In this document: positions 1-64,000 of the stretch, piece after piece
Layout of the letters: every line of letters starts with the position of its first letter
Position numbering within the stretch: the stretch's first letter is position 1
From: an uncultured Bacteroidales bacterium
Lineage (GTDB): Bacteria > Bacteroidota > Bacteroidia > Bacteroidales > UBA932
Direction of reading: 5' to 3'
NCBI GenBank assembly: GCA_905234285.1
Contig: CAJOHK010000001.1
Location: 69,375-133,374 of the forward strand
DNA: 64,000 bases
The notes under the pieces: generated by a model
The model's database searches: none
Seen by the model: the letters and a program-made list of their open reading frames with translations, nothing else
What the model was told of the DNA's origin: nothing
Translations under genes and position numbers: made by a program

Positions 1-865
1 TGCCGGTGTACACCTGCACGGCCGGCTGGGTGGTGAGCACCTCCAGGTGACGGCCAGAGACGGGGCCCCACAGCTCGGCGGCCGTGGAGAGCTGGCCGGG
101 CATGGCGCCGTCAATCAAATAGCAGTTGTCGTAGCCCTTACCGTATTTGAGGGCGGGGAAATCGGCCTGGATATCCTGGCCGATGGGCTTGGCCTCCACA
201 AAGTCCATGGGGGTTCCGGCTACGTCGGCGGGCTCGCCCAGCGGGATAAGCGTTTCGTCGGTGGGCAGCCACTGGGAGGCGTTCAGCTCCAGCCGATGAT
301 TGAGCACAGAGCCCTCTCCGTCCAGGTTAAAATACACGTGGTTGGTGAGGTTTACCACCGTGGGCTTGTCGGTTTCGGCCGTGAGGACCAGCTTGAGGGA
401 ATTGTCCTCTCCCCAGCTGTAGTGCGCCACCACTTTGAGGTTGCCGGGATAGCCGGCCTCGCCGTCCTCCGAGAAGTACATGAATTCCACGGCATCGCCC
501 TCTATGCGGCTTTCCCACACTTTGTTCTGGAAACCATCGGGGCCACCATGCAGGTGGTTGGGGCCGTTGTTGATGGGCAGGGTGTACTCCACGCCGTCCA
601 GCGTAAACTTACCCTTGGCAATGCGGTTGGCATAGCGGCCGGGAATCTTGCCCGAGCAGGGGCCATCGGCAAAATAGGAGAGGGGGTCCGGGTAGCCGAT
701 GACTACGTCGGCCAGTTTACCGTCCTTATCCGGGACCACCACCGAAACGATGGCCGCCCCCACGCTGCCCAGTTGCACATAGGCGCCGGAGGAGTTTTTA
801 AGGGTATAGAGGAAGATTTCTTTTCCGCAGGGCGATGTGCCCCAAAGTTCTTTGGTAATGGCCAT
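1..865 (-). CDS. galM: Aldose 1-epimerase (galactose mutarotase), C-terminus cut by window edge
   Basis: Minus-strand reading MAITKELWGTSPCGKEIFLYTLKNSSGAYVQLGSVGAAIVSVVVPDKDGK...GRYANRIAKGKFTLDG...NHLHGG...NLTNHVYFNL; typical GalM motifs. The plus ORF 47..889 is antisense. Confidence 0.9.
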   Translation of the reverse strand, partial: MAITKELWGTSPCGKEIFLYTLKNSSGAYVQLGSVGAAIVSVVVPDKDGKLADVVIGYPDPLSYFADGPCSGKIPGRYANRIAKGKFTLDGVEYTLPINNGPNHLHGGPDGFQNKVWESRIEGDAVEFMYFSEDGEAGYPGNLKVVAHYSWGEDNSLKLVLTAETDKPTVVNLTNHVYFNLDGEGSVLNHRLELNASQWLPTDETLIPLGEPADVAGTPMDFVEAKPIGQDIQADFPALKYGKGYDNCYLIDGAMPGQLSTAAELWGPVSGRHLEVLTTQPAVQVYTG

Positions 866-869
866 GGCG

Positions 870-1364
870 CTATTTTTTATGGTAGATGACAAATTCAAAG
901 GAGAAGCCGGTTTCTGGATCTACGTGGGTTTCGGAGGTGCTTTCGCGCTCCCAGACTGCCGGGTCGATCTCTGGAAAGAAGACATCGGCCTCTGTGAGCA
1001 CGGTGTGCACATGGGTGATGTAGAGTTTGTCCATATCAGGCATGGCGGCCCGGTAAACGGAGGCGCCGCCCATGACGAAGCATTTCCCGGCACCGGTGGC
1101 TTCGGCCTCTTTGTATGCCTCGTCGAAGGAATAGACACAGGTGGCCTCCGGAATGTCCTCGCCACCCAGGTTGAGCACAATGTTCTTACGTCCCTTCAGG
1201 GGGCGGGAAGGCAGGGAAAAATAGGTGGTGCGGCCCATGATGACAGGGTATCCGCGGGTGGTTTCCTTGAAATACTTCAAGTCTTCCGCAATATGCCACG
1301 GAAGGTTGTTCTTAATGCCGATGCCCCAGTTATCGGCAACGGCTACTATTAAACATTTTTCCAT
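870..1364 (-). CDS. folA: Dihydrofolate reductase
   Basis: IVAVADNWGIGIKNNLPWHIAEDLKYFKETTRGYPVIMGRTTY...; adjacent to thyA. Confidence 0.95.
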   Translation of the reverse strand: MEKCLIVAVADNWGIGIKNNLPWHIAEDLKYFKETTRGYPVIMGRTTYFSLPSRPLKGRKNIVLNLGGEDIPEATCVYSFDEAYKEAEATGAGKCFVMGGASVYRAAMPDMDKLYITHVHTVLTEADVFFPEIDPAVWERESTSETHVDPETGFSFEFVIYHKK

Positions 1365-1365
1365 A

Positions 1366-2160
<795 letters not shown>

Positions 2161-2193
2161 TCTACAAATTTAGTGATTTTTTCAAGAATTCAC

Positions 2194-2201
2194 TATCTTT
2201 G
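2194..2201 (+). promoter_or_regulatory. Bacteroidota -7 promoter element (TATCTTTG) upstream of NSS transporter
   Basis: TAnnTTTG consensus, 8 bp before ATG 2209. Confidence 0.55.
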
Positions 2202-2208
2202 CAGCCTT

Positions 2209-3567
2209 ATGAAAGAACGGGATCTATTTGGCGGCCGCACAACGGCCATCATGGCCCTGGCCGGCAGTGCCATCGGCCTGGGCAATATCTGGCGTTTCCC
2301 CTATCTGGTGGGACAAAACGGCGGCGCCGTATTCATTCTGCTGTACATCATCTTTTCACTGCTGTTGTCCCTACCCATTTTCCTGGCCGAGAGCGCCATC
2401 GGGCGCAACGGCGGCGTCAACTGCCGCAGCGCCATTGCCGCCTGGGTTCCCGGCCGCGCCGGCCGCTGGCTGGGCATGCTTTCCATCATTACCCCCCTGT
2501 GGATTGTGTCCTACTACTCGGTGGTGGGCGGCTGGTCGCTGGAATACCTGATCCAGTCCTGCAAGCTGCAGTTCACCCAAAGCAGCCCGGAGCTCATGAG
2601 CGGGCAGTTCGAAGCCCTGCTGTCCCAAACCTATAAGCCCATCCTGTGCCACATTGTCTTCCTGATGGCCACCGTTGTCATCGTGGCGTTTGGCGTCAAG
2701 TCGGGCATCGAGAAATTCAGCAAATACAGCATTCCGGTGCTGTTTATCCTGATTGTGGTCATCGCCATCTATGCCGTCACGCTGCCGGGCGCGGGGGAGG
2801 GCGTTTCCTATCTGGTCAAGCCGGACTTCTCCAAGGTCACACCCCACACTTTCATCGATGCGCTGGGGCAATCCTTCTACTCGCTGTCACTGGGCATGGG
2901 CATTGTCATCACCTACTCGTCCTACATCAACAAGTCCGAGAATCTGATGGTTACCAGCCTGGGCACCTCCATCAGCGACCTGTTGTTTGCCTATCTGGCG
3001 GGCTTTGCCATCATGCCGGCCGTGTTTGCCGCGGGCATCGAGCCTTCGTCGGGCCCCGGGCTCATCTTTGACACCCTGCCCTACATCTTCTCGCAGATGG
3101 GCCTGCATATGCCTGTATTCAGCGCCATCGCCGCCATCCTCTTCTTCCTGACCGTATTCATCGCGGCGCTTACCTCGTCTATCTCCCTCATCGAGGTGGG
3201 CGTAGCCTACCTGACCGAGGAAAAAGGCATGAAGCGGGGCTGGGCCTGCGTGCTGCTCTTTGCCTGCTGCGGCGTGTTCGGCGCGCTGTGCTCCCTGTCC
3301 TTCGGCCCGCTGGCCGGGATGCAACTCTTTGGCATGAACCTCTTTGAACTGGCCGATACCATTGCCTCCAACGGCCTCCTGGTCATTGGCGGGCTCATCA
3401 GCGTCATCATCGCCGGCTGGGTCATTCCCCGAAAAGTGCTGTTCAAAGAACTCACCAACGCCGGCGCCAAACGCATCAATATCAAGTTCTTCCCCATTGT
3501 GGCCGTGCTTATCCGCTACGTAGCGCCCATCGGCATCCTGGTCCTGCTCATTACCTCGGTGATATGA
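2209..3567 (+). CDS. Neurotransmitter:sodium symporter (NSS) family transporter
   Basis: MKERDLFGGRTTAIMALAGSAIGLGNIWRFPYLVGQNGGAVF: NSS signature; ORF track start at 1720 is too far upstream. Confidence 0.9.
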   Translation: MKERDLFGGRTTAIMALAGSAIGLGNIWRFPYLVGQNGGAVFILLYIIFSLLLSLPIFLAESAIGRNGGVNCRSAIAAWVPGRAGRWLGMLSIITPLWIVSYYSVVGGWSLEYLIQSCKLQFTQSSPELMSGQFEALLSQTYKPILCHIVFLMATVVIVAFGVKSGIEKFSKYSIPVLFILIVVIAIYAVTLPGAGEGVSYLVKPDFSKVTPHTFIDALGQSFYSLSLGMGIVITYSSYINKSENLMVTSLGTSISDLLFAYLAGFAIMPAVFAAGIEPSSGPGLIFDTLPYIFSQMGLHMPVFSAIAAILFFLTVFIAALTSSISLIEVGVAYLTEEKGMKRGWACVLLFACCGVFGALCSLSFGPLAGMQLFGMNLFELADTIASNGLLVIGGLISVIIAGWVIPRKVLFKELTNAGAKRINIKFFPIVAVLIRYVAPIGILVLLITSVI

Positions 3568-4919
3568 CCCCGCGCGAAAACTTCGGCAGCCGCTTTGCGG
3601 TGATTATGGCTATGGCCGGCAGTGCCATCGGCCTGGGCAACATCTGGCGCTTCCCCTACATGGTGGGCGAATACGGCGGAGCGGCCTTCATCGTAGTATA
3701 TCTGGTGGCCTGTTTTGTGCTGGCGCTGCCCATCTTTTTTGCCGAATCCATCATCGGCCGACGGGGCCGCGCCGACACCTTCGGCTCCATGCAAAAGCTG
3801 GCGCCCGGAACCGGCTGGCGCTGGCTGGGACTGCTTACCGTGCTGTCCCCCATCATTATCCTGAGCTACTATTCCGTGGTGGGCGGCTGGTCGGTGGAGT
3901 ACCTCTTTAAGTCGCTGGCCTTTGATTTTACGGGCCCAGACGCCCGCATCGACGGCTTTTTCGGCCATTTTATTTCCTCTGTTTGGGAGCCCATCATTGC
4001 GCACACCCTCTTCATTGCGCTGGTGGCGGGTATCGTGCTGGGCGGCGTCAAAAAAGGCATCGAGACCTTTACCAAAATCTGCATGCCCGTGTTGTTTGTA
4101 CTGGTGATTGTGCTGGTGTTTTACTCGCTGTCCCTGCCCGGCGCCGGGAAAGGTATAGCCTACCTGGTAAAGCCCGATTTCTCCAAACTGAGCGCCCAAG
4201 CTGCAGCGGCGGCCCTGGGCCAGGCCTTCTTTTCCCTGTCGTTGGGCGTGGGCACCATCCTCACCTATGCCTCCTACATCCGCGCCGATGAAAACATCCT
4301 CACCTCCGGCGTAGCGACGGCGGCATCGGACCTCTTCTTTGCCATCCTGGCGGGCTTTGCCATTATGCCGGCCGTCTTTGCTGCAGGCATCGCTCCCGGT
4401 ACCGGCCCCGGTCTGGTGTTTGAGACCCTGCCCTTCATCTTCAACCGCATGGGAACCGCTATTCCCTGGCTCAGTGCCCTGGTGGCCATCATCTTCTTCC
4501 TCACCATTCTGGTTGCCGCACTCACATCGGCCATTTCCATGATGGAAGTGGGTGTGGCCTATCTGAGCGAAGAGAAAAAGCTGCCCCGCTGGCGCGCAGT
4601 GCTGTACATTACCGTCTTTGCCTGGGTGGTGGGTATCCTGTGCTCGCTGTCCTTCGGCCCGCTGGCTAACGTGCACATTCTTGGCAACAACCTCTTCGAT
4701 TTCCTGGATAAGCTCTGTTCCAACTGGATGCTGCCCCTGGGCGGATTCCTGTTCACCGTCTTCTGCGGCTGGAAGATGTCCAAAGCCGATGTCTACGACG
4801 AATTCACCAACGGCGGAACCAAGAACCGGAACCTATTCCGGCCTGTTTACTTCCTCATCCGCTATTTTGCGCCCATCGGCATCCTGGTGGTCTTTGTCTC
4901 GGCCCTGCTTTTCTCATAA
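3564..4919 (+). CDS. Neurotransmitter:sodium symporter (NSS) family transporter, tandem paralogue
   Basis: MTPRENFGSRFAVIMAMAGSAIGLGNIWRFPYMVGEYGGAAF; ATGA overlap with upstream paralogue. Confidence 0.9.
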   Translation: MTPRENFGSRFAVIMAMAGSAIGLGNIWRFPYMVGEYGGAAFIVVYLVACFVLALPIFFAESIIGRRGRADTFGSMQKLAPGTGWRWLGLLTVLSPIIILSYYSVVGGWSVEYLFKSLAFDFTGPDARIDGFFGHFISSVWEPIIAHTLFIALVAGIVLGGVKKGIETFTKICMPVLFVLVIVLVFYSLSLPGAGKGIAYLVKPDFSKLSAQAAAAALGQAFFSLSLGVGTILTYASYIRADENILTSGVATAASDLFFAILAGFAIMPAVFAAGIAPGTGPGLVFETLPFIFNRMGTAIPWLSALVAIIFFLTILVAALTSAISMMEVGVAYLSEEKKLPRWRAVLYITVFAWVVGILCSLSFGPLANVHILGNNLFDFLDKLCSNWMLPLGGFLFTVFCGWKMSKADVYDEFTNGGTKNRNLFRPVYFLIRYFAPIGILVVFVSALLFS

Positions 4920-4964
4920 GGGCGTGATATGTAACTAATTAACACACTGTACGTTACAATTATT

Positions 4965-4992
4965 CAGTCCGGCTAATTGCCGGACTGATTTC
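4965..4992 (+). terminator. Intrinsic terminator-like hairpin
   Basis: CAGTCCGGC-taatt-GCCGGACTG perfect 9-bp stem followed by ATTTC. Confidence 0.65.
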
Positions 4993-5059
4993 TTATAAAA
5001 CACTATCAATCAATGATTTACATTTTACACCTACCAGGCCGAGCACAAAAACGGCGGTT

Positions 5060-5440
5060 GGGGAACAAAACCGGCCATTTTTGTGCACGAGAAGGCAAAA
5101 ACTGCCGGCTGGGGAACAAAATCGGCCATTTTTGTGCACCAGAAGGAAAAAACTGCCGCCTGGGGAACAAAATCGGCCATTTTTGTGCACCAGAAGGAAA
5201 AAACTGCCGCCTGGGGAACAAAACCGGCCATTTTTGTGCACCAGAAGGAAAAAACTGCCGGCTGGGGAACAAAATCGGCCATTTTTGTGCACCAGAAGGC
5301 AAAAACTGCCGGCTGGGGAACAAAACCGGCCATTTTTGTGCACGAGAAGGCAAAAACTGCCGGCTGGTGAACAAAACCGGCCATTTTTGTGCACCAGAAG
5401 GAAAAAACTGCCGCCTGGGGAACAAAACCGGCGGCGAAGG
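5060..5440. repeat. 51-bp tandem repeat array, 7 units plus partial
   Basis: Units start at 5060, 5111, 5162, 5213, 5264, 5315, 5366 and 5417; consensus GGGGAACAAAAYCGGCCATTTTTGTGCACSAGAAGGMAAAAACTGCCGSCT. Confidence 0.95.
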
Positions 5441-5444
5441 GCGG

Positions 5445-8400
5445 TTAGATATCGATATTGAACACCAGGCCTACGTAATAGGGCTTTTCTACGCCGGCCT
5501 TGGAGAGCCAGGAACCGCCCAGGTAGGAGAAAGAGACGCCCAGGTTGGTCTCATAGGGGATCATGAGGAGTTTGCCGAAGTGGGCCACCAGGTCGGCGCC
5601 GGTGCTCCAGAGCTGACCGTCCTGGAAGTGGGTGCTGTCAAAGTGCGGCGTAAGCACAAAATTGCGGATATAAGCAATGGAGCCCATGGAAATCTCGCCG
5701 AAATACATGGGGATGGCGTAGTCGGCCGTCCATTTGAACTGCCAGGCCGATGCCATGGCCATCCGGCTGCCGGCCACAGCCTCGAAGCCGCGCGGCAACG
5801 TATTCACTGCTAGTTCTTTAAACTGCAAACCCTGGCCACGAAGCTGCTGCTGATACATAGCCGAGAGTTTGAGCCCCTGCGTGCGCCAAAGTCCGGGCAA
5901 ATAGGCATACAGATACCCGTAGAGGTTAGGGGCAAAATACTGGGTAAGGACTGGACGCAAAGTGCCGCCCACCTCGGCGCCCACACCCCAGCGCGGGTAA
6001 ATCTGCGATTGGGCCCTGGAGCGCATGACATAACCACGCAGGGAGGCCGATGCCCATTGCATATACACATTGTTGGGACTACTGCCCGGGAGATGGATAT
6101 CGTGCCAGACTACATCGCCCTCATCGAGCGCCGCCACCGAAAGAATCTCTACTGGAGACAGGGAGAAAAGGTTGTTGGAAACCGAATATTTCACCTGCGG
6201 CGTCACGCCAAAATTAATGCCGCCAGAGGAGAAAGAAAGGGGCACATAAGCCTTGAAGGAGGCCGATACCAGCGGCCGGCTGTCCATGGTACGGACTTGC
6301 CGGTAAAGCGACAGCTGACTCCCCTGCTGCTTTTCCTGCAAGGTATACTGCGCCGATCCGCTGTCGTTGAAGTCAATGGAGGCTTCGATGACGGGGTACC
6401 AGCAGCGCAGCTCCAGCTTGGCGTGCAGGGAATGGCGCCAGATGGACGCATTCTCCGGATCCTTGTGCGCCCCATAGCCCACCATGCCCGAAATGGAACC
6501 CAGCGTATTCTGGAAGAATACCGAGGCACCCAGCGAAGCGGTCTCATAGGTAAAGTCCATGGTCTGTTCCTTTACCGCATCATAATTGACATAGAGCGGC
6601 GCCCAGCTATGGAAACGAAGCGCGTGCGGCAGCTTGTAATAGCGTTTGGGCTGGGAGAGATCTACCGGCTGCGGGTCTACAGCCGGCCCCAGGGCGCTCT
6701 CCTGGCTGGTTATCACATCCTCCACCTTATAGTGATGAATATCGGCAAACTGCACCGGGCGGGGACGCAGGGAATCCAACGGCGTACGGAATACCATGGC
6801 GCCTTTGCGCGTTTGTGAAACCATGTACAGATGGTCATCGGTCTCGCAAAAGTCGGTGGCGCCGAAACGGGTGCTGGTCATTTGCAGGAGCTGGCCGGTG
6901 GCCGGGAAATAATGGTACAAAGCGTTGGAACCATCCCTGTCGCTAACCCATTCGATATAATCCTCTCCGCTCCCCAGATTCACCACCTTTTGGATGGTAG
7001 GGGCCAGCACTTCCCGGAGGCTGTTGTCGGGCGCCACCTGATAGATACCATAGCCTCCTTCCGAGACAGCGCACACGTACAGGGTGTTCCCCATCCAGGC
7101 CGTTTCCGTGGCCTGGAGGCCAGAGGGCATAACAATCCGGCGAAGCACAGAGCCGTTCTTGCTGCTGATGATATCTATCCGGGAACCGCCCTCATACGGG
7201 GCCGACACCACCGACAGCGAGAGCCCGTCGGGGGAAGGCTGCGGATTGTAATAGCGTCCCTTGCGAGTGAGCGTGCGCACTTTCCCCTTAAGGAAATCCA
7301 TATAGCGGATTACCGAGCGGCCGGCCATCTCCCAGCGGGGATCGGGAAGGGTTTCAGACCAATAGAGACGCCCCAGCACGGGTTCCGGGAAAAGGGAGGA
7401 AGTATGGGAGCCGAAACTGTGCAGATGGCAGAACTCGCCGTTACCATCCAAATAACCCAGTTCGTTGGCCCGCAGATAGCCCGATCGCAGCAGATAAACC
7501 GCGCCCAGATGCTCTACGGGCGAGGCATACTCCACCGGGAAAGACTCCTCCCGGGTAACCTGCTCCGTAGGGGTGTAGGGAGCGCGGGCATCGGCTTCGG
7601 CCTGCCAAATATCGTTAAAAGCGGCCATGATATCCGGGAAGGCATGCCTGAACTTTTTCCCTGACGAGAGGCGCTGCTGATAGCGGAAGTTGTTAATGGA
7701 AAAACGCCAGGGGTGCTTGCGGGAATCCTGCAGCATTTCCTGCATAATGAGCGGACGGCTGTACAGATAGCGAGTACCCGCCACCGTCAGGTAGCCCACC
7801 GTATATAAATCGGGGGTATACTTTTTATAGGAGCCCCAGCGCCACTGGTTCCAGGAACGGAAGTCACCCTGGTCAAACGCCACGCGGTAATAGTTGAGAA
7901 AATCGGCCGTACGGGCACGTGTTCCGGGGCTCAGGCCCGTTTCCGTGACGGTGGCATCGCCTTCTCCCAGGGTACGGTTGATATAGAGGAACCAGGAGAC
8001 CGGCCGCCAGGACTCGCCGATAATCCAGTCCATGGGCCGTAGGAAGTCGAACGACATTTGCGCCTGGTGCCGGGGCTCGTGGGTAGCCAGTTGAATGTCC
8101 CAGGGGGCAGGGTCCGAGCCATAATGGTTGGGCAGGGTATAGAGGTCCATGCGCGTGGGCGCCCAACTCACCGACCCATTGGAATAAGGGGTATGGGTAT
8201 GCAGCACCACAGGCATTTTGCGGCGGGTCTTCTCCCCTGGAATATAGCCGATGCTGCGGCCAGTGGCCACCCTGTACTGCTCCAGCAGACGGGCGTAATT
8301 GCGGGCCAGGGAATCGGCGCCGACGGGATAGATTACCTTGTAGTGGGCCGATTCCAAACTGAACCAGCGAAAGCGGGCGGGGTCTTCCCCATTATTGTAA

Positions 8401-8465
8401 AACTGAGCCCGGGCGCCCCAGGAGAGGGTAAACAGGGCCAGGAGAACGGCTAAGGTTTTGCGCAT
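5445..8465 (-). CDS. Large secreted protein: N-terminal HExxH peptidase-like domain, TolB-like propeller region, C-terminal beta-barrel-like region
   Basis: Signal peptide MRKTLAVLLALFTLSWGARAQ; ATHEPRHQAQ with downstream EGDATVTE; mid-region DGLSLSVVSAPYEGGSRIDIIS; C-terminus rich in alternating aromatic strands ending GLVFNIDI. Confidence 0.6.
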   Translation of the reverse strand: MRKTLAVLLALFTLSWGARAQFYNNGEDPARFRWFSLESAHYKVIYPVGADSLARNYARLLEQYRVATGRSIGYIPGEKTRRKMPVVLHTHTPYSNGSVSWAPTRMDLYTLPNHYGSDPAPWDIQLATHEPRHQAQMSFDFLRPMDWIIGESWRPVSWFLYINRTLGEGDATVTETGLSPGTRARTADFLNYYRVAFDQGDFRSWNQWRWGSYKKYTPDLYTVGYLTVAGTRYLYSRPLIMQEMLQDSRKHPWRFSINNFRYQQRLSSGKKFRHAFPDIMAAFNDIWQAEADARAPYTPTEQVTREESFPVEYASPVEHLGAVYLLRSGYLRANELGYLDGNGEFCHLHSFGSHTSSLFPEPVLGRLYWSETLPDPRWEMAGRSVIRYMDFLKGKVRTLTRKGRYYNPQPSPDGLSLSVVSAPYEGGSRIDIISSKNGSVLRRIVMPSGLQATETAWMGNTLYVCAVSEGGYGIYQVAPDNSLREVLAPTIQKVVNLGSGEDYIEWVSDRDGSNALYHYFPATGQLLQMTSTRFGATDFCETDDHLYMVSQTRKGAMVFRTPLDSLRPRPVQFADIHHYKVEDVITSQESALGPAVDPQPVDLSQPKRYYKLPHALRFHSWAPLYVNYDAVKEQTMDFTYETASLGASVFFQNTLGSISGMVGYGAHKDPENASIWRHSLHAKLELRCWYPVIEASIDFNDSGSAQYTLQEKQQGSQLSLYRQVRTMDSRPLVSASFKAYVPLSFSSGGINFGVTPQVKYSVSNNLFSLSPVEILSVAALDEGDVVWHDIHLPGSSPNNVYMQWASASLRGYVMRSRAQSQIYPRWGVGAEVGGTLRPVLTQYFAPNLYGYLYAYLPGLWRTQGLKLSAMYQQQLRGQGLQFKELAVNTLPRGFEAVAGSRMAMASAWQFKWTADYAIPMYFGEISMGSIAYIRNFVLTPHFDSTHFQDGQLWSTGADLVAHFGKLLMIPYETNLGVSFSYLGGSWLSKAGVEKPYYVGLVFNIDI

Positions 8466-8531
8466 ACAAGTAAGGCGTCTGAGTCATGCAAAATTACAGA
8501 AAAAACCGTAATTTTGTATGTAAATAAGAAA

Positions 8532-9491
8532 ATGATGCGTAGATGCTTTCTGCTGGCCGCCGCCTTATGCCTTCTGCTGTCCTGCGGCCCCCGCAACAAT
8601 AAAAAAAACGCCCCGGTTGCCAAGCGGGATTTCCCCGCCGCCGAGATTCCCGTCATGTTCACCGAGCCCCAGGAGCGCATGGACTGGCTGGTGGCCCACT
8701 TCTGGGACCGATTCACCAACCCGGATAAGGAATACGCCTGCGATTCCCTTACGGTAAACGGCATTTCCCTGGAGAACCTGGACCGCCAAATGGGCGTATA
8801 CACCACCCTTCTGCAGGAAGTGTCCCTAAAGGACGGCATGCACAGCGTAGAAACCCTGTATAACCGCCTGGATGCCTTCCAGCGGGCCCACCCGGAGAGT
8901 AACATCCTGCCCCAGACCGCCGCCCTGGTGGCCCACTACCTCTACGACCCCAACTCCCCCAACCGCAGCGAGGACCTGTACCTCCCCTTTGTTCGCGCCC
9001 TGTCCCAAAGCGACCTCATAGACGCCAGCTACCGCATGGGCTATGCCTGGGACACCGCCAACTGCGAGAAAAACCGCATCGGCACACCAGCGGCCGATTT
9101 CACTTTCATCGATACCAAGGGCCGCAAGCGCACCCTCTACAGTATCAAGGCGCAACAGATCCTGCTCATCTTTGGCAACCCGGACTGCACCGCCTGCCGC
9201 GAGCTCATGGAACAAATGAGCGAGAGCCCTGAAATGGACGCCCTCATAGACAGTGGCAACCTCAAGGTGGTGGATATCTACATTGACCAGGAAATAGAGG
9301 ATTGGAAAAAGCGCGCAGGAAACTTTCCCACGCGCTGGATCAATGGCTACGACCCTTCCTATACCATAAGGACAGAACTTATTTATAACGTAAGGGCCAT
9401 TCCGTCGCTGTACCTCCTGGATGAGGAGAAGAACGTCGTTCTAAAAGACGTGCCGATAGAAAGATTCTTCGAGTACGCTCAGAATCATTAG
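8532..9491 (+). CDS. Thioredoxin-fold lipoprotein (DUF5106/TlpA-like)
   Basis: Lipobox LLLSCG; FTFIDTKGRKRTLYSIKAQQILLIFGNPDCTACRELME with a CxxC. Confidence 0.75.
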   Translation: MMRRCFLLAAALCLLLSCGPRNNKKNAPVAKRDFPAAEIPVMFTEPQERMDWLVAHFWDRFTNPDKEYACDSLTVNGISLENLDRQMGVYTTLLQEVSLKDGMHSVETLYNRLDAFQRAHPESNILPQTAALVAHYLYDPNSPNRSEDLYLPFVRALSQSDLIDASYRMGYAWDTANCEKNRIGTPAADFTFIDTKGRKRTLYSIKAQQILLIFGNPDCTACRELMEQMSESPEMDALIDSGNLKVVDIYIDQEIEDWKKRAGNFPTRWINGYDPSYTIRTELIYNVRAIPSLYLLDEEKNVVLKDVPIERFFEYAQNH

Positions 9492-10591
9492 ACGTTGAAC
9501 AGGAAGTGCATGATGTCACCGTCCTGTACTACGTAATCCTTTCCTTCGATGCCCATCTTGCCGGCGGCACGTACAGCGGCCTCGGTCTTGTATTCTACAA
9601 AGTCCTCGTACTTGATAACCTCGGCACGGATAAAACCGCGCTCAAAATCGGTGTGGATAACGCCGGCGGCGCGGGGCGCCTTATCCCCGGCCACGATGGT
9701 CCAGGCGCGGCACTCATCGGCGCCGGCCGTGAAGAAGGTGCGCAGGCCCAGCAGTTTGTAGGCGCTCTGGATGAGGCGCACTACGCCACTCTCCTGCAGA
9801 CCCATCTCTTCCAGGAACATCTGGCGGTCTTCGTACTCCTCGATTTCGGCAATTTCGGCCTCGGTTTTGGCGGCAATCGTGAGAATCTGGGCGTTCTCCC
9901 CTGCTACCGAGGCCTTTACGGCGTCTACATAGGCGTTACCCGTGGCGGCCGATGCCTCGTCTACGTTGCACACATAGAGCACCGGCTTGTTGGTGAGCAG
10001 GTACAGGTCCTTGGCCATCTGGGCTTCCTCGGCATTCTCGGGCTCCACGCTGCGGCAGTTCTTGCCCTGCAGGAGCACTTCCTTGTAGCGGAGCAAGAGG
10101 GCCAGGAGTTTTTTGGCCTCTTTGTCACCGCCGGTGGTGGCCATTTTCTCTACCTTCTTGATGCGGTTTTCTACGGTCTCCAGGTCCTTGATCTGGAGCT
10201 CGGTGTCTACCACTTCCTTATCCCGGACCGGGTCCACGGAACCGTCTACGTGCACAATGTTGCCGTCGTCAAAGCAGCGAAGCACGTGCAGGATGGCGTC
10301 GGTTTCACGGATGTTGGCCAGGAACTGGTTGCCCAGGCCTTCACCTTTGGAAGCGCCCTTTACCAGGCCTGCAATATCCACGATTTCTACCGTGGCAGGA
10401 ATGGTGCGCTTGGGCTGGCAAATCTCGGTAAGAACCTCCAGCCGTTTGTCGGGCACGTTGGTAGAACCCACGTTGGGGTCGATGGTACAGAACGGGAAAT
10501 TGGCACTCTGGGCCTTCCCGGAGCTCACGCAATTAAATAAAGTAGACTTGCCCACATTGGGCAAGCCTACTATTCCACACTTTAAAGCCAT
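9488..10591 (-). CDS. ychF: Redox-regulated ATPase/GTPase YchF
   Basis: [43 protein letters not shown]-terminal [14 protein letters not shown]...[14 protein letters not shown]. Confidence 0.96.
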
Positions 10592-10603
10592 GTTGCTTTT
10601 CTA

Positions 10604-12691
10604 TTAATAGAAACGGGCACGGTTGTCGTCCACTTTGCCTTCCATCATGAGCGGGAAGAGCATTTGGGCGTGGTAGCCGTCAATGCGGATCTGGGCGGCC
10701 TTGGCGTCATCCTCGGTGTAGTAGGCTCCGGTCTCGCGGCCGTTCACCTGCAGCACATAGGCACCCATGACACCGGCAACTGGACCGGTAAGGGCACCTT
10801 CCCGGGCGGCAGCCACAGCACCTATGAAGGCAGGCTCTGTGCTGGGAGCGGAGTTGGTGGAGAAGGTGACGTCGGAGAGGGAAGAAACGGTGGTACCCAA
10901 CTTCTCGGCTACAGCCTCCAGATTGGAGAGACCCTCGATTTGAGCGGCCACATCCTGAGCATGCTTCTGGGCATATTTCTCACGATAGAGCTGGCTGCGG
11001 ATACCGTCCTTAACCTCGTCCAGTTTGGCATAACCTTCCTTGTGGGCTTCCTTAACGGCAAGCACAAAGAAGTAGTTGTTATCTACGGTAATGATGGAGG
11101 AAGCCTTGCCGGGCTTGTTGTCAAAGGCCCAGCGGGTTACTTCCTTGGCGTGGCCGATGGAACCGTAAGTATCGGTGCCCTCGTTCACGGTGAGGCTGCG
11201 GGAATAGGTGCCGGTAGAGTCGCAGGCGGCCTTGTAGCTGGCGTACTTGCCGTTAGCCTTCACGGCCAGTTGGTTGGCCTTGTTGTAGGTGGCGGCATAG
11301 GTTTCCTTGCTGGGCAGGGCGGCTTTCTCGAACACTGCCACTTTCTTCTTGGCTACGGGAGCGGTGGTCTTGACAACCTCCACTACGTGTACGCCATACT
11401 GGGTGGTGATGACGAAAGGCTTGCCCACCTGGGCGTTGAGCACGGGCTCGAAGCCGGGGATAATGGCGTTCTGGGTCATCCAGCCCAGATTGCCCTGCTC
11501 GCCGTCGGCGGCATTGCCCTTATCCAGGGAGTACAGGGTGGCCAGGGTAGAGAAGTTGCTCTTGTTCACTACGGTGAGCAGGCTGTCGGCGGTGTGACGG
11601 GCATCGGCACCCTGCAGCATGATGTGGCGCACATACACAGAGTCAGGTACGTTGGCCAGTTCCATGATGCGGGCGGCGTAGAAGTTGTTGCCGCTCTGGT
11701 AGATGGGGGAAACCCCGCTCTTGTTGGCGGTAACGAAGGCGTCTACGTCCTTGTTCACGCTGCGGAGTTCGCCGTCCTTGTACCAACGGTCTGTCCACTG
11801 GCGGTCGCTGTTGCGCTGCAGGAAGGCACGCACGTTGTCGGTGCCGGCGAATTCATCGTAGAGGGCTACGAAGTTCTCGTTCTCGGCGTTAACGTCGGAG
11901 GCTGAGGGCTTTACCTCGAATACGGCATACTCAATGTCGCGGGTGGCCTTTTGCTTGTAGTTCTCCTTATGGTTGTCGTAGAACTTCTTAATCTCGGCGC
12001 TGGAAACCACCACGGTGGAATCTTCCGGGAAGTAGGTGTTGGGAGCCATCACAAAGTCTACCTGGGCGGTAGTGTTGTTCTCGGCCACAGCGTTCTTCTG
12101 CTCCAGGGAATTCACATAAGAAGCGGCGGTGAACAGGCTGGTGTACTTCTCCGTGTAACGGTTGGAACGGACGGCGTTCTGGAGGTAATTGCGAAGCAGC
12201 AGGCCGCGGCCGCTTTCGTCGGAAGATACATTCTCCAGGAACTCACGCACCAGGGCCGGGGAGTAGTTGCCATCCTCGTCCATGAACATGCCGGTGGAGA
12301 GCACCACAGGGGACACATTGTCGCCAACAAACAGGTCGATTTGCTCCTGCTGACCCACGCGGATACCAGCCTTCTGGATGGTGGGGACAAGCAGATAGCG
12401 CTCTACCAGGTTGTTCCAGGCGAGTTCACGGGTCTGACGCTGTGCCTGCTCGCTGGAGGCCGACTGACCGGTGATCATCTCACGCACGTCGGAGAATTGC
12501 TTTACCTCCTGATCGAAGTCTGTATAGGAAACGGACTTACCGTTGATTTTGCCGACATCGTACTTGGAAGAAGCAGACTGGATGGTCTGGATGATGTCGG
12601 ACGGGTTCACAAGGAAGAGTAACAGACCGAAGGCAATGATGAGGGATGCACCAATGCCAAATTTAGTTCTGATAGTCTCAAGAGCTGCCAT
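10604..12691 (-). CDS. Peptidylprolyl isomerase, SurA/PpiD-like, membrane-anchored
   Basis: N-terminal TM plus SurA_N-like region; [52 protein letters not shown] parvulin motif. Confidence 0.85.
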
Positions 12692-12759
12692 TGTATGTTA
12701 AATTTTTAATAATTACTCTATAAGGGCTGCAAAAATACGAATTTTCTTCTAATTAACCA

Positions 12760-13383
12760 CTATTTTTTTAACAGAGGCCCTATAAAATTCACCGTATCTA
12801 TCACAACCTTAGTGCTGTCCTGCTCTACAAAGTAGTTGTCGAAGGGGTGCATGAGAATGGCGTTGCGGGCCATTTCGTCGGAGCGCATGCCGTAGCCCTG
12901 CATGAAACCGTCGGGGGAATACATCTTTATGTAGCAGTCGGTCCATATCTCGTGGGCCTTGCTGTCCCAATAGATAGTGTCGGTTTCCATGGTCTCCTGC
13001 TTAAGGATATTATGGATAACCACATTGCCAAAGGCCGACCACTTTTCCTTGGTTTTGTCGGGGTATTTGTCGTGCCGGGCCTTTTCCGAGACGATGGTGG
13101 TTTCCAACAAACCGTCATCGCCGTACCCGTACACGCGGATTCCGTTAGGGAAGAGGTCGTAGGACAGGGTATCATGCTCGTAGGCCTCCATGCGGGGCGC
13201 CTCCACGCGCATTTTGAGCCGGCCATTCTCTGACTGAAGGAAGAACATGCTGTCCACTACCTGCAGCGGGGTTACGTTCAGGTCTAGTTTCTCGGCCTCC
13301 TTCAAATTGCTTTTGCAGGAATATACGACGAAAGCAACCGCCAGAGCGGTTGCCATCGTCATAAATATGCGGCGCAGTTTCAC
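12760..13383 (-). CDS. lptC: LPS export ABC transporter periplasmic protein LptC
   Basis: Lipobox VVYSC; ENGRLKMRVEAPRMEAYE...FPNGIRVYGYGDDGLLETTIVSEKARHDK...WSAFGNVVIHN. Confidence 0.85.
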   Translation of the reverse strand: MKLRRIFMTMATALAVAFVVYSCKSNLKEAEKLDLNVTPLQVVDSMFFLQSENGRLKMRVEAPRMEAYEHDTLSYDLFPNGIRVYGYGDDGLLETTIVSEKARHDKYPDKTKEKWSAFGNVVIHNILKQETMETDTIYWDSKAHEIWTDCYIKMYSPDGFMQGYGMRSDEMARNAILMHPFDNYFVEQDSTKVVIDTVNFIGPLLKK

Positions 13384-14711
13384 TAGCGGTTTACACGTAC
13401 GGTGGTAGAGGCAGACATACCGCTGCAGGAAACCGTGTAGCTTTGTCCGGCGCTGAGGTCATACATGAAGGCCTCGGCGGCTTCGGGATAGTAGCGGCTC
13501 ACGGAAGCGATGGAAGAGGCGGCTTCGTCGGCCAGGGAAGGATCGGCGTTGCGGGCCTTCTGGTAGTAATCGGTGGCAGCCCAGTAGCGAGCCCACTTGT
13601 TCTCTACGCTCTCGCAGGTAGCCGAAGCCCAGAGGTTACCCAAAATCATGTAGGACTTTCCGGCATAACCGCAATCCAGTTCCACAGCCTTGCGGGCAGC
13701 TTCGTTGGCCTTGCTCTTCATGCTGTTCTTATAGGCGAACAGGGCCAGTTCATAGTAGTACTGGGCCTTGGTGGCATCGTCGGCGTCGGGGTAGGAGATG
13801 GCCTCCTCCAGATAACGGCCGGCATCGGCAACGTTGTCGCGGGCGGCGTTCAGACGATAAAGGAAGTAGGCGCTGCGGGCCGAAGGTTCAGACTTGTACA
13901 TAGAGGTAACAGCCTTGAGGTAGAGGTCATTGTTGGCGCAATCCTCGGCGCTGCTCATGAGCTTGACAATCTTGGTAACCAGTGTCTGGTTGTTGGGATC
14001 GGCCTCGAAGCGGGGGCCGAAGATGGCGATGAGGTTCTCGCAGGAAGCCACTTTGCTGTCGGCGAAGATGGACTCGATAGTAGCCTTTACCTTGGCGTTC
14101 TCCTCGGCCTCGGTGTCGTTCTTGGCGGTAGCGCCTTCCAGGTTGGCCGATACTTTCTCGTACATGGCAATGACTTCGTCCGTGCTGAGCTGGTTCTCAC
14201 GATAGAGGGTGATGGCACTCTGCAGGAGATTTACCATGAGGGAACCGTTGGCCTTGGCACCCAGTTCATCCACAATGGGAGACAAGTTCTTGTAGATGTA
14301 GGCGGCATCGGAACCCCTATAGTTGATCATGTACTGGCCCTTATTGTTAAGGATGTCCACTTTCTTTTTGGGATAGGTGGCCATACGCTGGTCCTGGAGG
14401 GTGAGGATGGTATCTACAATGGCTTCACGGGCAGCGGCGTCCTTGGTCTTCTTATAGAGATTGGTCATGAGCGTGGTGCCGTGAATGAACATGTTCTGCG
14501 ATGCTGTAGCCGGGCAAACGGCATAGGCCTTGCGCCAGTTGGGCAGGGCCGACTCGTAATTTTTCTGCTTGTAATACTCCGTGTAGTAGGAGAGGTACTT
14601 GATGCACTCTGCACTGTCGGCGCCGTGTCCATACTTGGAACCCTGGGCAAACAGGCTCTGGCCTGCGAAGATGGCCAGGAATGCGACTGCGATGAAGGTT
14701 AATCTTTTCAT
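13383..14711 (-). CDS. Tetratricopeptide-repeat protein
   Basis: Signal peptide; helical TPR-like repeats (YESALPNWRKAYAVCPA; AQYYYELALFAYKNSMKSKANEAARKAVELD). Confidence 0.7.
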   Translation of the reverse strand: MKRLTFIAVAFLAIFAGQSLFAQGSKYGHGADSAECIKYLSYYTEYYKQKNYESALPNWRKAYAVCPATASQNMFIHGTTLMTNLYKKTKDAAAREAIVDTILTLQDQRMATYPKKKVDILNNKGQYMINYRGSDAAYIYKNLSPIVDELGAKANGSLMVNLLQSAITLYRENQLSTDEVIAMYEKVSANLEGATAKNDTEAEENAKVKATIESIFADSKVASCENLIAIFGPRFEADPNNQTLVTKIVKLMSSAEDCANNDLYLKAVTSMYKSEPSARSAYFLYRLNAARDNVADAGRYLEEAISYPDADDATKAQYYYELALFAYKNSMKSKANEAARKAVELDCGYAGKSYMILGNLWASATCESVENKWARYWAATDYYQKARNADPSLADEAASSIASVSRYYPEAAEAFMYDLSAGQSYTVSCSGMSASTTVRVNR

Positions 14712-14766
14712 ATTGTCAGAATTTTTAATTGTCAGTTCAGGACTTGTTTTTCAACTATTGTACCAA

Positions 14767-16050
14767 TTACTCATACTTGGGTTTCTGGAACCAGATGTCA
14801 AAGACGTTCATCCCCACCGAAAAACCAAAGTAATTTTCCTTGATTTGAGAGGCTTGAAGGCCCCGGCGACCGGCTTCCAGGCTCACGGAAATACCGTTAT
14901 ACCAGCGGAATACGGGAACGGTCATACCTATGGTAATACCAATGGCATCTACGTGCGAACCGGCTACCGTATAATAGGAACGGTCCCAATAGGCGCCTGC
15001 CCGGTACGTACACCGGCGCATGAAATAGCGGATGTCGTTGCGGTTGGGCGTCCATTCACCGCCGATACGCACCGACTGGCCTACAGAGGAAGCAAAAAGT
15101 ATATCTCCCTTGGTAGAGAAGCCACGCACGTTCTCAAAGCCGCTGTTTGCCCAGTTGGAGCGGGTATAGTCTACCTCTATGCTCCAGATATCGGCTTTGC
15201 GGTAACTCAAACCTACACCCAGTTCATCTCCCATGCGAAGGCCAGAAAGATCCTCGGAGTTGCGTTCCCTGTGATAACTGCCCAGGGTCTGATAATAGAT
15301 GGCATGGCCGAAAATGGGCGTGGAAAGGCGATAGGTGGCACCCAGGGTGAGTTTGGAGGTGGTAGAAAGCGGTTGTTCATACTGCAGGCCGAATTTCACG
15401 TTCACGTTGTTCACCTGCAGGGAATCGCCGTAGTCGAAAGCCTGATAGGCGGTTTTGCTGGCCTGCCAGGCCGAGTACTTATCGATGTTGCCAAAGCAAT
15501 AGTTCACCTGAACACCCAGGGAAAGCCGGTTCCAAAGCGTAACGGCGGCGGCTCCAAAAAGCTGATACAAGCCACCTTTACCCGTAGAAGAGAAAGATTC
15601 CTTTCCGGTAGTAAGATCGATTGTCTGGTAGGCGATATTGTATCCCACGTCTGTCATGGGCGTAAGGCCCAGCATGAAGGCGGTATGATTCCACATGGGG
15701 AAGGAAATAACAAAATCGTCTATGTTGAAGGTGGTATTCAAGCCCTTTTTATCGCCCTCATGAAATAGGGAGATGCGCCCTTTAAGCCCAAAATCGGACA
15801 TAAAGGAGAGGGTATCGCGGGCGGTAACCGAAGCGGGATTCAGGATATTGATAAAGCGGTTGTTACGGGCTGCTATACCAATGCCGCCCATTCCTTTATT
15901 CCAGGAAGTTCCCACGGAATGGAACTGGCCCACGCCAAAGGAAGAATAAGGGGAATAACCTGCAAAAGTGCCGTCCTGAGCCTTTGCGCCCCAGGCCGAG
16001 ACCAGCAGTAACAACGCCGCTACCAAGCTATTTTTGCATACTCTGAGCAT
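14767..16050 (-). CDS. Outer-membrane beta-barrel protein (FadL/PorV-like)
   Basis: Signal peptide; YSSFGVGQ...KGMGGIGIAARNNRFINILNPASVTARDTLSF; barrel-like strands. Confidence 0.65.
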   Translation of the reverse strand: MLRVCKNSLVAALLLLVSAWGAKAQDGTFAGYSPYSSFGVGQFHSVGTSWNKGMGGIGIAARNNRFINILNPASVTARDTLSFMSDFGLKGRISLFHEGDKKGLNTTFNIDDFVISFPMWNHTAFMLGLTPMTDVGYNIAYQTIDLTTGKESFSSTGKGGLYQLFGAAAVTLWNRLSLGVQVNYCFGNIDKYSAWQASKTAYQAFDYGDSLQVNNVNVKFGLQYEQPLSTTSKLTLGATYRLSTPIFGHAIYYQTLGSYHRERNSEDLSGLRMGDELGVGLSYRKADIWSIEVDYTRSNWANSGFENVRGFSTKGDILFASSVGQSVRIGGEWTPNRNDIRYFMRRCTYRAGAYWDRSYYTVAGSHVDAIGITIGMTVPVFRWYNGISVSLEAGRRGLQASQIKENYFGFSVGMNVFDIWFQKPKYE

Positions 16051-16756
16051 ACTCGTCTGCCATTAATGCCAAACCCATCAAAACCAGGTTACAAATTACA
16101 AAGATGGAACTTTTCATCCGTTTTGCAAAATAATTGGCGTCGCCGCCGGTAAATACGGCGATGTTGCCCGGATAAAGAGCCAGGTAGCCTTCGATTTCAA
16201 ATTTGATGCCTGAAACCACTCCGCTCTCCATGGACTCGCTTTCTGACAGGCCGATTTCCTCCGGATTCTGGGAAATATCCACCAGCGGCAGGGAACGCGA
16301 ATAGCGGTTGAGCGCCTTGAAGCGCGTACGGCATCCCAGGGAAATATTGCCTCCCCTGTAGGACCCGTCCTCGGCGGTAAAATCTATGGAGAGAGTGGTG
16401 CCAAAGTCTACGATGGTGCAGCCGCGGCCACGGAACAGATAGCGGGCGGCCAGGATGGAGGCGGCACGGTCGTAGGAGAGATAAGTGGGCAGTCCATGGC
16501 TCAAGAGTGCTTCCTTGTGATTGCGGTCTAACACCACCAGGGAGCCGCATTCGGCCTTTAGGGTGGTGATATCGGAATCCTGAAGAGGGATAACGCTGGA
16601 AACTACCATTACGGCGGGCTTTTCCTTACGGGTGAGGGAAAGGATGAAGTCCATATACTTCTCCCCCTGATACCGGAAAGTTTTTCCCAGTGTCATCCTG
16701 TCCGACCAGGCGGCCTTGAGCGCGGTGTTTCCTATTTCTATGAGCAGATTGGACAT
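16028..16756 (-). CDS. coaX: Type III pantothenate kinase
   Basis: MSNLLIEIGNTALKAAWSD...VVDFGTTLSIDF-like DFGTTLS...GNISLGCRTRFKAL...FTGGDANYFAKRM. Confidence 0.88.
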   Translation of the reverse strand: MSNLLIEIGNTALKAAWSDRMTLGKTFRYQGEKYMDFILSLTRKEKPAVMVVSSVIPLQDSDITTLKAECGSLVVLDRNHKEALLSHGLPTYLSYDRAASILAARYLFRGRGCTIVDFGTTLSIDFTAEDGSYRGGNISLGCRTRFKALNRYSRSLPLVDISQNPEEIGLSESESMESGVVSGIKFEIEGYLALYPGNIAVFTGGDANYFAKRMKSSIFVICNLVLMGLALMADEYAQSMQK

Positions 16757-16774
16757 AGCCTGCAAATGTAGCAA

Positions 16775-19700
16775 TTATTGCAGTTTTTTCAAAATCCGGA
16801 GGGCCTTCTCCAGGGAATCCACGCCCCGGGAAACCGTGCGGAGGCGCCCGCCGTCCTGGTTGAATTTGAAGAGAGTGGGATTCTCGTTCACGCGGGAGAG
16901 CACTTTCTCGAACTGCTTGGACTGATAGTAGTGCGACAGCGGATTGCTCACAAAGAACATGATTTGCATGCCGTTTTTCACTATGATCTTCTCAAAGCCC
17001 GTAATTGAGCCCAAATTCCTTATTTTAACCACCTGCAGCAGGTTTTTTACCTCCTGCGGCAGGGTGCCGAAGCGGTCCTCTATCTGGGCAGCCAGGCGGT
17101 CTATCTCGCGGTCGTCGGTAAGGGCGTCCAGCATTTTGTAGATACGGATTTTTTCGGCCGTAATATCTATGTAATCGTCCGGGATAAAGGCTGGTTGGTC
17201 GGTTTCTATGGTGCAGTCGTCTACAAACTTTTCCTGGGAAGCGCGGCTAATGCTGGCGCCGGTTTCTACGCCCAGTTCCTCCATAGCCTCGGAGAGAATC
17301 TTCTGGTAGGTTTCATAGCCCATATCCGAGATGAAACCGCTTTGCTCGGCGCCCAGCAGATTGCCGGCACCGCGGATATCCAGGTCCTGCATGGCAATGT
17401 TGAAGCCACTGCCCAGGTCGCTGAATTCCTCTATGGCGCGCAGCCTGCGGCGAGCTTCATCGGTGAGGGTAACCAGCGGCGGAACAATGAGATAACAGAA
17501 AGCCTTTTTGTTGGAGCGGCCTACTCGGCCCCGCAGCTGATGCAGGTCACTGAGGCCGATATTCTGGGCCTGGTTTACCAGGATGGTGTTGGCATTGGGA
17601 ATATCCAGGCCGTTCTCGATGATGGTGGTGCAAAGAAGGAGGTCATAGTCGCCGCGAATGAAGGCCAGCATGCGGTCTTCCAGATTTTTGGATTCCATTT
17701 GACCGTGGGTCACGCAAATTTTCATATCGGGTACCAGACGGTGCAGGATGTCCTCGATGGCCGGCAGTTCCTCCACCTTATTGTGCAGGAAGAAGATTTG
17801 TCCGCCGCGGTTGAGCTCGTAATTGATGATGCTCTTGATTTCCCGCTCGTCGAAGAGGATAATCTCGGTCTGGATGGGGATGCGGTTGGGCGGGGGAGTC
17901 TGGATAATGGAAAGGTCGCGCGCGCCCAGCAGGGAAAACTGCAGCGTACGGGGAATGGGGGTGGCCGTAAGGGTGAGGGTATCCACCGAATGCTTGAGCT
18001 GGCGCAGCTTTTCCTTGGCACTGACGCCGAACTTTTGCTCCTCGTCAATAACCAGCAGACCCAGATCCTTGAATTCAAAGCCGCCGCCCAGGATTTTGTG
18101 CGTGCCGATGAGGATGTCGATACTGCCCTCCTTGAGCCGCTTTTTGATGTCGGTGATTTGCTTGGCCGAGCGTAATCGGCTCACGTATTCCACCGTGCAG
18201 GGGAGATTCTGGAGGCGGGTGCGGAAGGTCTCGTAATGCTGAAGACTGAGGATGGTGGTAGGAACCAGCACCGCCACCTGCTTGGAGTCGCTTACCGCCT
18301 TGAAGGCCGCCCGAATGGCGATTTCCGTTTTGCCGAAGCCCACATCGCCGCAAACGAGGCGGTCCATGGGGCAGGTGTCCTCCATATCCTCCTTAACAGC
18401 TTTGGTGGCGCGCTCCTGGTCGGGGGTATCCTCGTACATGAAGGACGATTCCAACTCCTCCTGCAGATAAGTGTCGTGGGAGAAGGCAAAGCCCGTGGAC
18501 GCCTTCCGGCGGGCATACAGCTGGATGAGTTCCTTGGCGATATCCTTGACGCGGGACTTGGCCGCCGTCTTGAGGTTCTGCCAGGTCTTGGACCCCAGTT
18601 TATTGATGCGCGGCGGCTCGCCTTCCTTGGAACGGAAGCGGGAAATCTTGTGCAGGGAATGGACCGATACAAACACTACGTCGGAGCCGCCGTACATGAG
18701 TTTTACCACCTCGTGGCTCCGGCCTTTGTCGTCGGTCATTTTTACCAGGCCGCCGAAGATACCCACGCCGTGGTCGATGTGCACCACATAGTCGCCCAGG
18801 TGGAAAGCGCTGAGGTCGTTCAGGGTAAGCTGCTCACTCTTTTCTACCGTCCGGCGCATGCGTACGCGGTGGAATCGGTCAAAGATCTCGTGGTCGGTGT
18901 AGCAGCAAACCTTACTCTCATGGTCTATGAAGCCGGAATGGAAATTCTTTTCCTTGATGAATTCCGGCAACAGGGCATGCTCGTCCTGGAGCATAATGGA
19001 GCGCAGGCGTTCCAGTTGGGATTCTTTTTCTCCCAGGATGTATACCTTATATCCGCTTTCCAGGCGAGACCGGATGTCCGAAATGAGGAGTTCGAAGTTC
19101 TTGTTAAAAACCGGCTGGGGCGCTATGTTAAAACGAATGGCATCTACGCCCTCCCGCTGCAGGGGAATATCCAGATAAACGTGCTTGAATCCGTTGAGGG
19201 TAGGAAAGAATTCCCGCTCTTTGTACATGTCCGACGAATCCAGCCATACGGTGGCATCCTGGGGAAGGAGGCTTAGCAGGCTCACTTCGCCCGCACCTCC
19301 GCCGGCGGCTATGTCCGAGTAGATATCGGCCTGTTGCACCTGGCCCACAGAGAGCTGGGTATTGCAGTCGAAGAGGTGGATTTTCTCTATTTCGTTGCCG
19401 AAGAAGCTGATGCGATAGGGTTTTTCCAGCGAATAGGAGAAAATGTCTATGACGGCTCCGCGGATGGCGTATTGCCCCGGCGCCGATACAAAGTCTACCT
19501 TCTCAAAACCCTTCTCCACTAGCCTGGAACGCAGGTCCTCGTAGGAAATGGTTTCTCCTTCCTTTAAGCTAAGCAGGGCCGATGACAGCTCTTTTGCAGC
19601 CGGCACCTTTTCTTCCAGAGCCTCAGGGTAACTAACCAGGAATAAGCGTCCTTCCTGATAATTCATTATCTGGCCCACGGCGGCGGTACGCTGCACACCC

Positions 19701-19966
19701 AGGGAAGACTTGTAGTTGCTGCGCTCTACATTCTTTCCGCTTTCCGGTAAAAAGAATACGCAGTCGCCCTCTACCATATTATATAAGTCGGCGGTGCAAT
19801 ACTCGGCGGCTTCGCGGGTGGGAAGGACAATCAGGTGGATGTTTTGGGTGGCTGCTTGGGACAGAACAGCCCAGCGTGCCGACAAGAATAGCCCGCTGCA
19901 GAAGACTTCTTCCCTTTTTTGAAGCTCATTCTGCAGGAGCAGGGCGCTTTTTTCGCTTATCAACAT
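16775..19966 (-). CDS. mfd: Transcription-repair coupling factor
   Basis: DYVVHIDHGVGIFGGL...MDRLVCGDVGFGKTEIAIRAAFKAV...GTHKILGG...DEEQKFGVSAKEKLR...TLTATPIPRTLQFSLLGARDLSII. Confidence 0.97.
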   Translation of the reverse strand: MLISEKSALLLQNELQKREEVFCSGLFLSARWAVLSQAATQNIHLIVLPTREAAEYCTADLYNMVEGDCVFFLPESGKNVERSNYKSSLGVQRTAAVGQIMNYQEGRLFLVSYPEALEEKVPAAKELSSALLSLKEGETISYEDLRSRLVEKGFEKVDFVSAPGQYAIRGAVIDIFSYSLEKPYRISFFGNEIEKIHLFDCNTQLSVGQVQQADIYSDIAAGGGAGEVSLLSLLPQDATVWLDSSDMYKEREFFPTLNGFKHVYLDIPLQREGVDAIRFNIAPQPVFNKNFELLISDIRSRLESGYKVYILGEKESQLERLRSIMLQDEHALLPEFIKEKNFHSGFIDHESKVCCYTDHEIFDRFHRVRMRRTVEKSEQLTLNDLSAFHLGDYVVHIDHGVGIFGGLVKMTDDKGRSHEVVKLMYGGSDVVFVSVHSLHKISRFRSKEGEPPRINKLGSKTWQNLKTAAKSRVKDIAKELIQLYARRKASTGFAFSHDTYLQEELESSFMYEDTPDQERATKAVKEDMEDTCPMDRLVCGDVGFGKTEIAIRAAFKAVSDSKQVAVLVPTTILSLQHYETFRTRLQNLPCTVEYVSRLRSAKQITDIKKRLKEGSIDILIGTHKILGGGFEFKDLGLLVIDEEQKFGVSAKEKLRQLKHSVDTLTLTATPIPRTLQFSLLGARDLSIIQTPPPNRIPIQTEIILFDEREIKSIINYELNRGGQIFFLHNKVEELPAIEDILHRLVPDMKICVTHGQMESKNLEDRMLAFIRGDYDLLLCTTIIENGLDIPNANTILVNQAQNIGLSDLHQLRGRVGRSNKKAFCYLIVPPLVTLTDEARRRLRAIEEFSDLGSGFNIAMQDLDIRGAGNLLGAEQSGFISDMGYETYQKILSEAMEELGVETGASISRASQEKFVDDCTIETDQPAFIPDDYIDITAEKIRIYKMLDALTDDREIDRLAAQIEDRFGTLPQEVKNLLQVVKIRNLGSITGFEKIIVKNGMQIMFFVSNPLSHYYQSKQFEKVLSRVNENPTLFKFNQDGGRLRTVSRGVDSLEKALRILKKLQ

Positions 19967-19980
19967 TCGCGGCCTTTTCC

Positions 19981-20215
19981 CTGTTGAAAACCTGTTTATA
20001 ACCCAGTTAATAACTCAGTGGATAAAACTGCCTTTACGGGGCGCTTGAACCATCCACATTCCATCCACACAAAATAAACGGGTTTTCAATACTTATTTTT
20101 TCTTTTAAAATAATGGTAATCAATAAGTTATTAATAGTTATCAACTTATTAACAGCTGTATAAAAACCATTATTCTTAAAAATAAAAAAACTATATTTGT
20201 ATCTGAATTGAACCG
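19981..20215. other. Candidate replication origin (DnaA-box-like iterons plus AT-rich tract)
   Basis: TGTTTATAA (19993), AGTTAATAA (20005) and AGTGGATAA (20017) spaced 12 bp apart; CATCCACA motifs near 20050-20070; AT-rich 20075-20210 with TTATCAACT and TTATTAACA; flanking genes mostly diverge. Confidence 0.4.
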
Positions 20216-20223
20216 AACCCGCC

Positions 20224-21264
20224 ATGAGTGAATTCGACCCGCACAGTACAGTAGACCGCAAAGATAGTGAATTTGACGGAATTATCAGGCCGCAGGGCCT
20301 GGATGATTTCACGGGACAGAAGGAAATCGTTTCTAACCTTTCTATATATATAAAGGCTGCCAAGCTTCGCGGAGAGGCGTTGGACCATGTCCTGTTTCAC
20401 GGTCCTCCCGGCCTGGGTAAAACTACGCTGGCCCACATCATAGCCAACGAGATGGGGGTGAATATGAAGGTAACCAGCGGCCCGGTGCTGGACAAGCCCG
20501 GGGATTTGGCGGGCCTGCTCACTTCGCTGGAACAGGGCGATGTACTGTTTATCGACGAGATTCACCGGCTTTCCCCTGAGGTGGAGGAGTATCTCTACTC
20601 GGCCATGGAGGATTACGTGATTGATATCATGATAGACAAAGGGCCTGGGGCCCGCTCGGTGCGCATTTCCCTGAATCCTTTTACGCTGGTTGGGGCCACT
20701 ACGCGCAGCGGTCTTTTGACGGCGCCGCTGCGGGACCGCTTCGGCATTAATTGTGCGCTGGAGTATTACGATACGGAGGATTTGAAGAAGATTGTCCTGC
20801 GCAGCGCCCGCATCCTTTCGCTGGATATTGACGACGATGCCGCCTACGAGATTGCCCTGCGCAGCCGCGGCACGGCGCGTATCGCCAATGCGCTCCTCAA
20901 GCGCGTACGGGACTTTGCCCAGGTGCTGGGCGACGGACGCATTAACCTGGAGATTACGCGCTTTGCCCTTAATAAACTCAAGATTGACAAGCGCGGCCTG
21001 GATGCCATTGACAATAAGATACTCCGTACGCTCATCCTTACTTTCAAGGGCGGTCCTGTGGGAATCGGCACGCTGGCTACCTCTGTGAGCGAAGACGCGG
21101 GCACCCTGGAGGAGGTCTACGAACCTTTCCTTATCAAGGAAGGCTTCATCATTCGCACCCAGCGCGGCCGCGTAGCCACCGAACTGGCCTACCAGCACCT
21201 GGGCATGGAAGCCTACCTGGTCCAGCGCAAGTACAACCCCGACGAAAGCGGCAGTTTGTTCTGA
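20224..21264 (+). CDS. ruvB: Holliday junction branch migration helicase RuvB
   Basis: [57 protein letters not shown]. Confidence 0.98.
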
Positions 21265-21270
21265 TTTAGC

Positions 21271-21620
21271 TATCTGGTGCACAAAATACCCAGGTTTTTG
21301 TTCACCAGAAGCCGTTTTTGGTTGTCTGGTGAACATAATTGGCCATTTTTGTACCCCAGAACTCATTTTTTGCCATCTGGTGAACAAAAACACCCCCTTT
21401 TTGTTCACAAGGTTGCCGATTATGCCATTTGGTAAACAAATACCTACCTTTTTTGTTCACCAGAAGCCGTTTTTGGTTGTCTGGTGAACATAATTGGCCA
21501 TTTTTGTACCCCAGAACTCATTTTTTGCCATCTTGTGAACAAAAACACCCCCTTTTTGTTCACAAGGTTGCCGATTATGCCATTTGGTAAACAAATACCT
21601 ACCTTTTTTGTTCACCAGAA
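21271..21620. repeat. Intergenic repeat tract: two 155-bp units, each of three ~51/52-bp palindrome-bearing subunits
   Basis: TTCACC phases at 21301, 21352 (TACCCC variant), 21404, 21456 and 21611; 155-bp higher-order period; perfect hairpin GTGAACAAAAA-CACCCCC-TTTTTGTTCAC. Confidence 0.92.
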
Positions 21621-21731
21621 TGTCTTAATGTAAAAAAATACCCGGTAGTCATTAAAAATACTAACTAATTCCGGAAAAATGCTTAAATTCGCAGGACATA
21701 TAAGAATCATTATATACCAATATTAATTAAT

Positions 21732-23681
21732 ATGGCTGATCCTAAATTAATTTCCAAGATTCCGGAAGGACCGCTCAAGGATAAATGGTCCAAGCGTAAA
21801 GCCGAAATCCGGATTGTTTCCCCTAACAACAAACGGAAGTTGGAAGTGATTGTGGTAGGTACTGGTCTTGGTGGAGCATCTGCAGCTGCCTCTTTGGGCG
21901 AGATGGGATACAACGTCAAGATTTTTTGTATCAGCGACTCTCCGCGCCGGGCGCACTCCATTGCTGCTCAGGGCGGTATCAACGCTGCCAAGAACTACCA
22001 GAACGACAATGACTCCGTGTATCGTCTGTTCTACGACACCATCAAGGGCGGCGACTACCGTTCCCGTGAGGCCAACGTATACCGTCTGGCCGAGGTGAGC
22101 GCCTCCATCATCGACCAGTGCGTAGCGCAGGGTGTTCCTTTTGCCCGTGAATACGGCGGATACCTGGCCAACCGTTCCTTCGGTGGCGTGCAGGTGAGCC
22201 GTACTTTCTATGCCCGCGGTCAAACCGGTCAGCAGCTCCTGCTGGGCGCTTATGCTTCCCTGAACAAGGAAATTGCCGCCGGCACCGTAAAGAGCTATCC
22301 CCGTCACGAGATGCTGGATTTGGTTATTATCAATGGTGAGGCCAAGGGTATAATTGCCCGCAACCTGGTTACCGGTGAAATCGAGCGCTTCGGCGCCCAC
22401 GCCGTTGTGCTGGCTACCGGTGGTTATGGAAATACCTATTTCCTGAGCACCAACGCCATGAACTCCAACGGATCGGCCGCCATGCAGGCTTACCGTAAGG
22501 GTGCTTTCTTTGCCAACCCTTGCTTTGCCCAGATTCACCCCACCTGTATTCCCGTTCACGGAGACCAGCAGTGCAAGCTTACCCTCATGAGTGAGTCCCT
22601 GCGTAACGACGGCCGCATTTGGGTACCCAAGAAGATGGAAGATGTGATGAAGCTTCGCAAGCACGAAATCAAGGCTTCCCAGATCCCCGAAGAGGACCGC
22701 GACTACTATCTGGAGCGCCGTTACCCGGCCTTCGGCAACCTGGTTCCCCGTGACGTAGCTTCCCGCGCCGCCAAGGAGCGCTGCGATGCCGGATTCGGCG
22801 TAAACGAGACCGGCCTGGCCGTGTTCCTGGATTTTGCCGATGCCATTAAGCGCCTGGGTCACCAGCGCGTAAAGGAGCGCTACGGCAACCTCTTTGACAT
22901 GTACGAGAAAATCACCTCTTCTTCCCCTTGGGAGGAGCCGATGATGATTTATCCCGCCATCCACTACACCATGGGCGGCCTGTGGGTAGACTACGACCTC
23001 CAGACCACCATCCCCGGCCTGTACGCCATCGGCGAGGCCAACTTCTCTGACCACGGCGGCAACCGTCTGGGTGCTTCGGCTCTTATGCAGGGCCTGGCCG
23101 ACGGTTACTTTATCCTGCCTTACACCATCGGTGACTACCTGTCCCATAAGTTTGCAGAGCCCAAGACCGACATCAACGCCCCCGAATTCGAAGAGGCCGA
23201 AAAGGCCGTGAAGGAGCGCATTGCCAAGCTCTTTGCCGTAAAGGGAACAGAGACGGTGGACAGCCTGCACAAGAAACTGGGTCACATTATGTGGGAGTAT
23301 GTGGGTATGGCCCGCAACGAGGCCGGCCTTAAGAAGGGTATCGAGGAAATCGGCAAGCTGCGCGAGGAATTCTGGAAGAGCGTTCGCGTTCCCGGCACCA
23401 ACGAGGAATTCAACCAGGAACTGGAAAAAGCCCTGCGTCTGGTAGATTTCTTTGACATTGGTGAACTCATGGCCCGCGACGCCCTGCACAGAAGGGAGTC
23501 CTGCGGCGGTCACTTCCGCGAGGAAATGCAGACCGAGGAAGGCGAAACCAAGCGCGACGACGAGAACTTCATGTATGTAGGTGCCTGGGAGTACAAGGGC
23601 GAAGGAAAGGAACCCGAGCTTCACAAGGAACCCCTCAAGTATGAGAATATCAAGATTGCAACCCGTAACTATAAAGACTAA
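21732..23681 (+). CDS. sdhA: Succinate dehydrogenase/fumarate reductase flavoprotein subunit
   Basis: [25 protein letters not shown]...[21 protein letters not shown]...TGGYGN...[35 protein letters not shown]. Confidence 0.97.
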
Positions 23682-23689
23682 TCCCGATT

Positions 23690-24414
23690 ATGGAATATAA
23701 TGTGAAAGTATGGCGTCAGAAGAACGCCAAAGCAAAAGGCCATTTCGTGTGGAGGAAGACGCTTCGTTCCTCGAGATGCTGGATATCCTGAATGATCAGC
23801 TCATTCGCAAAGGTATTGAACCCATCGCCTTTGACCATGATTGCCGCGAAGGTATCTGCGGCGCCTGCTCGCTGTATATCGACGGCCGTGCCCATGGTCC
23901 GGACGACCAGGTAACTACCTGCCAGCTGTTCATGCGTCACTTCAAACCCGGCGCAACCATTACCGTAGAGCCCTGGCGCAGCGGTGCTTTCCCTGTGATC
24001 AAGGACCTGGTGGTGGACCGCGGTGCTTTTGATAAGATTCTGCAGGCCGGTGGCTTTATCACTGTACGTGCCGGCAGTGCCCAGGACGGTAACACCCTCC
24101 TCATTCCGCACGACGATGCCGAGCTTTCCATGGATGCAGCCGCCTGCGTAGGTTGCGGCGCTTGCGTTGCCACCTGTAAGAACGGCAGTGCCATGCTGTT
24201 TGTGGCCGCCCGTGTGAGTTCTCTGGCCCTGCTGCCTCAGGGTAAGCCCGAGGCCGCCCGTCGCGCCCGCGCCATGGTAGCCAAGATGGACGAGTTGGGC
24301 TTCGGCAACTGTACCAACACCCGCGCCTGTGAGATGGAGTGCCCCAAGCACGTTACCATCGACCACATTGCCCGCCTGAACCGCGAATACCTGAAAGCAC
24401 GGTTTAGCGAATAA
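23690..24414 (+). pseudogene. sdhB: Succinate dehydrogenase/fumarate reductase iron-sulfur subunit with apparent N-terminal frameshift
   Basis: Frame from ATG 23690 gives [19 protein letters not shown] (conserved N-terminus); the rest ([19 protein letters not shown]...[15 protein letters not shown]...[19 protein letters not shown]) is in the frame of 23710. Confidence 0.75.
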
Positions 24415-24430
24415 GCAAAGCGTTTTTTAT

Positions 24431-24472
24431 TAAAATAAAGGACAAGGTTTTTCGGCCTTGTCCTTTATTTTA
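24431..24472. terminator. Bidirectional terminator between sdhB and convergent lipocalin gene
   Basis: TAAAATAAAGGACAAGG-tttttcgg-CCTTGTCCTTTATTTTA near-perfect long stem. Confidence 0.85.
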
Positions 24473-24892
24473 GTAGATATTACTTGTTACTGAGGCTGGA
24501 ATGGCGTCTATCCGGTTATAGACGTCGGTTTCACTGCCTTTTGAGAGGGAAAGGCTGTTGCCCGATAGCGAGTAGCTGTAGGGTCCCCAGCTCTTTCCAC
24601 CGGTATAGCTGCCGGAAAGGCTTCCGTCCGAGGCGCTCCAACTGCCGGTAAATTTGGTGTATCGGCCTTCACCCAGTTTCTGATACAGGGTAAAAGAAGA
24701 CTCGGCAAAGTTAATGTACACGCTTACCGAAACACTGCCTACACTGGCTTTGGTTTGTACGGAGGACAGTTCCCAGCAACCAACCAGACCGGTAGAAGGT
24801 TCCGGAGTAGGGTCATCCTTCTTGCAGGAAAGGGCCAGCAGCATGAGGGCTGCCAGCGCAAAGAATGTAGCTAATCTTTTCATCATAACCAT
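24470..24892 (-). CDS. Lipocalin-like lipoprotein (left operon)
   Basis: Lipobox LALSCKKD; LVGCWELSSVQTK...SWSASDGSLSGSYTGGKSWGPYSYSLSGNSLSLS; paralogue of 46555..46983. Confidence 0.65.
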   Translation of the reverse strand: MVMMKRLATFFALAALMLLALSCKKDDPTPEPSTGLVGCWELSSVQTKASVGSVSVSVYINFAESSFTLYQKLGEGRYTKFTGSWSASDGSLSGSYTGGKSWGPYSYSLSGNSLSLSKGSETDVYNRIDAIPASVTSNIY

Positions 24893-26886
24893 CCTCCTGT
24901 TCCATTACCACCATCGGCCTCGCGGGCGATGACGGAGATTTTACGGTCTATTTCCATACCTCCGGGGGGATTATCTCCACCGCCCAGATGGTCACCGCCT
25001 CCAATCACCTTAATAGTCATGGTGCCGGAACCCACCTTGGTGGGATGGATATACAGACGGCCGAACTGAACATAGCCATAGCATTCCCCTGCAGGCGTGG
25101 CGGGATACTTGCTGTCACTGGTGCCCTGAATCTTTTGCAGACCCAGTGCATCAATGGTAGCCTGAGGAATGACTACATCCAGGTAGGAAAGGCTCACCGA
25201 AGAGCTTCCCAGGGCCGATTCCAGGCTGATCCACTGCTTTTTACCCACGGCAGCCGTAGAGCTGGGAATGCCTTCGATGTTCATCATGAGGCGCCAGGCG
25301 TCAATGGCACCGGTACCCATCTGGTGATAATACTTGGCATAGCCATCCAGCGTAGTGTTGGCAATGCGCTGGTCTATGTCGTCGGTCGATGCCAGAATGA
25401 GCTGCTTAAACTCATTGACGGTGAACTTTTTGCCGATTTGTTTGGCATAGGAGAGCGCCAAAGCTACCACACCGGAAACATGCGGGCAGGCCATGGAGGT
25501 GCCTTGCATGTAGCCGTAGTCGTTGCCATTTTCTGTCTCAGAACAAACAGTTGACAGAACGCCGCCATATTGATAATTCAGTTTCATATCCCCTCCGGGA
25601 GCCGCAATATTGCAGCCCGGACCGTAGTTGGTGTAGTAGGCCGGCATGTAGTTGGCGGCAAAGGCCGATACGCTGATAATGTCTACGAATGCTCCAGGGT
25701 AATGGGCAAAATCGTGCTGTTCGTTACCGGCTGCAAAAATGGCAATATTTCCATCCAGTACGGTATTGTTTCCTTTTGTGTTTTCGAAATAGCGGATCGC
25801 ATCAATCTCGGCCGAGCCAAATCGCTTGATGAAAGCGTTATCGGAAGAAATGGAACTATCATATCCAAAAGAACAGGAAATAATGGATGCTCCGTTATCG
25901 GCAGCATATTTAATGGCTTTTGCTGCATCTCCGCCCGCGGTTCCTTCAAAAATCTGGCAGGACATAATCTTACAGCCATCTTTCTTTCCGGTTCCGCCTG
26001 CCAGACCGGCAACGCCACGTCCGTTATTGTTCACGGCAGCAATGGTTCCAGCACAGTGGGTTCCGTGGCTGGAATCGCCATAACTATCTGGCTTTACCCA
26101 ATCAATGAATCCGGTTTTGGAAACAAAATTATATCCATAGACATCGTCAATATATCCGTTATGATCGTCGTCTATACCGTTACCGGGTATTTCATCGGCA
26201 TTTATCCAAATATTATCCTTCAAATCAGGGTGAGTATTCTTGACGCCTTTATCCACCACGGCTATAACAATGCTTTCATCTCCGCAGATAAGACGGGCCC
26301 AAACGTCCTTCACATTCACATCGGCACCCTTCACAGCACCGGTACCATATTTTTCATTACCCGTGTTGATGTAATGCCACTGATCGCCAATCATGGGATC
26401 GCTGAAGTTGTTAAAGGAAAGCGTTCCCTTGGTATCTGGATATTCCTGGGCCGGAACAGTCATAAACTCATTCTCCGGAATGGAATACTGGAGTTTGTAC
26501 TGCACCACCGAAACCTGCTTAAGAGCCGCTGCTTCCAGGACTTTTGCATCCAGGCTGGCGCCTTCCTCCACGGTCACCTCATACCAGCGGTCCAGGCCGA
26601 ACTGAGCCTCCAGCGCCTCTTTACCGGGCATGTGGGGGAAGTAAGGCTGAACGCTCACAGTACCGTTACCCAGCAGGGTTTCTACTTGCTCCTGGGTAGG
26701 TTTTACGGCAAATTTCACCAGAAAAGCCTGATTACTCACAGCTGTTTCCCCTTTAAAGAGGATTTTCTGGCTGATTTGCTCCTGATCTGCGCTCTCCTGC
26801 GCAGGCTCTGCCTCCGACAGTTTGTCGGTGCAGGCCCAGCAGGCGCACAGCGCCGCCATCAGCGGCAATAACTTGTGTGTTTTCAT
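24883..26886 (-). CDS. S8 subtilisin-like serine protease lipoprotein (left operon)
   Basis: Lipobox CWACTDK; triad motifs VVDKGVKNTHPDL, SSHGTHCAGTIAAVNNNGRGVAG and GTSMACPHVSGVVAL. Confidence 0.92.
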   Translation of the reverse strand: MKTHKLLPLMAALCACWACTDKLSEAEPAQESADQEQISQKILFKGETAVSNQAFLVKFAVKPTQEQVETLLGNGTVSVQPYFPHMPGKEALEAQFGLDRWYEVTVEEGASLDAKVLEAAALKQVSVVQYKLQYSIPENEFMTVPAQEYPDTKGTLSFNNFSDPMIGDQWHYINTGNEKYGTGAVKGADVNVKDVWARLICGDESIVIAVVDKGVKNTHPDLKDNIWINADEIPGNGIDDDHNGYIDDVYGYNFVSKTGFIDWVKPDSYGDSSHGTHCAGTIAAVNNNGRGVAGLAGGTGKKDGCKIMSCQIFEGTAGGDAAKAIKYAADNGASIISCSFGYDSSISSDNAFIKRFGSAEIDAIRYFENTKGNNTVLDGNIAIFAAGNEQHDFAHYPGAFVDIISVSAFAANYMPAYYTNYGPGCNIAAPGGDMKLNYQYGGVLSTVCSETENGNDYGYMQGTSMACPHVSGVVALALSYAKQIGKKFTVNEFKQLILASTDDIDQRIANTTLDGYAKYYHQMGTGAIDAWRLMMNIEGIPSSTAAVGKKQWISLESALGSSSVSLSYLDVVIPQATIDALGLQKIQGTSDSKYPATPAGECYGYVQFGRLYIHPTKVGSGTMTIKVIGGGDHLGGGDNPPGGMEIDRKISVIAREADGGNGTGGWL

Positions 26887-26905
26887 TCTTTTCTTTTTAT
26901 GCCAA

Positions 26906-26935
26906 GAGCCTGGCGGGTATAACCCCGCCGGGCTC
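26906..26935 (-). terminator. Strong intra-operon hairpin between SusE-position lipoprotein gene and S8 protease gene
   Basis: Minus strand GAGCCCGGCGGGGTTATACCCGCCAGGCTC; no U-tract follows, so attenuator/processing site rather than certain terminator. Confidence 0.4.
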
Positions 26936-26964
26936 CGGCAAAATCATTAGAGGATTACAATCCT

Positions 26965-29430
26965 TTACTTAACGCTGTTACAAGAGTTGGAAGTCATCTT
27001 GTTTTCCTTAGCCATACGAGTGTAAGAAACCTTAGCGGCCACTTTCACAGGCTTGGCTTCGCGCTCGAAGACTCTTCTCTCGCCTTTCAGTTCTTTTCCG
27101 GTGAAACGGTAATTATGAACCGAAGATACAGACTTCTTCTGAATAGAAGGCAGCAATGCAGGAGCTTCGGCCTCTTCAAGAGTTGCATCGGGATTGAAGG
27201 TAATAGAGTAGGCATTATCGGCATCATTATTACCATAATACCATCCACCGTTGTTATAATTGGCCATTGCCTTCAGGATAGCTCTATATTCAAAGGTAAT
27301 CTTGTTGTCGGCGTAAGTAGCACCGGGGATACCATTGGCCTTAAGGAAATCAAGTTCGTAAGTACCAAGATATCTGGCAATTTGGGTAGTGAGGATGAAA
27401 TCACCATAGCCCCAGTTGCAACCTGTATCGAAGTACTCGAAGTAAGTGTACTCAGGATCGGCGGTATTAATCACTAAATAGTAATCTTTACTGTCATCCC
27501 AGTCACCTTCCTCATTGTAAGGGAAGGCAGCGCCATACACATTTACCAGACGGAAACGGGTAGGATCGTCTACACTGCGCTCGAGGGCTACATCATAAGT
27601 AAGTGCCGGATTACTGAACCAAGGACCAACGAATGCGTCAGTCCAAGTAGCCGTTCCATAGGGTTCCCATACCTCAGGGCTTTCAGTGGTTGCAAAGGTA
27701 GCATAGGCAAAATCGTCCATGTCACCGTTTGTGGCCCAAATGACAACGGCATACTCTGTACCGGCATCCAATCCACCAATGGCATCATAATAGCCACCTA
27801 CGGCATTGATTTTTGCAAGTACATCATCGCTGACGGTATAATCGCCATCCTTATCTTCCTTGAGGGCGTAGAGTAAGTTATTGCCAAGAGAACTTGCCTT
27901 AACAATAATGGCGTGAACCTCGGTGAGATCCTCACCGCTTACACCGTAAGCAAAAGAATTGTATTCATTATAACCGGCAGTAGCATAACGGGCAGGCGTT
28001 TCCTCAGTGAAGACGCTTACTTTTACCTCATACTTCTCTACGTCCTCTGCGGCAATATGGTGGAATATCACATAACCGGCATCCTTGGCTTCGCCCTTGC
28101 TGTCAAAACTTACAGCTACAAAAGTGTAATCACCCGTTGCTTCGGGGGCCAGTTGCAGTGTAGCGTAGAGAACACCTTCGTCTTCATCCAGTTCAAACTC
28201 GTCAAACTTTACGGATTCGTCCGTTCCGTCGGCAATGAGCGGGGCCTTGTTGGCCGCCTGGGTAGAAGTAAGTTCGCCGGGATAGATGGCATACTTGATG
28301 TAACTTACATCCTTGCCGGTTTCAATATACACGGGGGTGTAGCCTTCGGAAGAATAGTCGGTTTCGACTTCCTTAATGGAATAGTCGGTGCGGTCGAAAC
28401 CACTGGCAATGGCAACAGTGCCGTAGTTATCGGGAGACCAACCACCCAAGCCAGGCATGTAGAAGTAAATGTTGAAGAAGAAAGCACCGTTACCGTCATA
28501 GTAACCTACAGGATAATTACCGGTTGTCTTTCCCGTATTGTTGGCTTCATCCAGCCAGTTGCTACCCATGCCGCTGGAACCCCAATCGTATCCTCTTTCT
28601 ACCCAGTACCAGGCATAGTCATAAACATAAATGGGAGTAACGGCATCTTCCAGAGGAACGGCAAGCCAGTCGCCATTATTATAGTCATAGCCAAAGTATT
28701 GCTTTTCGAGTTCGACAAAGTCGTAACCCAAATCGTTCTTATGGCTCAGACCATCCTGATCTTCTGTATACCAGCGTATATTCAGTTCTACTGAAGGATC
28801 ACTATGCCAGAATCCTTGTGCTTTACCGTCTTTATCGGTATCAATACTGGTGAATACACCCGTGCGGACACCACCTACCTCATAATACTTAAGGGTAGCC
28901 TGCATGGGACCGAACGTGTTATCCCAGCGTGAATTGATAGTGAATACGGCGGGTTTATTGGTTTTTGGATCCATAAAATCAATCCAGGAAACAACCAGTA
29001 CATTGCACTTGATGGAAGTTGCACCGGAACCATAGATTAAGGCGTACTTAGGATCGGTTATGTTAATGGCCAATCCGTATTTGACACCTACTTTAGCCTC
29101 GTCAAAGGTGACGTCAAAAGTGGTTTCTTCCTGACCATCGGCAAAACTGATAGCGCCAACATTGAACACGCCGGCGGTATCAACAACCTCTACGGGAACA
29201 GTAATGTCACCAGTAGTGACGGAACGCTTGGCCGTAAAGGTGATGATTCGCTGAGCAGTAGGATCAAAGGTGTGACTACCGGCTGCATCCTGATTGGGGA
29301 AAGAAACGGCCATGCAGTTAGGATCGTCAGACTCGCCTTTGGTATAGACGTCTTCCACCTCCTTGGCGCAGGAAGCCATTACACCAGCTGCAGCAAGCAG
29401 TACAAATGCATATTTGAATAATTTTTTCAT
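26965..29430 (-). CDS. Large surface lipoprotein in SusE-like position (left operon)
   Basis: Lipobox GVMASCAKE; alignable by eye with 40775..43516 (FDPT..., DGQEE..., KYYEVGGVR). Confidence 0.65.
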   Translation of the reverse strand: MKKLFKYAFVLLAAAGVMASCAKEVEDVYTKGESDDPNCMAVSFPNQDAAGSHTFDPTAQRIITFTAKRSVTTGDITVPVEVVDTAGVFNVGAISFADGQEETTFDVTFDEAKVGVKYGLAINITDPKYALIYGSGATSIKCNVLVVSWIDFMDPKTNKPAVFTINSRWDNTFGPMQATLKYYEVGGVRTGVFTSIDTDKDGKAQGFWHSDPSVELNIRWYTEDQDGLSHKNDLGYDFVELEKQYFGYDYNNGDWLAVPLEDAVTPIYVYDYAWYWVERGYDWGSSGMGSNWLDEANNTGKTTGNYPVGYYDGNGAFFFNIYFYMPGLGGWSPDNYGTVAIASGFDRTDYSIKEVETDYSSEGYTPVYIETGKDVSYIKYAIYPGELTSTQAANKAPLIADGTDESVKFDEFELDEDEGVLYATLQLAPEATGDYTFVAVSFDSKGEAKDAGYVIFHHIAAEDVEKYEVKVSVFTEETPARYATAGYNEYNSFAYGVSGEDLTEVHAIIVKASSLGNNLLYALKEDKDGDYTVSDDVLAKINAVGGYYDAIGGLDAGTEYAVVIWATNGDMDDFAYATFATTESPEVWEPYGTATWTDAFVGPWFSNPALTYDVALERSVDDPTRFRLVNVYGAAFPYNEEGDWDDSKDYYLVINTADPEYTYFEYFDTGCNWGYGDFILTTQIARYLGTYELDFLKANGIPGATYADNKITFEYRAILKAMANYNNGGWYYGNNDADNAYSITFNPDATLEEAEAPALLPSIQKKSVSSVHNYRFTGKELKGERRVFEREAKPVKVAAKVSYTRMAKENKMTSNSCNSVK

Positions 29431-29442
29431 AACAGTCTCATA

Positions 29443-31047
29443 TTATTCAGCGTCGGGAACAGGAGTAGGCGTACCGCCGATAGGGTTGTTATCGGCGTCA
29501 GTAAGCTTTTGGTTGGCCTCAATCTCAGACTTGGGAATCTGATAGATCATGAGCGGATCTTCGGGGCCGATGTTAAAGACAAACTTAGCATCGAAACCGG
29601 CACCACGGCGATCAAGACCCTTACCCAGACGGAGGATATCAAAGTAGGAGATACCCTCGCCCCAGAGTTCGATACGGCGCTGCAGGATAACGGCATCAAT
29701 CACAGAATTAGCATCGGAGCCAACGGTGAAGTCGGGGTTACGATAGGTGCTGACGAATTCCTTCAGGGTGGCAGCTCCGGAGGCAGCATCGCCGCTGCGG
29801 GCTTCGCACTCGGCCTTGATCAGGTACATTTCCTCAATACGCATGAGAATAATGTCATTGGCGTTGGTAGAGGAATAAAGCTCGCCCTTATACGGAGCAA
29901 ACTTAACCTGGGTGTAACCGGGGCAGCCGGCATCATTGATGACGTAATCCTGCTGCTCGGCGGTGAGATTGGCCGACATGCTGTCGGCATCCAGGAACCA
30001 GCCCTTACGGGTGTCGGTAGCGGGGATGGCGTTATACAGGGCCTTGCTAATCATTCTCCAGGCACCCACAGAAGCATAACCGTAATTGAGGGAACCCATG
30101 TGAGAAGGCCAGTTAACAATACCGGAAGTAACTACACGGTCGGTCTCGGTGATGGCGACACCCCACATCCAGTTGGGCTCGGTCATCTTGATGAAGCCGG
30201 GCTTCTTGCTGTCCTCCAGAGGGAGAGGAGTGGCGTCGCTCAGTTCGATAGCGGCCTTGGCGTCTTCCAGGGCGCCGGCATAGTCCTGCATGACCAGGCG
30301 GATACGGGCACGTAGGCCGTGAGCCGTAGCGGCATCCAGATAGCGCTTGTCGTCGCGGACAGTGGCAGAAGACTCAAGGAGTTCTACAGCCAGGTCGATA
30401 TCGGAGAGAATCTGGTCATATACTTGCTGTACGGTAGAGCGGGCGCAACCTTCGGCTGCAGCCTCGTTGGCATTGGTGTCCAGAATCAGCGGTACGCAGG
30501 GCATGTTCTCGTGACCCTTGTAGGTGAACTGATAGACCTGAGCCAAGTTAAAGTAGTCAAAAGCACGGATAGCCAGAGCCTGGGCCAGATAGAACTTGGA
30601 CAGGTCGTTGGTACCGGCCTTAATGGACTCGGCATCCATAATGCCAACTACCTGGTTAGCCGCGTAAATCTGGTTATAAAGGGTAGCCCAGACGATACGG
30701 GTTTCACGATAGTTGAAAGTGCGGTCGCTGATGAGGTCCAGTCCGCGGCTGAACCAGTTGTAACCGATGTCCTCGCTCACAATGTCTTTACCACGGCTGT
30801 CAAGGGCCAGCATCACGGAAGGATAGCCAAAGTCGGTGTGGTCATCGCTGTACACATTCATGTACACGCTGAACATGGCGGTAATACCGCTTACGGAGGC
30901 GCTCACCATCTGAGGTTTGGCGGCCACCACGTCCTCTTTCTGCTTGCTGGTTACAGTAGATCCCGTCGGTTCCGTATCAAGTTTGGTACATCCCGCGAGC
31001 ACTGCACCGGTAAGGAGAACTGCTACTGAATAATTATACCATTTCAT
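29443..31047 (-). CDS. SusD/RagB family nutrient-binding lipoprotein (left operon)
   Basis: Lipobox LAGCTKLDTEPTG; AQALAIRAFDYFNLAQVYQFTY...ILMRIEEMYLIKAECEAR...ILQRRIELWGEGISYFDILRLGKGLDR. Confidence 0.92.
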   Translation of the reverse strand: MKWYNYSVAVLLTGAVLAGCTKLDTEPTGSTVTSKQKEDVVAAKPQMVSASVSGITAMFSVYMNVYSDDHTDFGYPSVMLALDSRGKDIVSEDIGYNWFSRGLDLISDRTFNYRETRIVWATLYNQIYAANQVVGIMDAESIKAGTNDLSKFYLAQALAIRAFDYFNLAQVYQFTYKGHENMPCVPLILDTNANEAAAEGCARSTVQQVYDQILSDIDLAVELLESSATVRDDKRYLDAATAHGLRARIRLVMQDYAGALEDAKAAIELSDATPLPLEDSKKPGFIKMTEPNWMWGVAITETDRVVTSGIVNWPSHMGSLNYGYASVGAWRMISKALYNAIPATDTRKGWFLDADSMSANLTAEQQDYVINDAGCPGYTQVKFAPYKGELYSSTNANDIILMRIEEMYLIKAECEARSGDAASGAATLKEFVSTYRNPDFTVGSDANSVIDAVILQRRIELWGEGISYFDILRLGKGLDRRGAGFDAKFVFNIGPEDPLMIYQIPKSEIEANQKLTDADNNPIGGTPTPVPDAE

Positions 31048-31066
31048 AATTGTCGGAATTTTTGGG

Positions 31067-34000
31067 TTAGAAAGTAAGTTTTAAGCCACCGGAAACCGTA
31101 CGCAGGGCCGTATAAACAGCCGAGGTAGAGGAGGTAACTCCCTGACGGGGATCCATACCCTGACGGGCCGACAGCACAAAGAGATTGTCACCGGAAACAT
31201 AGAAGCGGACAGCTTCAATCTTAATCTTGCGGGTCCACTTCTGGGGCAGGGTATAGCCCAGCGTTACGTTGTTCAGGGACAGATAGTTGGAGGAGGTGAG
31301 CCAGCGGTCACTGGTCTCGGCGGTATATTTGTCGGCGTTGTCTACACGGGGAACATCCGTTACGTCACCGGGCTTCTGCCAGGACTTGAGGATATCCATG
31401 TGCCAGTTTTGACCGGCATCGCCGGAGGCACCGCCGTGCATGAGGTTGGCATAGCCGCTGTCGTACAGACGACCGCCCAGCTGATAGGAGAACTGGCAGG
31501 AGAGGTCTACGCCATAGAATTCCAGGGAGGTGCCGAAACCGCCATAAACGGGAGCGGCAATGTTGCCGGTAGGCGTACGGTTGGTAGAAGAGGCCACCGT
31601 GTAGTCGGAGGTCTTGTATTCTTCACCCGTATCTTCGTTCTTGGCCCAGTAGAGCGCCTGACCATCGTCGGGGTCTACGCCGGCGTACTTGACCAGATAC
31701 ATCTGATACATGGAGTCGCCTTCTTTATAGATGCGGGAACCGTCGATGAGTTCGCCGTTGAGCTCGGGAGCCAGCGTAAGGATGGTGTTCTTCACATACG
31801 TGATGTTACCAAAGAGGTTCCAGTCAAAGTTCTTCTTGCGGAGCACGTTCCAGTTGAATTCGAATTCAACACCGTTGTTCTTCATGGAACCAATGTTCAT
31901 GGGAATGCTGGAATAACCGTTGGAAGCAGCAACCGGCTTGTAGTACAGCATGTCGCGGGAGGTACGGTCGAAGTACTCCAGGCTGCCGCTGAGACGACGG
32001 TCAAAGAGGTCGAAGTCTACGCCGATATTGAAAGCGTTGGTGGTTTCCCAGGTGAGGTCCGGATTACCCTTGTACACAAGGTTGGCATCGGAGAAGACGC
32101 CCTCGGCACCGGTCATCTGATACTGGTCCAGGTAGGCATAGTAGTTGCCGATGCCGTCGTTACCCTGCTGGCCGAAGGAAGCCTTGAGTTTGAGCATGTC
32201 TATCCAGTTGGCCTTGAACCATTTTTCCTTATTGATGACCCAGGCGCCGGAAACGCTCCAGAAGTTACCCCAGCGCTTATCGGGGGCAAAACGGGAAGAT
32301 CCGTCACGACGATAGGAAGCGCTCAGGAAGATGGTTCCGTTGTCGTCGTAGTTGATACGGCCGATGAAACCCTGGGTGGAATACTCGCCGGTGGAACCGC
32401 CGCCGCGCTTCTGGTCGATACCGTTGTTCACAGCCCACACGCCCTCACGATAGAGGTTCTGGCTGGAAGCATAGACGTTCTCGCTCTTGTAGTTGTAACC
32501 TTCATACACAAAGGTGGCATCCAGGTTATGGCGGCCGCCGAAGCAGTGGTGATAGTTGGCCAGGATTTGCTTGGTAAGGCTGCTGGTGCGCTCCTGAGAC
32601 TGGTAAGCGGTACCGCCGTAAGCGGCGCTTTGTCCATAGAGGGAACTGCCGGCATTGTGATAACGGGTGTTATCAATCATGGTGGCAACGGTACCGGTGA
32701 TGGTGAGGCCTTCGATGGGCATCAGGGAAACATACCACTTGCCGTTGAGGATGTCGGACTTGTATTCTTCTACCGTGTAGCTGAGGTCGCCCAGCGGGTT
32801 GGAGATGGACATCCAGTTACGGGTCTTGGGCGTGCTGGAACCGTCACCCCAGTCGTAAATCTTGTTGCCGTTGTCGGTTACAATCTCGTTGCCGATGAGT
32901 TTTCCATCGTCATCGTACAGAGCCTTGCGCACGTAGATAGGATAAACGGGAGCAATGAAGTTGGCAATGTAGAAGGCGTTCATGGAAGAGTTGGTGGTAG
33001 TCTGGCTGTCCGGATAACGGCTGGTGTAGTTGGTGTAACCCATGTTGGTACCAACTTTAAGCCATTTCTTAGCCTGATAGTCCACGGTGGCACGGGTGGT
33101 GAAACGGTTGAAACCGGAACCGGTAATCACACCTTCGTCGGACAGATAACCACCACTTACATAGTAGTTGATCTTCTCGTTACCACCCGATACGCTCAGG
33201 TTGTATTCCTGACGCAGACCGTTGTGGAAAGTAGCATCGGACCAGTTGTCGGCGGTGTAGTAATTGTCACCCTCGGCATAGCCCAGCGTGGCGTTAGGGT
33301 TCAGCTTGCCATTCTGGCCAAAGAGGTTCTGGCCGTCCGGAACGGTGTAAATCTGATAGCCCAGGTTGCCGGGGAACTTGCCGTTGGCATACACATAAGC
33401 ATCGTAGTCGCTGTAGCCCAGGTTGTACTTACCGGCATTGTAGTAGGCCTCATAGAGTTTCTCCATGTAGGTGCCGGTCTGGGTCATGACGTTGTAGTTC
33501 TTGACGGCGCGGGAGTTCACACCTACGCGGGCGTCAAAGTTAACAACGGCGTCATTGCTCTTACCGCGCTTGGTAGTGATCATGATAACGCCGTTGGCAC
33601 CACGGGCACCGTACAGGGCAGCCGAGGAGGCATCCTTGAGCACGGTCATAGACTCGATGTCCTGGGTGTTGATGGCCGAGATGTCACCGTCGTAAGGGAC
33701 ACCGTCTACCACATACAGCGGGGTCATGCTGGCGTTGATGGAGCCGAAACCGCGGATACGCACGGTGGCACCCGTACCAGGCTGACCATTGCTGGACATG
33801 GTTTGTACGCCGGAAACAGCACCGGCGAGGGTGTTGGTGATGTTGGAGGCCTGACGCTTTTCGATGGTCTCGGCCTTTACCGTAGAGGCAGAACCCGTGA
33901 AGGAACTACGCGTGGCAGTACCATAGGCCACCACGATGGTCTCGTCCAGCATTTCGGCGTCGTCTACCAGCACTACGTTGATGCTGGCGCGGCCGTTGAC

Positions 34001-34255
34001 GGGCACATCGATGGGTTCATAGCCCATACAGTTGATTTCCAGAACGCCATTGGTGGGCACGCTCAGGGAGAATGCACCTGCGACGTCTGTCATGGTGTAA
34101 ACGGTATTGTTGCCTTTGAGCACAACGCTGGCGCCAACAATTCCGTTGCCAGCACCGTCCTTAACAGTACCCTTCACATTGATGTTCTGTGCAAGGGCTG
34201 CCGTAGACAGCACTAGCATAACCATGGCTGCGAAAAAAATGCGGATTTTTTTCAT
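31067..34255 (-). CDS. SusC/RagA family TonB-linked outer membrane protein (left operon)
   Basis: Signal peptide, carboxypeptidase-like domain NINVKGTVKDGAGNGIVGASVVLKG, plug LDETIVVAYGTATRSSFTGSA...SMTVLKDASSAALYGARGANGVIMITTKRG. Confidence 0.95.
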   Translation of the reverse strand: MKKIRIFFAAMVMLVLSTAALAQNINVKGTVKDGAGNGIVGASVVLKGNNTVYTMTDVAGAFSLSVPTNGVLEINCMGYEPIDVPVNGRASINVVLVDDAEMLDETIVVAYGTATRSSFTGSASTVKAETIEKRQASNITNTLAGAVSGVQTMSSNGQPGTGATVRIRGFGSINASMTPLYVVDGVPYDGDISAINTQDIESMTVLKDASSAALYGARGANGVIMITTKRGKSNDAVVNFDARVGVNSRAVKNYNVMTQTGTYMEKLYEAYYNAGKYNLGYSDYDAYVYANGKFPGNLGYQIYTVPDGQNLFGQNGKLNPNATLGYAEGDNYYTADNWSDATFHNGLRQEYNLSVSGGNEKINYYVSGGYLSDEGVITGSGFNRFTTRATVDYQAKKWLKVGTNMGYTNYTSRYPDSQTTTNSSMNAFYIANFIAPVYPIYVRKALYDDDGKLIGNEIVTDNGNKIYDWGDGSSTPKTRNWMSISNPLGDLSYTVEEYKSDILNGKWYVSLMPIEGLTITGTVATMIDNTRYHNAGSSLYGQSAAYGGTAYQSQERTSSLTKQILANYHHCFGGRHNLDATFVYEGYNYKSENVYASSQNLYREGVWAVNNGIDQKRGGGSTGEYSTQGFIGRINYDDNGTIFLSASYRRDGSSRFAPDKRWGNFWSVSGAWVINKEKWFKANWIDMLKLKASFGQQGNDGIGNYYAYLDQYQMTGAEGVFSDANLVYKGNPDLTWETTNAFNIGVDFDLFDRRLSGSLEYFDRTSRDMLYYKPVAASNGYSSIPMNIGSMKNNGVEFEFNWNVLRKKNFDWNLFGNITYVKNTILTLAPELNGELIDGSRIYKEGDSMYQMYLVKYAGVDPDDGQALYWAKNEDTGEEYKTSDYTVASSTNRTPTGNIAAPVYGGFGTSLEFYGVDLSCQFSYQLGGRLYDSGYANLMHGGASGDAGQNWHMDILKSWQKPGDVTDVPRVDNADKYTAETSDRWLTSSNYLSLNNVTLGYTLPQKWTRKIKIEAVRFYVSGDNLFVLSARQGMDPRQGVTSSTSAVYTALRTVSGGLKLTF

Positions 34256-34266
34256 AAGCTTTTGGG

Positions 34267-34336
34267 TTAATTAAACATAAATATTGATACAATCACTTAT
34301 TTGCTTGCATCGAATACACTACTAAAGGTCCGTTTA
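34267..34336 (+). repeat. Left 70-bp inverted repeat of invertible segment
   Basis: ttaattaaacataaatattgatacaatcacttatttgcttgcatcgaatacactactaaaggtccgttta; reverse complement of right repeat except T/A at 34315. Confidence 0.95.
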
Positions 34337-34466
34337 CGAATGCACTGACCTTTTCACCTAATGCTTATGATTTATAACAGCGGGAGATTGGTTAAATCCG
34401 TTTTGAGACGTCTGACCGCCGCCTGCCCCGTAAAATGGAAAGTATTGATTATTAATACATTACGCA

Positions 34467-34498
34467 AATTACCCTGCCGGAATTCCGGTAGGGTAATT
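34467..34498. terminator. 32-bp near-perfect palindrome inside the promoter-less end of the invertible segment
   Basis: AATTACCCTGCCGGAATTCCGGTAGGGTAATT; single G/T non-complementary pair. Confidence 0.6.
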
Positions 34499-34557
34499 CT
34501 GCTAAGTTATTGTGTTTCAATTACTTGTGTTTAACGGCCCAAAGGGGTAGGCCGTCG

Positions 34558-34875
34558 TTAAAGTGCTTTTATCTGTTCAATGCTGAGGCCGGTAGCCTTA
34601 GCAATTATCTCCAGAGGTGTGTCCAGCGACTTGAATTTAGCGGCCAGTTCAAGATTCTTCTTTTCCATTCCAGCCTCATAGCGGTCGTTGCCATATTCGA
34701 TACGTTCTTTATCTGATACCATAGCGTTGAAATAGTCTAATTTTGAACTCTCTGGAAGGTCTCTGGTTTGAGCGGCATCTATTACCCTGTCAAAATGAGC
34801 ATCCATACCCTCCGGTTTTCCTGCAAAGTTAGAACTTTCCCTGAAAATATGGAACCATCCCTCCACGTAATTCAT
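34558..34875 (-). pseudogene. C-terminal fragment of Rpn/PD-(D/E)XK family nuclease/putative transposase
   Basis: LDYFNAMVSDKERIEYGNDRYEAGMEKKNLELAAKFKSLDTPLEIIAKATGLSIEQIKAL resembles Rpn-family C-terminal tails; N-terminal nuclease core absent. Confidence 0.5.
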
Positions 34876-34894
34876 CTCTGAAATGGGCTTATTA

Positions 34895-34902
34895 CATTTG
34901 TC
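34895..34902 (+). promoter_or_regulatory. -7-like element TACATTTG upstream of serine recombinase
   Basis: TAnnTTTG, 24 bp before ATG 34927. Confidence 0.45.
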
Positions 34903-34926
34903 AATATAATCAAATCATCAACAGCT

Positions 34927-35517
34927 ATGAATTATGCATACATCAGAGTCAGCACCCAAGAGCAGTCCTATGAGGGGCAGCGTTACCAGATAGAGAAGTG
35001 GAGTGAGCGGCGGCAAATCGTCATACACGCATGGGTGCAGGAAACCGTTTCGGGGACTTGCAGCCTGGAAAAGCGCACCATTGGAAAACTCCTGAGACGG
35101 ATGAAGGCCGGAGACACGCTGATTTGCTGTGAACTGTCACGTCTGGGCCGCAATATGATGATGGTCATGGCCATCCTGAACACCTGCTCCCAAAAGAGCA
35201 TCCGCCTGTATTCCATCAAAGACAGTTTTGAACTCTCCGACTCCCTCAATGCCAAAATCATCGCCTTTGCCTTTTCCCTGGCCGCCGAGATAGAGCGTAA
35301 CCTTATATCTCAACGCACGCGCGAGGCGCTGGCCGCCAAAAAGCAGGCCGGCTATAAGCTGGGGCGACCGGCGGGGGCTTCAAAACAGTGGAAACGCTAT
35401 GAGTCACAGGCACAAACCATACAAAAAAGAATAGAAGGGGGAGAAACAGTGATCCAGATAGCCAAAGAGTTGGGAATTCACAGAAATACACTCTACAGAT
35501 ACCTGAAAACCAGATAA
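34927..35517 (+). CDS. Serine site-specific recombinase (resolvase/invertase, Mpi-like DNA invertase)
   Basis: MNYAYIRVSTQEQSYEGQRYQIEKW...ISGT-like VSGTCSLEKRTIGKLL...ELSRLGRN...AFAFSLAAEIERNLISQRTREALAAKKQAGYKLGRPAG plus C-terminal HTH. Confidence 0.93.
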   Translation: MNYAYIRVSTQEQSYEGQRYQIEKWSERRQIVIHAWVQETVSGTCSLEKRTIGKLLRRMKAGDTLICCELSRLGRNMMMVMAILNTCSQKSIRLYSIKDSFELSDSLNAKIIAFAFSLAAEIERNLISQRTREALAAKKQAGYKLGRPAGASKQWKRYESQAQTIQKRIEGGETVIQIAKELGIHRNTLYRYLKTR

Positions 35518-35696
35518 TAACCCGATTCCCTCCTTTTGCCGACAAGAAATTTATTAAAAATTTAAAATTTAAATTTATCATAAAAGCTTGCAAATTATTC
35601 ACAAATTATAACTAAATTGCGCCTATTACCGCTTTAAAAAGGATTTAGCAATTAAAAAAACTTAATTATATCGCATATAATGCACTATTACAGGCA

Positions 35697-35728
35697 CTTG
35701 CAAATTTCAAATACTTTTGTTTTCTTTG
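35697..35728 (+). promoter_or_regulatory. Promoter-like sequence inside invertible segment, oriented toward right susC
   Basis: CTTG-N20-TTTCTTTG(CAG), with an overlapping TACTTTTG at 35712-35719; ends 20 bp before the right inverted repeat. Confidence 0.5.
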
Positions 35729-35747
35729 CAGCCGAGTTTCGTTTTTT

Positions 35748-35817
35748 TAAACGGACCTTTAGTAGTGTTTTCGATGCAAGCAAATAAGTGATTGTATCAA
35801 TATTTATGTTTAATTAA
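35748..35817 (-). repeat. Right 70-bp inverted repeat of invertible segment
   Basis: taaacggacctttagtagtgttttcgatgcaagcaaataagtgattgtatcaatatttatgtttaattaa. Confidence 0.95.
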
Positions 35818-35829
35818 TCTATCGTGCTT

Positions 35830-38800
35830 ATGAAAAAAATCCGTATTTTTTTCGCAGCTATGGTATTACTGGCCCTGTCGGCCACGGCCTTTGCACAGAA
35901 CATCACTGTGAAAGGTGTTGTGAAAGACTCGGCCGGTGACGGAATTGTGGGCGCGAGCCTTGTGCTCAAAGGCAACAATACCGTTTACACCATGACCAAT
36001 CTCACAGGTGCCTATTCCCTTAGTGTTCCTGCGAATGGTTATCTGGAGGTAAAGTGCATGGGTTACGTAGATCAGGAAATTTCTGTGAACGGCCGCACTG
36101 TCATTGACATTACGCTGGTAGACGACACCCAACTCCTGGACGAGACCATCGTAGTTGCTTATGGTACGGCAACCAAGAGTTCCTTTACCGGTTCTGCCGC
36201 ACAGGTCAAGTCAGAAACCATCGAAAGGAAAGTGGCCACCAGTGTTACCAGCGCCCTGGCCGGTACCACTCCCGGTGTGCAGGTTATCTCCTCCAGCGGC
36301 GACCCTGCCGGCGGTGGAGCAGGAACCATCCGTATCCGTGGTATCGGTTCCATGTACGCCAGCAGCAGCCCGCTGATGATTGTAGACGGCGTCCCTTACG
36401 ACGGTGAAATCTCCGACATCAACCCTCAGGATGTAGAATCCATGTCGGTCCTCAAGGATGCTTCTGCATCGGCCATTTATGGTCACCGCGGCGCTAACGG
36501 TGTGGTTATCATTACCACCAAGAAAGGTAATTCCGGTGATGCTCAGGTAAAGTTCGACGCCCGCGTGGGTGTGAACAGCCGCCTCATCCCCAACTATGAT
36601 GTAATTACCGACCCTGGCCAGTACTATGAGACCTACTTCCAGATGATGTACAACCAGTACCTGTATTCCGGTCACTCGGAGGCAGAGAGCTACGCTTATG
36701 CCAACAAGTATCTGTTTGACCAGAACAATGGTGGTCTGGGTTATCAGGTTTACACTGTTCCCGAGGGAGAAAATCTCATCGGCTACAACTTTAAGCTCAA
36801 CCCTAAGGCTACGCTCGGTTACAGCGACGGTGAATACTATTACATCCCCGACGATTGGTACAAGGAAGCTTTCCACAACTCCATCCGTCAGGAATACAAT
36901 GTATCTGCTTCTGGCAGCGTGGGTAAGGTGAACTACTATGCCAGCGTGGGTTATCTGGATAACACCGGTATCGTGAACAACTCCGGTTACAAGCGTTATA
37001 CCGGCCGTATCAACGCCGATTATCAGGCCAAGTCCTGGATTCGTCTGAGCACGTCCATGAACATTTCCCACACCGATTCCCAAACCGCTGACTGGACCGC
37101 CGACTCCTGGGGCTCCTCCGGTAATATTTTCTATATTGCCAACACCATTGCCCCTATCTATCCGCTGTATGTACGTAAGCTGGATGCCAACGGTAACCCT
37201 TACATTGTAACAGAGAGCGACCGTCTTCTGTACGATGCCAACAACACCAACCAGAAGCGTCCTTCCATTGTGGGCAATGCTATCCGTGACAATGAGTACG
37301 ACCGTACCCAGTCCTATGCCGATGTAATCTCCGGCAAGTTCGGAGCCACCCTCACTCCCCTGAAAGGCCTCACCCTTACCGCCAACGTTGGTTTCACGGT
37401 AGATAACACCCGCGGCAGCTCCCTGAGCAGCCAGTTTGCCGGTTCTGCCAGCACAGACGGTTACGTGAGTGTGGCTCATTCCCGCATGTTCACCGTTAAC
37501 CAGCAGTATCTGGGCGAGTACAAGTTCTCCATTGCCGATGTCCATCACTTCGATATTATGGGCGGCTTTGAGAAATACAACTACACCGCCCAGGGATTGA
37601 GCGGCAGCAACTACCACCTGTTTAACCCGTATATCGGCGAACTGAACAACGCCGACGGTACCGGTTCCATGGTAAGTAACGCCTCTTCTACCAACCGCTA
37701 TGCTACCCAGGGTTTCCTGGCCCGTGTGCAGTACGACGACAACAACACCATCTTCCTGAGTGCCTCCTATCGCCGCGACGCTTCTTCCCGCTTCGCCGAG
37801 GGTCATCGCTGGGGTAACTTCGGTTCCTTTGGTGCCGCTTGGGTTATGAGCAGAGAAAAATGGTTTAAAGCCAAGTGGGTAGACCTTCTCAAGTTCAAAA
37901 TCAGCTACGGTGTGCAGGGTAATGATAGCCTGGGTAGTTACTACCCTTACGCCGACCAGTACTCCCACTCCTGGAGCGAGGAAGACGGTTACAAGCAGGA
38001 GAAGACTTATGTAGGTAACGAAAAACTTACCTGGGAAACTTCTCATTCCTTCAATGTTGGTTTTGACTTTGAACTCTTCAACAACTACCTCAATGGTGGA
38101 TTTGAATGGTTCTCCCGCAAGACCACAGACCTTCTCTATGGCAAGAGCGTTCCCCAGAGCTCAGGTAACCCCACTGGCCAGATTCCTGTGAACGTGGGCT
38201 CCATGCGTAACCGCGGTTTCGAACTCTCCCTGGATGGTGACATTATCCGTAACAAGAATGTGCACTGGACTTGGAATGCCAACTTCAGCCACTATGTGAA
38301 CAAGATTCTGTCCCTGGATGAGAGTGTATCCGAGAATGGTATCCGCAGCGGTAACCAGATTATCAAAGTGGGCGGTTCCATCTACGATGCCTATATGTTC
38401 AAATTTGCCGGGGTAGATCCCGAGACCGGTGAGGCCGAATACTACGCCGAGGTTCTCCTGGACGAGAGCGGCCAGCCCACCAACACTTATGTACAGCGTC
38501 CTACCCAGGAGCAGCTGGACAAGCACCTCACCACCACGGTAAAGACCAAGACCTTCTCCAACGCCACTCAGTACGAGCTGGGCTCCATGCTTCCTAAACT
38601 CTTTGGCGGCTTTGGTACCAGCATCACCGCCTACGGCATCGACTTCAGCTGCCAGCTTTCCTATCAGCTCGGCGGTAAGTTCTATGACGGTTCCTACCAG
38701 AACCTCATGCACACCCAGTCTTCGGCCGGTAGCGCCTGGCACAAGGATGTGCTCAAGGCTTGGCAAAAGCCTGGCGACGTTACCGACGTTCCCCGTAACG

Positions 38801-39099
38801 ACGGCGACATCCAGGTTGCCCAAAGTGCAGTGGACCGCTTTATGGTGAGTTCCAACTATCTTAGCTTCGATAACGTAACGCTGGGTTACACCCTGCCTCA
38901 GAAATGGACCCGCAAGATTAAGATTGAATCGCTCCGTTTCTATGTGGCAGGTGACAACCTCTATGTTCTCACGGCCCGTAAGGGTATCGATCCCCGCTTC
39001 TCCATGGGCGTAGGTTCCATGACCAGCGGCTCCGGTCGCAACACGGGTTACTACTCTGCCATGCGCAGCGTCACCGGTGGTATTACCCTCACGTTCTAA
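35830..39099 (+). CDS. SusC/RagA family TonB-linked outer membrane protein (right operon)
   Basis: MKKIRIFFAAMVLLALSATAFAQNITVKGVVKDSAGDGIVGASLVLKG...LDETIVVAYGTATKSSFTGSA...SVLKDASASAIYGHRGANGVVIITTKKG; ORF track start 35824 (GTG) is 2 codons upstream. Confidence 0.95.
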   Translation: MKKIRIFFAAMVLLALSATAFAQNITVKGVVKDSAGDGIVGASLVLKGNNTVYTMTNLTGAYSLSVPANGYLEVKCMGYVDQEISVNGRTVIDITLVDDTQLLDETIVVAYGTATKSSFTGSAAQVKSETIERKVATSVTSALAGTTPGVQVISSSGDPAGGGAGTIRIRGIGSMYASSSPLMIVDGVPYDGEISDINPQDVESMSVLKDASASAIYGHRGANGVVIITTKKGNSGDAQVKFDARVGVNSRLIPNYDVITDPGQYYETYFQMMYNQYLYSGHSEAESYAYANKYLFDQNNGGLGYQVYTVPEGENLIGYNFKLNPKATLGYSDGEYYYIPDDWYKEAFHNSIRQEYNVSASGSVGKVNYYASVGYLDNTGIVNNSGYKRYTGRINADYQAKSWIRLSTSMNISHTDSQTADWTADSWGSSGNIFYIANTIAPIYPLYVRKLDANGNPYIVTESDRLLYDANNTNQKRPSIVGNAIRDNEYDRTQSYADVISGKFGATLTPLKGLTLTANVGFTVDNTRGSSLSSQFAGSASTDGYVSVAHSRMFTVNQQYLGEYKFSIADVHHFDIMGGFEKYNYTAQGLSGSNYHLFNPYIGELNNADGTGSMVSNASSTNRYATQGFLARVQYDDNNTIFLSASYRRDASSRFAEGHRWGNFGSFGAAWVMSREKWFKAKWVDLLKFKISYGVQGNDSLGSYYPYADQYSHSWSEEDGYKQEKTYVGNEKLTWETSHSFNVGFDFELFNNYLNGGFEWFSRKTTDLLYGKSVPQSSGNPTGQIPVNVGSMRNRGFELSLDGDIIRNKNVHWTWNANFSHYVNKILSLDESVSENGIRSGNQIIKVGGSIYDAYMFKFAGVDPETGEAEYYAEVLLDESGQPTNTYVQRPTQEQLDKHLTTTVKTKTFSNATQYELGSMLPKLFGGFGTSITAYGIDFSCQLSYQLGGKFYDGSYQNLMHTQSSAGSAWHKDVLKAWQKPGDVTDVPRNDGDIQVAQSAVDRFMVSSNYLSFDNVTLGYTLPQKWTRKIKIESLRFYVAGDNLYVLTARKGIDPRFSMGVGSMTSGSGRNTGYYSAMRSVTGGITLTF

Positions 39100-39105
39100 T
39101 TTAAA

Positions 39106-40755
39106 ATGTTCAAGACAATGAAACTCAATAGCTTTATATCGGTTTTATTTGCAGCGCTGGTACTTAGTGCCTGCACTGACATGAACAAAATTGTTCCCGA
39201 AGGCGGTACCCTCCTGGCCTCTCAGTTAAAAGAGACCAACGCTGCTGTTCCTTCCCGTGCTTCTGCTGCTTTCGTAGGTCTGTTCAACCCGCTGGGTAAC
39301 CCCAACTACTTCGGTTATGGAACCCCGGACGATTGGGGCGTACTCATGATGCTTTTCTGCAACGACGTAGAAGGCGCCGATGCCCTCCTCCCGGACAGCA
39401 ACTATAACTGGTTCAGTGTTTGCGGCGAGCTCTCTTCCCGCACGGCTTCTTACCGTAACCCCATGATCCGTTACCGTACGCCTTACATGATTATCGCGAA
39501 CTCTAACGACTTCCTGGCCGGTTTTGACGATAATGTGACGGATCAGGAATCCATCTATATGATTGCCCAGGCCAAGGCTCTGCGTGCATACGCCTATATG
39601 CTCCTGGCCCAGGACTTCCAGTTCACTTACACTATTGCCAAGGATAAGCCTTGCGTTCCCGTGTGCGCCCTGGATATAGAAGATCCCGCCAACAACCCCC
39701 GCGCCTCTGTGGCAGCTATTTATGGTATCATCATGGACGACCTTAATGATGCTGTAAGCAAACTCGCCGGTTATGCCCGTCCTTCCAAGATGTACATCGA
39801 CCAGCATGTGGCCTATGGCCTCCGCGCCCGCGCCAACCTGCTCATGGGTGAGTATGCCGATGCCGCTGCCGACGCCGAGAAAGCCGCCGAAGGTTACACG
39901 CCCGCTTCGATTGAAGAGGTGAGCCATCCCAGCTTCATGGACATTAGCGAGCACAACTGGATTTGGGGCTTTGACATGACGGCCGACGTTGCCAAGACAT
40001 TCAAATATGCTACCAGTTCTTCCTGGCTGCGTTCCTTCTCCTCTTGGGCCTATGCCGCCGGTGCCGGTTGCTACACCATGATTAACAAAATGCTGTACGA
40101 CAAGATTCCTGCGAGCGACGTGCGTAAAGGCTGGTGGGTCGATGAAAACCTGCAGTCCCCGCTCCTGGACGGTCTTACCTGGGATGCCGGTACCGCCGGT
40201 GTTGCTTCCGGTCAGGCTATTCCCCTGTTCGAGTTTGACGACAAACTGGCCTTCCTGCCTTATACCAACGTCAAGTTCGGTTGCAACCCTATCGGCACCA
40301 CCGATAACGCCGAGGATTCCCCGCTCATGCGCGTAGAGGAAATGCTCCTCATCCAGGCCGAGGCCAACTATAAGGCTGGCAACACCGCCAAGGGTATGCA
40401 AATCCTCAACGACTTTGTGTCTACCTATCGTAATCCCGGTTATTCTGCCAGCGCCAGCGGCCGCAGCTTCGAGGACGAGGTTTGGTTCCAGCGCCGTGTA
40501 GAACTCTGGGGCGAAGGTTTCGGTATCCATGACACCAAGCGTCTCAACAAACCGCTTGTACGCTTCCTGGGAACCGCCGAGAGCACCAATATGCCGCCGG
40601 CATTCCGCTTCAACCTGGCTGCCAACGACGGCTGGCTCCTGATGCGCTTCAACAACGGTGAGCTCAACACCAACTTTGGTATTGTAGACAACACTGGTGG
40701 TTCTCTTCCCAAGATGGACCAGAATCCCAGTCTGCGTGACGGTGTGACCGACTAA
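39106..40755 (+). CDS. SusD/RagB family nutrient-binding lipoprotein (right operon)
   Basis: Lipobox VLSACTD; AQAKALRAYAYMLLAQDFQFTYT...LMRVEEMLLIQAEANYKAGN...WFQRRVELWGEGFGIHDTKRLNKPL. Confidence 0.92.
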   Translation: MFKTMKLNSFISVLFAALVLSACTDMNKIVPEGGTLLASQLKETNAAVPSRASAAFVGLFNPLGNPNYFGYGTPDDWGVLMMLFCNDVEGADALLPDSNYNWFSVCGELSSRTASYRNPMIRYRTPYMIIANSNDFLAGFDDNVTDQESIYMIAQAKALRAYAYMLLAQDFQFTYTIAKDKPCVPVCALDIEDPANNPRASVAAIYGIIMDDLNDAVSKLAGYARPSKMYIDQHVAYGLRARANLLMGEYADAAADAEKAAEGYTPASIEEVSHPSFMDISEHNWIWGFDMTADVAKTFKYATSSSWLRSFSSWAYAAGAGCYTMINKMLYDKIPASDVRKGWWVDENLQSPLLDGLTWDAGTAGVASGQAIPLFEFDDKLAFLPYTNVKFGCNPIGTTDNAEDSPLMRVEEMLLIQAEANYKAGNTAKGMQILNDFVSTYRNPGYSASASGRSFEDEVWFQRRVELWGEGFGIHDTKRLNKPLVRFLGTAESTNMPPAFRFNLAANDGWLLMRFNNGELNTNFGIVDNTGGSLPKMDQNPSLRDGVTD

Positions 40756-40774
40756 TCCATAAAGAAAAAGAATT

Positions 40775-43516
40775 ATGAGAACAATCAATAAATATTTCTA
40801 TCTTCTTGCCGCTGCCGCGCTCGTAGGTGTTGCTTCCTGCGAGAAGGAGAAGGAGGCTTATGCCCCCGGTACTCCCGACAGTGAGACCTGCGAAGGTGTA
40901 TACTTCATCAAGCAGGATGTGATTGAGGAAACGCAGATCTTCGACCCTACTCAGGAGAAGAAGGCCGAGATTAAAGTTCACCGTACCAACAGTGTAGGTG
41001 CGCTTACGGTTACTCCTAAGGTAAGCCTCAGCGAAATGACCAGTAGTGGTCCTGTGGATGGCGATGCCAGCCTGTTCACCGTGTCGGACATTGTATTCGA
41101 AGACGGTCAGGAAGAAGCTATCATGACACTGTCATTCCCTAATGTGAAAGAGGGTGTGCAGTATTCCCTGCACCTCAAGATCGAGGGAGACCAGTATGCT
41201 TCCAAGTACACCAGCAGCCTCATTGCCTGCGACTATAACATGATGTGCGTCAAGTACGAGGATTTCTTGAATCCCGTAACCAAACAGCCTGCTTTGATTA
41301 CCTTTAAGTCAAGTTGGTGGGAAGAAACTCATACTGCATACGTGAAGTATTATGAGGTTGACGGTGTACGTCACTGTGTTACCTATGATGAAAAGCTTGT
41401 AGGAATTCCTGGTGTTGACGGTGGTGCCGATGGCTTCTGGGGAACTGGAAAAGATGTTCATTTTGCTTTCCTCTGGTATGTAAAGGGCGTAGATGAATGT
41501 TCTGATTGTGGGGAGTCTCATCCTTGTAAGGTCCCTTCAGGATATGAAGTACCTGCCGGTTCTTATCTTCTCACTCCGGACAGCCCTCAATATATCTTTA
41601 CCCATTCCTCGGCTGGAGATATCTTTTTCCACGACCAGTATTTGGTTTCTGTGAATTTCAGGAGCTATACCAAATCTTTCCTGCACTATACTGATGCAAA
41701 TGATCTCTTTGATTCCACTTCCTATTATGATGGGAATGGCGGTTTCTATTTTTACTCGGAGTATAATGTAAACAATGCCGGTAGCGGTTGGGGTATTAGT
41801 GCCTTTGATCTTGTAGGTATCGCCGACGGTTTTGTCCGCGCCGATTTTAAGCTTGAGCTTACCGCCGGTGTAACTGAGGTAGACGATGAAGGTAACAACG
41901 TGGTTCCCATCAGCTTTAAACTTGGCTCAGACTCCGACCTTGTTGGTTATTCTATCCTCCCTGGAAAGGCTACTGGCAGTGCTATTACTGCAGAGGTAGC
42001 GGCTATTACCAAGGAAACAGAGGCAATGGCTAAAGAAAAGGAAGCCTGGCTCAACGATAATGTTGACTTCAGCAAGTACAACTCTACTTGGGTTCTTGCA
42101 AGTGGTAAGTCCTTTAAAGACAGCGTCGCTCCTGAGGATGGGGAAACCGGTTTCTTCACTCTGGTCGCGGTAGCTGTTGACACCATCCAAGTGAGAACTA
42201 CGGGAGTAGTATCTGAAGTTAAATTGGAGGTTAAGAATGAAGCCAGTTTGAACTTCCAGTACATCAACACCGGTGAAACCAACCCGGTTATCCTGAATGT
42301 TGCCGCCGGCAGCACCGAGAAGTACATTTCCCGTGGCTATGATCCCGAGACCAGCTTCGAGTACACCATCTCAGGTGCAGGTCTGACCGGTGTTATTCCA
42401 ATGATCTACACCGAGGCCGAGGTAGAAGCAGAAGGTGGTATTGACAGCATACTGGAAGACGTTTTGTCCGACCCCAACTACTTCTATAGCGCACTGTCAC
42501 TTGAGGAGAATAATCCTAGTCTAACCGCCCAGCAGCTTGCCGACGTAAACGATAAGGGCTTCTCTGATATTTACACATCCGGCGTTACCCCTGGCACCAC
42601 CTATTATGTGATTGTTTGGGCAACCAATGGCTACGATTGCGATGTGGCATATGCCACTACCCTCACCGCCGGTGATCCCCTGCCTATTTATCAGAGTTTC
42701 ACCTATAAGAACCGCGCCGATGAACTGATTGATGGTAAATCTGCTTCCGATTTCTATGGTACATATAATTTATATGCTATAGATATGAATGGATCTTCCT
42801 CATTAAGAAGATATATGGGTCAAGCTGTTATCGCAGCCTATGATTCAGAAAAATATGGAGCAGTTGAGGTAAATGGAGAAAGTGCTCAGATTACTGGCCT
42901 TTCTTGTGGCGTAGGTGGTAGCGGTTTTGACGATACTATCTTACTTGATTTCTGTGAAAACCCTCTCGGTGTTGATGATAAGTTAGGACTCTTTGTAGCA
43001 GGAACATCTACTGCAGATGGGAAGTCGGCAGCTCTATACACCTGGGTTCCGGCAGGAAATAATTTTTATAGATGGGATTATGCTTCTGTAGCTTATCCTG
43101 TTATGGACGGTTATATTGCCTTTGTTGGTGAATCCTATTACTCAGACAACTATGGATATTATTCGAATATAAATTTCTATAATGGAGTGATAGATGAAAC
43201 CTTCCGTGATTTCCTGCTTGTAGATCCTGCTAAAGATGACAATGGACTCGCTCCGAAAGTTGCAGCGGCTATATCATCCATAAAGAAAGTCAAGGGAAAG
43301 AAAATTGAGTCCAACTATGGGGCGAAGCTTAATGTGCTTAACAATGTAAACTACAACCCTATCCAGAACCACTTCTTTGCCCCTGTCGGCGTTACAGGTT
43401 TGCAGCCCGTGGTTTCCGTGAAGGAAGTTGTTGCGTTCAAACATAACGTTAGCTTAAGTTCCAAGAAGGGTGTTGTTGAGATCAGCCAATCTCCTATACA
43501 GTGCTTTAACCGTTAA
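40775..43516 (+). CDS. Large surface lipoprotein in SusE-like position (right operon)
   Basis: Lipobox GVASCEKE; paralogous in layout to 26965..29430. Confidence 0.65.
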   Translation: MRTINKYFYLLAAAALVGVASCEKEKEAYAPGTPDSETCEGVYFIKQDVIEETQIFDPTQEKKAEIKVHRTNSVGALTVTPKVSLSEMTSSGPVDGDASLFTVSDIVFEDGQEEAIMTLSFPNVKEGVQYSLHLKIEGDQYASKYTSSLIACDYNMMCVKYEDFLNPVTKQPALITFKSSWWEETHTAYVKYYEVDGVRHCVTYDEKLVGIPGVDGGADGFWGTGKDVHFAFLWYVKGVDECSDCGESHPCKVPSGYEVPAGSYLLTPDSPQYIFTHSSAGDIFFHDQYLVSVNFRSYTKSFLHYTDANDLFDSTSYYDGNGGFYFYSEYNVNNAGSGWGISAFDLVGIADGFVRADFKLELTAGVTEVDDEGNNVVPISFKLGSDSDLVGYSILPGKATGSAITAEVAAITKETEAMAKEKEAWLNDNVDFSKYNSTWVLASGKSFKDSVAPEDGETGFFTLVAVAVDTIQVRTTGVVSEVKLEVKNEASLNFQYINTGETNPVILNVAAGSTEKYISRGYDPETSFEYTISGAGLTGVIPMIYTEAEVEAEGGIDSILEDVLSDPNYFYSALSLEENNPSLTAQQLADVNDKGFSDIYTSGVTPGTTYYVIVWATNGYDCDVAYATTLTAGDPLPIYQSFTYKNRADELIDGKSASDFYGTYNLYAIDMNGSSSLRRYMGQAVIAAYDSEKYGAVEVNGESAQITGLSCGVGGSGFDDTILLDFCENPLGVDDKLGLFVAGTSTADGKSAALYTWVPAGNNFYRWDYASVAYPVMDGYIAFVGESYYSDNYGYYSNINFYNGVIDETFRDFLLVDPAKDDNGLAPKVAAAISSIKKVKGKKIESNYGAKLNVLNNVNYNPIQNHFFAPVGVTGLQPVVSVKEVVAFKHNVSLSSKKGVVEISQSPIQCFNR

Positions 43517-43531
43517 TAAACTGTAATCATT

Positions 43532-44470
43532 ATGAAAAAATCAGCATACATTTTTGCAGCAGTTGCCATTTTTGCAGGTGTGTTTACTTCCTGCAAAAAG
43601 GACAATGAGCCGAAATCGCCTGTCATCAATGAGAATGCAGTTGCGGTTACCGGCATTACTCTGGACAAGACCACCATCACCTTCTCCAAGAAGGAGGAAA
43701 CGGCTATCATCACCGCCACCATCACGCCCGCAGATGCCTCCGACAAGCGCATTCTCTGGAAGTCTTCTGACGAGACCGTTGCCAAGGTGTCCAACGGTGT
43801 AGTGGAATCGGTGAAAGAAGGCAAGGCTACCATTACCGCAACCACCTATGCCGGTAACTTTGTGGCCTCCTGCGCTGTTAGTTTCCCTAAGGTAACGGTA
43901 GACTCTCGCGCCGAAGATATCCTGGGAAGCAAGTATTCCATTTATTGGTCCAAAGTAAACTATGGTGCCGAGAATCCGCAGGATTTTGGAACCTTCGTCT
44001 CCTGGGGAGAAAAGGCTCCTAAGGCTAATTATGACTGGAATTCCTATATGGTTCCTCTCATTGGCTGGTGCGGAACCGAAAAAGATCCGCTCTATGGCGT
44101 AGAGGATATTGCTAATTCCGAGTATGATGTTGTTGCCGAATCCTGGGGTAAAGGCTGGAGAATGCCCACCGTAGAAGAGGTGTATCAGCTCGTTGCCACC
44201 ATGACCTGGACCTGGACCTCCGAGGAAGGAGTGTATGGTTACAAGGTAGAGAACCCTGACAGTGGAAAGAGCATCTTCCTCCCTGTTGCCGGTTACTACA
44301 ACGATGCTACCCATGCTCATGCGGGCGCCAAGGGCCGTTACTGGACCAGCGCCGTGGGAGAAGAGGCTTACAACGCCTATTCTCTTGACTTCACCTCCGA
44401 TGAGTATGTGATGGATCAGCATGGCCGCAATATGGGCTTTGTGATTCGTCCCGTACTGGACAAGGAGTAA
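43532..44470 (+). CDS. Lipoprotein with bacterial Ig-like (Big2) domain and FISUMP/DUF1566-like C-terminal domain
   Basis: Lipobox FTSCKKD; VTGITLDKTTITFSKKEETAIITATITPADASDKRILWKSSDETVAKVSNGVV; WGKGWRMPTVEEVYQLV...GRYWTSAVGEEAYNAYSLDF...GFVIRPV. Confidence 0.75.
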   Translation: MKKSAYIFAAVAIFAGVFTSCKKDNEPKSPVINENAVAVTGITLDKTTITFSKKEETAIITATITPADASDKRILWKSSDETVAKVSNGVVESVKEGKATITATTYAGNFVASCAVSFPKVTVDSRAEDILGSKYSIYWSKVNYGAENPQDFGTFVSWGEKAPKANYDWNSYMVPLIGWCGTEKDPLYGVEDIANSEYDVVAESWGKGWRMPTVEEVYQLVATMTWTWTSEEGVYGYKVENPDSGKSIFLPVAGYYNDATHAHAGAKGRYWTSAVGEEAYNAYSLDFTSDEYVMDQHGRNMGFVIRPVLDKE

Positions 44471-44490
44471 TTCTCTGTAATTAACTTTCG

Positions 44491-44524
44491 AAAGGGGCGA
44501 CCAGATATCTGATTGCCCCTTTTT
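44491..44524 (+). terminator. Intra-operon terminator/attenuator-like hairpin before S8 protease gene
   Basis: AAAGGGGCGACCAGATATCTGATTGCCCCTTTTT: GC stem plus T5. Confidence 0.65.
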
Positions 44525-44541
44525 ATCACAAAAGAAAAGAA

Positions 44542-46542
44542 GTGAAAAAAGTTGTAATTATTCTTTCCCTGGTGCCTGCGTTATTCCTTTCCTGCACCAG
44601 CCATATTGAAGAAGAGGAAGCTTTGGAAACCCAGTCGGCTTCCCTGCAGCTGCTCGCCACCAAAAGCGTTAATACGGCAAAACAGGCAAGCACTAGTTCC
44701 TTCCTCATCAAGTTTACCACTGTTCCCACCGAGGAGGAAGTGCTCTCCCTGAAGGGCGTTCAATCGCTGGTGAAGGTTTTCCCTTCTACTCCCGGCAACG
44801 AGGCGCTGGAGCAGCGCTTTGGTATGGACCGCTGGTATGAGGTGGAGTTGGAGCAGGGTATATCTCCCGAGCAAGTGGCCCTTTCGGCCGCCTCCCTCGA
44901 GTGTGTCGGCACCATTGAGTACAACACCCTGGCCCAAAAGCCTGAGCGGCTGTCCGACCCGGTGACCGTTCCCGACATTCCTGCAACCAAGGCCGGCGTG
45001 AACGATTATAAGCAGTTTAACGACCCTCAGTTCTCCAACCAGTGGCATTATATCAACATTGGCGACAAAGCTATCTCCAAAACCGTTTATACAGGTGGAG
45101 ACATTAGCGTAAAGGATGTGTGGAGCAAGATTACCTGCGGTGACAATTCCGTCATTGTGGCGGTAGTAGACGAGGGGATCAAGTATTCTCACCCCGATTT
45201 GGCTGCCAATATGTGGGTTAATAAGGAAGAAATCCCCGGCAACGGCAAAGACGACGACGGTAACGGTTACGTAGACGATATTTACGGTTATAATTTTGTA
45301 GATAATGGGGATATCACCTGGGCATTATCCGGGGACGATGGTCACGGAACGCATACGTCGGGCACCATTGCGGCCGTTAATAACAACGGCATCGGCGTGG
45401 TGGGCGTGGCTGGCGGCAGCGGAAAGGGCGATGGCGTACGCATCATGTCGGCCCAAATCTTTTCCGGCAATAATACGGCCTCCGTCGCAAAGGTCGCGCA
45501 GGCGTTCAAGTATGCAGCCGACAACGGCGCATCCCTCGTTTCCTGCTCCTTTGGTTATCCGGCCGGTACTTTTAAATCGGACGGCGCATACAAGTCCCAA
45601 GGCGGGGCCGAGTACGATGCCATGCAGTATTTTAAGGCCAAAAAGAATAACAACGCCGTGGACGGGGGAATCATTATTTTCTCGGCCGGAAACTCTGCGC
45701 TGCCTTATGCCGGTTATCCCGGCGCCCTGGCCGATGTGATTAGCGTATCGGCCCTGGGACCGGATTATCTGCCCACCTACTACACTTGCTACGGCCCCGG
45801 CTGCAAAATCGCAGCCCCCGGTGGAGAAGGCGGCGTGGTGGGTCAGCCCGTCGCATCGGGCGGATACAGCATCCGAGCCTGCGTGCTGTCTACCTACCCT
45901 TCCGAGCTCAGCAACAACGGAGACGAGTATGCCTATATGCAGGGTACCTCCATGGCCTGCCCGCATGTAACCGGCGTGGCCGCCCTGGGTATCTGCTACG
46001 CCCTGAAACTGGGAAAGCACTACACCGTGGACGAGTTCAATTCCATGATTGTTTCGTCGGCCAAGGATATCGACAAGCGCATTAATTCTTTTAGCACCAA
46101 GGATATTGTGTACAATTCCGGCAATGTGTATAAAACGCTCAAGATGAGCGAGTACTATCACCAGATGGGAACGGGTTGCATTGACGCCTGGTCGCTCATG
46201 ATGAAGATAGAGGGTGTTCCCTGCTCGCTGGTAGCGATGGGAAGTACACAGTGGATAGACCTCTCGCCTTATTTTGGAACTTCTTCTACCAGCCTCACCT
46301 ATACCGGCTATGAAATGTCGGCCGATGCCAAGGCCGCGCTGGGCATTGAGGGCGAGCCCGAGCTCAAGAACGGGCGGCTTTACCTGAAGGCCACCAAAAT
46401 CGGCTCGGCCAAAATAAAGATTAACGCTGTGGGCGGCGGCTCCATCATTGGCGGCGATAACATTATTGGCGGCATGGCCATCTCCCGCGAGATTTCCATC
46501 ATAACAAGAGGTCATGCGGCTACCGAAGGCGGTTGGCTATAA
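44542..46542 (+). CDS. S8 subtilisin-like serine protease lipoprotein (right operon)
   Basis: GTG start; lipobox FLSCTS; VAVVDEGIKYSHPDL, DGHGTHTSGTIAAVNNNGIGVVG, GTSMACPHVTGVAAL. Confidence 0.92.
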   Translation: MKKVVIILSLVPALFLSCTSHIEEEEALETQSASLQLLATKSVNTAKQASTSSFLIKFTTVPTEEEVLSLKGVQSLVKVFPSTPGNEALEQRFGMDRWYEVELEQGISPEQVALSAASLECVGTIEYNTLAQKPERLSDPVTVPDIPATKAGVNDYKQFNDPQFSNQWHYINIGDKAISKTVYTGGDISVKDVWSKITCGDNSVIVAVVDEGIKYSHPDLAANMWVNKEEIPGNGKDDDGNGYVDDIYGYNFVDNGDITWALSGDDGHGTHTSGTIAAVNNNGIGVVGVAGGSGKGDGVRIMSAQIFSGNNTASVAKVAQAFKYAADNGASLVSCSFGYPAGTFKSDGAYKSQGGAEYDAMQYFKAKKNNNAVDGGIIIFSAGNSALPYAGYPGALADVISVSALGPDYLPTYYTCYGPGCKIAAPGGEGGVVGQPVASGGYSIRACVLSTYPSELSNNGDEYAYMQGTSMACPHVTGVAALGICYALKLGKHYTVDEFNSMIVSSAKDIDKRINSFSTKDIVYNSGNVYKTLKMSEYYHQMGTGCIDAWSLMMKIEGVPCSLVAMGSTQWIDLSPYFGTSSTSLTYTGYEMSADAKAALGIEGEPELKNGRLYLKATKIGSAKIKINAVGGGSIIGGDNIIGGMAISREISIITRGHAATEGGWL

Positions 46543-46554
46543 TCCTTTAAAGCT

Positions 46555-46983
46555 ATGAAGAAAGTACTTTATTTTGCAATTGTGGCGGTGGCCACCCTGC
46601 TCCTTGCCGGATGTAAAAAGGACAAGGAAGAAGATAACGCTCCTGCTTGCGTGGGAGAATGGCAATTGTCCAACATAGCCGTAAAGAGTGTCACCTACGC
46701 CGACCAGAAGGTAGATGTTTATCTGAACCTGCAGGAGGGCGGCAGTTTTGAAGTGTACCAAATGATAGGTCAGGGCCGGTTCAGAAGATACACCGGCACC
46801 TGGAAACTGGAAGGGACGCTCCTTTCGGGGACCTACTCCTCCAAGAAGCCCTGGGGCAGTTCCTATCAGGTCTCGGCCGACGGGAATACCCTCACGCTCA
46901 CCTCTACTACCAGCGGCGAGGTGGATACTTACACCAAGACCACCATCCCCGCCTCGGTTAAGGAAGAGGCTTACGACATGTAA
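46555..46983 (+). CDS. Lipocalin-like lipoprotein (right operon)
   Basis: Lipobox LLAGCKKD; VGEWQLSNIAVKSVTYADQKVDVYLNLQEGGSFEVYQMIGQGRFRRYTGTWKLEG; paralogue of 24470..24892. Confidence 0.65.
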   Translation: MKKVLYFAIVAVATLLLAGCKKDKEEDNAPACVGEWQLSNIAVKSVTYADQKVDVYLNLQEGGSFEVYQMIGQGRFRRYTGTWKLEGTLLSGTYSSKKPWGSSYQVSADGNTLTLTSTTSGEVDTYTKTTIPASVKEEAYDM

Positions 46984-46986
46984 AAC

Positions 46987-48636
46987 TTACTCCACTTCAA
47001 ACGGAAACTCTTCGTAGAGCGGTGTTCCGTTTGCCTTAGTACCCTGGATTACAATGCGGAATTTGCCGCTGTAGTCCGGGGTTTTTATGGGGATACGAAG
47101 GTCGGAGTGGCTGGAGAGCTCCAGACTGGGATGCCAGTACAGCAGCTGGCGCAGGTCCTTGCCGGAGGGCGCCTGGCCAAGGTAGGCCACAGGATAGGAA
47201 ACGCCCTTAAAGTCAATTACGCGCGTATTGTCCGGGAAGGGAAGAGCCGTAACGTAGTTCTTTTTTGACACAAAGTTCACCACGCCGTTAAAGGAGAGCG
47301 AACCCATGGCAACGGCCTGCTGATAAAGGTCGATGTCTTCCAGGAGGGTGGCGTCAAAATTGGCCAGCATACCGTGGTCTGTTATGACCACTCCGTCCAT
47401 TAGCACCAGGATGTTGTCCTGCTGGTAATGACGGGAACTGGTGGCGTCGCTTACGGTGAGACGAAGCCGCCAGGACGAGCCGCTTTTATTCATCTTTAGC
47501 TCCGGGATGAATTCTGTGCAGGTTTCCTTGATGGTGGGGAAGCGGGTGTAGTCGTCCAGGTGGTACCGTTTGAAAGACTGTCCTGCCAGCAGGAGGTCTT
47601 CCCGCTTGGGAAGGAATTCGACCAGAGTGTCCAGCGGAGCGCTGTCCTTAAGCGATGCTTTACGGGAAACGAGGTCGCCGCGCTCCGAGGCATTCAGTTT
47701 GAGAACAGGGATGGTACCCGGCGAGGGTCTGGTGAACGGGCTCTTGAGGTTAATGTGGCATTTTTTTCCGTACATGGAAACTACCTCGCACACCAGTTCC
47801 CGGTCTCCGTAGATGTTACCTGTATAAAAGCGCACCTGGCCGTTTCCGGCGGGTTTTCCCACGTAGATGTTTTCCGGCGAGCCCGCAGTAGACAGGAAAG
47901 CTGTCACATGTTCCAGGTTATTGTCGCTCTCTCCGTCGGCCTCCAGGCCTTCTACGCTGGCATAGATGATTTCTCCCTCGTATTCTGCGCTTCGGCTGCC
48001 TTCAGAGGAGGCCGATGCTTCCTGTGCGAACTGGGCTATGGTGACGGGGGTCTCGTGGGGGAGGTCGTCATCGTGGAAGACCGACACAACCAGGTTGGCG
48101 TCCTGCTCCAGGCTGGCGATGTGCAGGATGGCCTCCTTCCCCTGCTGCATGCGCACCGGGAAGGAAATGCCGAGGTCTCCCCGGGCGGCAGCGCTCCCGG
48201 CCCGGGAAGCTGGGCGCAACTCGCTGTCTCCCACAAACGCAACGCCGTCTTTGACGCGCGCCGTGCTGCTGGTATTAAAGACGGTGAGCACCTGAGAATA
48301 TTCTACACTGGCGGCGCTGCGGGCCGTGTAGCCCATGAGCCGGTAATTGCCGGTGGGGGCTCCTGCGGGGATGCGGAACGAGCCGGCTCCCCGGCCGTTA
48401 AACATCCCTATTTTGGCCTCTGTAATGCTGCCTTCGGCCGATATCAGCTCCAGATAAGATACGGCGCTAAAGCCGGTCTGACGGCCTTTGTCGTCCAGCG
48501 CATATACAGAGCAAAAGACCATATCTCCGGCAATGTAGGTGTTTCGGTCGGTGATAACGAATATACGCTCCTGGGCACGCCCAGACAGGCTGGCGGCCAG
48601 CAGAAGCATGATGCTTATAATAAGAGTCTTTTTCAT
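46987..48636 (-). CDS. Secreted protein with MG2/alpha-2-macroglobulin-like N-terminus and TonB-plug-like C-terminal segment
   Basis: ERIFVITDRNTYIAGDMVFCSVYALDDKGRQTGFSAVSYLELIS; NILVLMDGVVITDHGMLANFDATLLEDIDLY. Confidence 0.55.
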   Translation of the reverse strand: MKKTLIISIMLLLAASLSGRAQERIFVITDRNTYIAGDMVFCSVYALDDKGRQTGFSAVSYLELISAEGSITEAKIGMFNGRGAGSFRIPAGAPTGNYRLMGYTARSAASVEYSQVLTVFNTSSTARVKDGVAFVGDSELRPASRAGSAAARGDLGISFPVRMQQGKEAILHIASLEQDANLVVSVFHDDDLPHETPVTIAQFAQEASASSEGSRSAEYEGEIIYASVEGLEADGESDNNLEHVTAFLSTAGSPENIYVGKPAGNGQVRFYTGNIYGDRELVCEVVSMYGKKCHINLKSPFTRPSPGTIPVLKLNASERGDLVSRKASLKDSAPLDTLVEFLPKREDLLLAGQSFKRYHLDDYTRFPTIKETCTEFIPELKMNKSGSSWRLRLTVSDATSSRHYQQDNILVLMDGVVITDHGMLANFDATLLEDIDLYQQAVAMGSLSFNGVVNFVSKKNYVTALPFPDNTRVIDFKGVSYPVAYLGQAPSGKDLRQLLYWHPSLELSSHSDLRIPIKTPDYSGKFRIVIQGTKANGTPLYEEFPFEVE

Positions 48637-48642
48637 ACGCGC

Positions 48643-49764
48643 TTATTCCCAAAATGAAGGTTTTTCCTGGGTGCCGCCAGCCACAATGCAATTGATGCAC
48701 CGCTCGTGACCCCAGCCGATGCCGCTGCCCTCGTCCCGGTTCACCGATTTTACGGGGCGGTATCCGCTCACATAATAAAGGGTTTCGTAGTCCTCCGGGG
48801 AAGGAAGTACCAGGGTGTTGTCATCGGGGTAAGTTTCTATCATGTACTCGGTCCTTATGGAGGCACGCATGCTGCTCATCTGGGCGGCCCGTACCATGCC
48901 CAGGACCTGAAGCTCCGGTTTTGACTCGCAGTGCATGTTGCCGGTGAGCTGGCCCGGTTCCGGCGAAAAGAGCGTGCCGCCTATCTCCGACAATTCTTGG
49001 AGATAATGGTCGTAGCGGTATACTTCTTCCGGCATGTTGTAGGCCTTTACAAGGATGTAATACCGCTTGTGATTCCGGTTATTGGTCCTGAGGAAGGACT
49101 GTACAACGCAATCTTTGGCCAGTGTGCCGTCGGTGGAACCATAGTTGACGAGCACGGCCCCTTGGGAATTGAAGTGTTTATAGCACCAGTAGGGCGGGTA
49201 GTTCTTAATAAGAAGGTTGTATTGCCAGGTATGGGGATCTATCTCGGCCTCGGGGATGTACTCGGCGTGGAACTCCCAGTCTTCCTCATACGCGAATCCC
49301 AGGTAGCCCGTGCCTTCGCTTCCGGCCTCTACGTCGGCCAGCACATAGACGTTTCTGTCGTCGGCCCGAAAATGCACGCTCTTGATGACAGGGGGGGCAA
49401 GAGGCTCCATCCAGTCGGAGTAGTATTGCAGGCCGTCCACCTCTATGGCTGCGCGGTATTTGCGCCCGCCGGGAGCTTCTTCCGTGGGGATGGATATGTT
49501 GCTGGCAAGGACCGAGGGGCTGCTACTCATGTAGGTGTTCCCTTCCTCGTCTTCAATCCAGGCCCGGCCATGGGGCTTCTGGTAACCGGGATCCTCGCCC
49601 AGCGGGGTTAAGTAGCTCAAGTTGATGCTGCTGGTACCCCCGATGATAATGCTCCCGTCTACAACCAGGAGTGTATTCACTGCGCTATCTATTTCCGGGT
49701 TGTAGGGATAGACGCAGGCCTGTGCCAAGAACAACAGCGTTATATAGCGTATAATCTTTTTCAT
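48643..49764 (-). CDS. DUF4249-like lipoprotein
   Basis: Lipobox LAQACVYPYNPEIDSAVNTLLVVDGSIIIGGTSSINLSY; next to TonB-dependent receptor. Confidence 0.7.
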   Translation of the reverse strand: MKKIIRYITLLFLAQACVYPYNPEIDSAVNTLLVVDGSIIIGGTSSINLSYLTPLGEDPGYQKPHGRAWIEDEEGNTYMSSSPSVLASNISIPTEEAPGGRKYRAAIEVDGLQYYSDWMEPLAPPVIKSVHFRADDRNVYVLADVEAGSEGTGYLGFAYEEDWEFHAEYIPEAEIDPHTWQYNLLIKNYPPYWCYKHFNSQGAVLVNYGSTDGTLAKDCVVQSFLRTNNRNHKRYYILVKAYNMPEEVYRYDHYLQELSEIGGTLFSPEPGQLTGNMHCESKPELQVLGMVRAAQMSSMRASIRTEYMIETYPDDNTLVLPSPEDYETLYYVSGYRPVKSVNRDEGSGIGWGHERCINCIVAGGTQEKPSFWE

Positions 49765-52700
49765 CTAAAACAGGATATTAAGGTTCACGTAAGGTACCTG
49801 CGAGGCAAAGATGGAGAGCATGTAGCCGTTCACCGTGCCGCTGGGGCTCGTTTGGAAGAATACAGAGTAGGGATTCTTGCGGCCGGTAACATTGTACACG
49901 CCAATGGTGAGTGAAACGTGGGCAAAGGCCTTGAGGTAGTGCCCGGGGTCTATGTTAAAGGCGGCATCTACGCGGAAGTAATCCGGGATGCGGTGCGTGT
50001 TACGCTCGCTGTAGGCCAGGCGGTAGGCTCCGCCGTAGTAATACCGGCCGATGGGAATGGTGACCGGACGGCCGGTGGAGTAATCGACGTTGACCGAGAA
50101 GGAGAAGCGGCGGGTGAAGGCGAAGTTGCCCACCAGCTTGAACTCGTGCGGCTTGTCGTAGGGGGCGTTGTACCAGGCTCCGCTGTTGATGGTACCCGAG
50201 GGGTCCTGCAGCAGGCTGCGGGAGAAGCTGTAGGAAACCCAGCCCGTGAGCCGTCCGGCGGGCTTTTTGAGCATGACTTCTACGCCGAATGCGCGGCCTT
50301 GTACCGGGAGCAATTCGTTAGAGAGATTGGGGTTCATGGTGAGCACGGCGCCCGGTTTGTAGTCCAGCCCGTTGCGGGACTGCTTGTAGTAGCCTTCTAC
50401 AGAGAAGTCCAGTCCTGCGCCCAGCAGGGTCCAGTACACGCCGCCGGCGCCCTGCCAGCCCGTGGTGGGGGCAATGTCGGGGTCGCTCAGTTTCCAGGTA
50501 TCCATGGGCGATACGCCAGAGGTGTTGGAGATGAGATGGATATACTGGCGCATGGTGTTGAATCCCAGCTTGAAGGAGAGGTTGTCCAGGGGAGAATACT
50601 TGCCCGACAGCCTGAATTCCGGTCCTGCGTAGAACTTTTTGTTGGCCAGCGCCAGGAAGGTGGAGACGCGCACCCCGCCGTCCAGCGACAGTTTATCGGT
50701 GATGTTCCAGAGGTCGGAGACATAGAGCGAAGGTTCCAGTGCCGTTTCCCGGTCCATGGAACGCGGTACAACCTGGGATTCTCCGTAGGGTGTCATGATG
50801 CCCGGATCCAGGAAATAGGCCGTGAAGTCCAGTCCATAGCCGAGTTTGTGCCTTCCAAGAGGACGTTCCCGCTTGGCTTTTAAGAAGCCCTGACGGATGA
50901 AGGTTTGCAGGTCGTAGGACCAACTTTCCAGGTTGTGTATGGCGATATTATTGGAATAATGGTCATAGCCGCCGCTGAGCTTGAAAGTGGAGCCGTCGTC
51001 GCCCTTGTACCGGTAGGTGGCCGAGGCGTTGATGTTGGTGTAGCGGAAGGTAGTGTCGCCGCTAAAGGAGAAGCGGTCGTTGGCAAAGTAGCCGAACAGC
51101 TCCAGGGAGTGGTGCTTGTCAAAGTGGTGGCTCAGGCCCAGGTTGGCATCACCGAATCCGGCACCGCCGTTGGCGTAGGCGCTGTTGGCCGGCAGAAGCT
51201 TGAGAATCCAGTCGCTGTAGGTGATGCGTCCGCCGGCAATAAAGCTGGTTTTTCCTTTGGCCAGCGGCCCTTCAATGTGCACGCGGCTGGTAAGGAGGCC
51301 GATTCCCACCGAGCCCTTGATCTTTTGCAGGTTGCCCTCTTTTGCTTTTACGCTCAGCACCGAGGATATGCGCCCGCCATATTCGGCCGGGATGGAGCTC
51401 TTGTACAGTTCTACGCTCTCTACCATGTCCGGGTTAAATGCCGAGAACATGCCAAAGAGGTGGCTGGGGTTGTAGATGGTGTTGTCGCCGAACATGATGA
51501 GGTTCTGGTCGGCCGAGCCGCCGCGCACGTTAAAGCCGCCGGAGGCCTCGCCCACGCTCTTTACGCCCGGCAGGGTGAGCACGGCCTTGATGATGTCACC
51601 CTCGCCAAAGGCCGAGGGGATTTTCCCCATGGTTTTCATGCTCACGTTTTCTACGCCCATGGCGGTGGTGCGGTGCTGCTGCATGCTCTCGGCCGAGATG
51701 ATGGAGCCCTTGAGGAGGGTGATTTTCTCGGTCATCACTATGTCCAGGGAGCCGTTGGATTCCAGTACCACCTTGAGCGCCAGGTCTTCTTTGGACTCGG
51801 CGTTGTAGTTTAGCATGTTCTCTCCCAGGGGGAGCGTAATGCTGTAATGGCCTTTAGCGTCGCTGCGTACGTAGGTGTGGGTGTTGTCGTCAAAGATAAC
51901 CACCCCGGGGAGCGGAGCTCCGCTCTCGGCCTCAAAAACGGTTCCAGAGATGCTTGCGCGCCCGTTTTGCGATTTCCCGCCATCCTGTCCGATGACGTAT
52001 AGTTTGTTTCGGAAAGTGGCGGTGAGGGCATTGTTCTGATAGGTTACCGTGGTGGTGTCGGTGGCCTTTCTTTCCTCAAAGTATCCCTCCGGCAGGCCGA
52101 TACCGCCGGCGCTGGCCGTGGAGGCAGGCAGGAGGCCGTCGGTGCTTTGACCCTCCAGGGGGTGCCACTGGTCCTTGCTCCAGTTCAGGGGACTCAACTG
52201 CGGGTTGTACACTTCCTTCATTCGTGACTGGGCCGCGCGGTTGCGGATACTGTGCACCTGGCCGTTCTCCAAGGTGTAATATCGTTCCTCCTTCACGAAA
52301 TAGGTTACCACGGCAGGGTTGTAGTTCCCGTCCAATTCCAGGATTTCTTTGGAGGTGGCTACGTTGCCGGTTTGGCTTCTGAACCGTTTGTACGTTTGCA
52401 GCAAGAGGGGTTTTTCCCCATCTCGGACTACTTCGAAATATCCTTCCGGGGCGCTGGAATAGCCCATATAACGCAGGTTCACGAAGCGTTTGCCGTCCAT
52501 GCCGAACCAGCTCACCTGGTCCCGGTACAGGATAATGCCGGCCGACATGGCATCGGGCCGCACCACCAGTTCCTGGGCATAGGCGTCCAGGTTCAGGAAT
52601 ATATGGTTGTAATACTTGCCGTTATACATCACTTCTCCCTCCTGGAATTTGCGTGTTTCCAGGAAGAAAGTGCCGTTGTATTTGAACGGATATTTGTTTT

Positions 52701-52827
52701 GCAGCCGGCCCCTGAAGAGGGTGGCCTGGCTGCCGGCGTCTTGTAAGTAACCGCTCAGCTCTTTGTCCTGCGCTCCTGCGGGTACTGCCACTAGGAGGGA
52801 AAGGGCCAAGGGAAGTAATCTTTTCAT
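49765..52827 (-). CDS. TonB-dependent receptor with carboxypeptidase-like regulatory domain
   Basis: ISGTVFEAESGAPLPGVVIFDDNTHTYVRSDAKGHYSITLP...LPGVKSVGEASGGFNVRGGSADQNLIMFGDNTIYNPSHLFGMFSAFNPDMVESVELYKSSIPAEYGGRISSVL. Confidence 0.9.
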   Translation of the reverse strand: MKRLLPLALSLLVAVPAGAQDKELSGYLQDAGSQATLFRGRLQNKYPFKYNGTFFLETRKFQEGEVMYNGKYYNHIFLNLDAYAQELVVRPDAMSAGIILYRDQVSWFGMDGKRFVNLRYMGYSSAPEGYFEVVRDGEKPLLLQTYKRFRSQTGNVATSKEILELDGNYNPAVVTYFVKEERYYTLENGQVHSIRNRAAQSRMKEVYNPQLSPLNWSKDQWHPLEGQSTDGLLPASTASAGGIGLPEGYFEERKATDTTTVTYQNNALTATFRNKLYVIGQDGGKSQNGRASISGTVFEAESGAPLPGVVIFDDNTHTYVRSDAKGHYSITLPLGENMLNYNAESKEDLALKVVLESNGSLDIVMTEKITLLKGSIISAESMQQHRTTAMGVENVSMKTMGKIPSAFGEGDIIKAVLTLPGVKSVGEASGGFNVRGGSADQNLIMFGDNTIYNPSHLFGMFSAFNPDMVESVELYKSSIPAEYGGRISSVLSVKAKEGNLQKIKGSVGIGLLTSRVHIEGPLAKGKTSFIAGGRITYSDWILKLLPANSAYANGGAGFGDANLGLSHHFDKHHSLELFGYFANDRFSFSGDTTFRYTNINASATYRYKGDDGSTFKLSGGYDHYSNNIAIHNLESWSYDLQTFIRQGFLKAKRERPLGRHKLGYGLDFTAYFLDPGIMTPYGESQVVPRSMDRETALEPSLYVSDLWNITDKLSLDGGVRVSTFLALANKKFYAGPEFRLSGKYSPLDNLSFKLGFNTMRQYIHLISNTSGVSPMDTWKLSDPDIAPTTGWQGAGGVYWTLLGAGLDFSVEGYYKQSRNGLDYKPGAVLTMNPNLSNELLPVQGRAFGVEVMLKKPAGRLTGWVSYSFSRSLLQDPSGTINSGAWYNAPYDKPHEFKLVGNFAFTRRFSFSVNVDYSTGRPVTIPIGRYYYGGAYRLAYSERNTHRIPDYFRVDAAFNIDPGHYLKAFAHVSLTIGVYNVTGRKNPYSVFFQTSPSGTVNGYMLSIFASQVPYVNLNILF

Positions 52828-52832
52828 TCCGT

Positions 52833-54017
52833 TTACCATAGGAAATTATTGAAGGGATAGCGCCCGGCGTGCAGCTCGGCTACTATCTTGTAGATATCGT
52901 TACGCAGTTTTTCGATGCCGATTTTCTCCTTGGCCGAGATAAAGATGCAGGGGGTCTTTTCCTCGGCAATCCAGCTGTGCTTGAGCTCGTCCAGGGTGCG
53001 GTTGATGGGCTGCTTGGGCGTGAGGGAGAACTCGTCGTAGGGCTCGTAGGTGTAGGCGTCCACCTTGTTGAAGACCACCAGTACGGGCTTACCGTCGGCC
53101 TTGATGTCGTGGAGGGTATTCTCCACAACGGTCATCTGCTCCTCAAAGTCGGGGTGCGAGATGTCTACCACGTGCAGCAGGACATCGGCCTCGCGTACCT
53201 CGTCCAGGGTGCTCTTGAAGGCCTCTACCAGCTGGGTGGGCAGCTTGCGGATGAACCCTACGGTGTCGCTCAGGAGGAAGGGGACGTTCTCGATGACCAC
53301 TTTGCGCACGGTGGTGTCCAGGGTGGCGAAGAGTTTGTTCTCGGCAAAGACGTCGCTCTTGGCCAGGAGGTTCATGAGGGTGCTTTTGCCAACGTTGGTG
53401 TAACCCACCAGGGCCAGGCGTACCAGACTGCCGCGGTTGCTGCGCTGCGTGGCCATTTGCCGGTCTACCTTTTTGAGGTCTTCCTTGAGCTTGGAGATGC
53501 GCTGCTTCACAATTCGGCGGTCTATCTCTATCTGGGTTTCACCCATACCGCCGCGGGTGCCCATGCCGCCCCGCTGTCGCTCCAGGTGGGTCCACATGCC
53601 GGCCAGGCGGGGGAGCATGTAGTTGTAGTGCGCCAGCTCCACCTGCATTTTGGCGTAGGCGGTTTTGGCCCGCTGGGCAAAGATTTCCAGGATGAGGCTG
53701 GTGCGGTCGATGACATCGGAGCAGTCGATGACTTTCTCGATGTTGCGCTGCTGCATGCCGGTGAGCTCGTCGTCAAAGATTACGTACTCTATCTCGTTCT
53801 CCTGGCAGTAGTCTTTGATTTCCTGCAGCTTGCCCGGGCCGATGTAGGTGGCTTTGTCGGGCCGGTCCATGCGCTGGGTGAACATTTTGTCGCCAACGGC
53901 ACCTGCGGTCTCGGCCAGAAACTGCAGCTCGTCCAGATATTCTTTTACTTTGCGCTCGCCGCCTTTTTCCAGGATCACACCCACAAAGACGGCTTTGTTG
54001 GTCTTGAATACACTCAT
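52833..54017 (-). CDS. hflX: Ribosome-associated GTPase HflX
   Basis: DDELTGMQQRNIEKV...DRTSLILEIFAQRAKTAYAKMQVELAHYNYMLPRLAGMWTHLERQRGGMGTRGGMGETQIEIDRR...LVGYTNVGKSTLMNLL. Confidence 0.97.
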   Translation of the reverse strand: MSVFKTNKAVFVGVILEKGGERKVKEYLDELQFLAETAGAVGDKMFTQRMDRPDKATYIGPGKLQEIKDYCQENEIEYVIFDDELTGMQQRNIEKVIDCSDVIDRTSLILEIFAQRAKTAYAKMQVELAHYNYMLPRLAGMWTHLERQRGGMGTRGGMGETQIEIDRRIVKQRISKLKEDLKKVDRQMATQRSNRGSLVRLALVGYTNVGKSTLMNLLAKSDVFAENKLFATLDTTVRKVVIENVPFLLSDTVGFIRKLPTQLVEAFKSTLDEVREADVLLHVVDISHPDFEEQMTVVENTLHDIKADGKPVLVVFNKVDAYTYEPYDEFSLTPKQPINRTLDELKHSWIAEEKTPCIFISAKEKIGIEKLRNDIYKIVAELHAGRYPFNNFLW

Positions 54018-54023
54018 AACTCG

Positions 54024-54044
54024 CGCAAATTTAGTAAATTTGCG
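54024..54044. promoter_or_regulatory. Palindromic divergent promoter element (hflX/ybeY)
   Basis: CGCAAATTTA-G-TAAATTTGCG perfect 21-bp palindrome; each arm contains a TAnnTTTG -7 element. Confidence 0.6.
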
Positions 54045-54058
54045 GCAAACTTTTGTAT

Positions 54059-54478
54059 ATGGTTTCTTATTTTACCGAGGATATTCGCTTTGAGTATAAG
54101 GAGAAGCGGCTTACTTCACGCTGGCTCAAGTTTGTGGCCGAGAGTGAGAACAAGCGCATCGGCGATATCGCCTTGATATTTTGTTCCGATAATTATATTC
54201 TTGATGTCAATATAAAATATCTGCAACACGATTATTATACAGATATTATTACCTTCGATTACTGTGAAGGCAACCGCATGTCGGGAGACCTGTTTATTTC
54301 CATAGATTCGGTGCGCGAGAATGCCTCTTTTTATGGGGTAGAGTTTGCCGATGAACTCAACCGCGTGATTGTTCATGGCCTGCTGCATTTGATGGGCTAT
54401 GACGACCATACCGAGGAGGATATTGCCGTGATGCGTGCCAAGGAAAACTATTATCTGTCCCAGCGACCCAATCTATGA
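54059..54478 (+). CDS. ybeY: rRNA maturation endoribonuclease YbeY
   Basis: DIALIFCSDNYILDVNIKYLQHDYYTDIITFDY...GDLFISIDSVRENA...RVIVHGLLHLMGYDDHTEED. Confidence 0.93.
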   Translation: MVSYFTEDIRFEYKEKRLTSRWLKFVAESENKRIGDIALIFCSDNYILDVNIKYLQHDYYTDIITFDYCEGNRMSGDLFISIDSVRENASFYGVEFADELNRVIVHGLLHLMGYDDHTEEDIAVMRAKENYYLSQRPNL

Positions 54479-56340
54479 ACCAGCATTTCGATGTGATTGT
54501 GATGGGCGGTGGACACGCCGGATGTGAAGCCGCCATGGCTGCGGCGGGTATGGGGTCGTCGGTTCTGCTGCTCACACCTGATCTGAATGGTCTTGCCAAG
54601 ATGAGCTGCAACCCGGCGGTTGGAGGAATTGCCAAAGGACAGATTGTCCGTGAGATTGACGCTCTGGGCGGATACTCGGCCCTGGTGACCGACGCTGCCA
54701 CGCTTCAGTTCCGCATGCTCAACCGTTCCAAGGGACCGGCCATGTGGAGTCCCCGAGCCCAGTGCGATAAACAGCTCTTTTCGGCAATATGGCTCTCTAA
54801 GCTTCTAAGTTGCTCTAAATTAAGCATTTACGCCGATTTTGCGGTAAATCTTCTCTTTGAGAATGCAAAAATTGTGGGCGTGTCCACCACTACCGGGGCA
54901 ATTTTCTACGCTAAAGCCTTTATTTTGACGGCTGGCACCTTCCTGAATGGCAAGATGTACATAGGTCAGCATACCTTCGAAGGTGGACGCATTGGAGAGA
55001 AAGCTTCTTATGGGATCTCCGATCAGTTGGCCGCTTTTGGTATTCCAACAGCCCGCATGAAGACGGGTACTCCGCCGCGAATCGATTTTAGGTCGGTGGA
55101 TACTTCACGGTTGCAGCCGCAGCCCGGTGACTCTGAGCCTGAGCGTTTCTCCTTCTTGGACGTTCCCTCTTCTGTCCAGCAGGAGGGTCAGCAGATGAAC
55201 TGTTATCTGCTGCATACCAACGAGAGGGTGCACGATATCTTACGTACCGGTTTTGACCGTTCACCTCTGTTTACCGGACGCATTCAAGGGAAGGGGCCTC
55301 GTTACTGCCCCAGCATTGAAGACAAGCTGCGTACCTTCCCCGAGAATGACGCGCATCAGCTATTCCTGGAGCCCGAGGGTAAGAATTCTCCCGAATATTA
55401 TCTTCAGGGCTTCTCGTCCTCTTTACCGCTTGAAGTCCAATTAGAAGCGGTTCATGCTATTGAGGGTCTGGAGAATGCCATCTTCTTTAAGCCGGCTTAT
55501 GCTGTAGAATATGACTACTTTGATCCTCAGTATCTGCACTATTCTTTGCGCTCCAAGGTGGTAGAGAATTTGTTCCTGGCGGGTCAGGTGAATGGTACAA
55601 CCGGCTATGAAGAAGCAGCCGCACAGGGGATTATGGCGGGTATGAATGCCCACTTGTTCCTTCAGGAGAAGGAGCCATTTGTGCTTCGCCGTGATCAGGC
55701 TTATATTGGCGTTTTGATCGATGACCTTATTAATAAAGGGGTAGATGAGCCCTATCGCATGTTCACTTCCCGGGCCGAATATCGCATTTTGTTGAGACAG
55801 GACAATGCCGATTTCCGTTTGACAGCTTTATCTCATGAGCTCGGATTGGCTTCGGATTCTCGTTACGCCGCCATGATGAAGAAGCAGGAACAAGTGCAGG
55901 AACTTACGGATATCTGCGAGCGCACCAAGATGCGCCAGGATGTGGTGAATGAGTATTTGACTTCTGTTGGCTCTACTCCCCTCTCTGAGTCTAAGCATTT
56001 GAAAGAGCTCGTTGCCAGACCAGAGCTTAATCTGTCGGATCTTTTGAATTTTGTTCCACGTGGAACATTTTCTTTTACTCCAGATGTCATAACAGCCGTT
56101 GAGGTTGTTATTAAGTATGCTGGTTACATCGAGAGAGAAAAGCTGCAAGCCGAGAAGAATAACCGACTCGAGTATATTCGTATCCCTGCCGGTTTTGACT
56201 TTGATCATTTACAGGCCTTATCCATTGAGTGTCGCCAAAAACTGAAAAGATATAAGCCCGAGACTATCGCTCAGGCTTCCAGAATCTCCGGTGTTTCTCC
56301 GGCCGATATTTCGGTGCTACTCGTCTACTTCGGGCGATAA
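54475..56340 (+). CDS. mnmG: tRNA uridine-5-carboxymethylaminomethyl modification enzyme MnmG/GidA
   Basis: FDVIVMGGGHAGCEAAMAAAGMGSSVLLLTPDLNGLAKMSCNPAVGGIAKGQIVREIDALGG. Confidence 0.98.
   Translation: MNQHFDVIVMGGGHAGCEAAMAAAGMGSSVLLLTPDLNGLAKMSCNPAVGGIAKGQIVREIDALGGYSALVTDAATLQFRMLNRSKGPAMWSPRAQCDKQLFSAIWLSKLLSCSKLSIYADFAVNLLFENAKIVGVSTTTGAIFYAKAFILTAGTFLNGKMYIGQHTFEGGRIGEKASYGISDQLAAFGIPTARMKTGTPPRIDFRSVDTSRLQPQPGDSEPERFSFLDVPSSVQQEGQQMNCYLLHTNERVHDILRTGFDRSPLFTGRIQGKGPRYCPSIEDKLRTFPENDAHQLFLEPEGKNSPEYYLQGFSSSLPLEVQLEAVHAIEGLENAIFFKPAYAVEYDYFDPQYLHYSLRSKVVENLFLAGQVNGTTGYEEAAAQGIMAGMNAHLFLQEKEPFVLRRDQAYIGVLIDDLINKGVDEPYRMFTSRAEYRILLRQDNADFRLTALSHELGLASDSRYAAMMKKQEQVQELTDICERTKMRQDVVNEYLTSVGSTPLSESKHLKELVARPELNLSDLLNFVPRGTFSFTPDVITAVEVVIKYAGYIEREKLQAEKNNRLEYIRIPAGFDFDHLQALSIECRQKLKRYKPETIAQASRISGVSPADISVLLVYFGR
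56052..56067. promoter_or_regulatory. parS-like site 1 (within mnmG)
   Basis: TGTTCCACGTGGAACA, perfect 16-bp palindrome, ParB/parS-type consensus. Confidence 0.8.
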
Positions 56341-56341
56341 T

Positions 56342-56357
56342 TGTTCCACGTGGAACG
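56342..56357. promoter_or_regulatory. parS-like site 2 (mnmG-ruvA intergenic)
   Basis: TGTTCCACGTGGAACG, 15/16 match to site 1. Confidence 0.75.
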
Positions 56358-56945
56358 TTAGAGTTTTTTAAGTGCAGCCTTAATAAGGTCTTCCACTTTT
56401 GCGCTGGGATGGTCTTTAAGTATACCAGGAAGGACCTTGGAGATGTTCGCCTTGGAGAAGCCCAGCATCACCAGCGCTGTGGTTGCTTCCTCAGTAATGG
56501 CAGAGTTGGGAGCCTGGAACAGGGCAGTCTCTGCGGCTCCCCCGCCCTTGACAATCTTGTCTTTGAGTTCGATAATCAATCGCTGGGCGCTCTTTAGCCC
56601 AATCCCTTTCACGCTCTTGATCCTATTCACGTCCTCGGCAAGAATGGCCTGGCGGATTTCTTCCGACGTTAGCGTAGACAACATCATGCGGGCCGAGGCT
56701 ACGCCAATGCCGGATACGCCGATGAGCAGGCGGAAGAGCTCTCGCTCGTCTTTGGTGGCAAAGCCAAAGTACTGTTCTTCGTCTTCCCGGATATAATGAT
56801 GGATGTAGGCTACCGCCTCCGTTTTGAGCTGGAATGCCTCGAAAGTTTGCAGCGATATAAGGATGTTGTAGCCAATGCCGCCGTTCTCCAGAATGAGCTG
56901 GGTGGGCGTTAATTCGATGATTTGTCCTTTAATATAGTCTATCAT
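56358..56945 (-). CDS. ruvA: Holliday junction DNA helicase RuvA
   Basis: MIDYIKGQIIELTPTQLILENGGIGYNILISL...LFRLLIGVSGIGVASARMMLS...VKGIGLKSAQRLIIELKDK. Confidence 0.95.
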   Translation of the reverse strand: MIDYIKGQIIELTPTQLILENGGIGYNILISLQTFEAFQLKTEAVAYIHHYIREDEEQYFGFATKDERELFRLLIGVSGIGVASARMMLSTLTSEEIRQAILAEDVNRIKSVKGIGLKSAQRLIIELKDKIVKGGGAAETALFQAPNSAITEEATTALVMLGFSKANISKVLPGILKDHPSAKVEDLIKAALKKL

Positions 56946-56948
56946 ACC

Positions 56949-56968
56949 ACAAATTTATGTAAATTTGT
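56949..56968. promoter_or_regulatory. Palindromic divergent promoter element (ruvA/sufS)
   Basis: ACAAATTTA-TG-TAAATTTGT; each arm contains TAAATTTG. Confidence 0.6.
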
Positions 56969-56987
56969 AAAATTATCCAAAAGACAA

Positions 56988-58208
56988 ATGAGTATAGACC
57001 AAATACGCGCTCAGTTCCCTATCCTGTCTACCAGAGTGTACGGGAAGCCCCTGGTTTATCTGGACAATGCGGCATCGGCCCAGCGTCCCCAGGCGGTGGT
57101 TAATGCGTATGATGAACTGGTCTTATCAAAGAATGCCAATATTCACCGGGCGGTTCATGCTTTGTCCGAGCAGGCTACTAAAGCCTATGAAGATGCGCGT
57201 GATGCCGTCAAGCTATTTTTGCATGCATCGGCCCGCGAGGAAATCATTTTTACCTCTGGAGCAACCGCCGCCATCAATCTGGTAGCTTTCTCTTTTGGCG
57301 AGGCTTTCGTTCATGAGGGGGACGAGATTATTGTGTCGGTGGCCGAGCATCACTCCAACATCGTGCCCTGGCAAATGCTGTGCGAGCGAAAAAAGGCCGT
57401 TCTTAAAGTCCTTGACATTCGCGAAAATGGTGAGCTGGCGGTCGAGTCCTTGGAAAATCTCATTTCTGAGCGCACCAAAATTATAGCTATCTCTCACATT
57501 TCCAATGTGTTAGGTCTTGTAAATCCTGTTCGGGAAATCGTTACAATTAGCCATAAACATGGCATACCCGTGGTGGTGGACGGGTCGCAGGGCGTGGTTC
57601 ATGAGCCAGTGGACGTTCAGGACCTGGACTGCGACTTTTACGCTTTCTCGGGACACAAGCTATATGCTGCCACTGGAACCGGCGTCCTTTACGGCAAACG
57701 CAAGTGGCTGGACGCCATGCCTCCATATATGGGCGGCGGCGAGATGATCCAGACAGTGAGCTTTGCCGGTACCACCTACGCTCCCCTGCCGGAAAAGTTT
57801 GAGGCCGGCACCCAAAACTTCAATGCGGTTCCTACGCTTGTGCCCGCTATCGACTTTGTAAACGCCTGTAGGCAGGATAACGAGGTGGCTGCCGAGCAGC
57901 AGGCTATTGTTGATTATGTATACGACGCGCTTACCAGCGACGAGCGCATTACTTTATATGGTGTTCCTCGTGGAACAAAGTTTCCGCTCTTCTCGTTTGC
58001 CGTGAAGGGGGTGCATCATGAGGATCTGGCGCTGATTATGGACAAAATGGGCATTGCGCTGCGTTCTGGCCAAATGTGCGCCGAGCCCCTGATGGACCGC
58101 CTGGGCGTAACGGGCCTGCTGCGAGCTTCTTTTGCACCGTATAACACGCTTGAGGAGGCCAAGTACTTTATTTCTTGCCTGAACAAGGCTATTGACATGT
58201 TGCTATGA
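56988..58208 (+). CDS. sufS: SufS-type cysteine desulfurase
   Basis: MSIDQIRAQFPILSTRVYGKPLVYLDNAASAQRPQAVV...VAEHHSNIVPWQML...FSGHKLYAATGTGVLYGK; ORF track start 56922 is upstream of likely start. Confidence 0.95.
   Translation: MSIDQIRAQFPILSTRVYGKPLVYLDNAASAQRPQAVVNAYDELVLSKNANIHRAVHALSEQATKAYEDARDAVKLFLHASAREEIIFTSGATAAINLVAFSFGEAFVHEGDEIIVSVAEHHSNIVPWQMLCERKKAVLKVLDIRENGELAVESLENLISERTKIIAISHISNVLGLVNPVREIVTISHKHGIPVVVDGSQGVVHEPVDVQDLDCDFYAFSGHKLYAATGTGVLYGKRKWLDAMPPYMGGGEMIQTVSFAGTTYAPLPEKFEAGTQNFNAVPTLVPAIDFVNACRQDNEVAAEQQAIVDYVYDALTSDERITLYGVPRGTKFPLFSFAVKGVHHEDLALIMDKMGIALRSGQMCAEPLMDRLGVTGLLRASFAPYNTLEEAKYFISCLNKAIDMLL
57962..57977. promoter_or_regulatory. parS-like site 3 (within sufS)
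   Basis: TGTTCCTCGTGGAACA, 15/16 match to site 1. Confidence 0.65.
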
Positions 58209-58612
58209 CATTAGAAGAAAAGAAACAGCAAATCATAGAGGATTTCTCGGCCTACGACGAGTGGCTGGATAAGTATGAGTACCTCATTGAACTGGGAAAG
58301 TCCCTGGAGGCTTTCCCCGAGGAAAAGAAGACGGAAGACCGGCTCATCAAAGGCTGTCAGTCCCGCGTGTGGCTGGATGCGCAGCTGCGGGAGGGCAAGC
58401 TCTATTTTACCGCCGACAGCGACGCCATCATCACCAAGGGCATCATTTCGCTTCTGATCGGCGTGTATTCGGGCCGTACACCCGAGGAAATTGCCGCCGA
58501 TGATTTTGGCTTTGTGGCCGAAATCGGCCTCAAGGAGAACCTCTCCCCCACCCGTGCCGGCGGTCTGGCCTCGATGATAGAAACCATCAAGAAAATTGCC
58601 GCCAATGGATAA
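58205..58612 (+). CDS. sufE: SufE family Fe-S assembly protein
   Basis: IIEDFSAYDEWLDKYEYLIELGKSLEAFPEEKKTEDRLIKGCQSRVWLDAQLREGKLYFTADSDAIITKGIISLLIGVYSGRTPEEI. Confidence 0.95.
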   Translation: MTLEEKKQQIIEDFSAYDEWLDKYEYLIELGKSLEAFPEEKKTEDRLIKGCQSRVWLDAQLREGKLYFTADSDAIITKGIISLLIGVYSGRTPEEIAADDFGFVAEIGLKENLSPTRAGGLASMIETIKKIAANG

Positions 58613-58985
58613 CGACAACGTGCTCACCGCCCAGGATGTGCAGGCGCTGCAGCCCCTGTATGCGGCTGTTGTATCGGCCCTCAAAGAGGTGTATGACCCC
58701 GAGATTCCGGTGAATATCTATGACCTGGGCCTCATTTACGAGCTCACCATCAATAAGGAACGCGAGGTGTCCATCCTCATGACCTTCACCGCGCCCAACT
58801 GCCCCATGGCCGACCAAGTGCTGGCCGAAGTACAGCAGGGCGTAGAGGCCGTTCCTGGCGTTACCAAGTGCACCATCGACCTTACTTTTGAGCCCGAATG
58901 GGACCGTAGCATGCTCTCGGAGGAAGCCCGCGTTGAGTTGGGGCTGGATTACGAAGAAGACGATTACAGCAAGTTGCAGGATTAA
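58605..58985 (+). CDS. DUF59/MIP18-like Fe-S assembly protein (SufT-like)
   Basis: VVSALKEVYDPEIPVNIYDLGLIYELTINKEREVSILMTFTAPNCPMADQVLAEV. Confidence 0.9.
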   Translation: MDNDNVLTAQDVQALQPLYAAVVSALKEVYDPEIPVNIYDLGLIYELTINKEREVSILMTFTAPNCPMADQVLAEVQQGVEAVPGVTKCTIDLTFEPEWDRSMLSEEARVELGLDYEEDDYSKLQD

Positions 58986-59470
58986 TGGAACGCGTGAATG
59001 TATATCTGGGCCTGGGGTCCAATGAAGGGGACCGCGACCTTATGCTGCTGAGGGCGGTGAACATGCTGGACGCTGCCTTTGGCACGCATCCGGAGCGCAT
59101 TTCGCGCATTGTCTCCTCCCCCGCCTGGGGTTTCGAGGGCCCCGATTTCCTGAATATGTGCGTCCTTTATCGGCTGCCCCGTCAGGGAACGCCGGAGGAG
59201 CATGCTACGCAGATTCTGGCCACCGCCAAGGCGGTGGAGCGTGCCCTTGGACGTGAGCCCGAGGAAGTGATGATGGACGATACCGGCCGCCGCATCTATC
59301 ACAATCGGCCCATCGACATCGATATCCTCTATTACGGTACGCAGGAGATTCATACAGAGGAACTTACCATTCCTCATCCACTCATCGGCCAGCGGGATTT
59401 TGTGAAAAAGCCCCTCAAGGAAATCTCGAAACCCGACATTCGCGAAGCGTTTCCAGATATTTTTGAGTAA
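58985..59470 (+). CDS. folK: 2-amino-4-hydroxy-6-hydroxymethyldihydropteridine pyrophosphokinase
   Basis: VYLGLGSNEGDRDLMLLRAVNMLD...SSPAWGFEGPDFLNMCV...RRIYHNRPIDIDILYYG...IPHPLIGQRDFVKKPL. Confidence 0.92.
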   Translation: MERVNVYLGLGSNEGDRDLMLLRAVNMLDAAFGTHPERISRIVSSPAWGFEGPDFLNMCVLYRLPRQGTPEEHATQILATAKAVERALGREPEEVMMDDTGRRIYHNRPIDIDILYYGTQEIHTEELTIPHPLIGQRDFVKKPLKEISKPDIREAFPDIFE

Positions 59471-59507
59471 ATTTGCACGCTAAATTGATTAGTAATTATA
59501 CAAGTCT

Positions 59508-61046
59508 ATGACACAGGACGAACTATTTAAGGTACTGGTAGCCCATTGCAAGGAGTACGGATTCATTTTCCCCTCCAGTGAGATTTACGACGGCCTGGCC
59601 GCCGTGTACGACTATGGCCAGATGGGTGTACAGCTCAAGAACAACATCAAAAATTATTGGTGGGAAGCCATGACCCGCCTCAACGAGAATATCGTGGGTA
59701 TTGACAGCGCCATCTTCATGCATCCGCGCATCTGGGAGGCTTCTGGCCACGTGGGCGCCTTCAACGACCCTCTCATCGACAATAAGGACAGCAAAAAGCG
59801 TTATCGCGCCGATGTCCTCATCGAGGATTTCCTGGGCAAAATCGAGGAAAAGATCGAGAAGGAAGTGGCCAAGGGCCGCAAGAAGTTCGGCGAGGCCTTT
59901 GACGAGGCCCAGTTCCGCGCCACCAACCCCAACGTCCTGCGCGAGAAAGCCAAATGGGACGAGGTCCACAACCGCTACGTAGCCGCCGAGAAGGCCAATG
60001 ACCTTAACGAGTACCGCAATATCATTGTAGACAACAACATCGTGTGCCCCATCAGCGGTACCTGCAACTGGACCGATGTTCGTCAGTTTAACCTCATGTT
60101 CCAAACCTCCATGGGCTCTACGGCCGAGGGTGCCAATATCATTTATCTGCGCCCGGAGACTGCCCAGGGCATTTTTGTGAACTACCTCAACGTCCAAAAG
60201 ACCGGCCGCATGAAGATTCCCTTCGGCATTGCCCAAATCGGCAAGGCCTTCCGCAACGAGATTGTGGCCCGTCAGTTCATCTTCCGTATGCGCGAGTTCG
60301 AGCAAATGGAGATGCAGTTCTTCATCAAGCCCGGCACCGAGCTGGAGTGGTTCAAGAAGTGGAAGGAAACCCGCATGAAATGGCACGTGAACATGGGAAT
60401 GGGCGCCGAGAACTACCGTTTCCACGACCACGAGAAACTGGCTCACTACGCCAACGCCGCCACCGATATCGAGTTCAACTTCCCCTTCGGCTTCAAGGAG
60501 CTGGAAGGTATTCACAGCCGCACCAACTTCGACCTGGGCAACCACCAGAAGTTCAGCGGCAAAAAGATCGAGTACTTCGATCCGGAAGAGAACACGTCCT
60601 ATACCCCTTATGTGATCGAGACCTCTATCGGCGTAGATCGTATGTGCCTGGCCGTATTGGCCCACTCTTATACCGTAGAGAAGCTGGAAAACGGCGAGGA
60701 GCGCGTGGTGATGAAGATCCCCGCTCCCCTGGCCCCCATCAAGGTGGCCGTGATGCCGCTGGTGAAGAAAGACGGCCTGCCCGAGATCGCACAGAAAGTG
60801 GTGGATGAGCTCAAGTACGACTTCTCCTATCAGTACGACGAGAAGGACTCCATCGGCAAGCGCTATCGCCGCCAGGATGCTATTGGAACGCCTTTCTGCG
60901 TCACCGTGGACCACGATTCCCTGCAGGACGGCTGCGTCACCGTACGCGACCGTGACACCATGACTCAGGAGCGGGTAAAGATAGAAGACCTTCGCGACAT
61001 GATTGACAAGAAGGTTTCCCTTACCAATCTCCTTCGGAACCTCTAA
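59508..61046 (+). CDS. glyS: Glycyl-tRNA synthetase
   Basis: VAHCKEYGFIFPSSEIYDGLAAVYDYGQMGVQLKNNIKNYWWEAM...LRPETAQGIFVNYLNVQKTGRMKIPFGIAQIGKAFRNEI. Confidence 0.97.
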   Translation: MTQDELFKVLVAHCKEYGFIFPSSEIYDGLAAVYDYGQMGVQLKNNIKNYWWEAMTRLNENIVGIDSAIFMHPRIWEASGHVGAFNDPLIDNKDSKKRYRADVLIEDFLGKIEEKIEKEVAKGRKKFGEAFDEAQFRATNPNVLREKAKWDEVHNRYVAAEKANDLNEYRNIIVDNNIVCPISGTCNWTDVRQFNLMFQTSMGSTAEGANIIYLRPETAQGIFVNYLNVQKTGRMKIPFGIAQIGKAFRNEIVARQFIFRMREFEQMEMQFFIKPGTELEWFKKWKETRMKWHVNMGMGAENYRFHDHEKLAHYANAATDIEFNFPFGFKELEGIHSRTNFDLGNHQKFSGKKIEYFDPEENTSYTPYVIETSIGVDRMCLAVLAHSYTVEKLENGEERVVMKIPAPLAPIKVAVMPLVKKDGLPEIAQKVVDELKYDFSYQYDEKDSIGKRYRRQDAIGTPFCVTVDHDSLQDGCVTVRDRDTMTQERVKIEDLRDMIDKKVSLTNLLRNL

Positions 61047-61050
61047 GCCC

Positions 61051-61185
61051 ATGGGCCCGCTGGCGCTGCTTATAACTGCCATTCTGGCCACCCTGGTCCT
61101 GTATTTCTGGGCCAGGAAGGCTCAGCTGGAAAAGCAGCTCATGGAAGAGCGGGAAGAGAATGAACGCATTCTCTCCGTGGCGTAG
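61051..61185 (+). CDS. Small predicted membrane protein (44 aa)
   Basis: MGPLALLITAILATLVLYFWARKAQLEKQLMEEREENERILSVA; one TM helix plus charged tail. Confidence 0.35.
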   Translation: MGPLALLITAILATLVLYFWARKAQLEKQLMEEREENERILSVA

Positions 61186-61187
61186 AC

Positions 61188-61310
61188 GAGTCCCTGGACA
61201 AGGAAGCCGTCCGTGTTGTCTCCAGCTCCCCCAAGTGGAAGCCGGGCCGTCAGCGCGACCGCGCCGTGAAGGTAACCTACACCTTCCCTGTGATCTTCCA
61301 GCTCCGATAA
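61188..61310 (+). pseudogene. TonB C-terminal domain remnant
   Basis: Start-less reading ESLDKEAVRVVSSSPKWKPGRQRDRAVKVTYTFPVIFQLR*, characteristic TonB C-terminal sequence. Confidence 0.75.
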
Positions 61311-61330
61311 GCCGTCGGAAACAGTCTTTG

Positions 61331-61363
61331 AAAGCCGTGGCGGAAAACCGCTGCGGCTTTTTT
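61331..61363 (+). terminator. Intrinsic terminator
   Basis: AAAGCCGTGGCGG-aaaa-CCGCTGCGGCTTTTTT. Confidence 0.8.
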
Positions 61364-61427
61364 CATTATTTATTGGGATGGCGGGGAATGAAAGATAGCC
61401 GTATCTTTGCAGACCTTTGTTAAGAAT

Positions 61428-62144
61428 ATGGAACCTGTCATCACATGTGAACATTTGACCCACTGGTTCGGGGCGCGTAAAATCTATGAGGACCTGAATT
61501 TCCAGGTACAGTCCGGACATATAGTTGGTCTGCTGGGCAAGAATGGAACCGGAAAAACCACCACCATCAACATCCTGATGGGCTACCTGAAGCCCACTTC
61601 CGGCTCGTGCCGCATTTTCGGCGAGGAGGTCCAGCGCATTTCTCCCTCTACGCGCGAGCGGATAGCTCTCCTGCTGGAAGGCCACGTACAATATTCCTAT
61701 ATGAGCATCGACCAGATAGAGAAATTCTATTCTGCCTTCTATCCCAAATGGAACCGCGATGCTTATTACGGGCTGATGGAGAAACTGAAGGTGGCTCCGG
61801 GACAGAAAATATCCAGGATGTCCAACGGACAGCGCTCCCAGGTGGCCCTGGGCCTCATTCTGGCGCAAAATGCCGATCTGCTGGTGCTGGATGATTTCTC
61901 CCTTGGCCTGGATCCCGGCTACCGCCGTCTCTTCTGCGAATACCTGAGAGATTATGCCAAGGCAGAAGGAAAGACCGTTTTTCTCACCTCCCATATCATC
62001 CAGGACCTGGAAAAACTGGTAGACGAGGTGATCGTGATGGATTACGGCAGCATCCTGGTCCAGGAAGACGCAGCCTCTCTCATGGCCCGGTATCCGGGAC
62101 TTACCTTGGAGGATATTTTCATTGAACTCACGGGAAAGTATTGA
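61428..62144 (+). CDS. ABC transporter ATP-binding protein
   Basis: CEHLTHWFGARKIYEDLNFQVQSGHIVGLLGKNGTGKTTTINILMGYLKPTSG...RMSNGQRSQVALGLILAQNADLLVLDDFSLGLDP; preceded by TATCTTTGCAG. Confidence 0.93.
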   Translation: MEPVITCEHLTHWFGARKIYEDLNFQVQSGHIVGLLGKNGTGKTTTINILMGYLKPTSGSCRIFGEEVQRISPSTRERIALLLEGHVQYSYMSIDQIEKFYSAFYPKWNRDAYYGLMEKLKVAPGQKISRMSNGQRSQVALGLILAQNADLLVLDDFSLGLDPGYRRLFCEYLRDYAKAEGKTVFLTSHIIQDLEKLVDEVIVMDYGSILVQEDAASLMARYPGLTLEDIFIELTGKY

Positions 62145-62146
62145 TT

Positions 62147-62818
62147 ATGAATAAGATGATTCTATACAAAGAGTGGCTGAAAACCCGTTGGCCCCTGCTG
62201 GGGATGGCGGCGGTGATGGTGGCCTTCACCTTCTACAGCCTGCTCAACCTGGCCAAAGTGGTGGAATTCCGCGGGGCCGATATCCTCTGGAGTACCCTGG
62301 TGTTCAAAGAAACCGTGCTTATCGAACAGCTCAAGTATCTGCCCGCCCTTGCCGGCGCCGTGCTCTCCGTGGCCCAATTCCTGCCGGAGATGACCCGCAA
62401 ACGTCTCAAACTTACCCTCCACCTGCCTTATCCCCAGGGAAAGATGATTGCCCTCATGGCCCTGTACGGGATGGCGGCAGTTACCCTGCTTTCCTTGCTG
62501 CAGGCGCTTGTCATAGGCATCGTCCTGGGCCGATGGATCGTTTCCGAACTGGTCGTCCGCGTGCTGGTGACAGCCGCCGTCTGGTACCTGGCCGGCTGGG
62601 CAACTTACCTTTGGATGGCTGCCATCTGCCTGGAACCCACCTGGCGCATGCGCATCGTGCTGCTCCTGATTCTCGCAGGCCTTGTCTGGCTGCTCTTCCT
62701 TTCCGGCATTCCCGAGGCATATAACGACTTCCTTCCCTGGCTCGTTCTGTATGTGCTTTGCGGCGCCGTGCTTCTGTACCACGGAGTAGCCCGTTTCAAA
62801 GAAGGACTTCAAGATTAA
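62147..62818 (+). CDS. ABC transporter permease-like integral membrane protein
   Basis: Multiple hydrophobic helices, directly downstream of the ATPase gene with ATGA-type coupling. Confidence 0.75.
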   Translation: MNKMILYKEWLKTRWPLLGMAAVMVAFTFYSLLNLAKVVEFRGADILWSTLVFKETVLIEQLKYLPALAGAVLSVAQFLPEMTRKRLKLTLHLPYPQGKMIALMALYGMAAVTLLSLLQALVIGIVLGRWIVSELVVRVLVTAAVWYLAGWATYLWMAAICLEPTWRMRIVLLLILAGLVWLLFLSGIPEAYNDFLPWLVLYVLCGAVLLYHGVARFKEGLQD

Positions 62819-62824
62819 GCGATT

Positions 62825-63955
62825 ATGAAAAGAATCGGACAAATATTCATTACCGTTTCGCTGGTGGCGCTGGTGCTTTGGGTCATTCCCTGGCTCTACA
62901 ACCTCATGACCTTGAAGCCTTATTCAACCCCGTTCACCCTGTACAGCTGTATCATCCATGATTTCACTTCGCTGGACCGCTCCGACGGAAAGGCCTTCCA
63001 GTTCATTGACCGTAATGGTAATATCCACGGAGACGAGGTGCAACCCATGTTCTATGCCTCTATCCTGGCCTCCCGCGGTGCCCTCCCGGACACCATCGAA
63101 GGCCGCCCCGTGACGATGGAAGAAATCGACAGGAACTCCATCATCGTCACCTCCGACCCCAAGAATATCAACAGGAAGCAATCCAAAGTGCACCTGCTGA
63201 TGGAATCCGTTCCCGAACGGCTGGAGCTGAAAGACCCGGAAGAAGCCGTCGTTTCCCGCAAAGACGGCCTGTATATCTATGACATGGCTGCCAATACGCT
63301 TCTGAAGGAGAAAACGGACGCCTTCAACGCGGCCCTCCGGGACAAAGGTTTCGCTTTCCCCGCCCGCCTTTTTGCCGGCAATCCATCGGACCGCAAGGCC
63401 TACGACGAAGGCTACCTGGTCACTGATGCGGAAGGAAAACTCTTCCATTTCAAGCAGGCCGACGGCACCATGGAGGCAGAACACTTCACGGAGGCCGATA
63501 GAATTAATCTGAAACACTTGATTATCACGGAATTCGAAAATCGAGCCACCCTCGGCTATCTCATATCGGCAGACAATATCCTTTACATGTTGAAGCCAGA
63601 CGGTGCGGTGATACCCACCGAAGTGAGATTCGACCCGCAGAAAGAAGACCTGCTGGTGGTAGGCGACATGTTCTATTACACCATCAAGGTTTCCGATGAG
63701 AAGGGCGAGCATTTCTATGCGCTGAGAAGCGGTGATTTCTCCCTGGCCGACAAGATGGACCGTCCGTATGAATTCGAGGATGAATTCAATCTTTGCGAAT
63801 ACATTTTCCCTTGCCGCCTCACCTTCACCTCTTCCAATGACGGCTGGGTGAAACCCCGCCTGCAGGACTTCTCCTGGACAGGCCTCATCGTGGATATCGT
63901 TCTTGCCGTTCTCATAATTATGTGGCGCAGGAGGGACCGAAATCCCCATTTTTAG
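62825..63955 (+). CDS. DUF4857-like membrane-anchored protein
   Basis: N-terminal TM, periplasmic-size domain, C-terminal TM (IVDIVLAVLIIMWRRRDRNPHF); co-operonic with ABC genes; DUF assignment tentative. Confidence 0.5.
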   Translation: MKRIGQIFITVSLVALVLWVIPWLYNLMTLKPYSTPFTLYSCIIHDFTSLDRSDGKAFQFIDRNGNIHGDEVQPMFYASILASRGALPDTIEGRPVTMEEIDRNSIIVTSDPKNINRKQSKVHLLMESVPERLELKDPEEAVVSRKDGLYIYDMAANTLLKEKTDAFNAALRDKGFAFPARLFAGNPSDRKAYDEGYLVTDAEGKLFHFKQADGTMEAEHFTEADRINLKHLIITEFENRATLGYLISADNILYMLKPDGAVIPTEVRFDPQKEDLLVVGDMFYYTIKVSDEKGEHFYALRSGDFSLADKMDRPYEFEDEFNLCEYIFPCRLTFTSSNDGWVKPRLQDFSWTGLIVDIVLAVLIIMWRRRDRNPHF

Positions 63956-64000
63956 GGATTGTCCCACGCGCAGAAAACCTCTATTTTTGCAGTCCTGTTT

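Follow-up and report, generated by a model that had tools for sequence, protein, structure and literature searches.

Does a single DNA segment, carrying a recombinase gene and placed between two divergent SusC/SusD operons, decide which of the two is expressed? We address this question in a window of 64,000 nucleotides (the whole stretch of DNA that was analysed), which is part of a metagenome-assembled genome (MAG) of a gut Bacteroidales bacterium. The locus is likely a self-contained two-way (A or B) SusCD switch that has a recombinase of its own and, as assembled, is set to operon B. That the recombinase is active, that the segment inverts in this strain and that the operon lacking a promoter stays silent are inferences, and no reads, PCR or RNA stand behind the switch model for this strain.

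Two divergent operons and the segment between them

Operon A, on the minus strand, is composed of susC_A (31067..34255; TIGR04056, 799 bits), susD_A (29443..31047; PF14322 and PF07980), a third gene with no Pfam family (26965..29430), a subtilase (24883..26886; Peptidase_S8) and a lipocalin-like protein (24470..24892). Operon B, on the plus strand, contains susC_B (35830..39099; TIGR04056, 742 bits), susD_B (39106..40755), a third gene also without Pfam family (40775..43516), of which the third gene of operon A is a 28% paralogue, a Big_2-domain protein (43532..44470), a subtilase (44542..46542; Peptidase_S8) and a lipocalin-like protein (46555..46983). The TIGR04056 scores and the SusD Pfam matches satisfy the definition of a SusC/SusD operon, that is a SusC/RagA TonB-linked protein with an adjacent SusD. 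Given the subtilases, the imported substrates may be protein or peptide.

Two inverted arms of 70 bp, at 34267..34336 (minus strand) and 35748..35817 (plus strand), lie within the 5' leaders of susC_A and susC_B, respectively. They are complementary at 69 of 70 positions, the sole mismatch being 34315 versus 35769, and 1411 nt separate them; the start of susC_A (34255, minus strand) is found 11 bp outward of the left arm and the ATG of susC_B (35830, plus strand) 12 bp outward of the right one. The original prediction had described this nearly perfect inverted repeat close to two divergent susC starts, with a recombinase between the arms, and both claims and the coordinates were confirmed. The 99% identity of the arms is notable because the adjacent coding DNA of susC_A and susC_B is only 76-78% alike.

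The recombinase (34927..35517, plus strand, 196 aa) contains a Resolvase domain (PF00239, 1.8e-31) and a C-terminal HTH_7 domain (PF02796, 5.5e-8), as expected of a small serine DNA invertase of about 190 aa. Its nearest solved chains are DNA invertases; it aligns with 4m6f/3uj3 across the YxRVST, RLGR and AExER regions, and by this alignment the catalytic serine and arginine motifs are present.

The segment between the arms also includes, at 34558..34875 on the minus strand, the C-terminal fragment of a gene of the Rpn family (recombination-promoting nucleases), with a weak TIGR01784 match. In relatives the same position is occupied by full-length Rpn-like genes (L094, L095 and L098) or by an ATPase-like gene (L126). 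A palindrome, AATTACCCTGCCGGAATTCCGGTAGGGTAATT, separates the Rpn remnant from the left arm (34467-34496); it could conceivably act as an insulating hairpin, and a terminator scan did not call it.

Crossover sites and their central dinucleotide

Aligning both ends of the locus across relatives revealed the composition of the arms: a site nearest the recombinase and a leader nearest the start codon. The 70-bp arm is thus a composite of a short crossover site and a conserved susC 5' leader and not one element, and the emphasis initially placed on 70-bp arms as the notable unit holds only in part. The recombination site is inferred, from sequence alone, to be a core of roughly 12-28 bp, the remaining arm being common susC leader. 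The left crossover site (34324..34335, minus strand) reads AAACG-GA-CCTTT toward susC_A, with its central dinucleotide at 34329-34330; the right one (35749..35760, plus strand) has the same sequence, with its central dinucleotide at 35754-35755, and the motif is conserved in 44 loci. The inferred invertible segment, to which no strand applies, extends between the crossover dinucleotides from 34331 to 35753, about 1.42 kb. The leader element TATCAATATTTATGTTTAATTAA is present in only two copies in the own genome, one before susC_A (34267..34289, minus strand) and the other before susC_B (35795..35817, plus strand); it is also found upstream of susC in many related genomes, and the leader next to the start codon reads TATCAATATTTATGTTTAAYTAA across relatives. 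A hairpin in which the crossover site forms the 3' arm is predicted for the 5' leader in the window, no better than in shuffled sequences (z -0.33); in relatives lacking the switch the same hairpin reached z -2.3 and -3.2 in two of three cases.

Searching the own genome (a MAG of 2.08 Mb, 78% complete) for further copies of the 70-mer, as had been proposed, returned exactly two, which are the two arms; the 20-bp core site AAACGGACSTTTAGTAGTGT also occurs exactly twice, even allowing 3 mismatches, and its reversed control gave 0 matches. These counts bear on one rival explanation, in which the locus is a piece of a larger shufflon and the recombinase also uses sites before other SusCD operons, giving more than two states. 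In favor of it, three copies of the crossover site are present in each of two related genomes, G068 (C15, C79 and C81) and G029 (C42), and 96%-identical operons are found on different inner ends in G197 and G068. Against it stand the two sites of the own genome, with the caveat of its completeness, and we regard a larger shufflon as very unlikely here. Two of the three sites of G029 are direct repeats separated by about 15 kb, an arrangement that could possibly permit excision or multi-state shuffling. Sites are instead about 5-14 kb apart in L207 and L208 (G075:C29 and G410:C9) and in G403:C9:174756-188290, where the putative invertible segment includes extra genes, one of them sulfatase-like.

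To compare the sites across loci, the site on each side was picked by its best match to AAACG-NN-CGTTT, ignoring NN, and 44 loci had good sites. The site is palindromic except for the central dinucleotide, and each locus has two inverted copies. Six kinds of NN are found (CC, CT, AC, GA, TC and GT), none of which is palindromic, and the left NN is identical to the right NN in 44 of 44 loci, the window having GA on both sides; shuffled left/right pairs gave a mean of 10.4 matches and a maximum of 23 in 100,000. Descent alone is inadequate to explain this identity because the columns flanking NN match less well between left and right within a locus and because the recombinase tree implies about 14 changes of NN. 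As NN is not palindromic, the outcome of recombination is fixed as inversion, rather than being either outcome. Two inverted sites with an identical, non-palindromic dinucleotide meet the requirement that serine recombination places on a functional pair; the pattern is shown, catalysis is inferred.

The promoter and the relatives of the proposed switch

A single outward promoter of Bacteroidales type (TTG, about 20 nt, TAnnTTTG-like) is placed just inside the right site, at the 3' end of the recombinase gene, and leads into susC_B. It spans 35698..35728 on the plus strand, with TTG at 35698-35700, a spacer of 20 nt and an imperfect -7 element, TTTCTTTG, at 35721-35728; an alternative -7 element, TACTTTTG, overlaps it at 35712-35719. 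The pattern TTG-N16-22-[TCA]AnnTTTG, read outward, is found at the right inner end in 28 of 44 loci and at the left inner end in 0 of 44, which by pattern is the arrangement expected of a two-way switch, one outward promoter and a promoter-less gene opposite. Operon A is promoter-less in the present orientation, and operon B is inferred to be on from promoter placement, in the absence of RNA data. Sigma-70 and terminator scans gave nothing above shuffled sequences; for sigma-70 this was expected because Bacteroidales promoters differ.

Relatives of susC without a switch have fixed upstream promoters, whose homology is with the right inner end and in no case with the left; for example, L013 is 72% identical to the right inner end of the window over 209 bp. 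The moving piece therefore carries a susC promoter. Six relatives of susC_B with the same leader and a fixed promoter (L004, L008, L009, L012, L013 and L015) are natural unswitched controls, and neither a good crossover site nor a recombinase was found in their fetched flanks. Some unswitched relatives of susC_B have a strong 5'-leader hairpin at the position where the site would be.

The tree of the recombinase includes 81 relatives. Of these, 62 group together with 100/100 support, to the exclusion of the other 19, in a clade that falls within one Bacteroidales genus. Adding one pseudogene-like row to the 62, 45 loci are flanked on both sides by divergent susC genes, contig ends truncate another 10, and the remaining 8 lack susC on one or both sides; the arrangement is thus present in 45 of 53 evaluable clade members and in 1 of 19 outside the clade. 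An order-wide search found relatives at 35-52% identity in other genera, and none of those checked was near susC within the short fetched flanks, except L184, from a different family of the order, whose 47%-identical recombinase lies between divergent susC genes. No relative was found in IMG/VR.

These data allow two further rivals to be weighed. In the first, the segment is an ON/OFF switch of one operon, the other having its own promoter or never being expressed. RNA data are lacking, and susC is absent from one side in L106, L142, L157 and L161, so that one-sided use may exist; however, leader and site are common to both operons, no Bacteroidales promoter was seen at the left inner end in any of the 44 loci and divergent susC genes are on both sides in 45 of 53, and we consider this rival unlikely. 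In the second, a mobile element (a serine-recombinase transposon or an integrative element) sits between two susC genes, or the locus is an assembly misjoin. Serine recombinases also drive transposons and an Rpn remnant lies inside the segment, but place and orientation are identical in dozens of species, the right inner end has its homologue in the promoter of susC in relatives without the switch, and no transfer or transposition genes are present within the segment. The misjoin, a worry raised together with the original prediction, is ruled out by the same layout in many independent assemblies, and this rival as a whole is all but excluded.

Inversion itself can be looked for in relatives, and the case comes from a trio of related genomes. 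One inner-L end (99.2% identical over 1346 bp) is found in both G075 and G197, where its neighbour is arm alpha in the former and arm beta in the latter; in G075, arm beta (83 bp, identical) adjoins the inner-R end, and the change of junction falls inside a common 28-bp stretch that holds the site. This inner-R/beta junction of G075 sits where a contig stops and so depends on a single assembled end. These alternative junctions, which are shown in relatives only, are as inversion predicts and make a stronger case than side counts: orthologous operons of different species (71-91% over 4-6 kb) keep their side of the recombinase in 18 pairs and differ in side in another 18, a count that alone is no proof of inversion because operon partners differ between species; it is confounded by partner exchange and the pairs are not independent. 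No two strains were found that combined highly identical orthologous flanks on both sides with opposite orientation. Contig ends within 500 bp of the recombinase are in excess (8 seen versus 2.2 expected, P about 0.001); this is weak as evidence, since several ends are off the site.

The exchange of junctions also bears on a last rival, in which the locus is a fossil: the susC leader was duplicated in inverted form, the recombinase is dead or there by chance, and nothing inverts. susC_A and susC_B are in fact paralogues with similar leaders. Against this reading, the recombinase of the window is intact, the dinucleotides match through repeated concerted change, the arms are 99% identical versus 78% in adjacent coding DNA, and junctions are exchanged in relatives; a fossil is therefore very unlikely.

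The preferred reading remains the two-way switch. The recombinase would bind both inverted sites, cut at the central GA and flip the 1.42-kb segment including its own gene. As assembled, the promoter would read operon B (susC_B, susD_B, the subtilase and the lipocalin); once flipped, it would face the paralogous operon A instead, and the cell would thus express A or B. Because the sites lie within the 5' leader, both proteins would have similar mRNA leaders in either state. The toggle that had been proposed initially is thus supported by the dinucleotide identity, the one-sided promoter, the position between susC genes and the exchange of junctions; mutually exclusive expression is only inferred from promoter placement, without RNA or read data.

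Relation to known systems and significance

The best NCBIfam model for the recombinase is the Mpi master invertase (NF009949), with 255.3 bits against a cut-off of 272. Mpi of Bacteroides fragilis inverts 13 distant regions (PMC4747536) and, like the recombinase described here, is a small serine recombinase of Bacteroidales flipping promoters of surface loci. The window differs by its two local sites, a gene inside the segment, a score below the cut-off and SusCD targets on both sides; the global, many-site action of the Mpi family is not observed in the 78% complete MAG. Sub-cut-off score, separate clade and only two own-genome sites show the recombinase to be local and not an Mpi-type master invertase, and "Mpi-like", as it was first called, holds only as distant kinship, since the clade is also separate from relatives not associated with susC.

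In B. fragilis, DNA inversion in the Tsr0667 SusC/SusD shufflons also controls SusC/SusD outer-membrane proteins (PMC4747536), but there a tyrosine recombinase acts in trans on multi-site shufflons, whereas in the window the recombinase is of the serine type, is encoded in cis and would flip a promoter between two states; a tyrosine recombinase and more than two sites, which define such shufflons, are both missing. Hin/fljBA of Salmonella is an invertible segment with a recombinase gene and a promoter, leading to two alternative products; Hin exerts its effect on fliC, a distant gene, via a repressor, and its system includes a Fis enhancer. The window resembles it in the contents of the segment and in the two alternative products, and differs because its promoter itself would serve both flanking operons. 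The sap S-layer switch of Campylobacter fetus is an invertible promoter between divergent surface-protein genes, one or the other of which is expressed. This layout resembles that of the window, with other proteins and another recombination system; the sap segment is not known to contain a dedicated small serine recombinase. It was already known that SusCD loci undergo DNA inversion and that serine recombinases flip promoters (PMC4747536; PMC12632263). In the literature searched, which left most subscription papers out of scope, we found no earlier account of two divergent SusCD operons that share one promoter toggled by a dedicated serine recombinase encoded in cis.

A bolder reading, which we offer only as a possibility, is that switch loci are exchange hubs, where the recombinase toggles operons and also reshuffles their pairings; common sites and leaders might let SusCD operons swap among switch loci, silent loci and genomes. 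Hints come from the same operon having different partners in different species, as well as from the 96%-identical operon (G197, G068) and the three-site genomes (G068, G029) mentioned above.

What is known of SusCD phase variation comes mainly from a few Bacteroides of the human gut, which rely on tyrosine recombinases or on a master invertase acting in trans. In the present case a clade of dedicated serine recombinases spans a large uncultured genus, including rumen species, with its own A-or-B switch per locus, and some 44 relatives share the design of the window. Together the loci form a natural collection of site pairs whose crossover dinucleotides differ, and the site motif can be used to find such switches in other genomes by sequence. 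The switch represents a compact and testable system for bet-hedging in nutrient uptake or in phage-receptor exposure.
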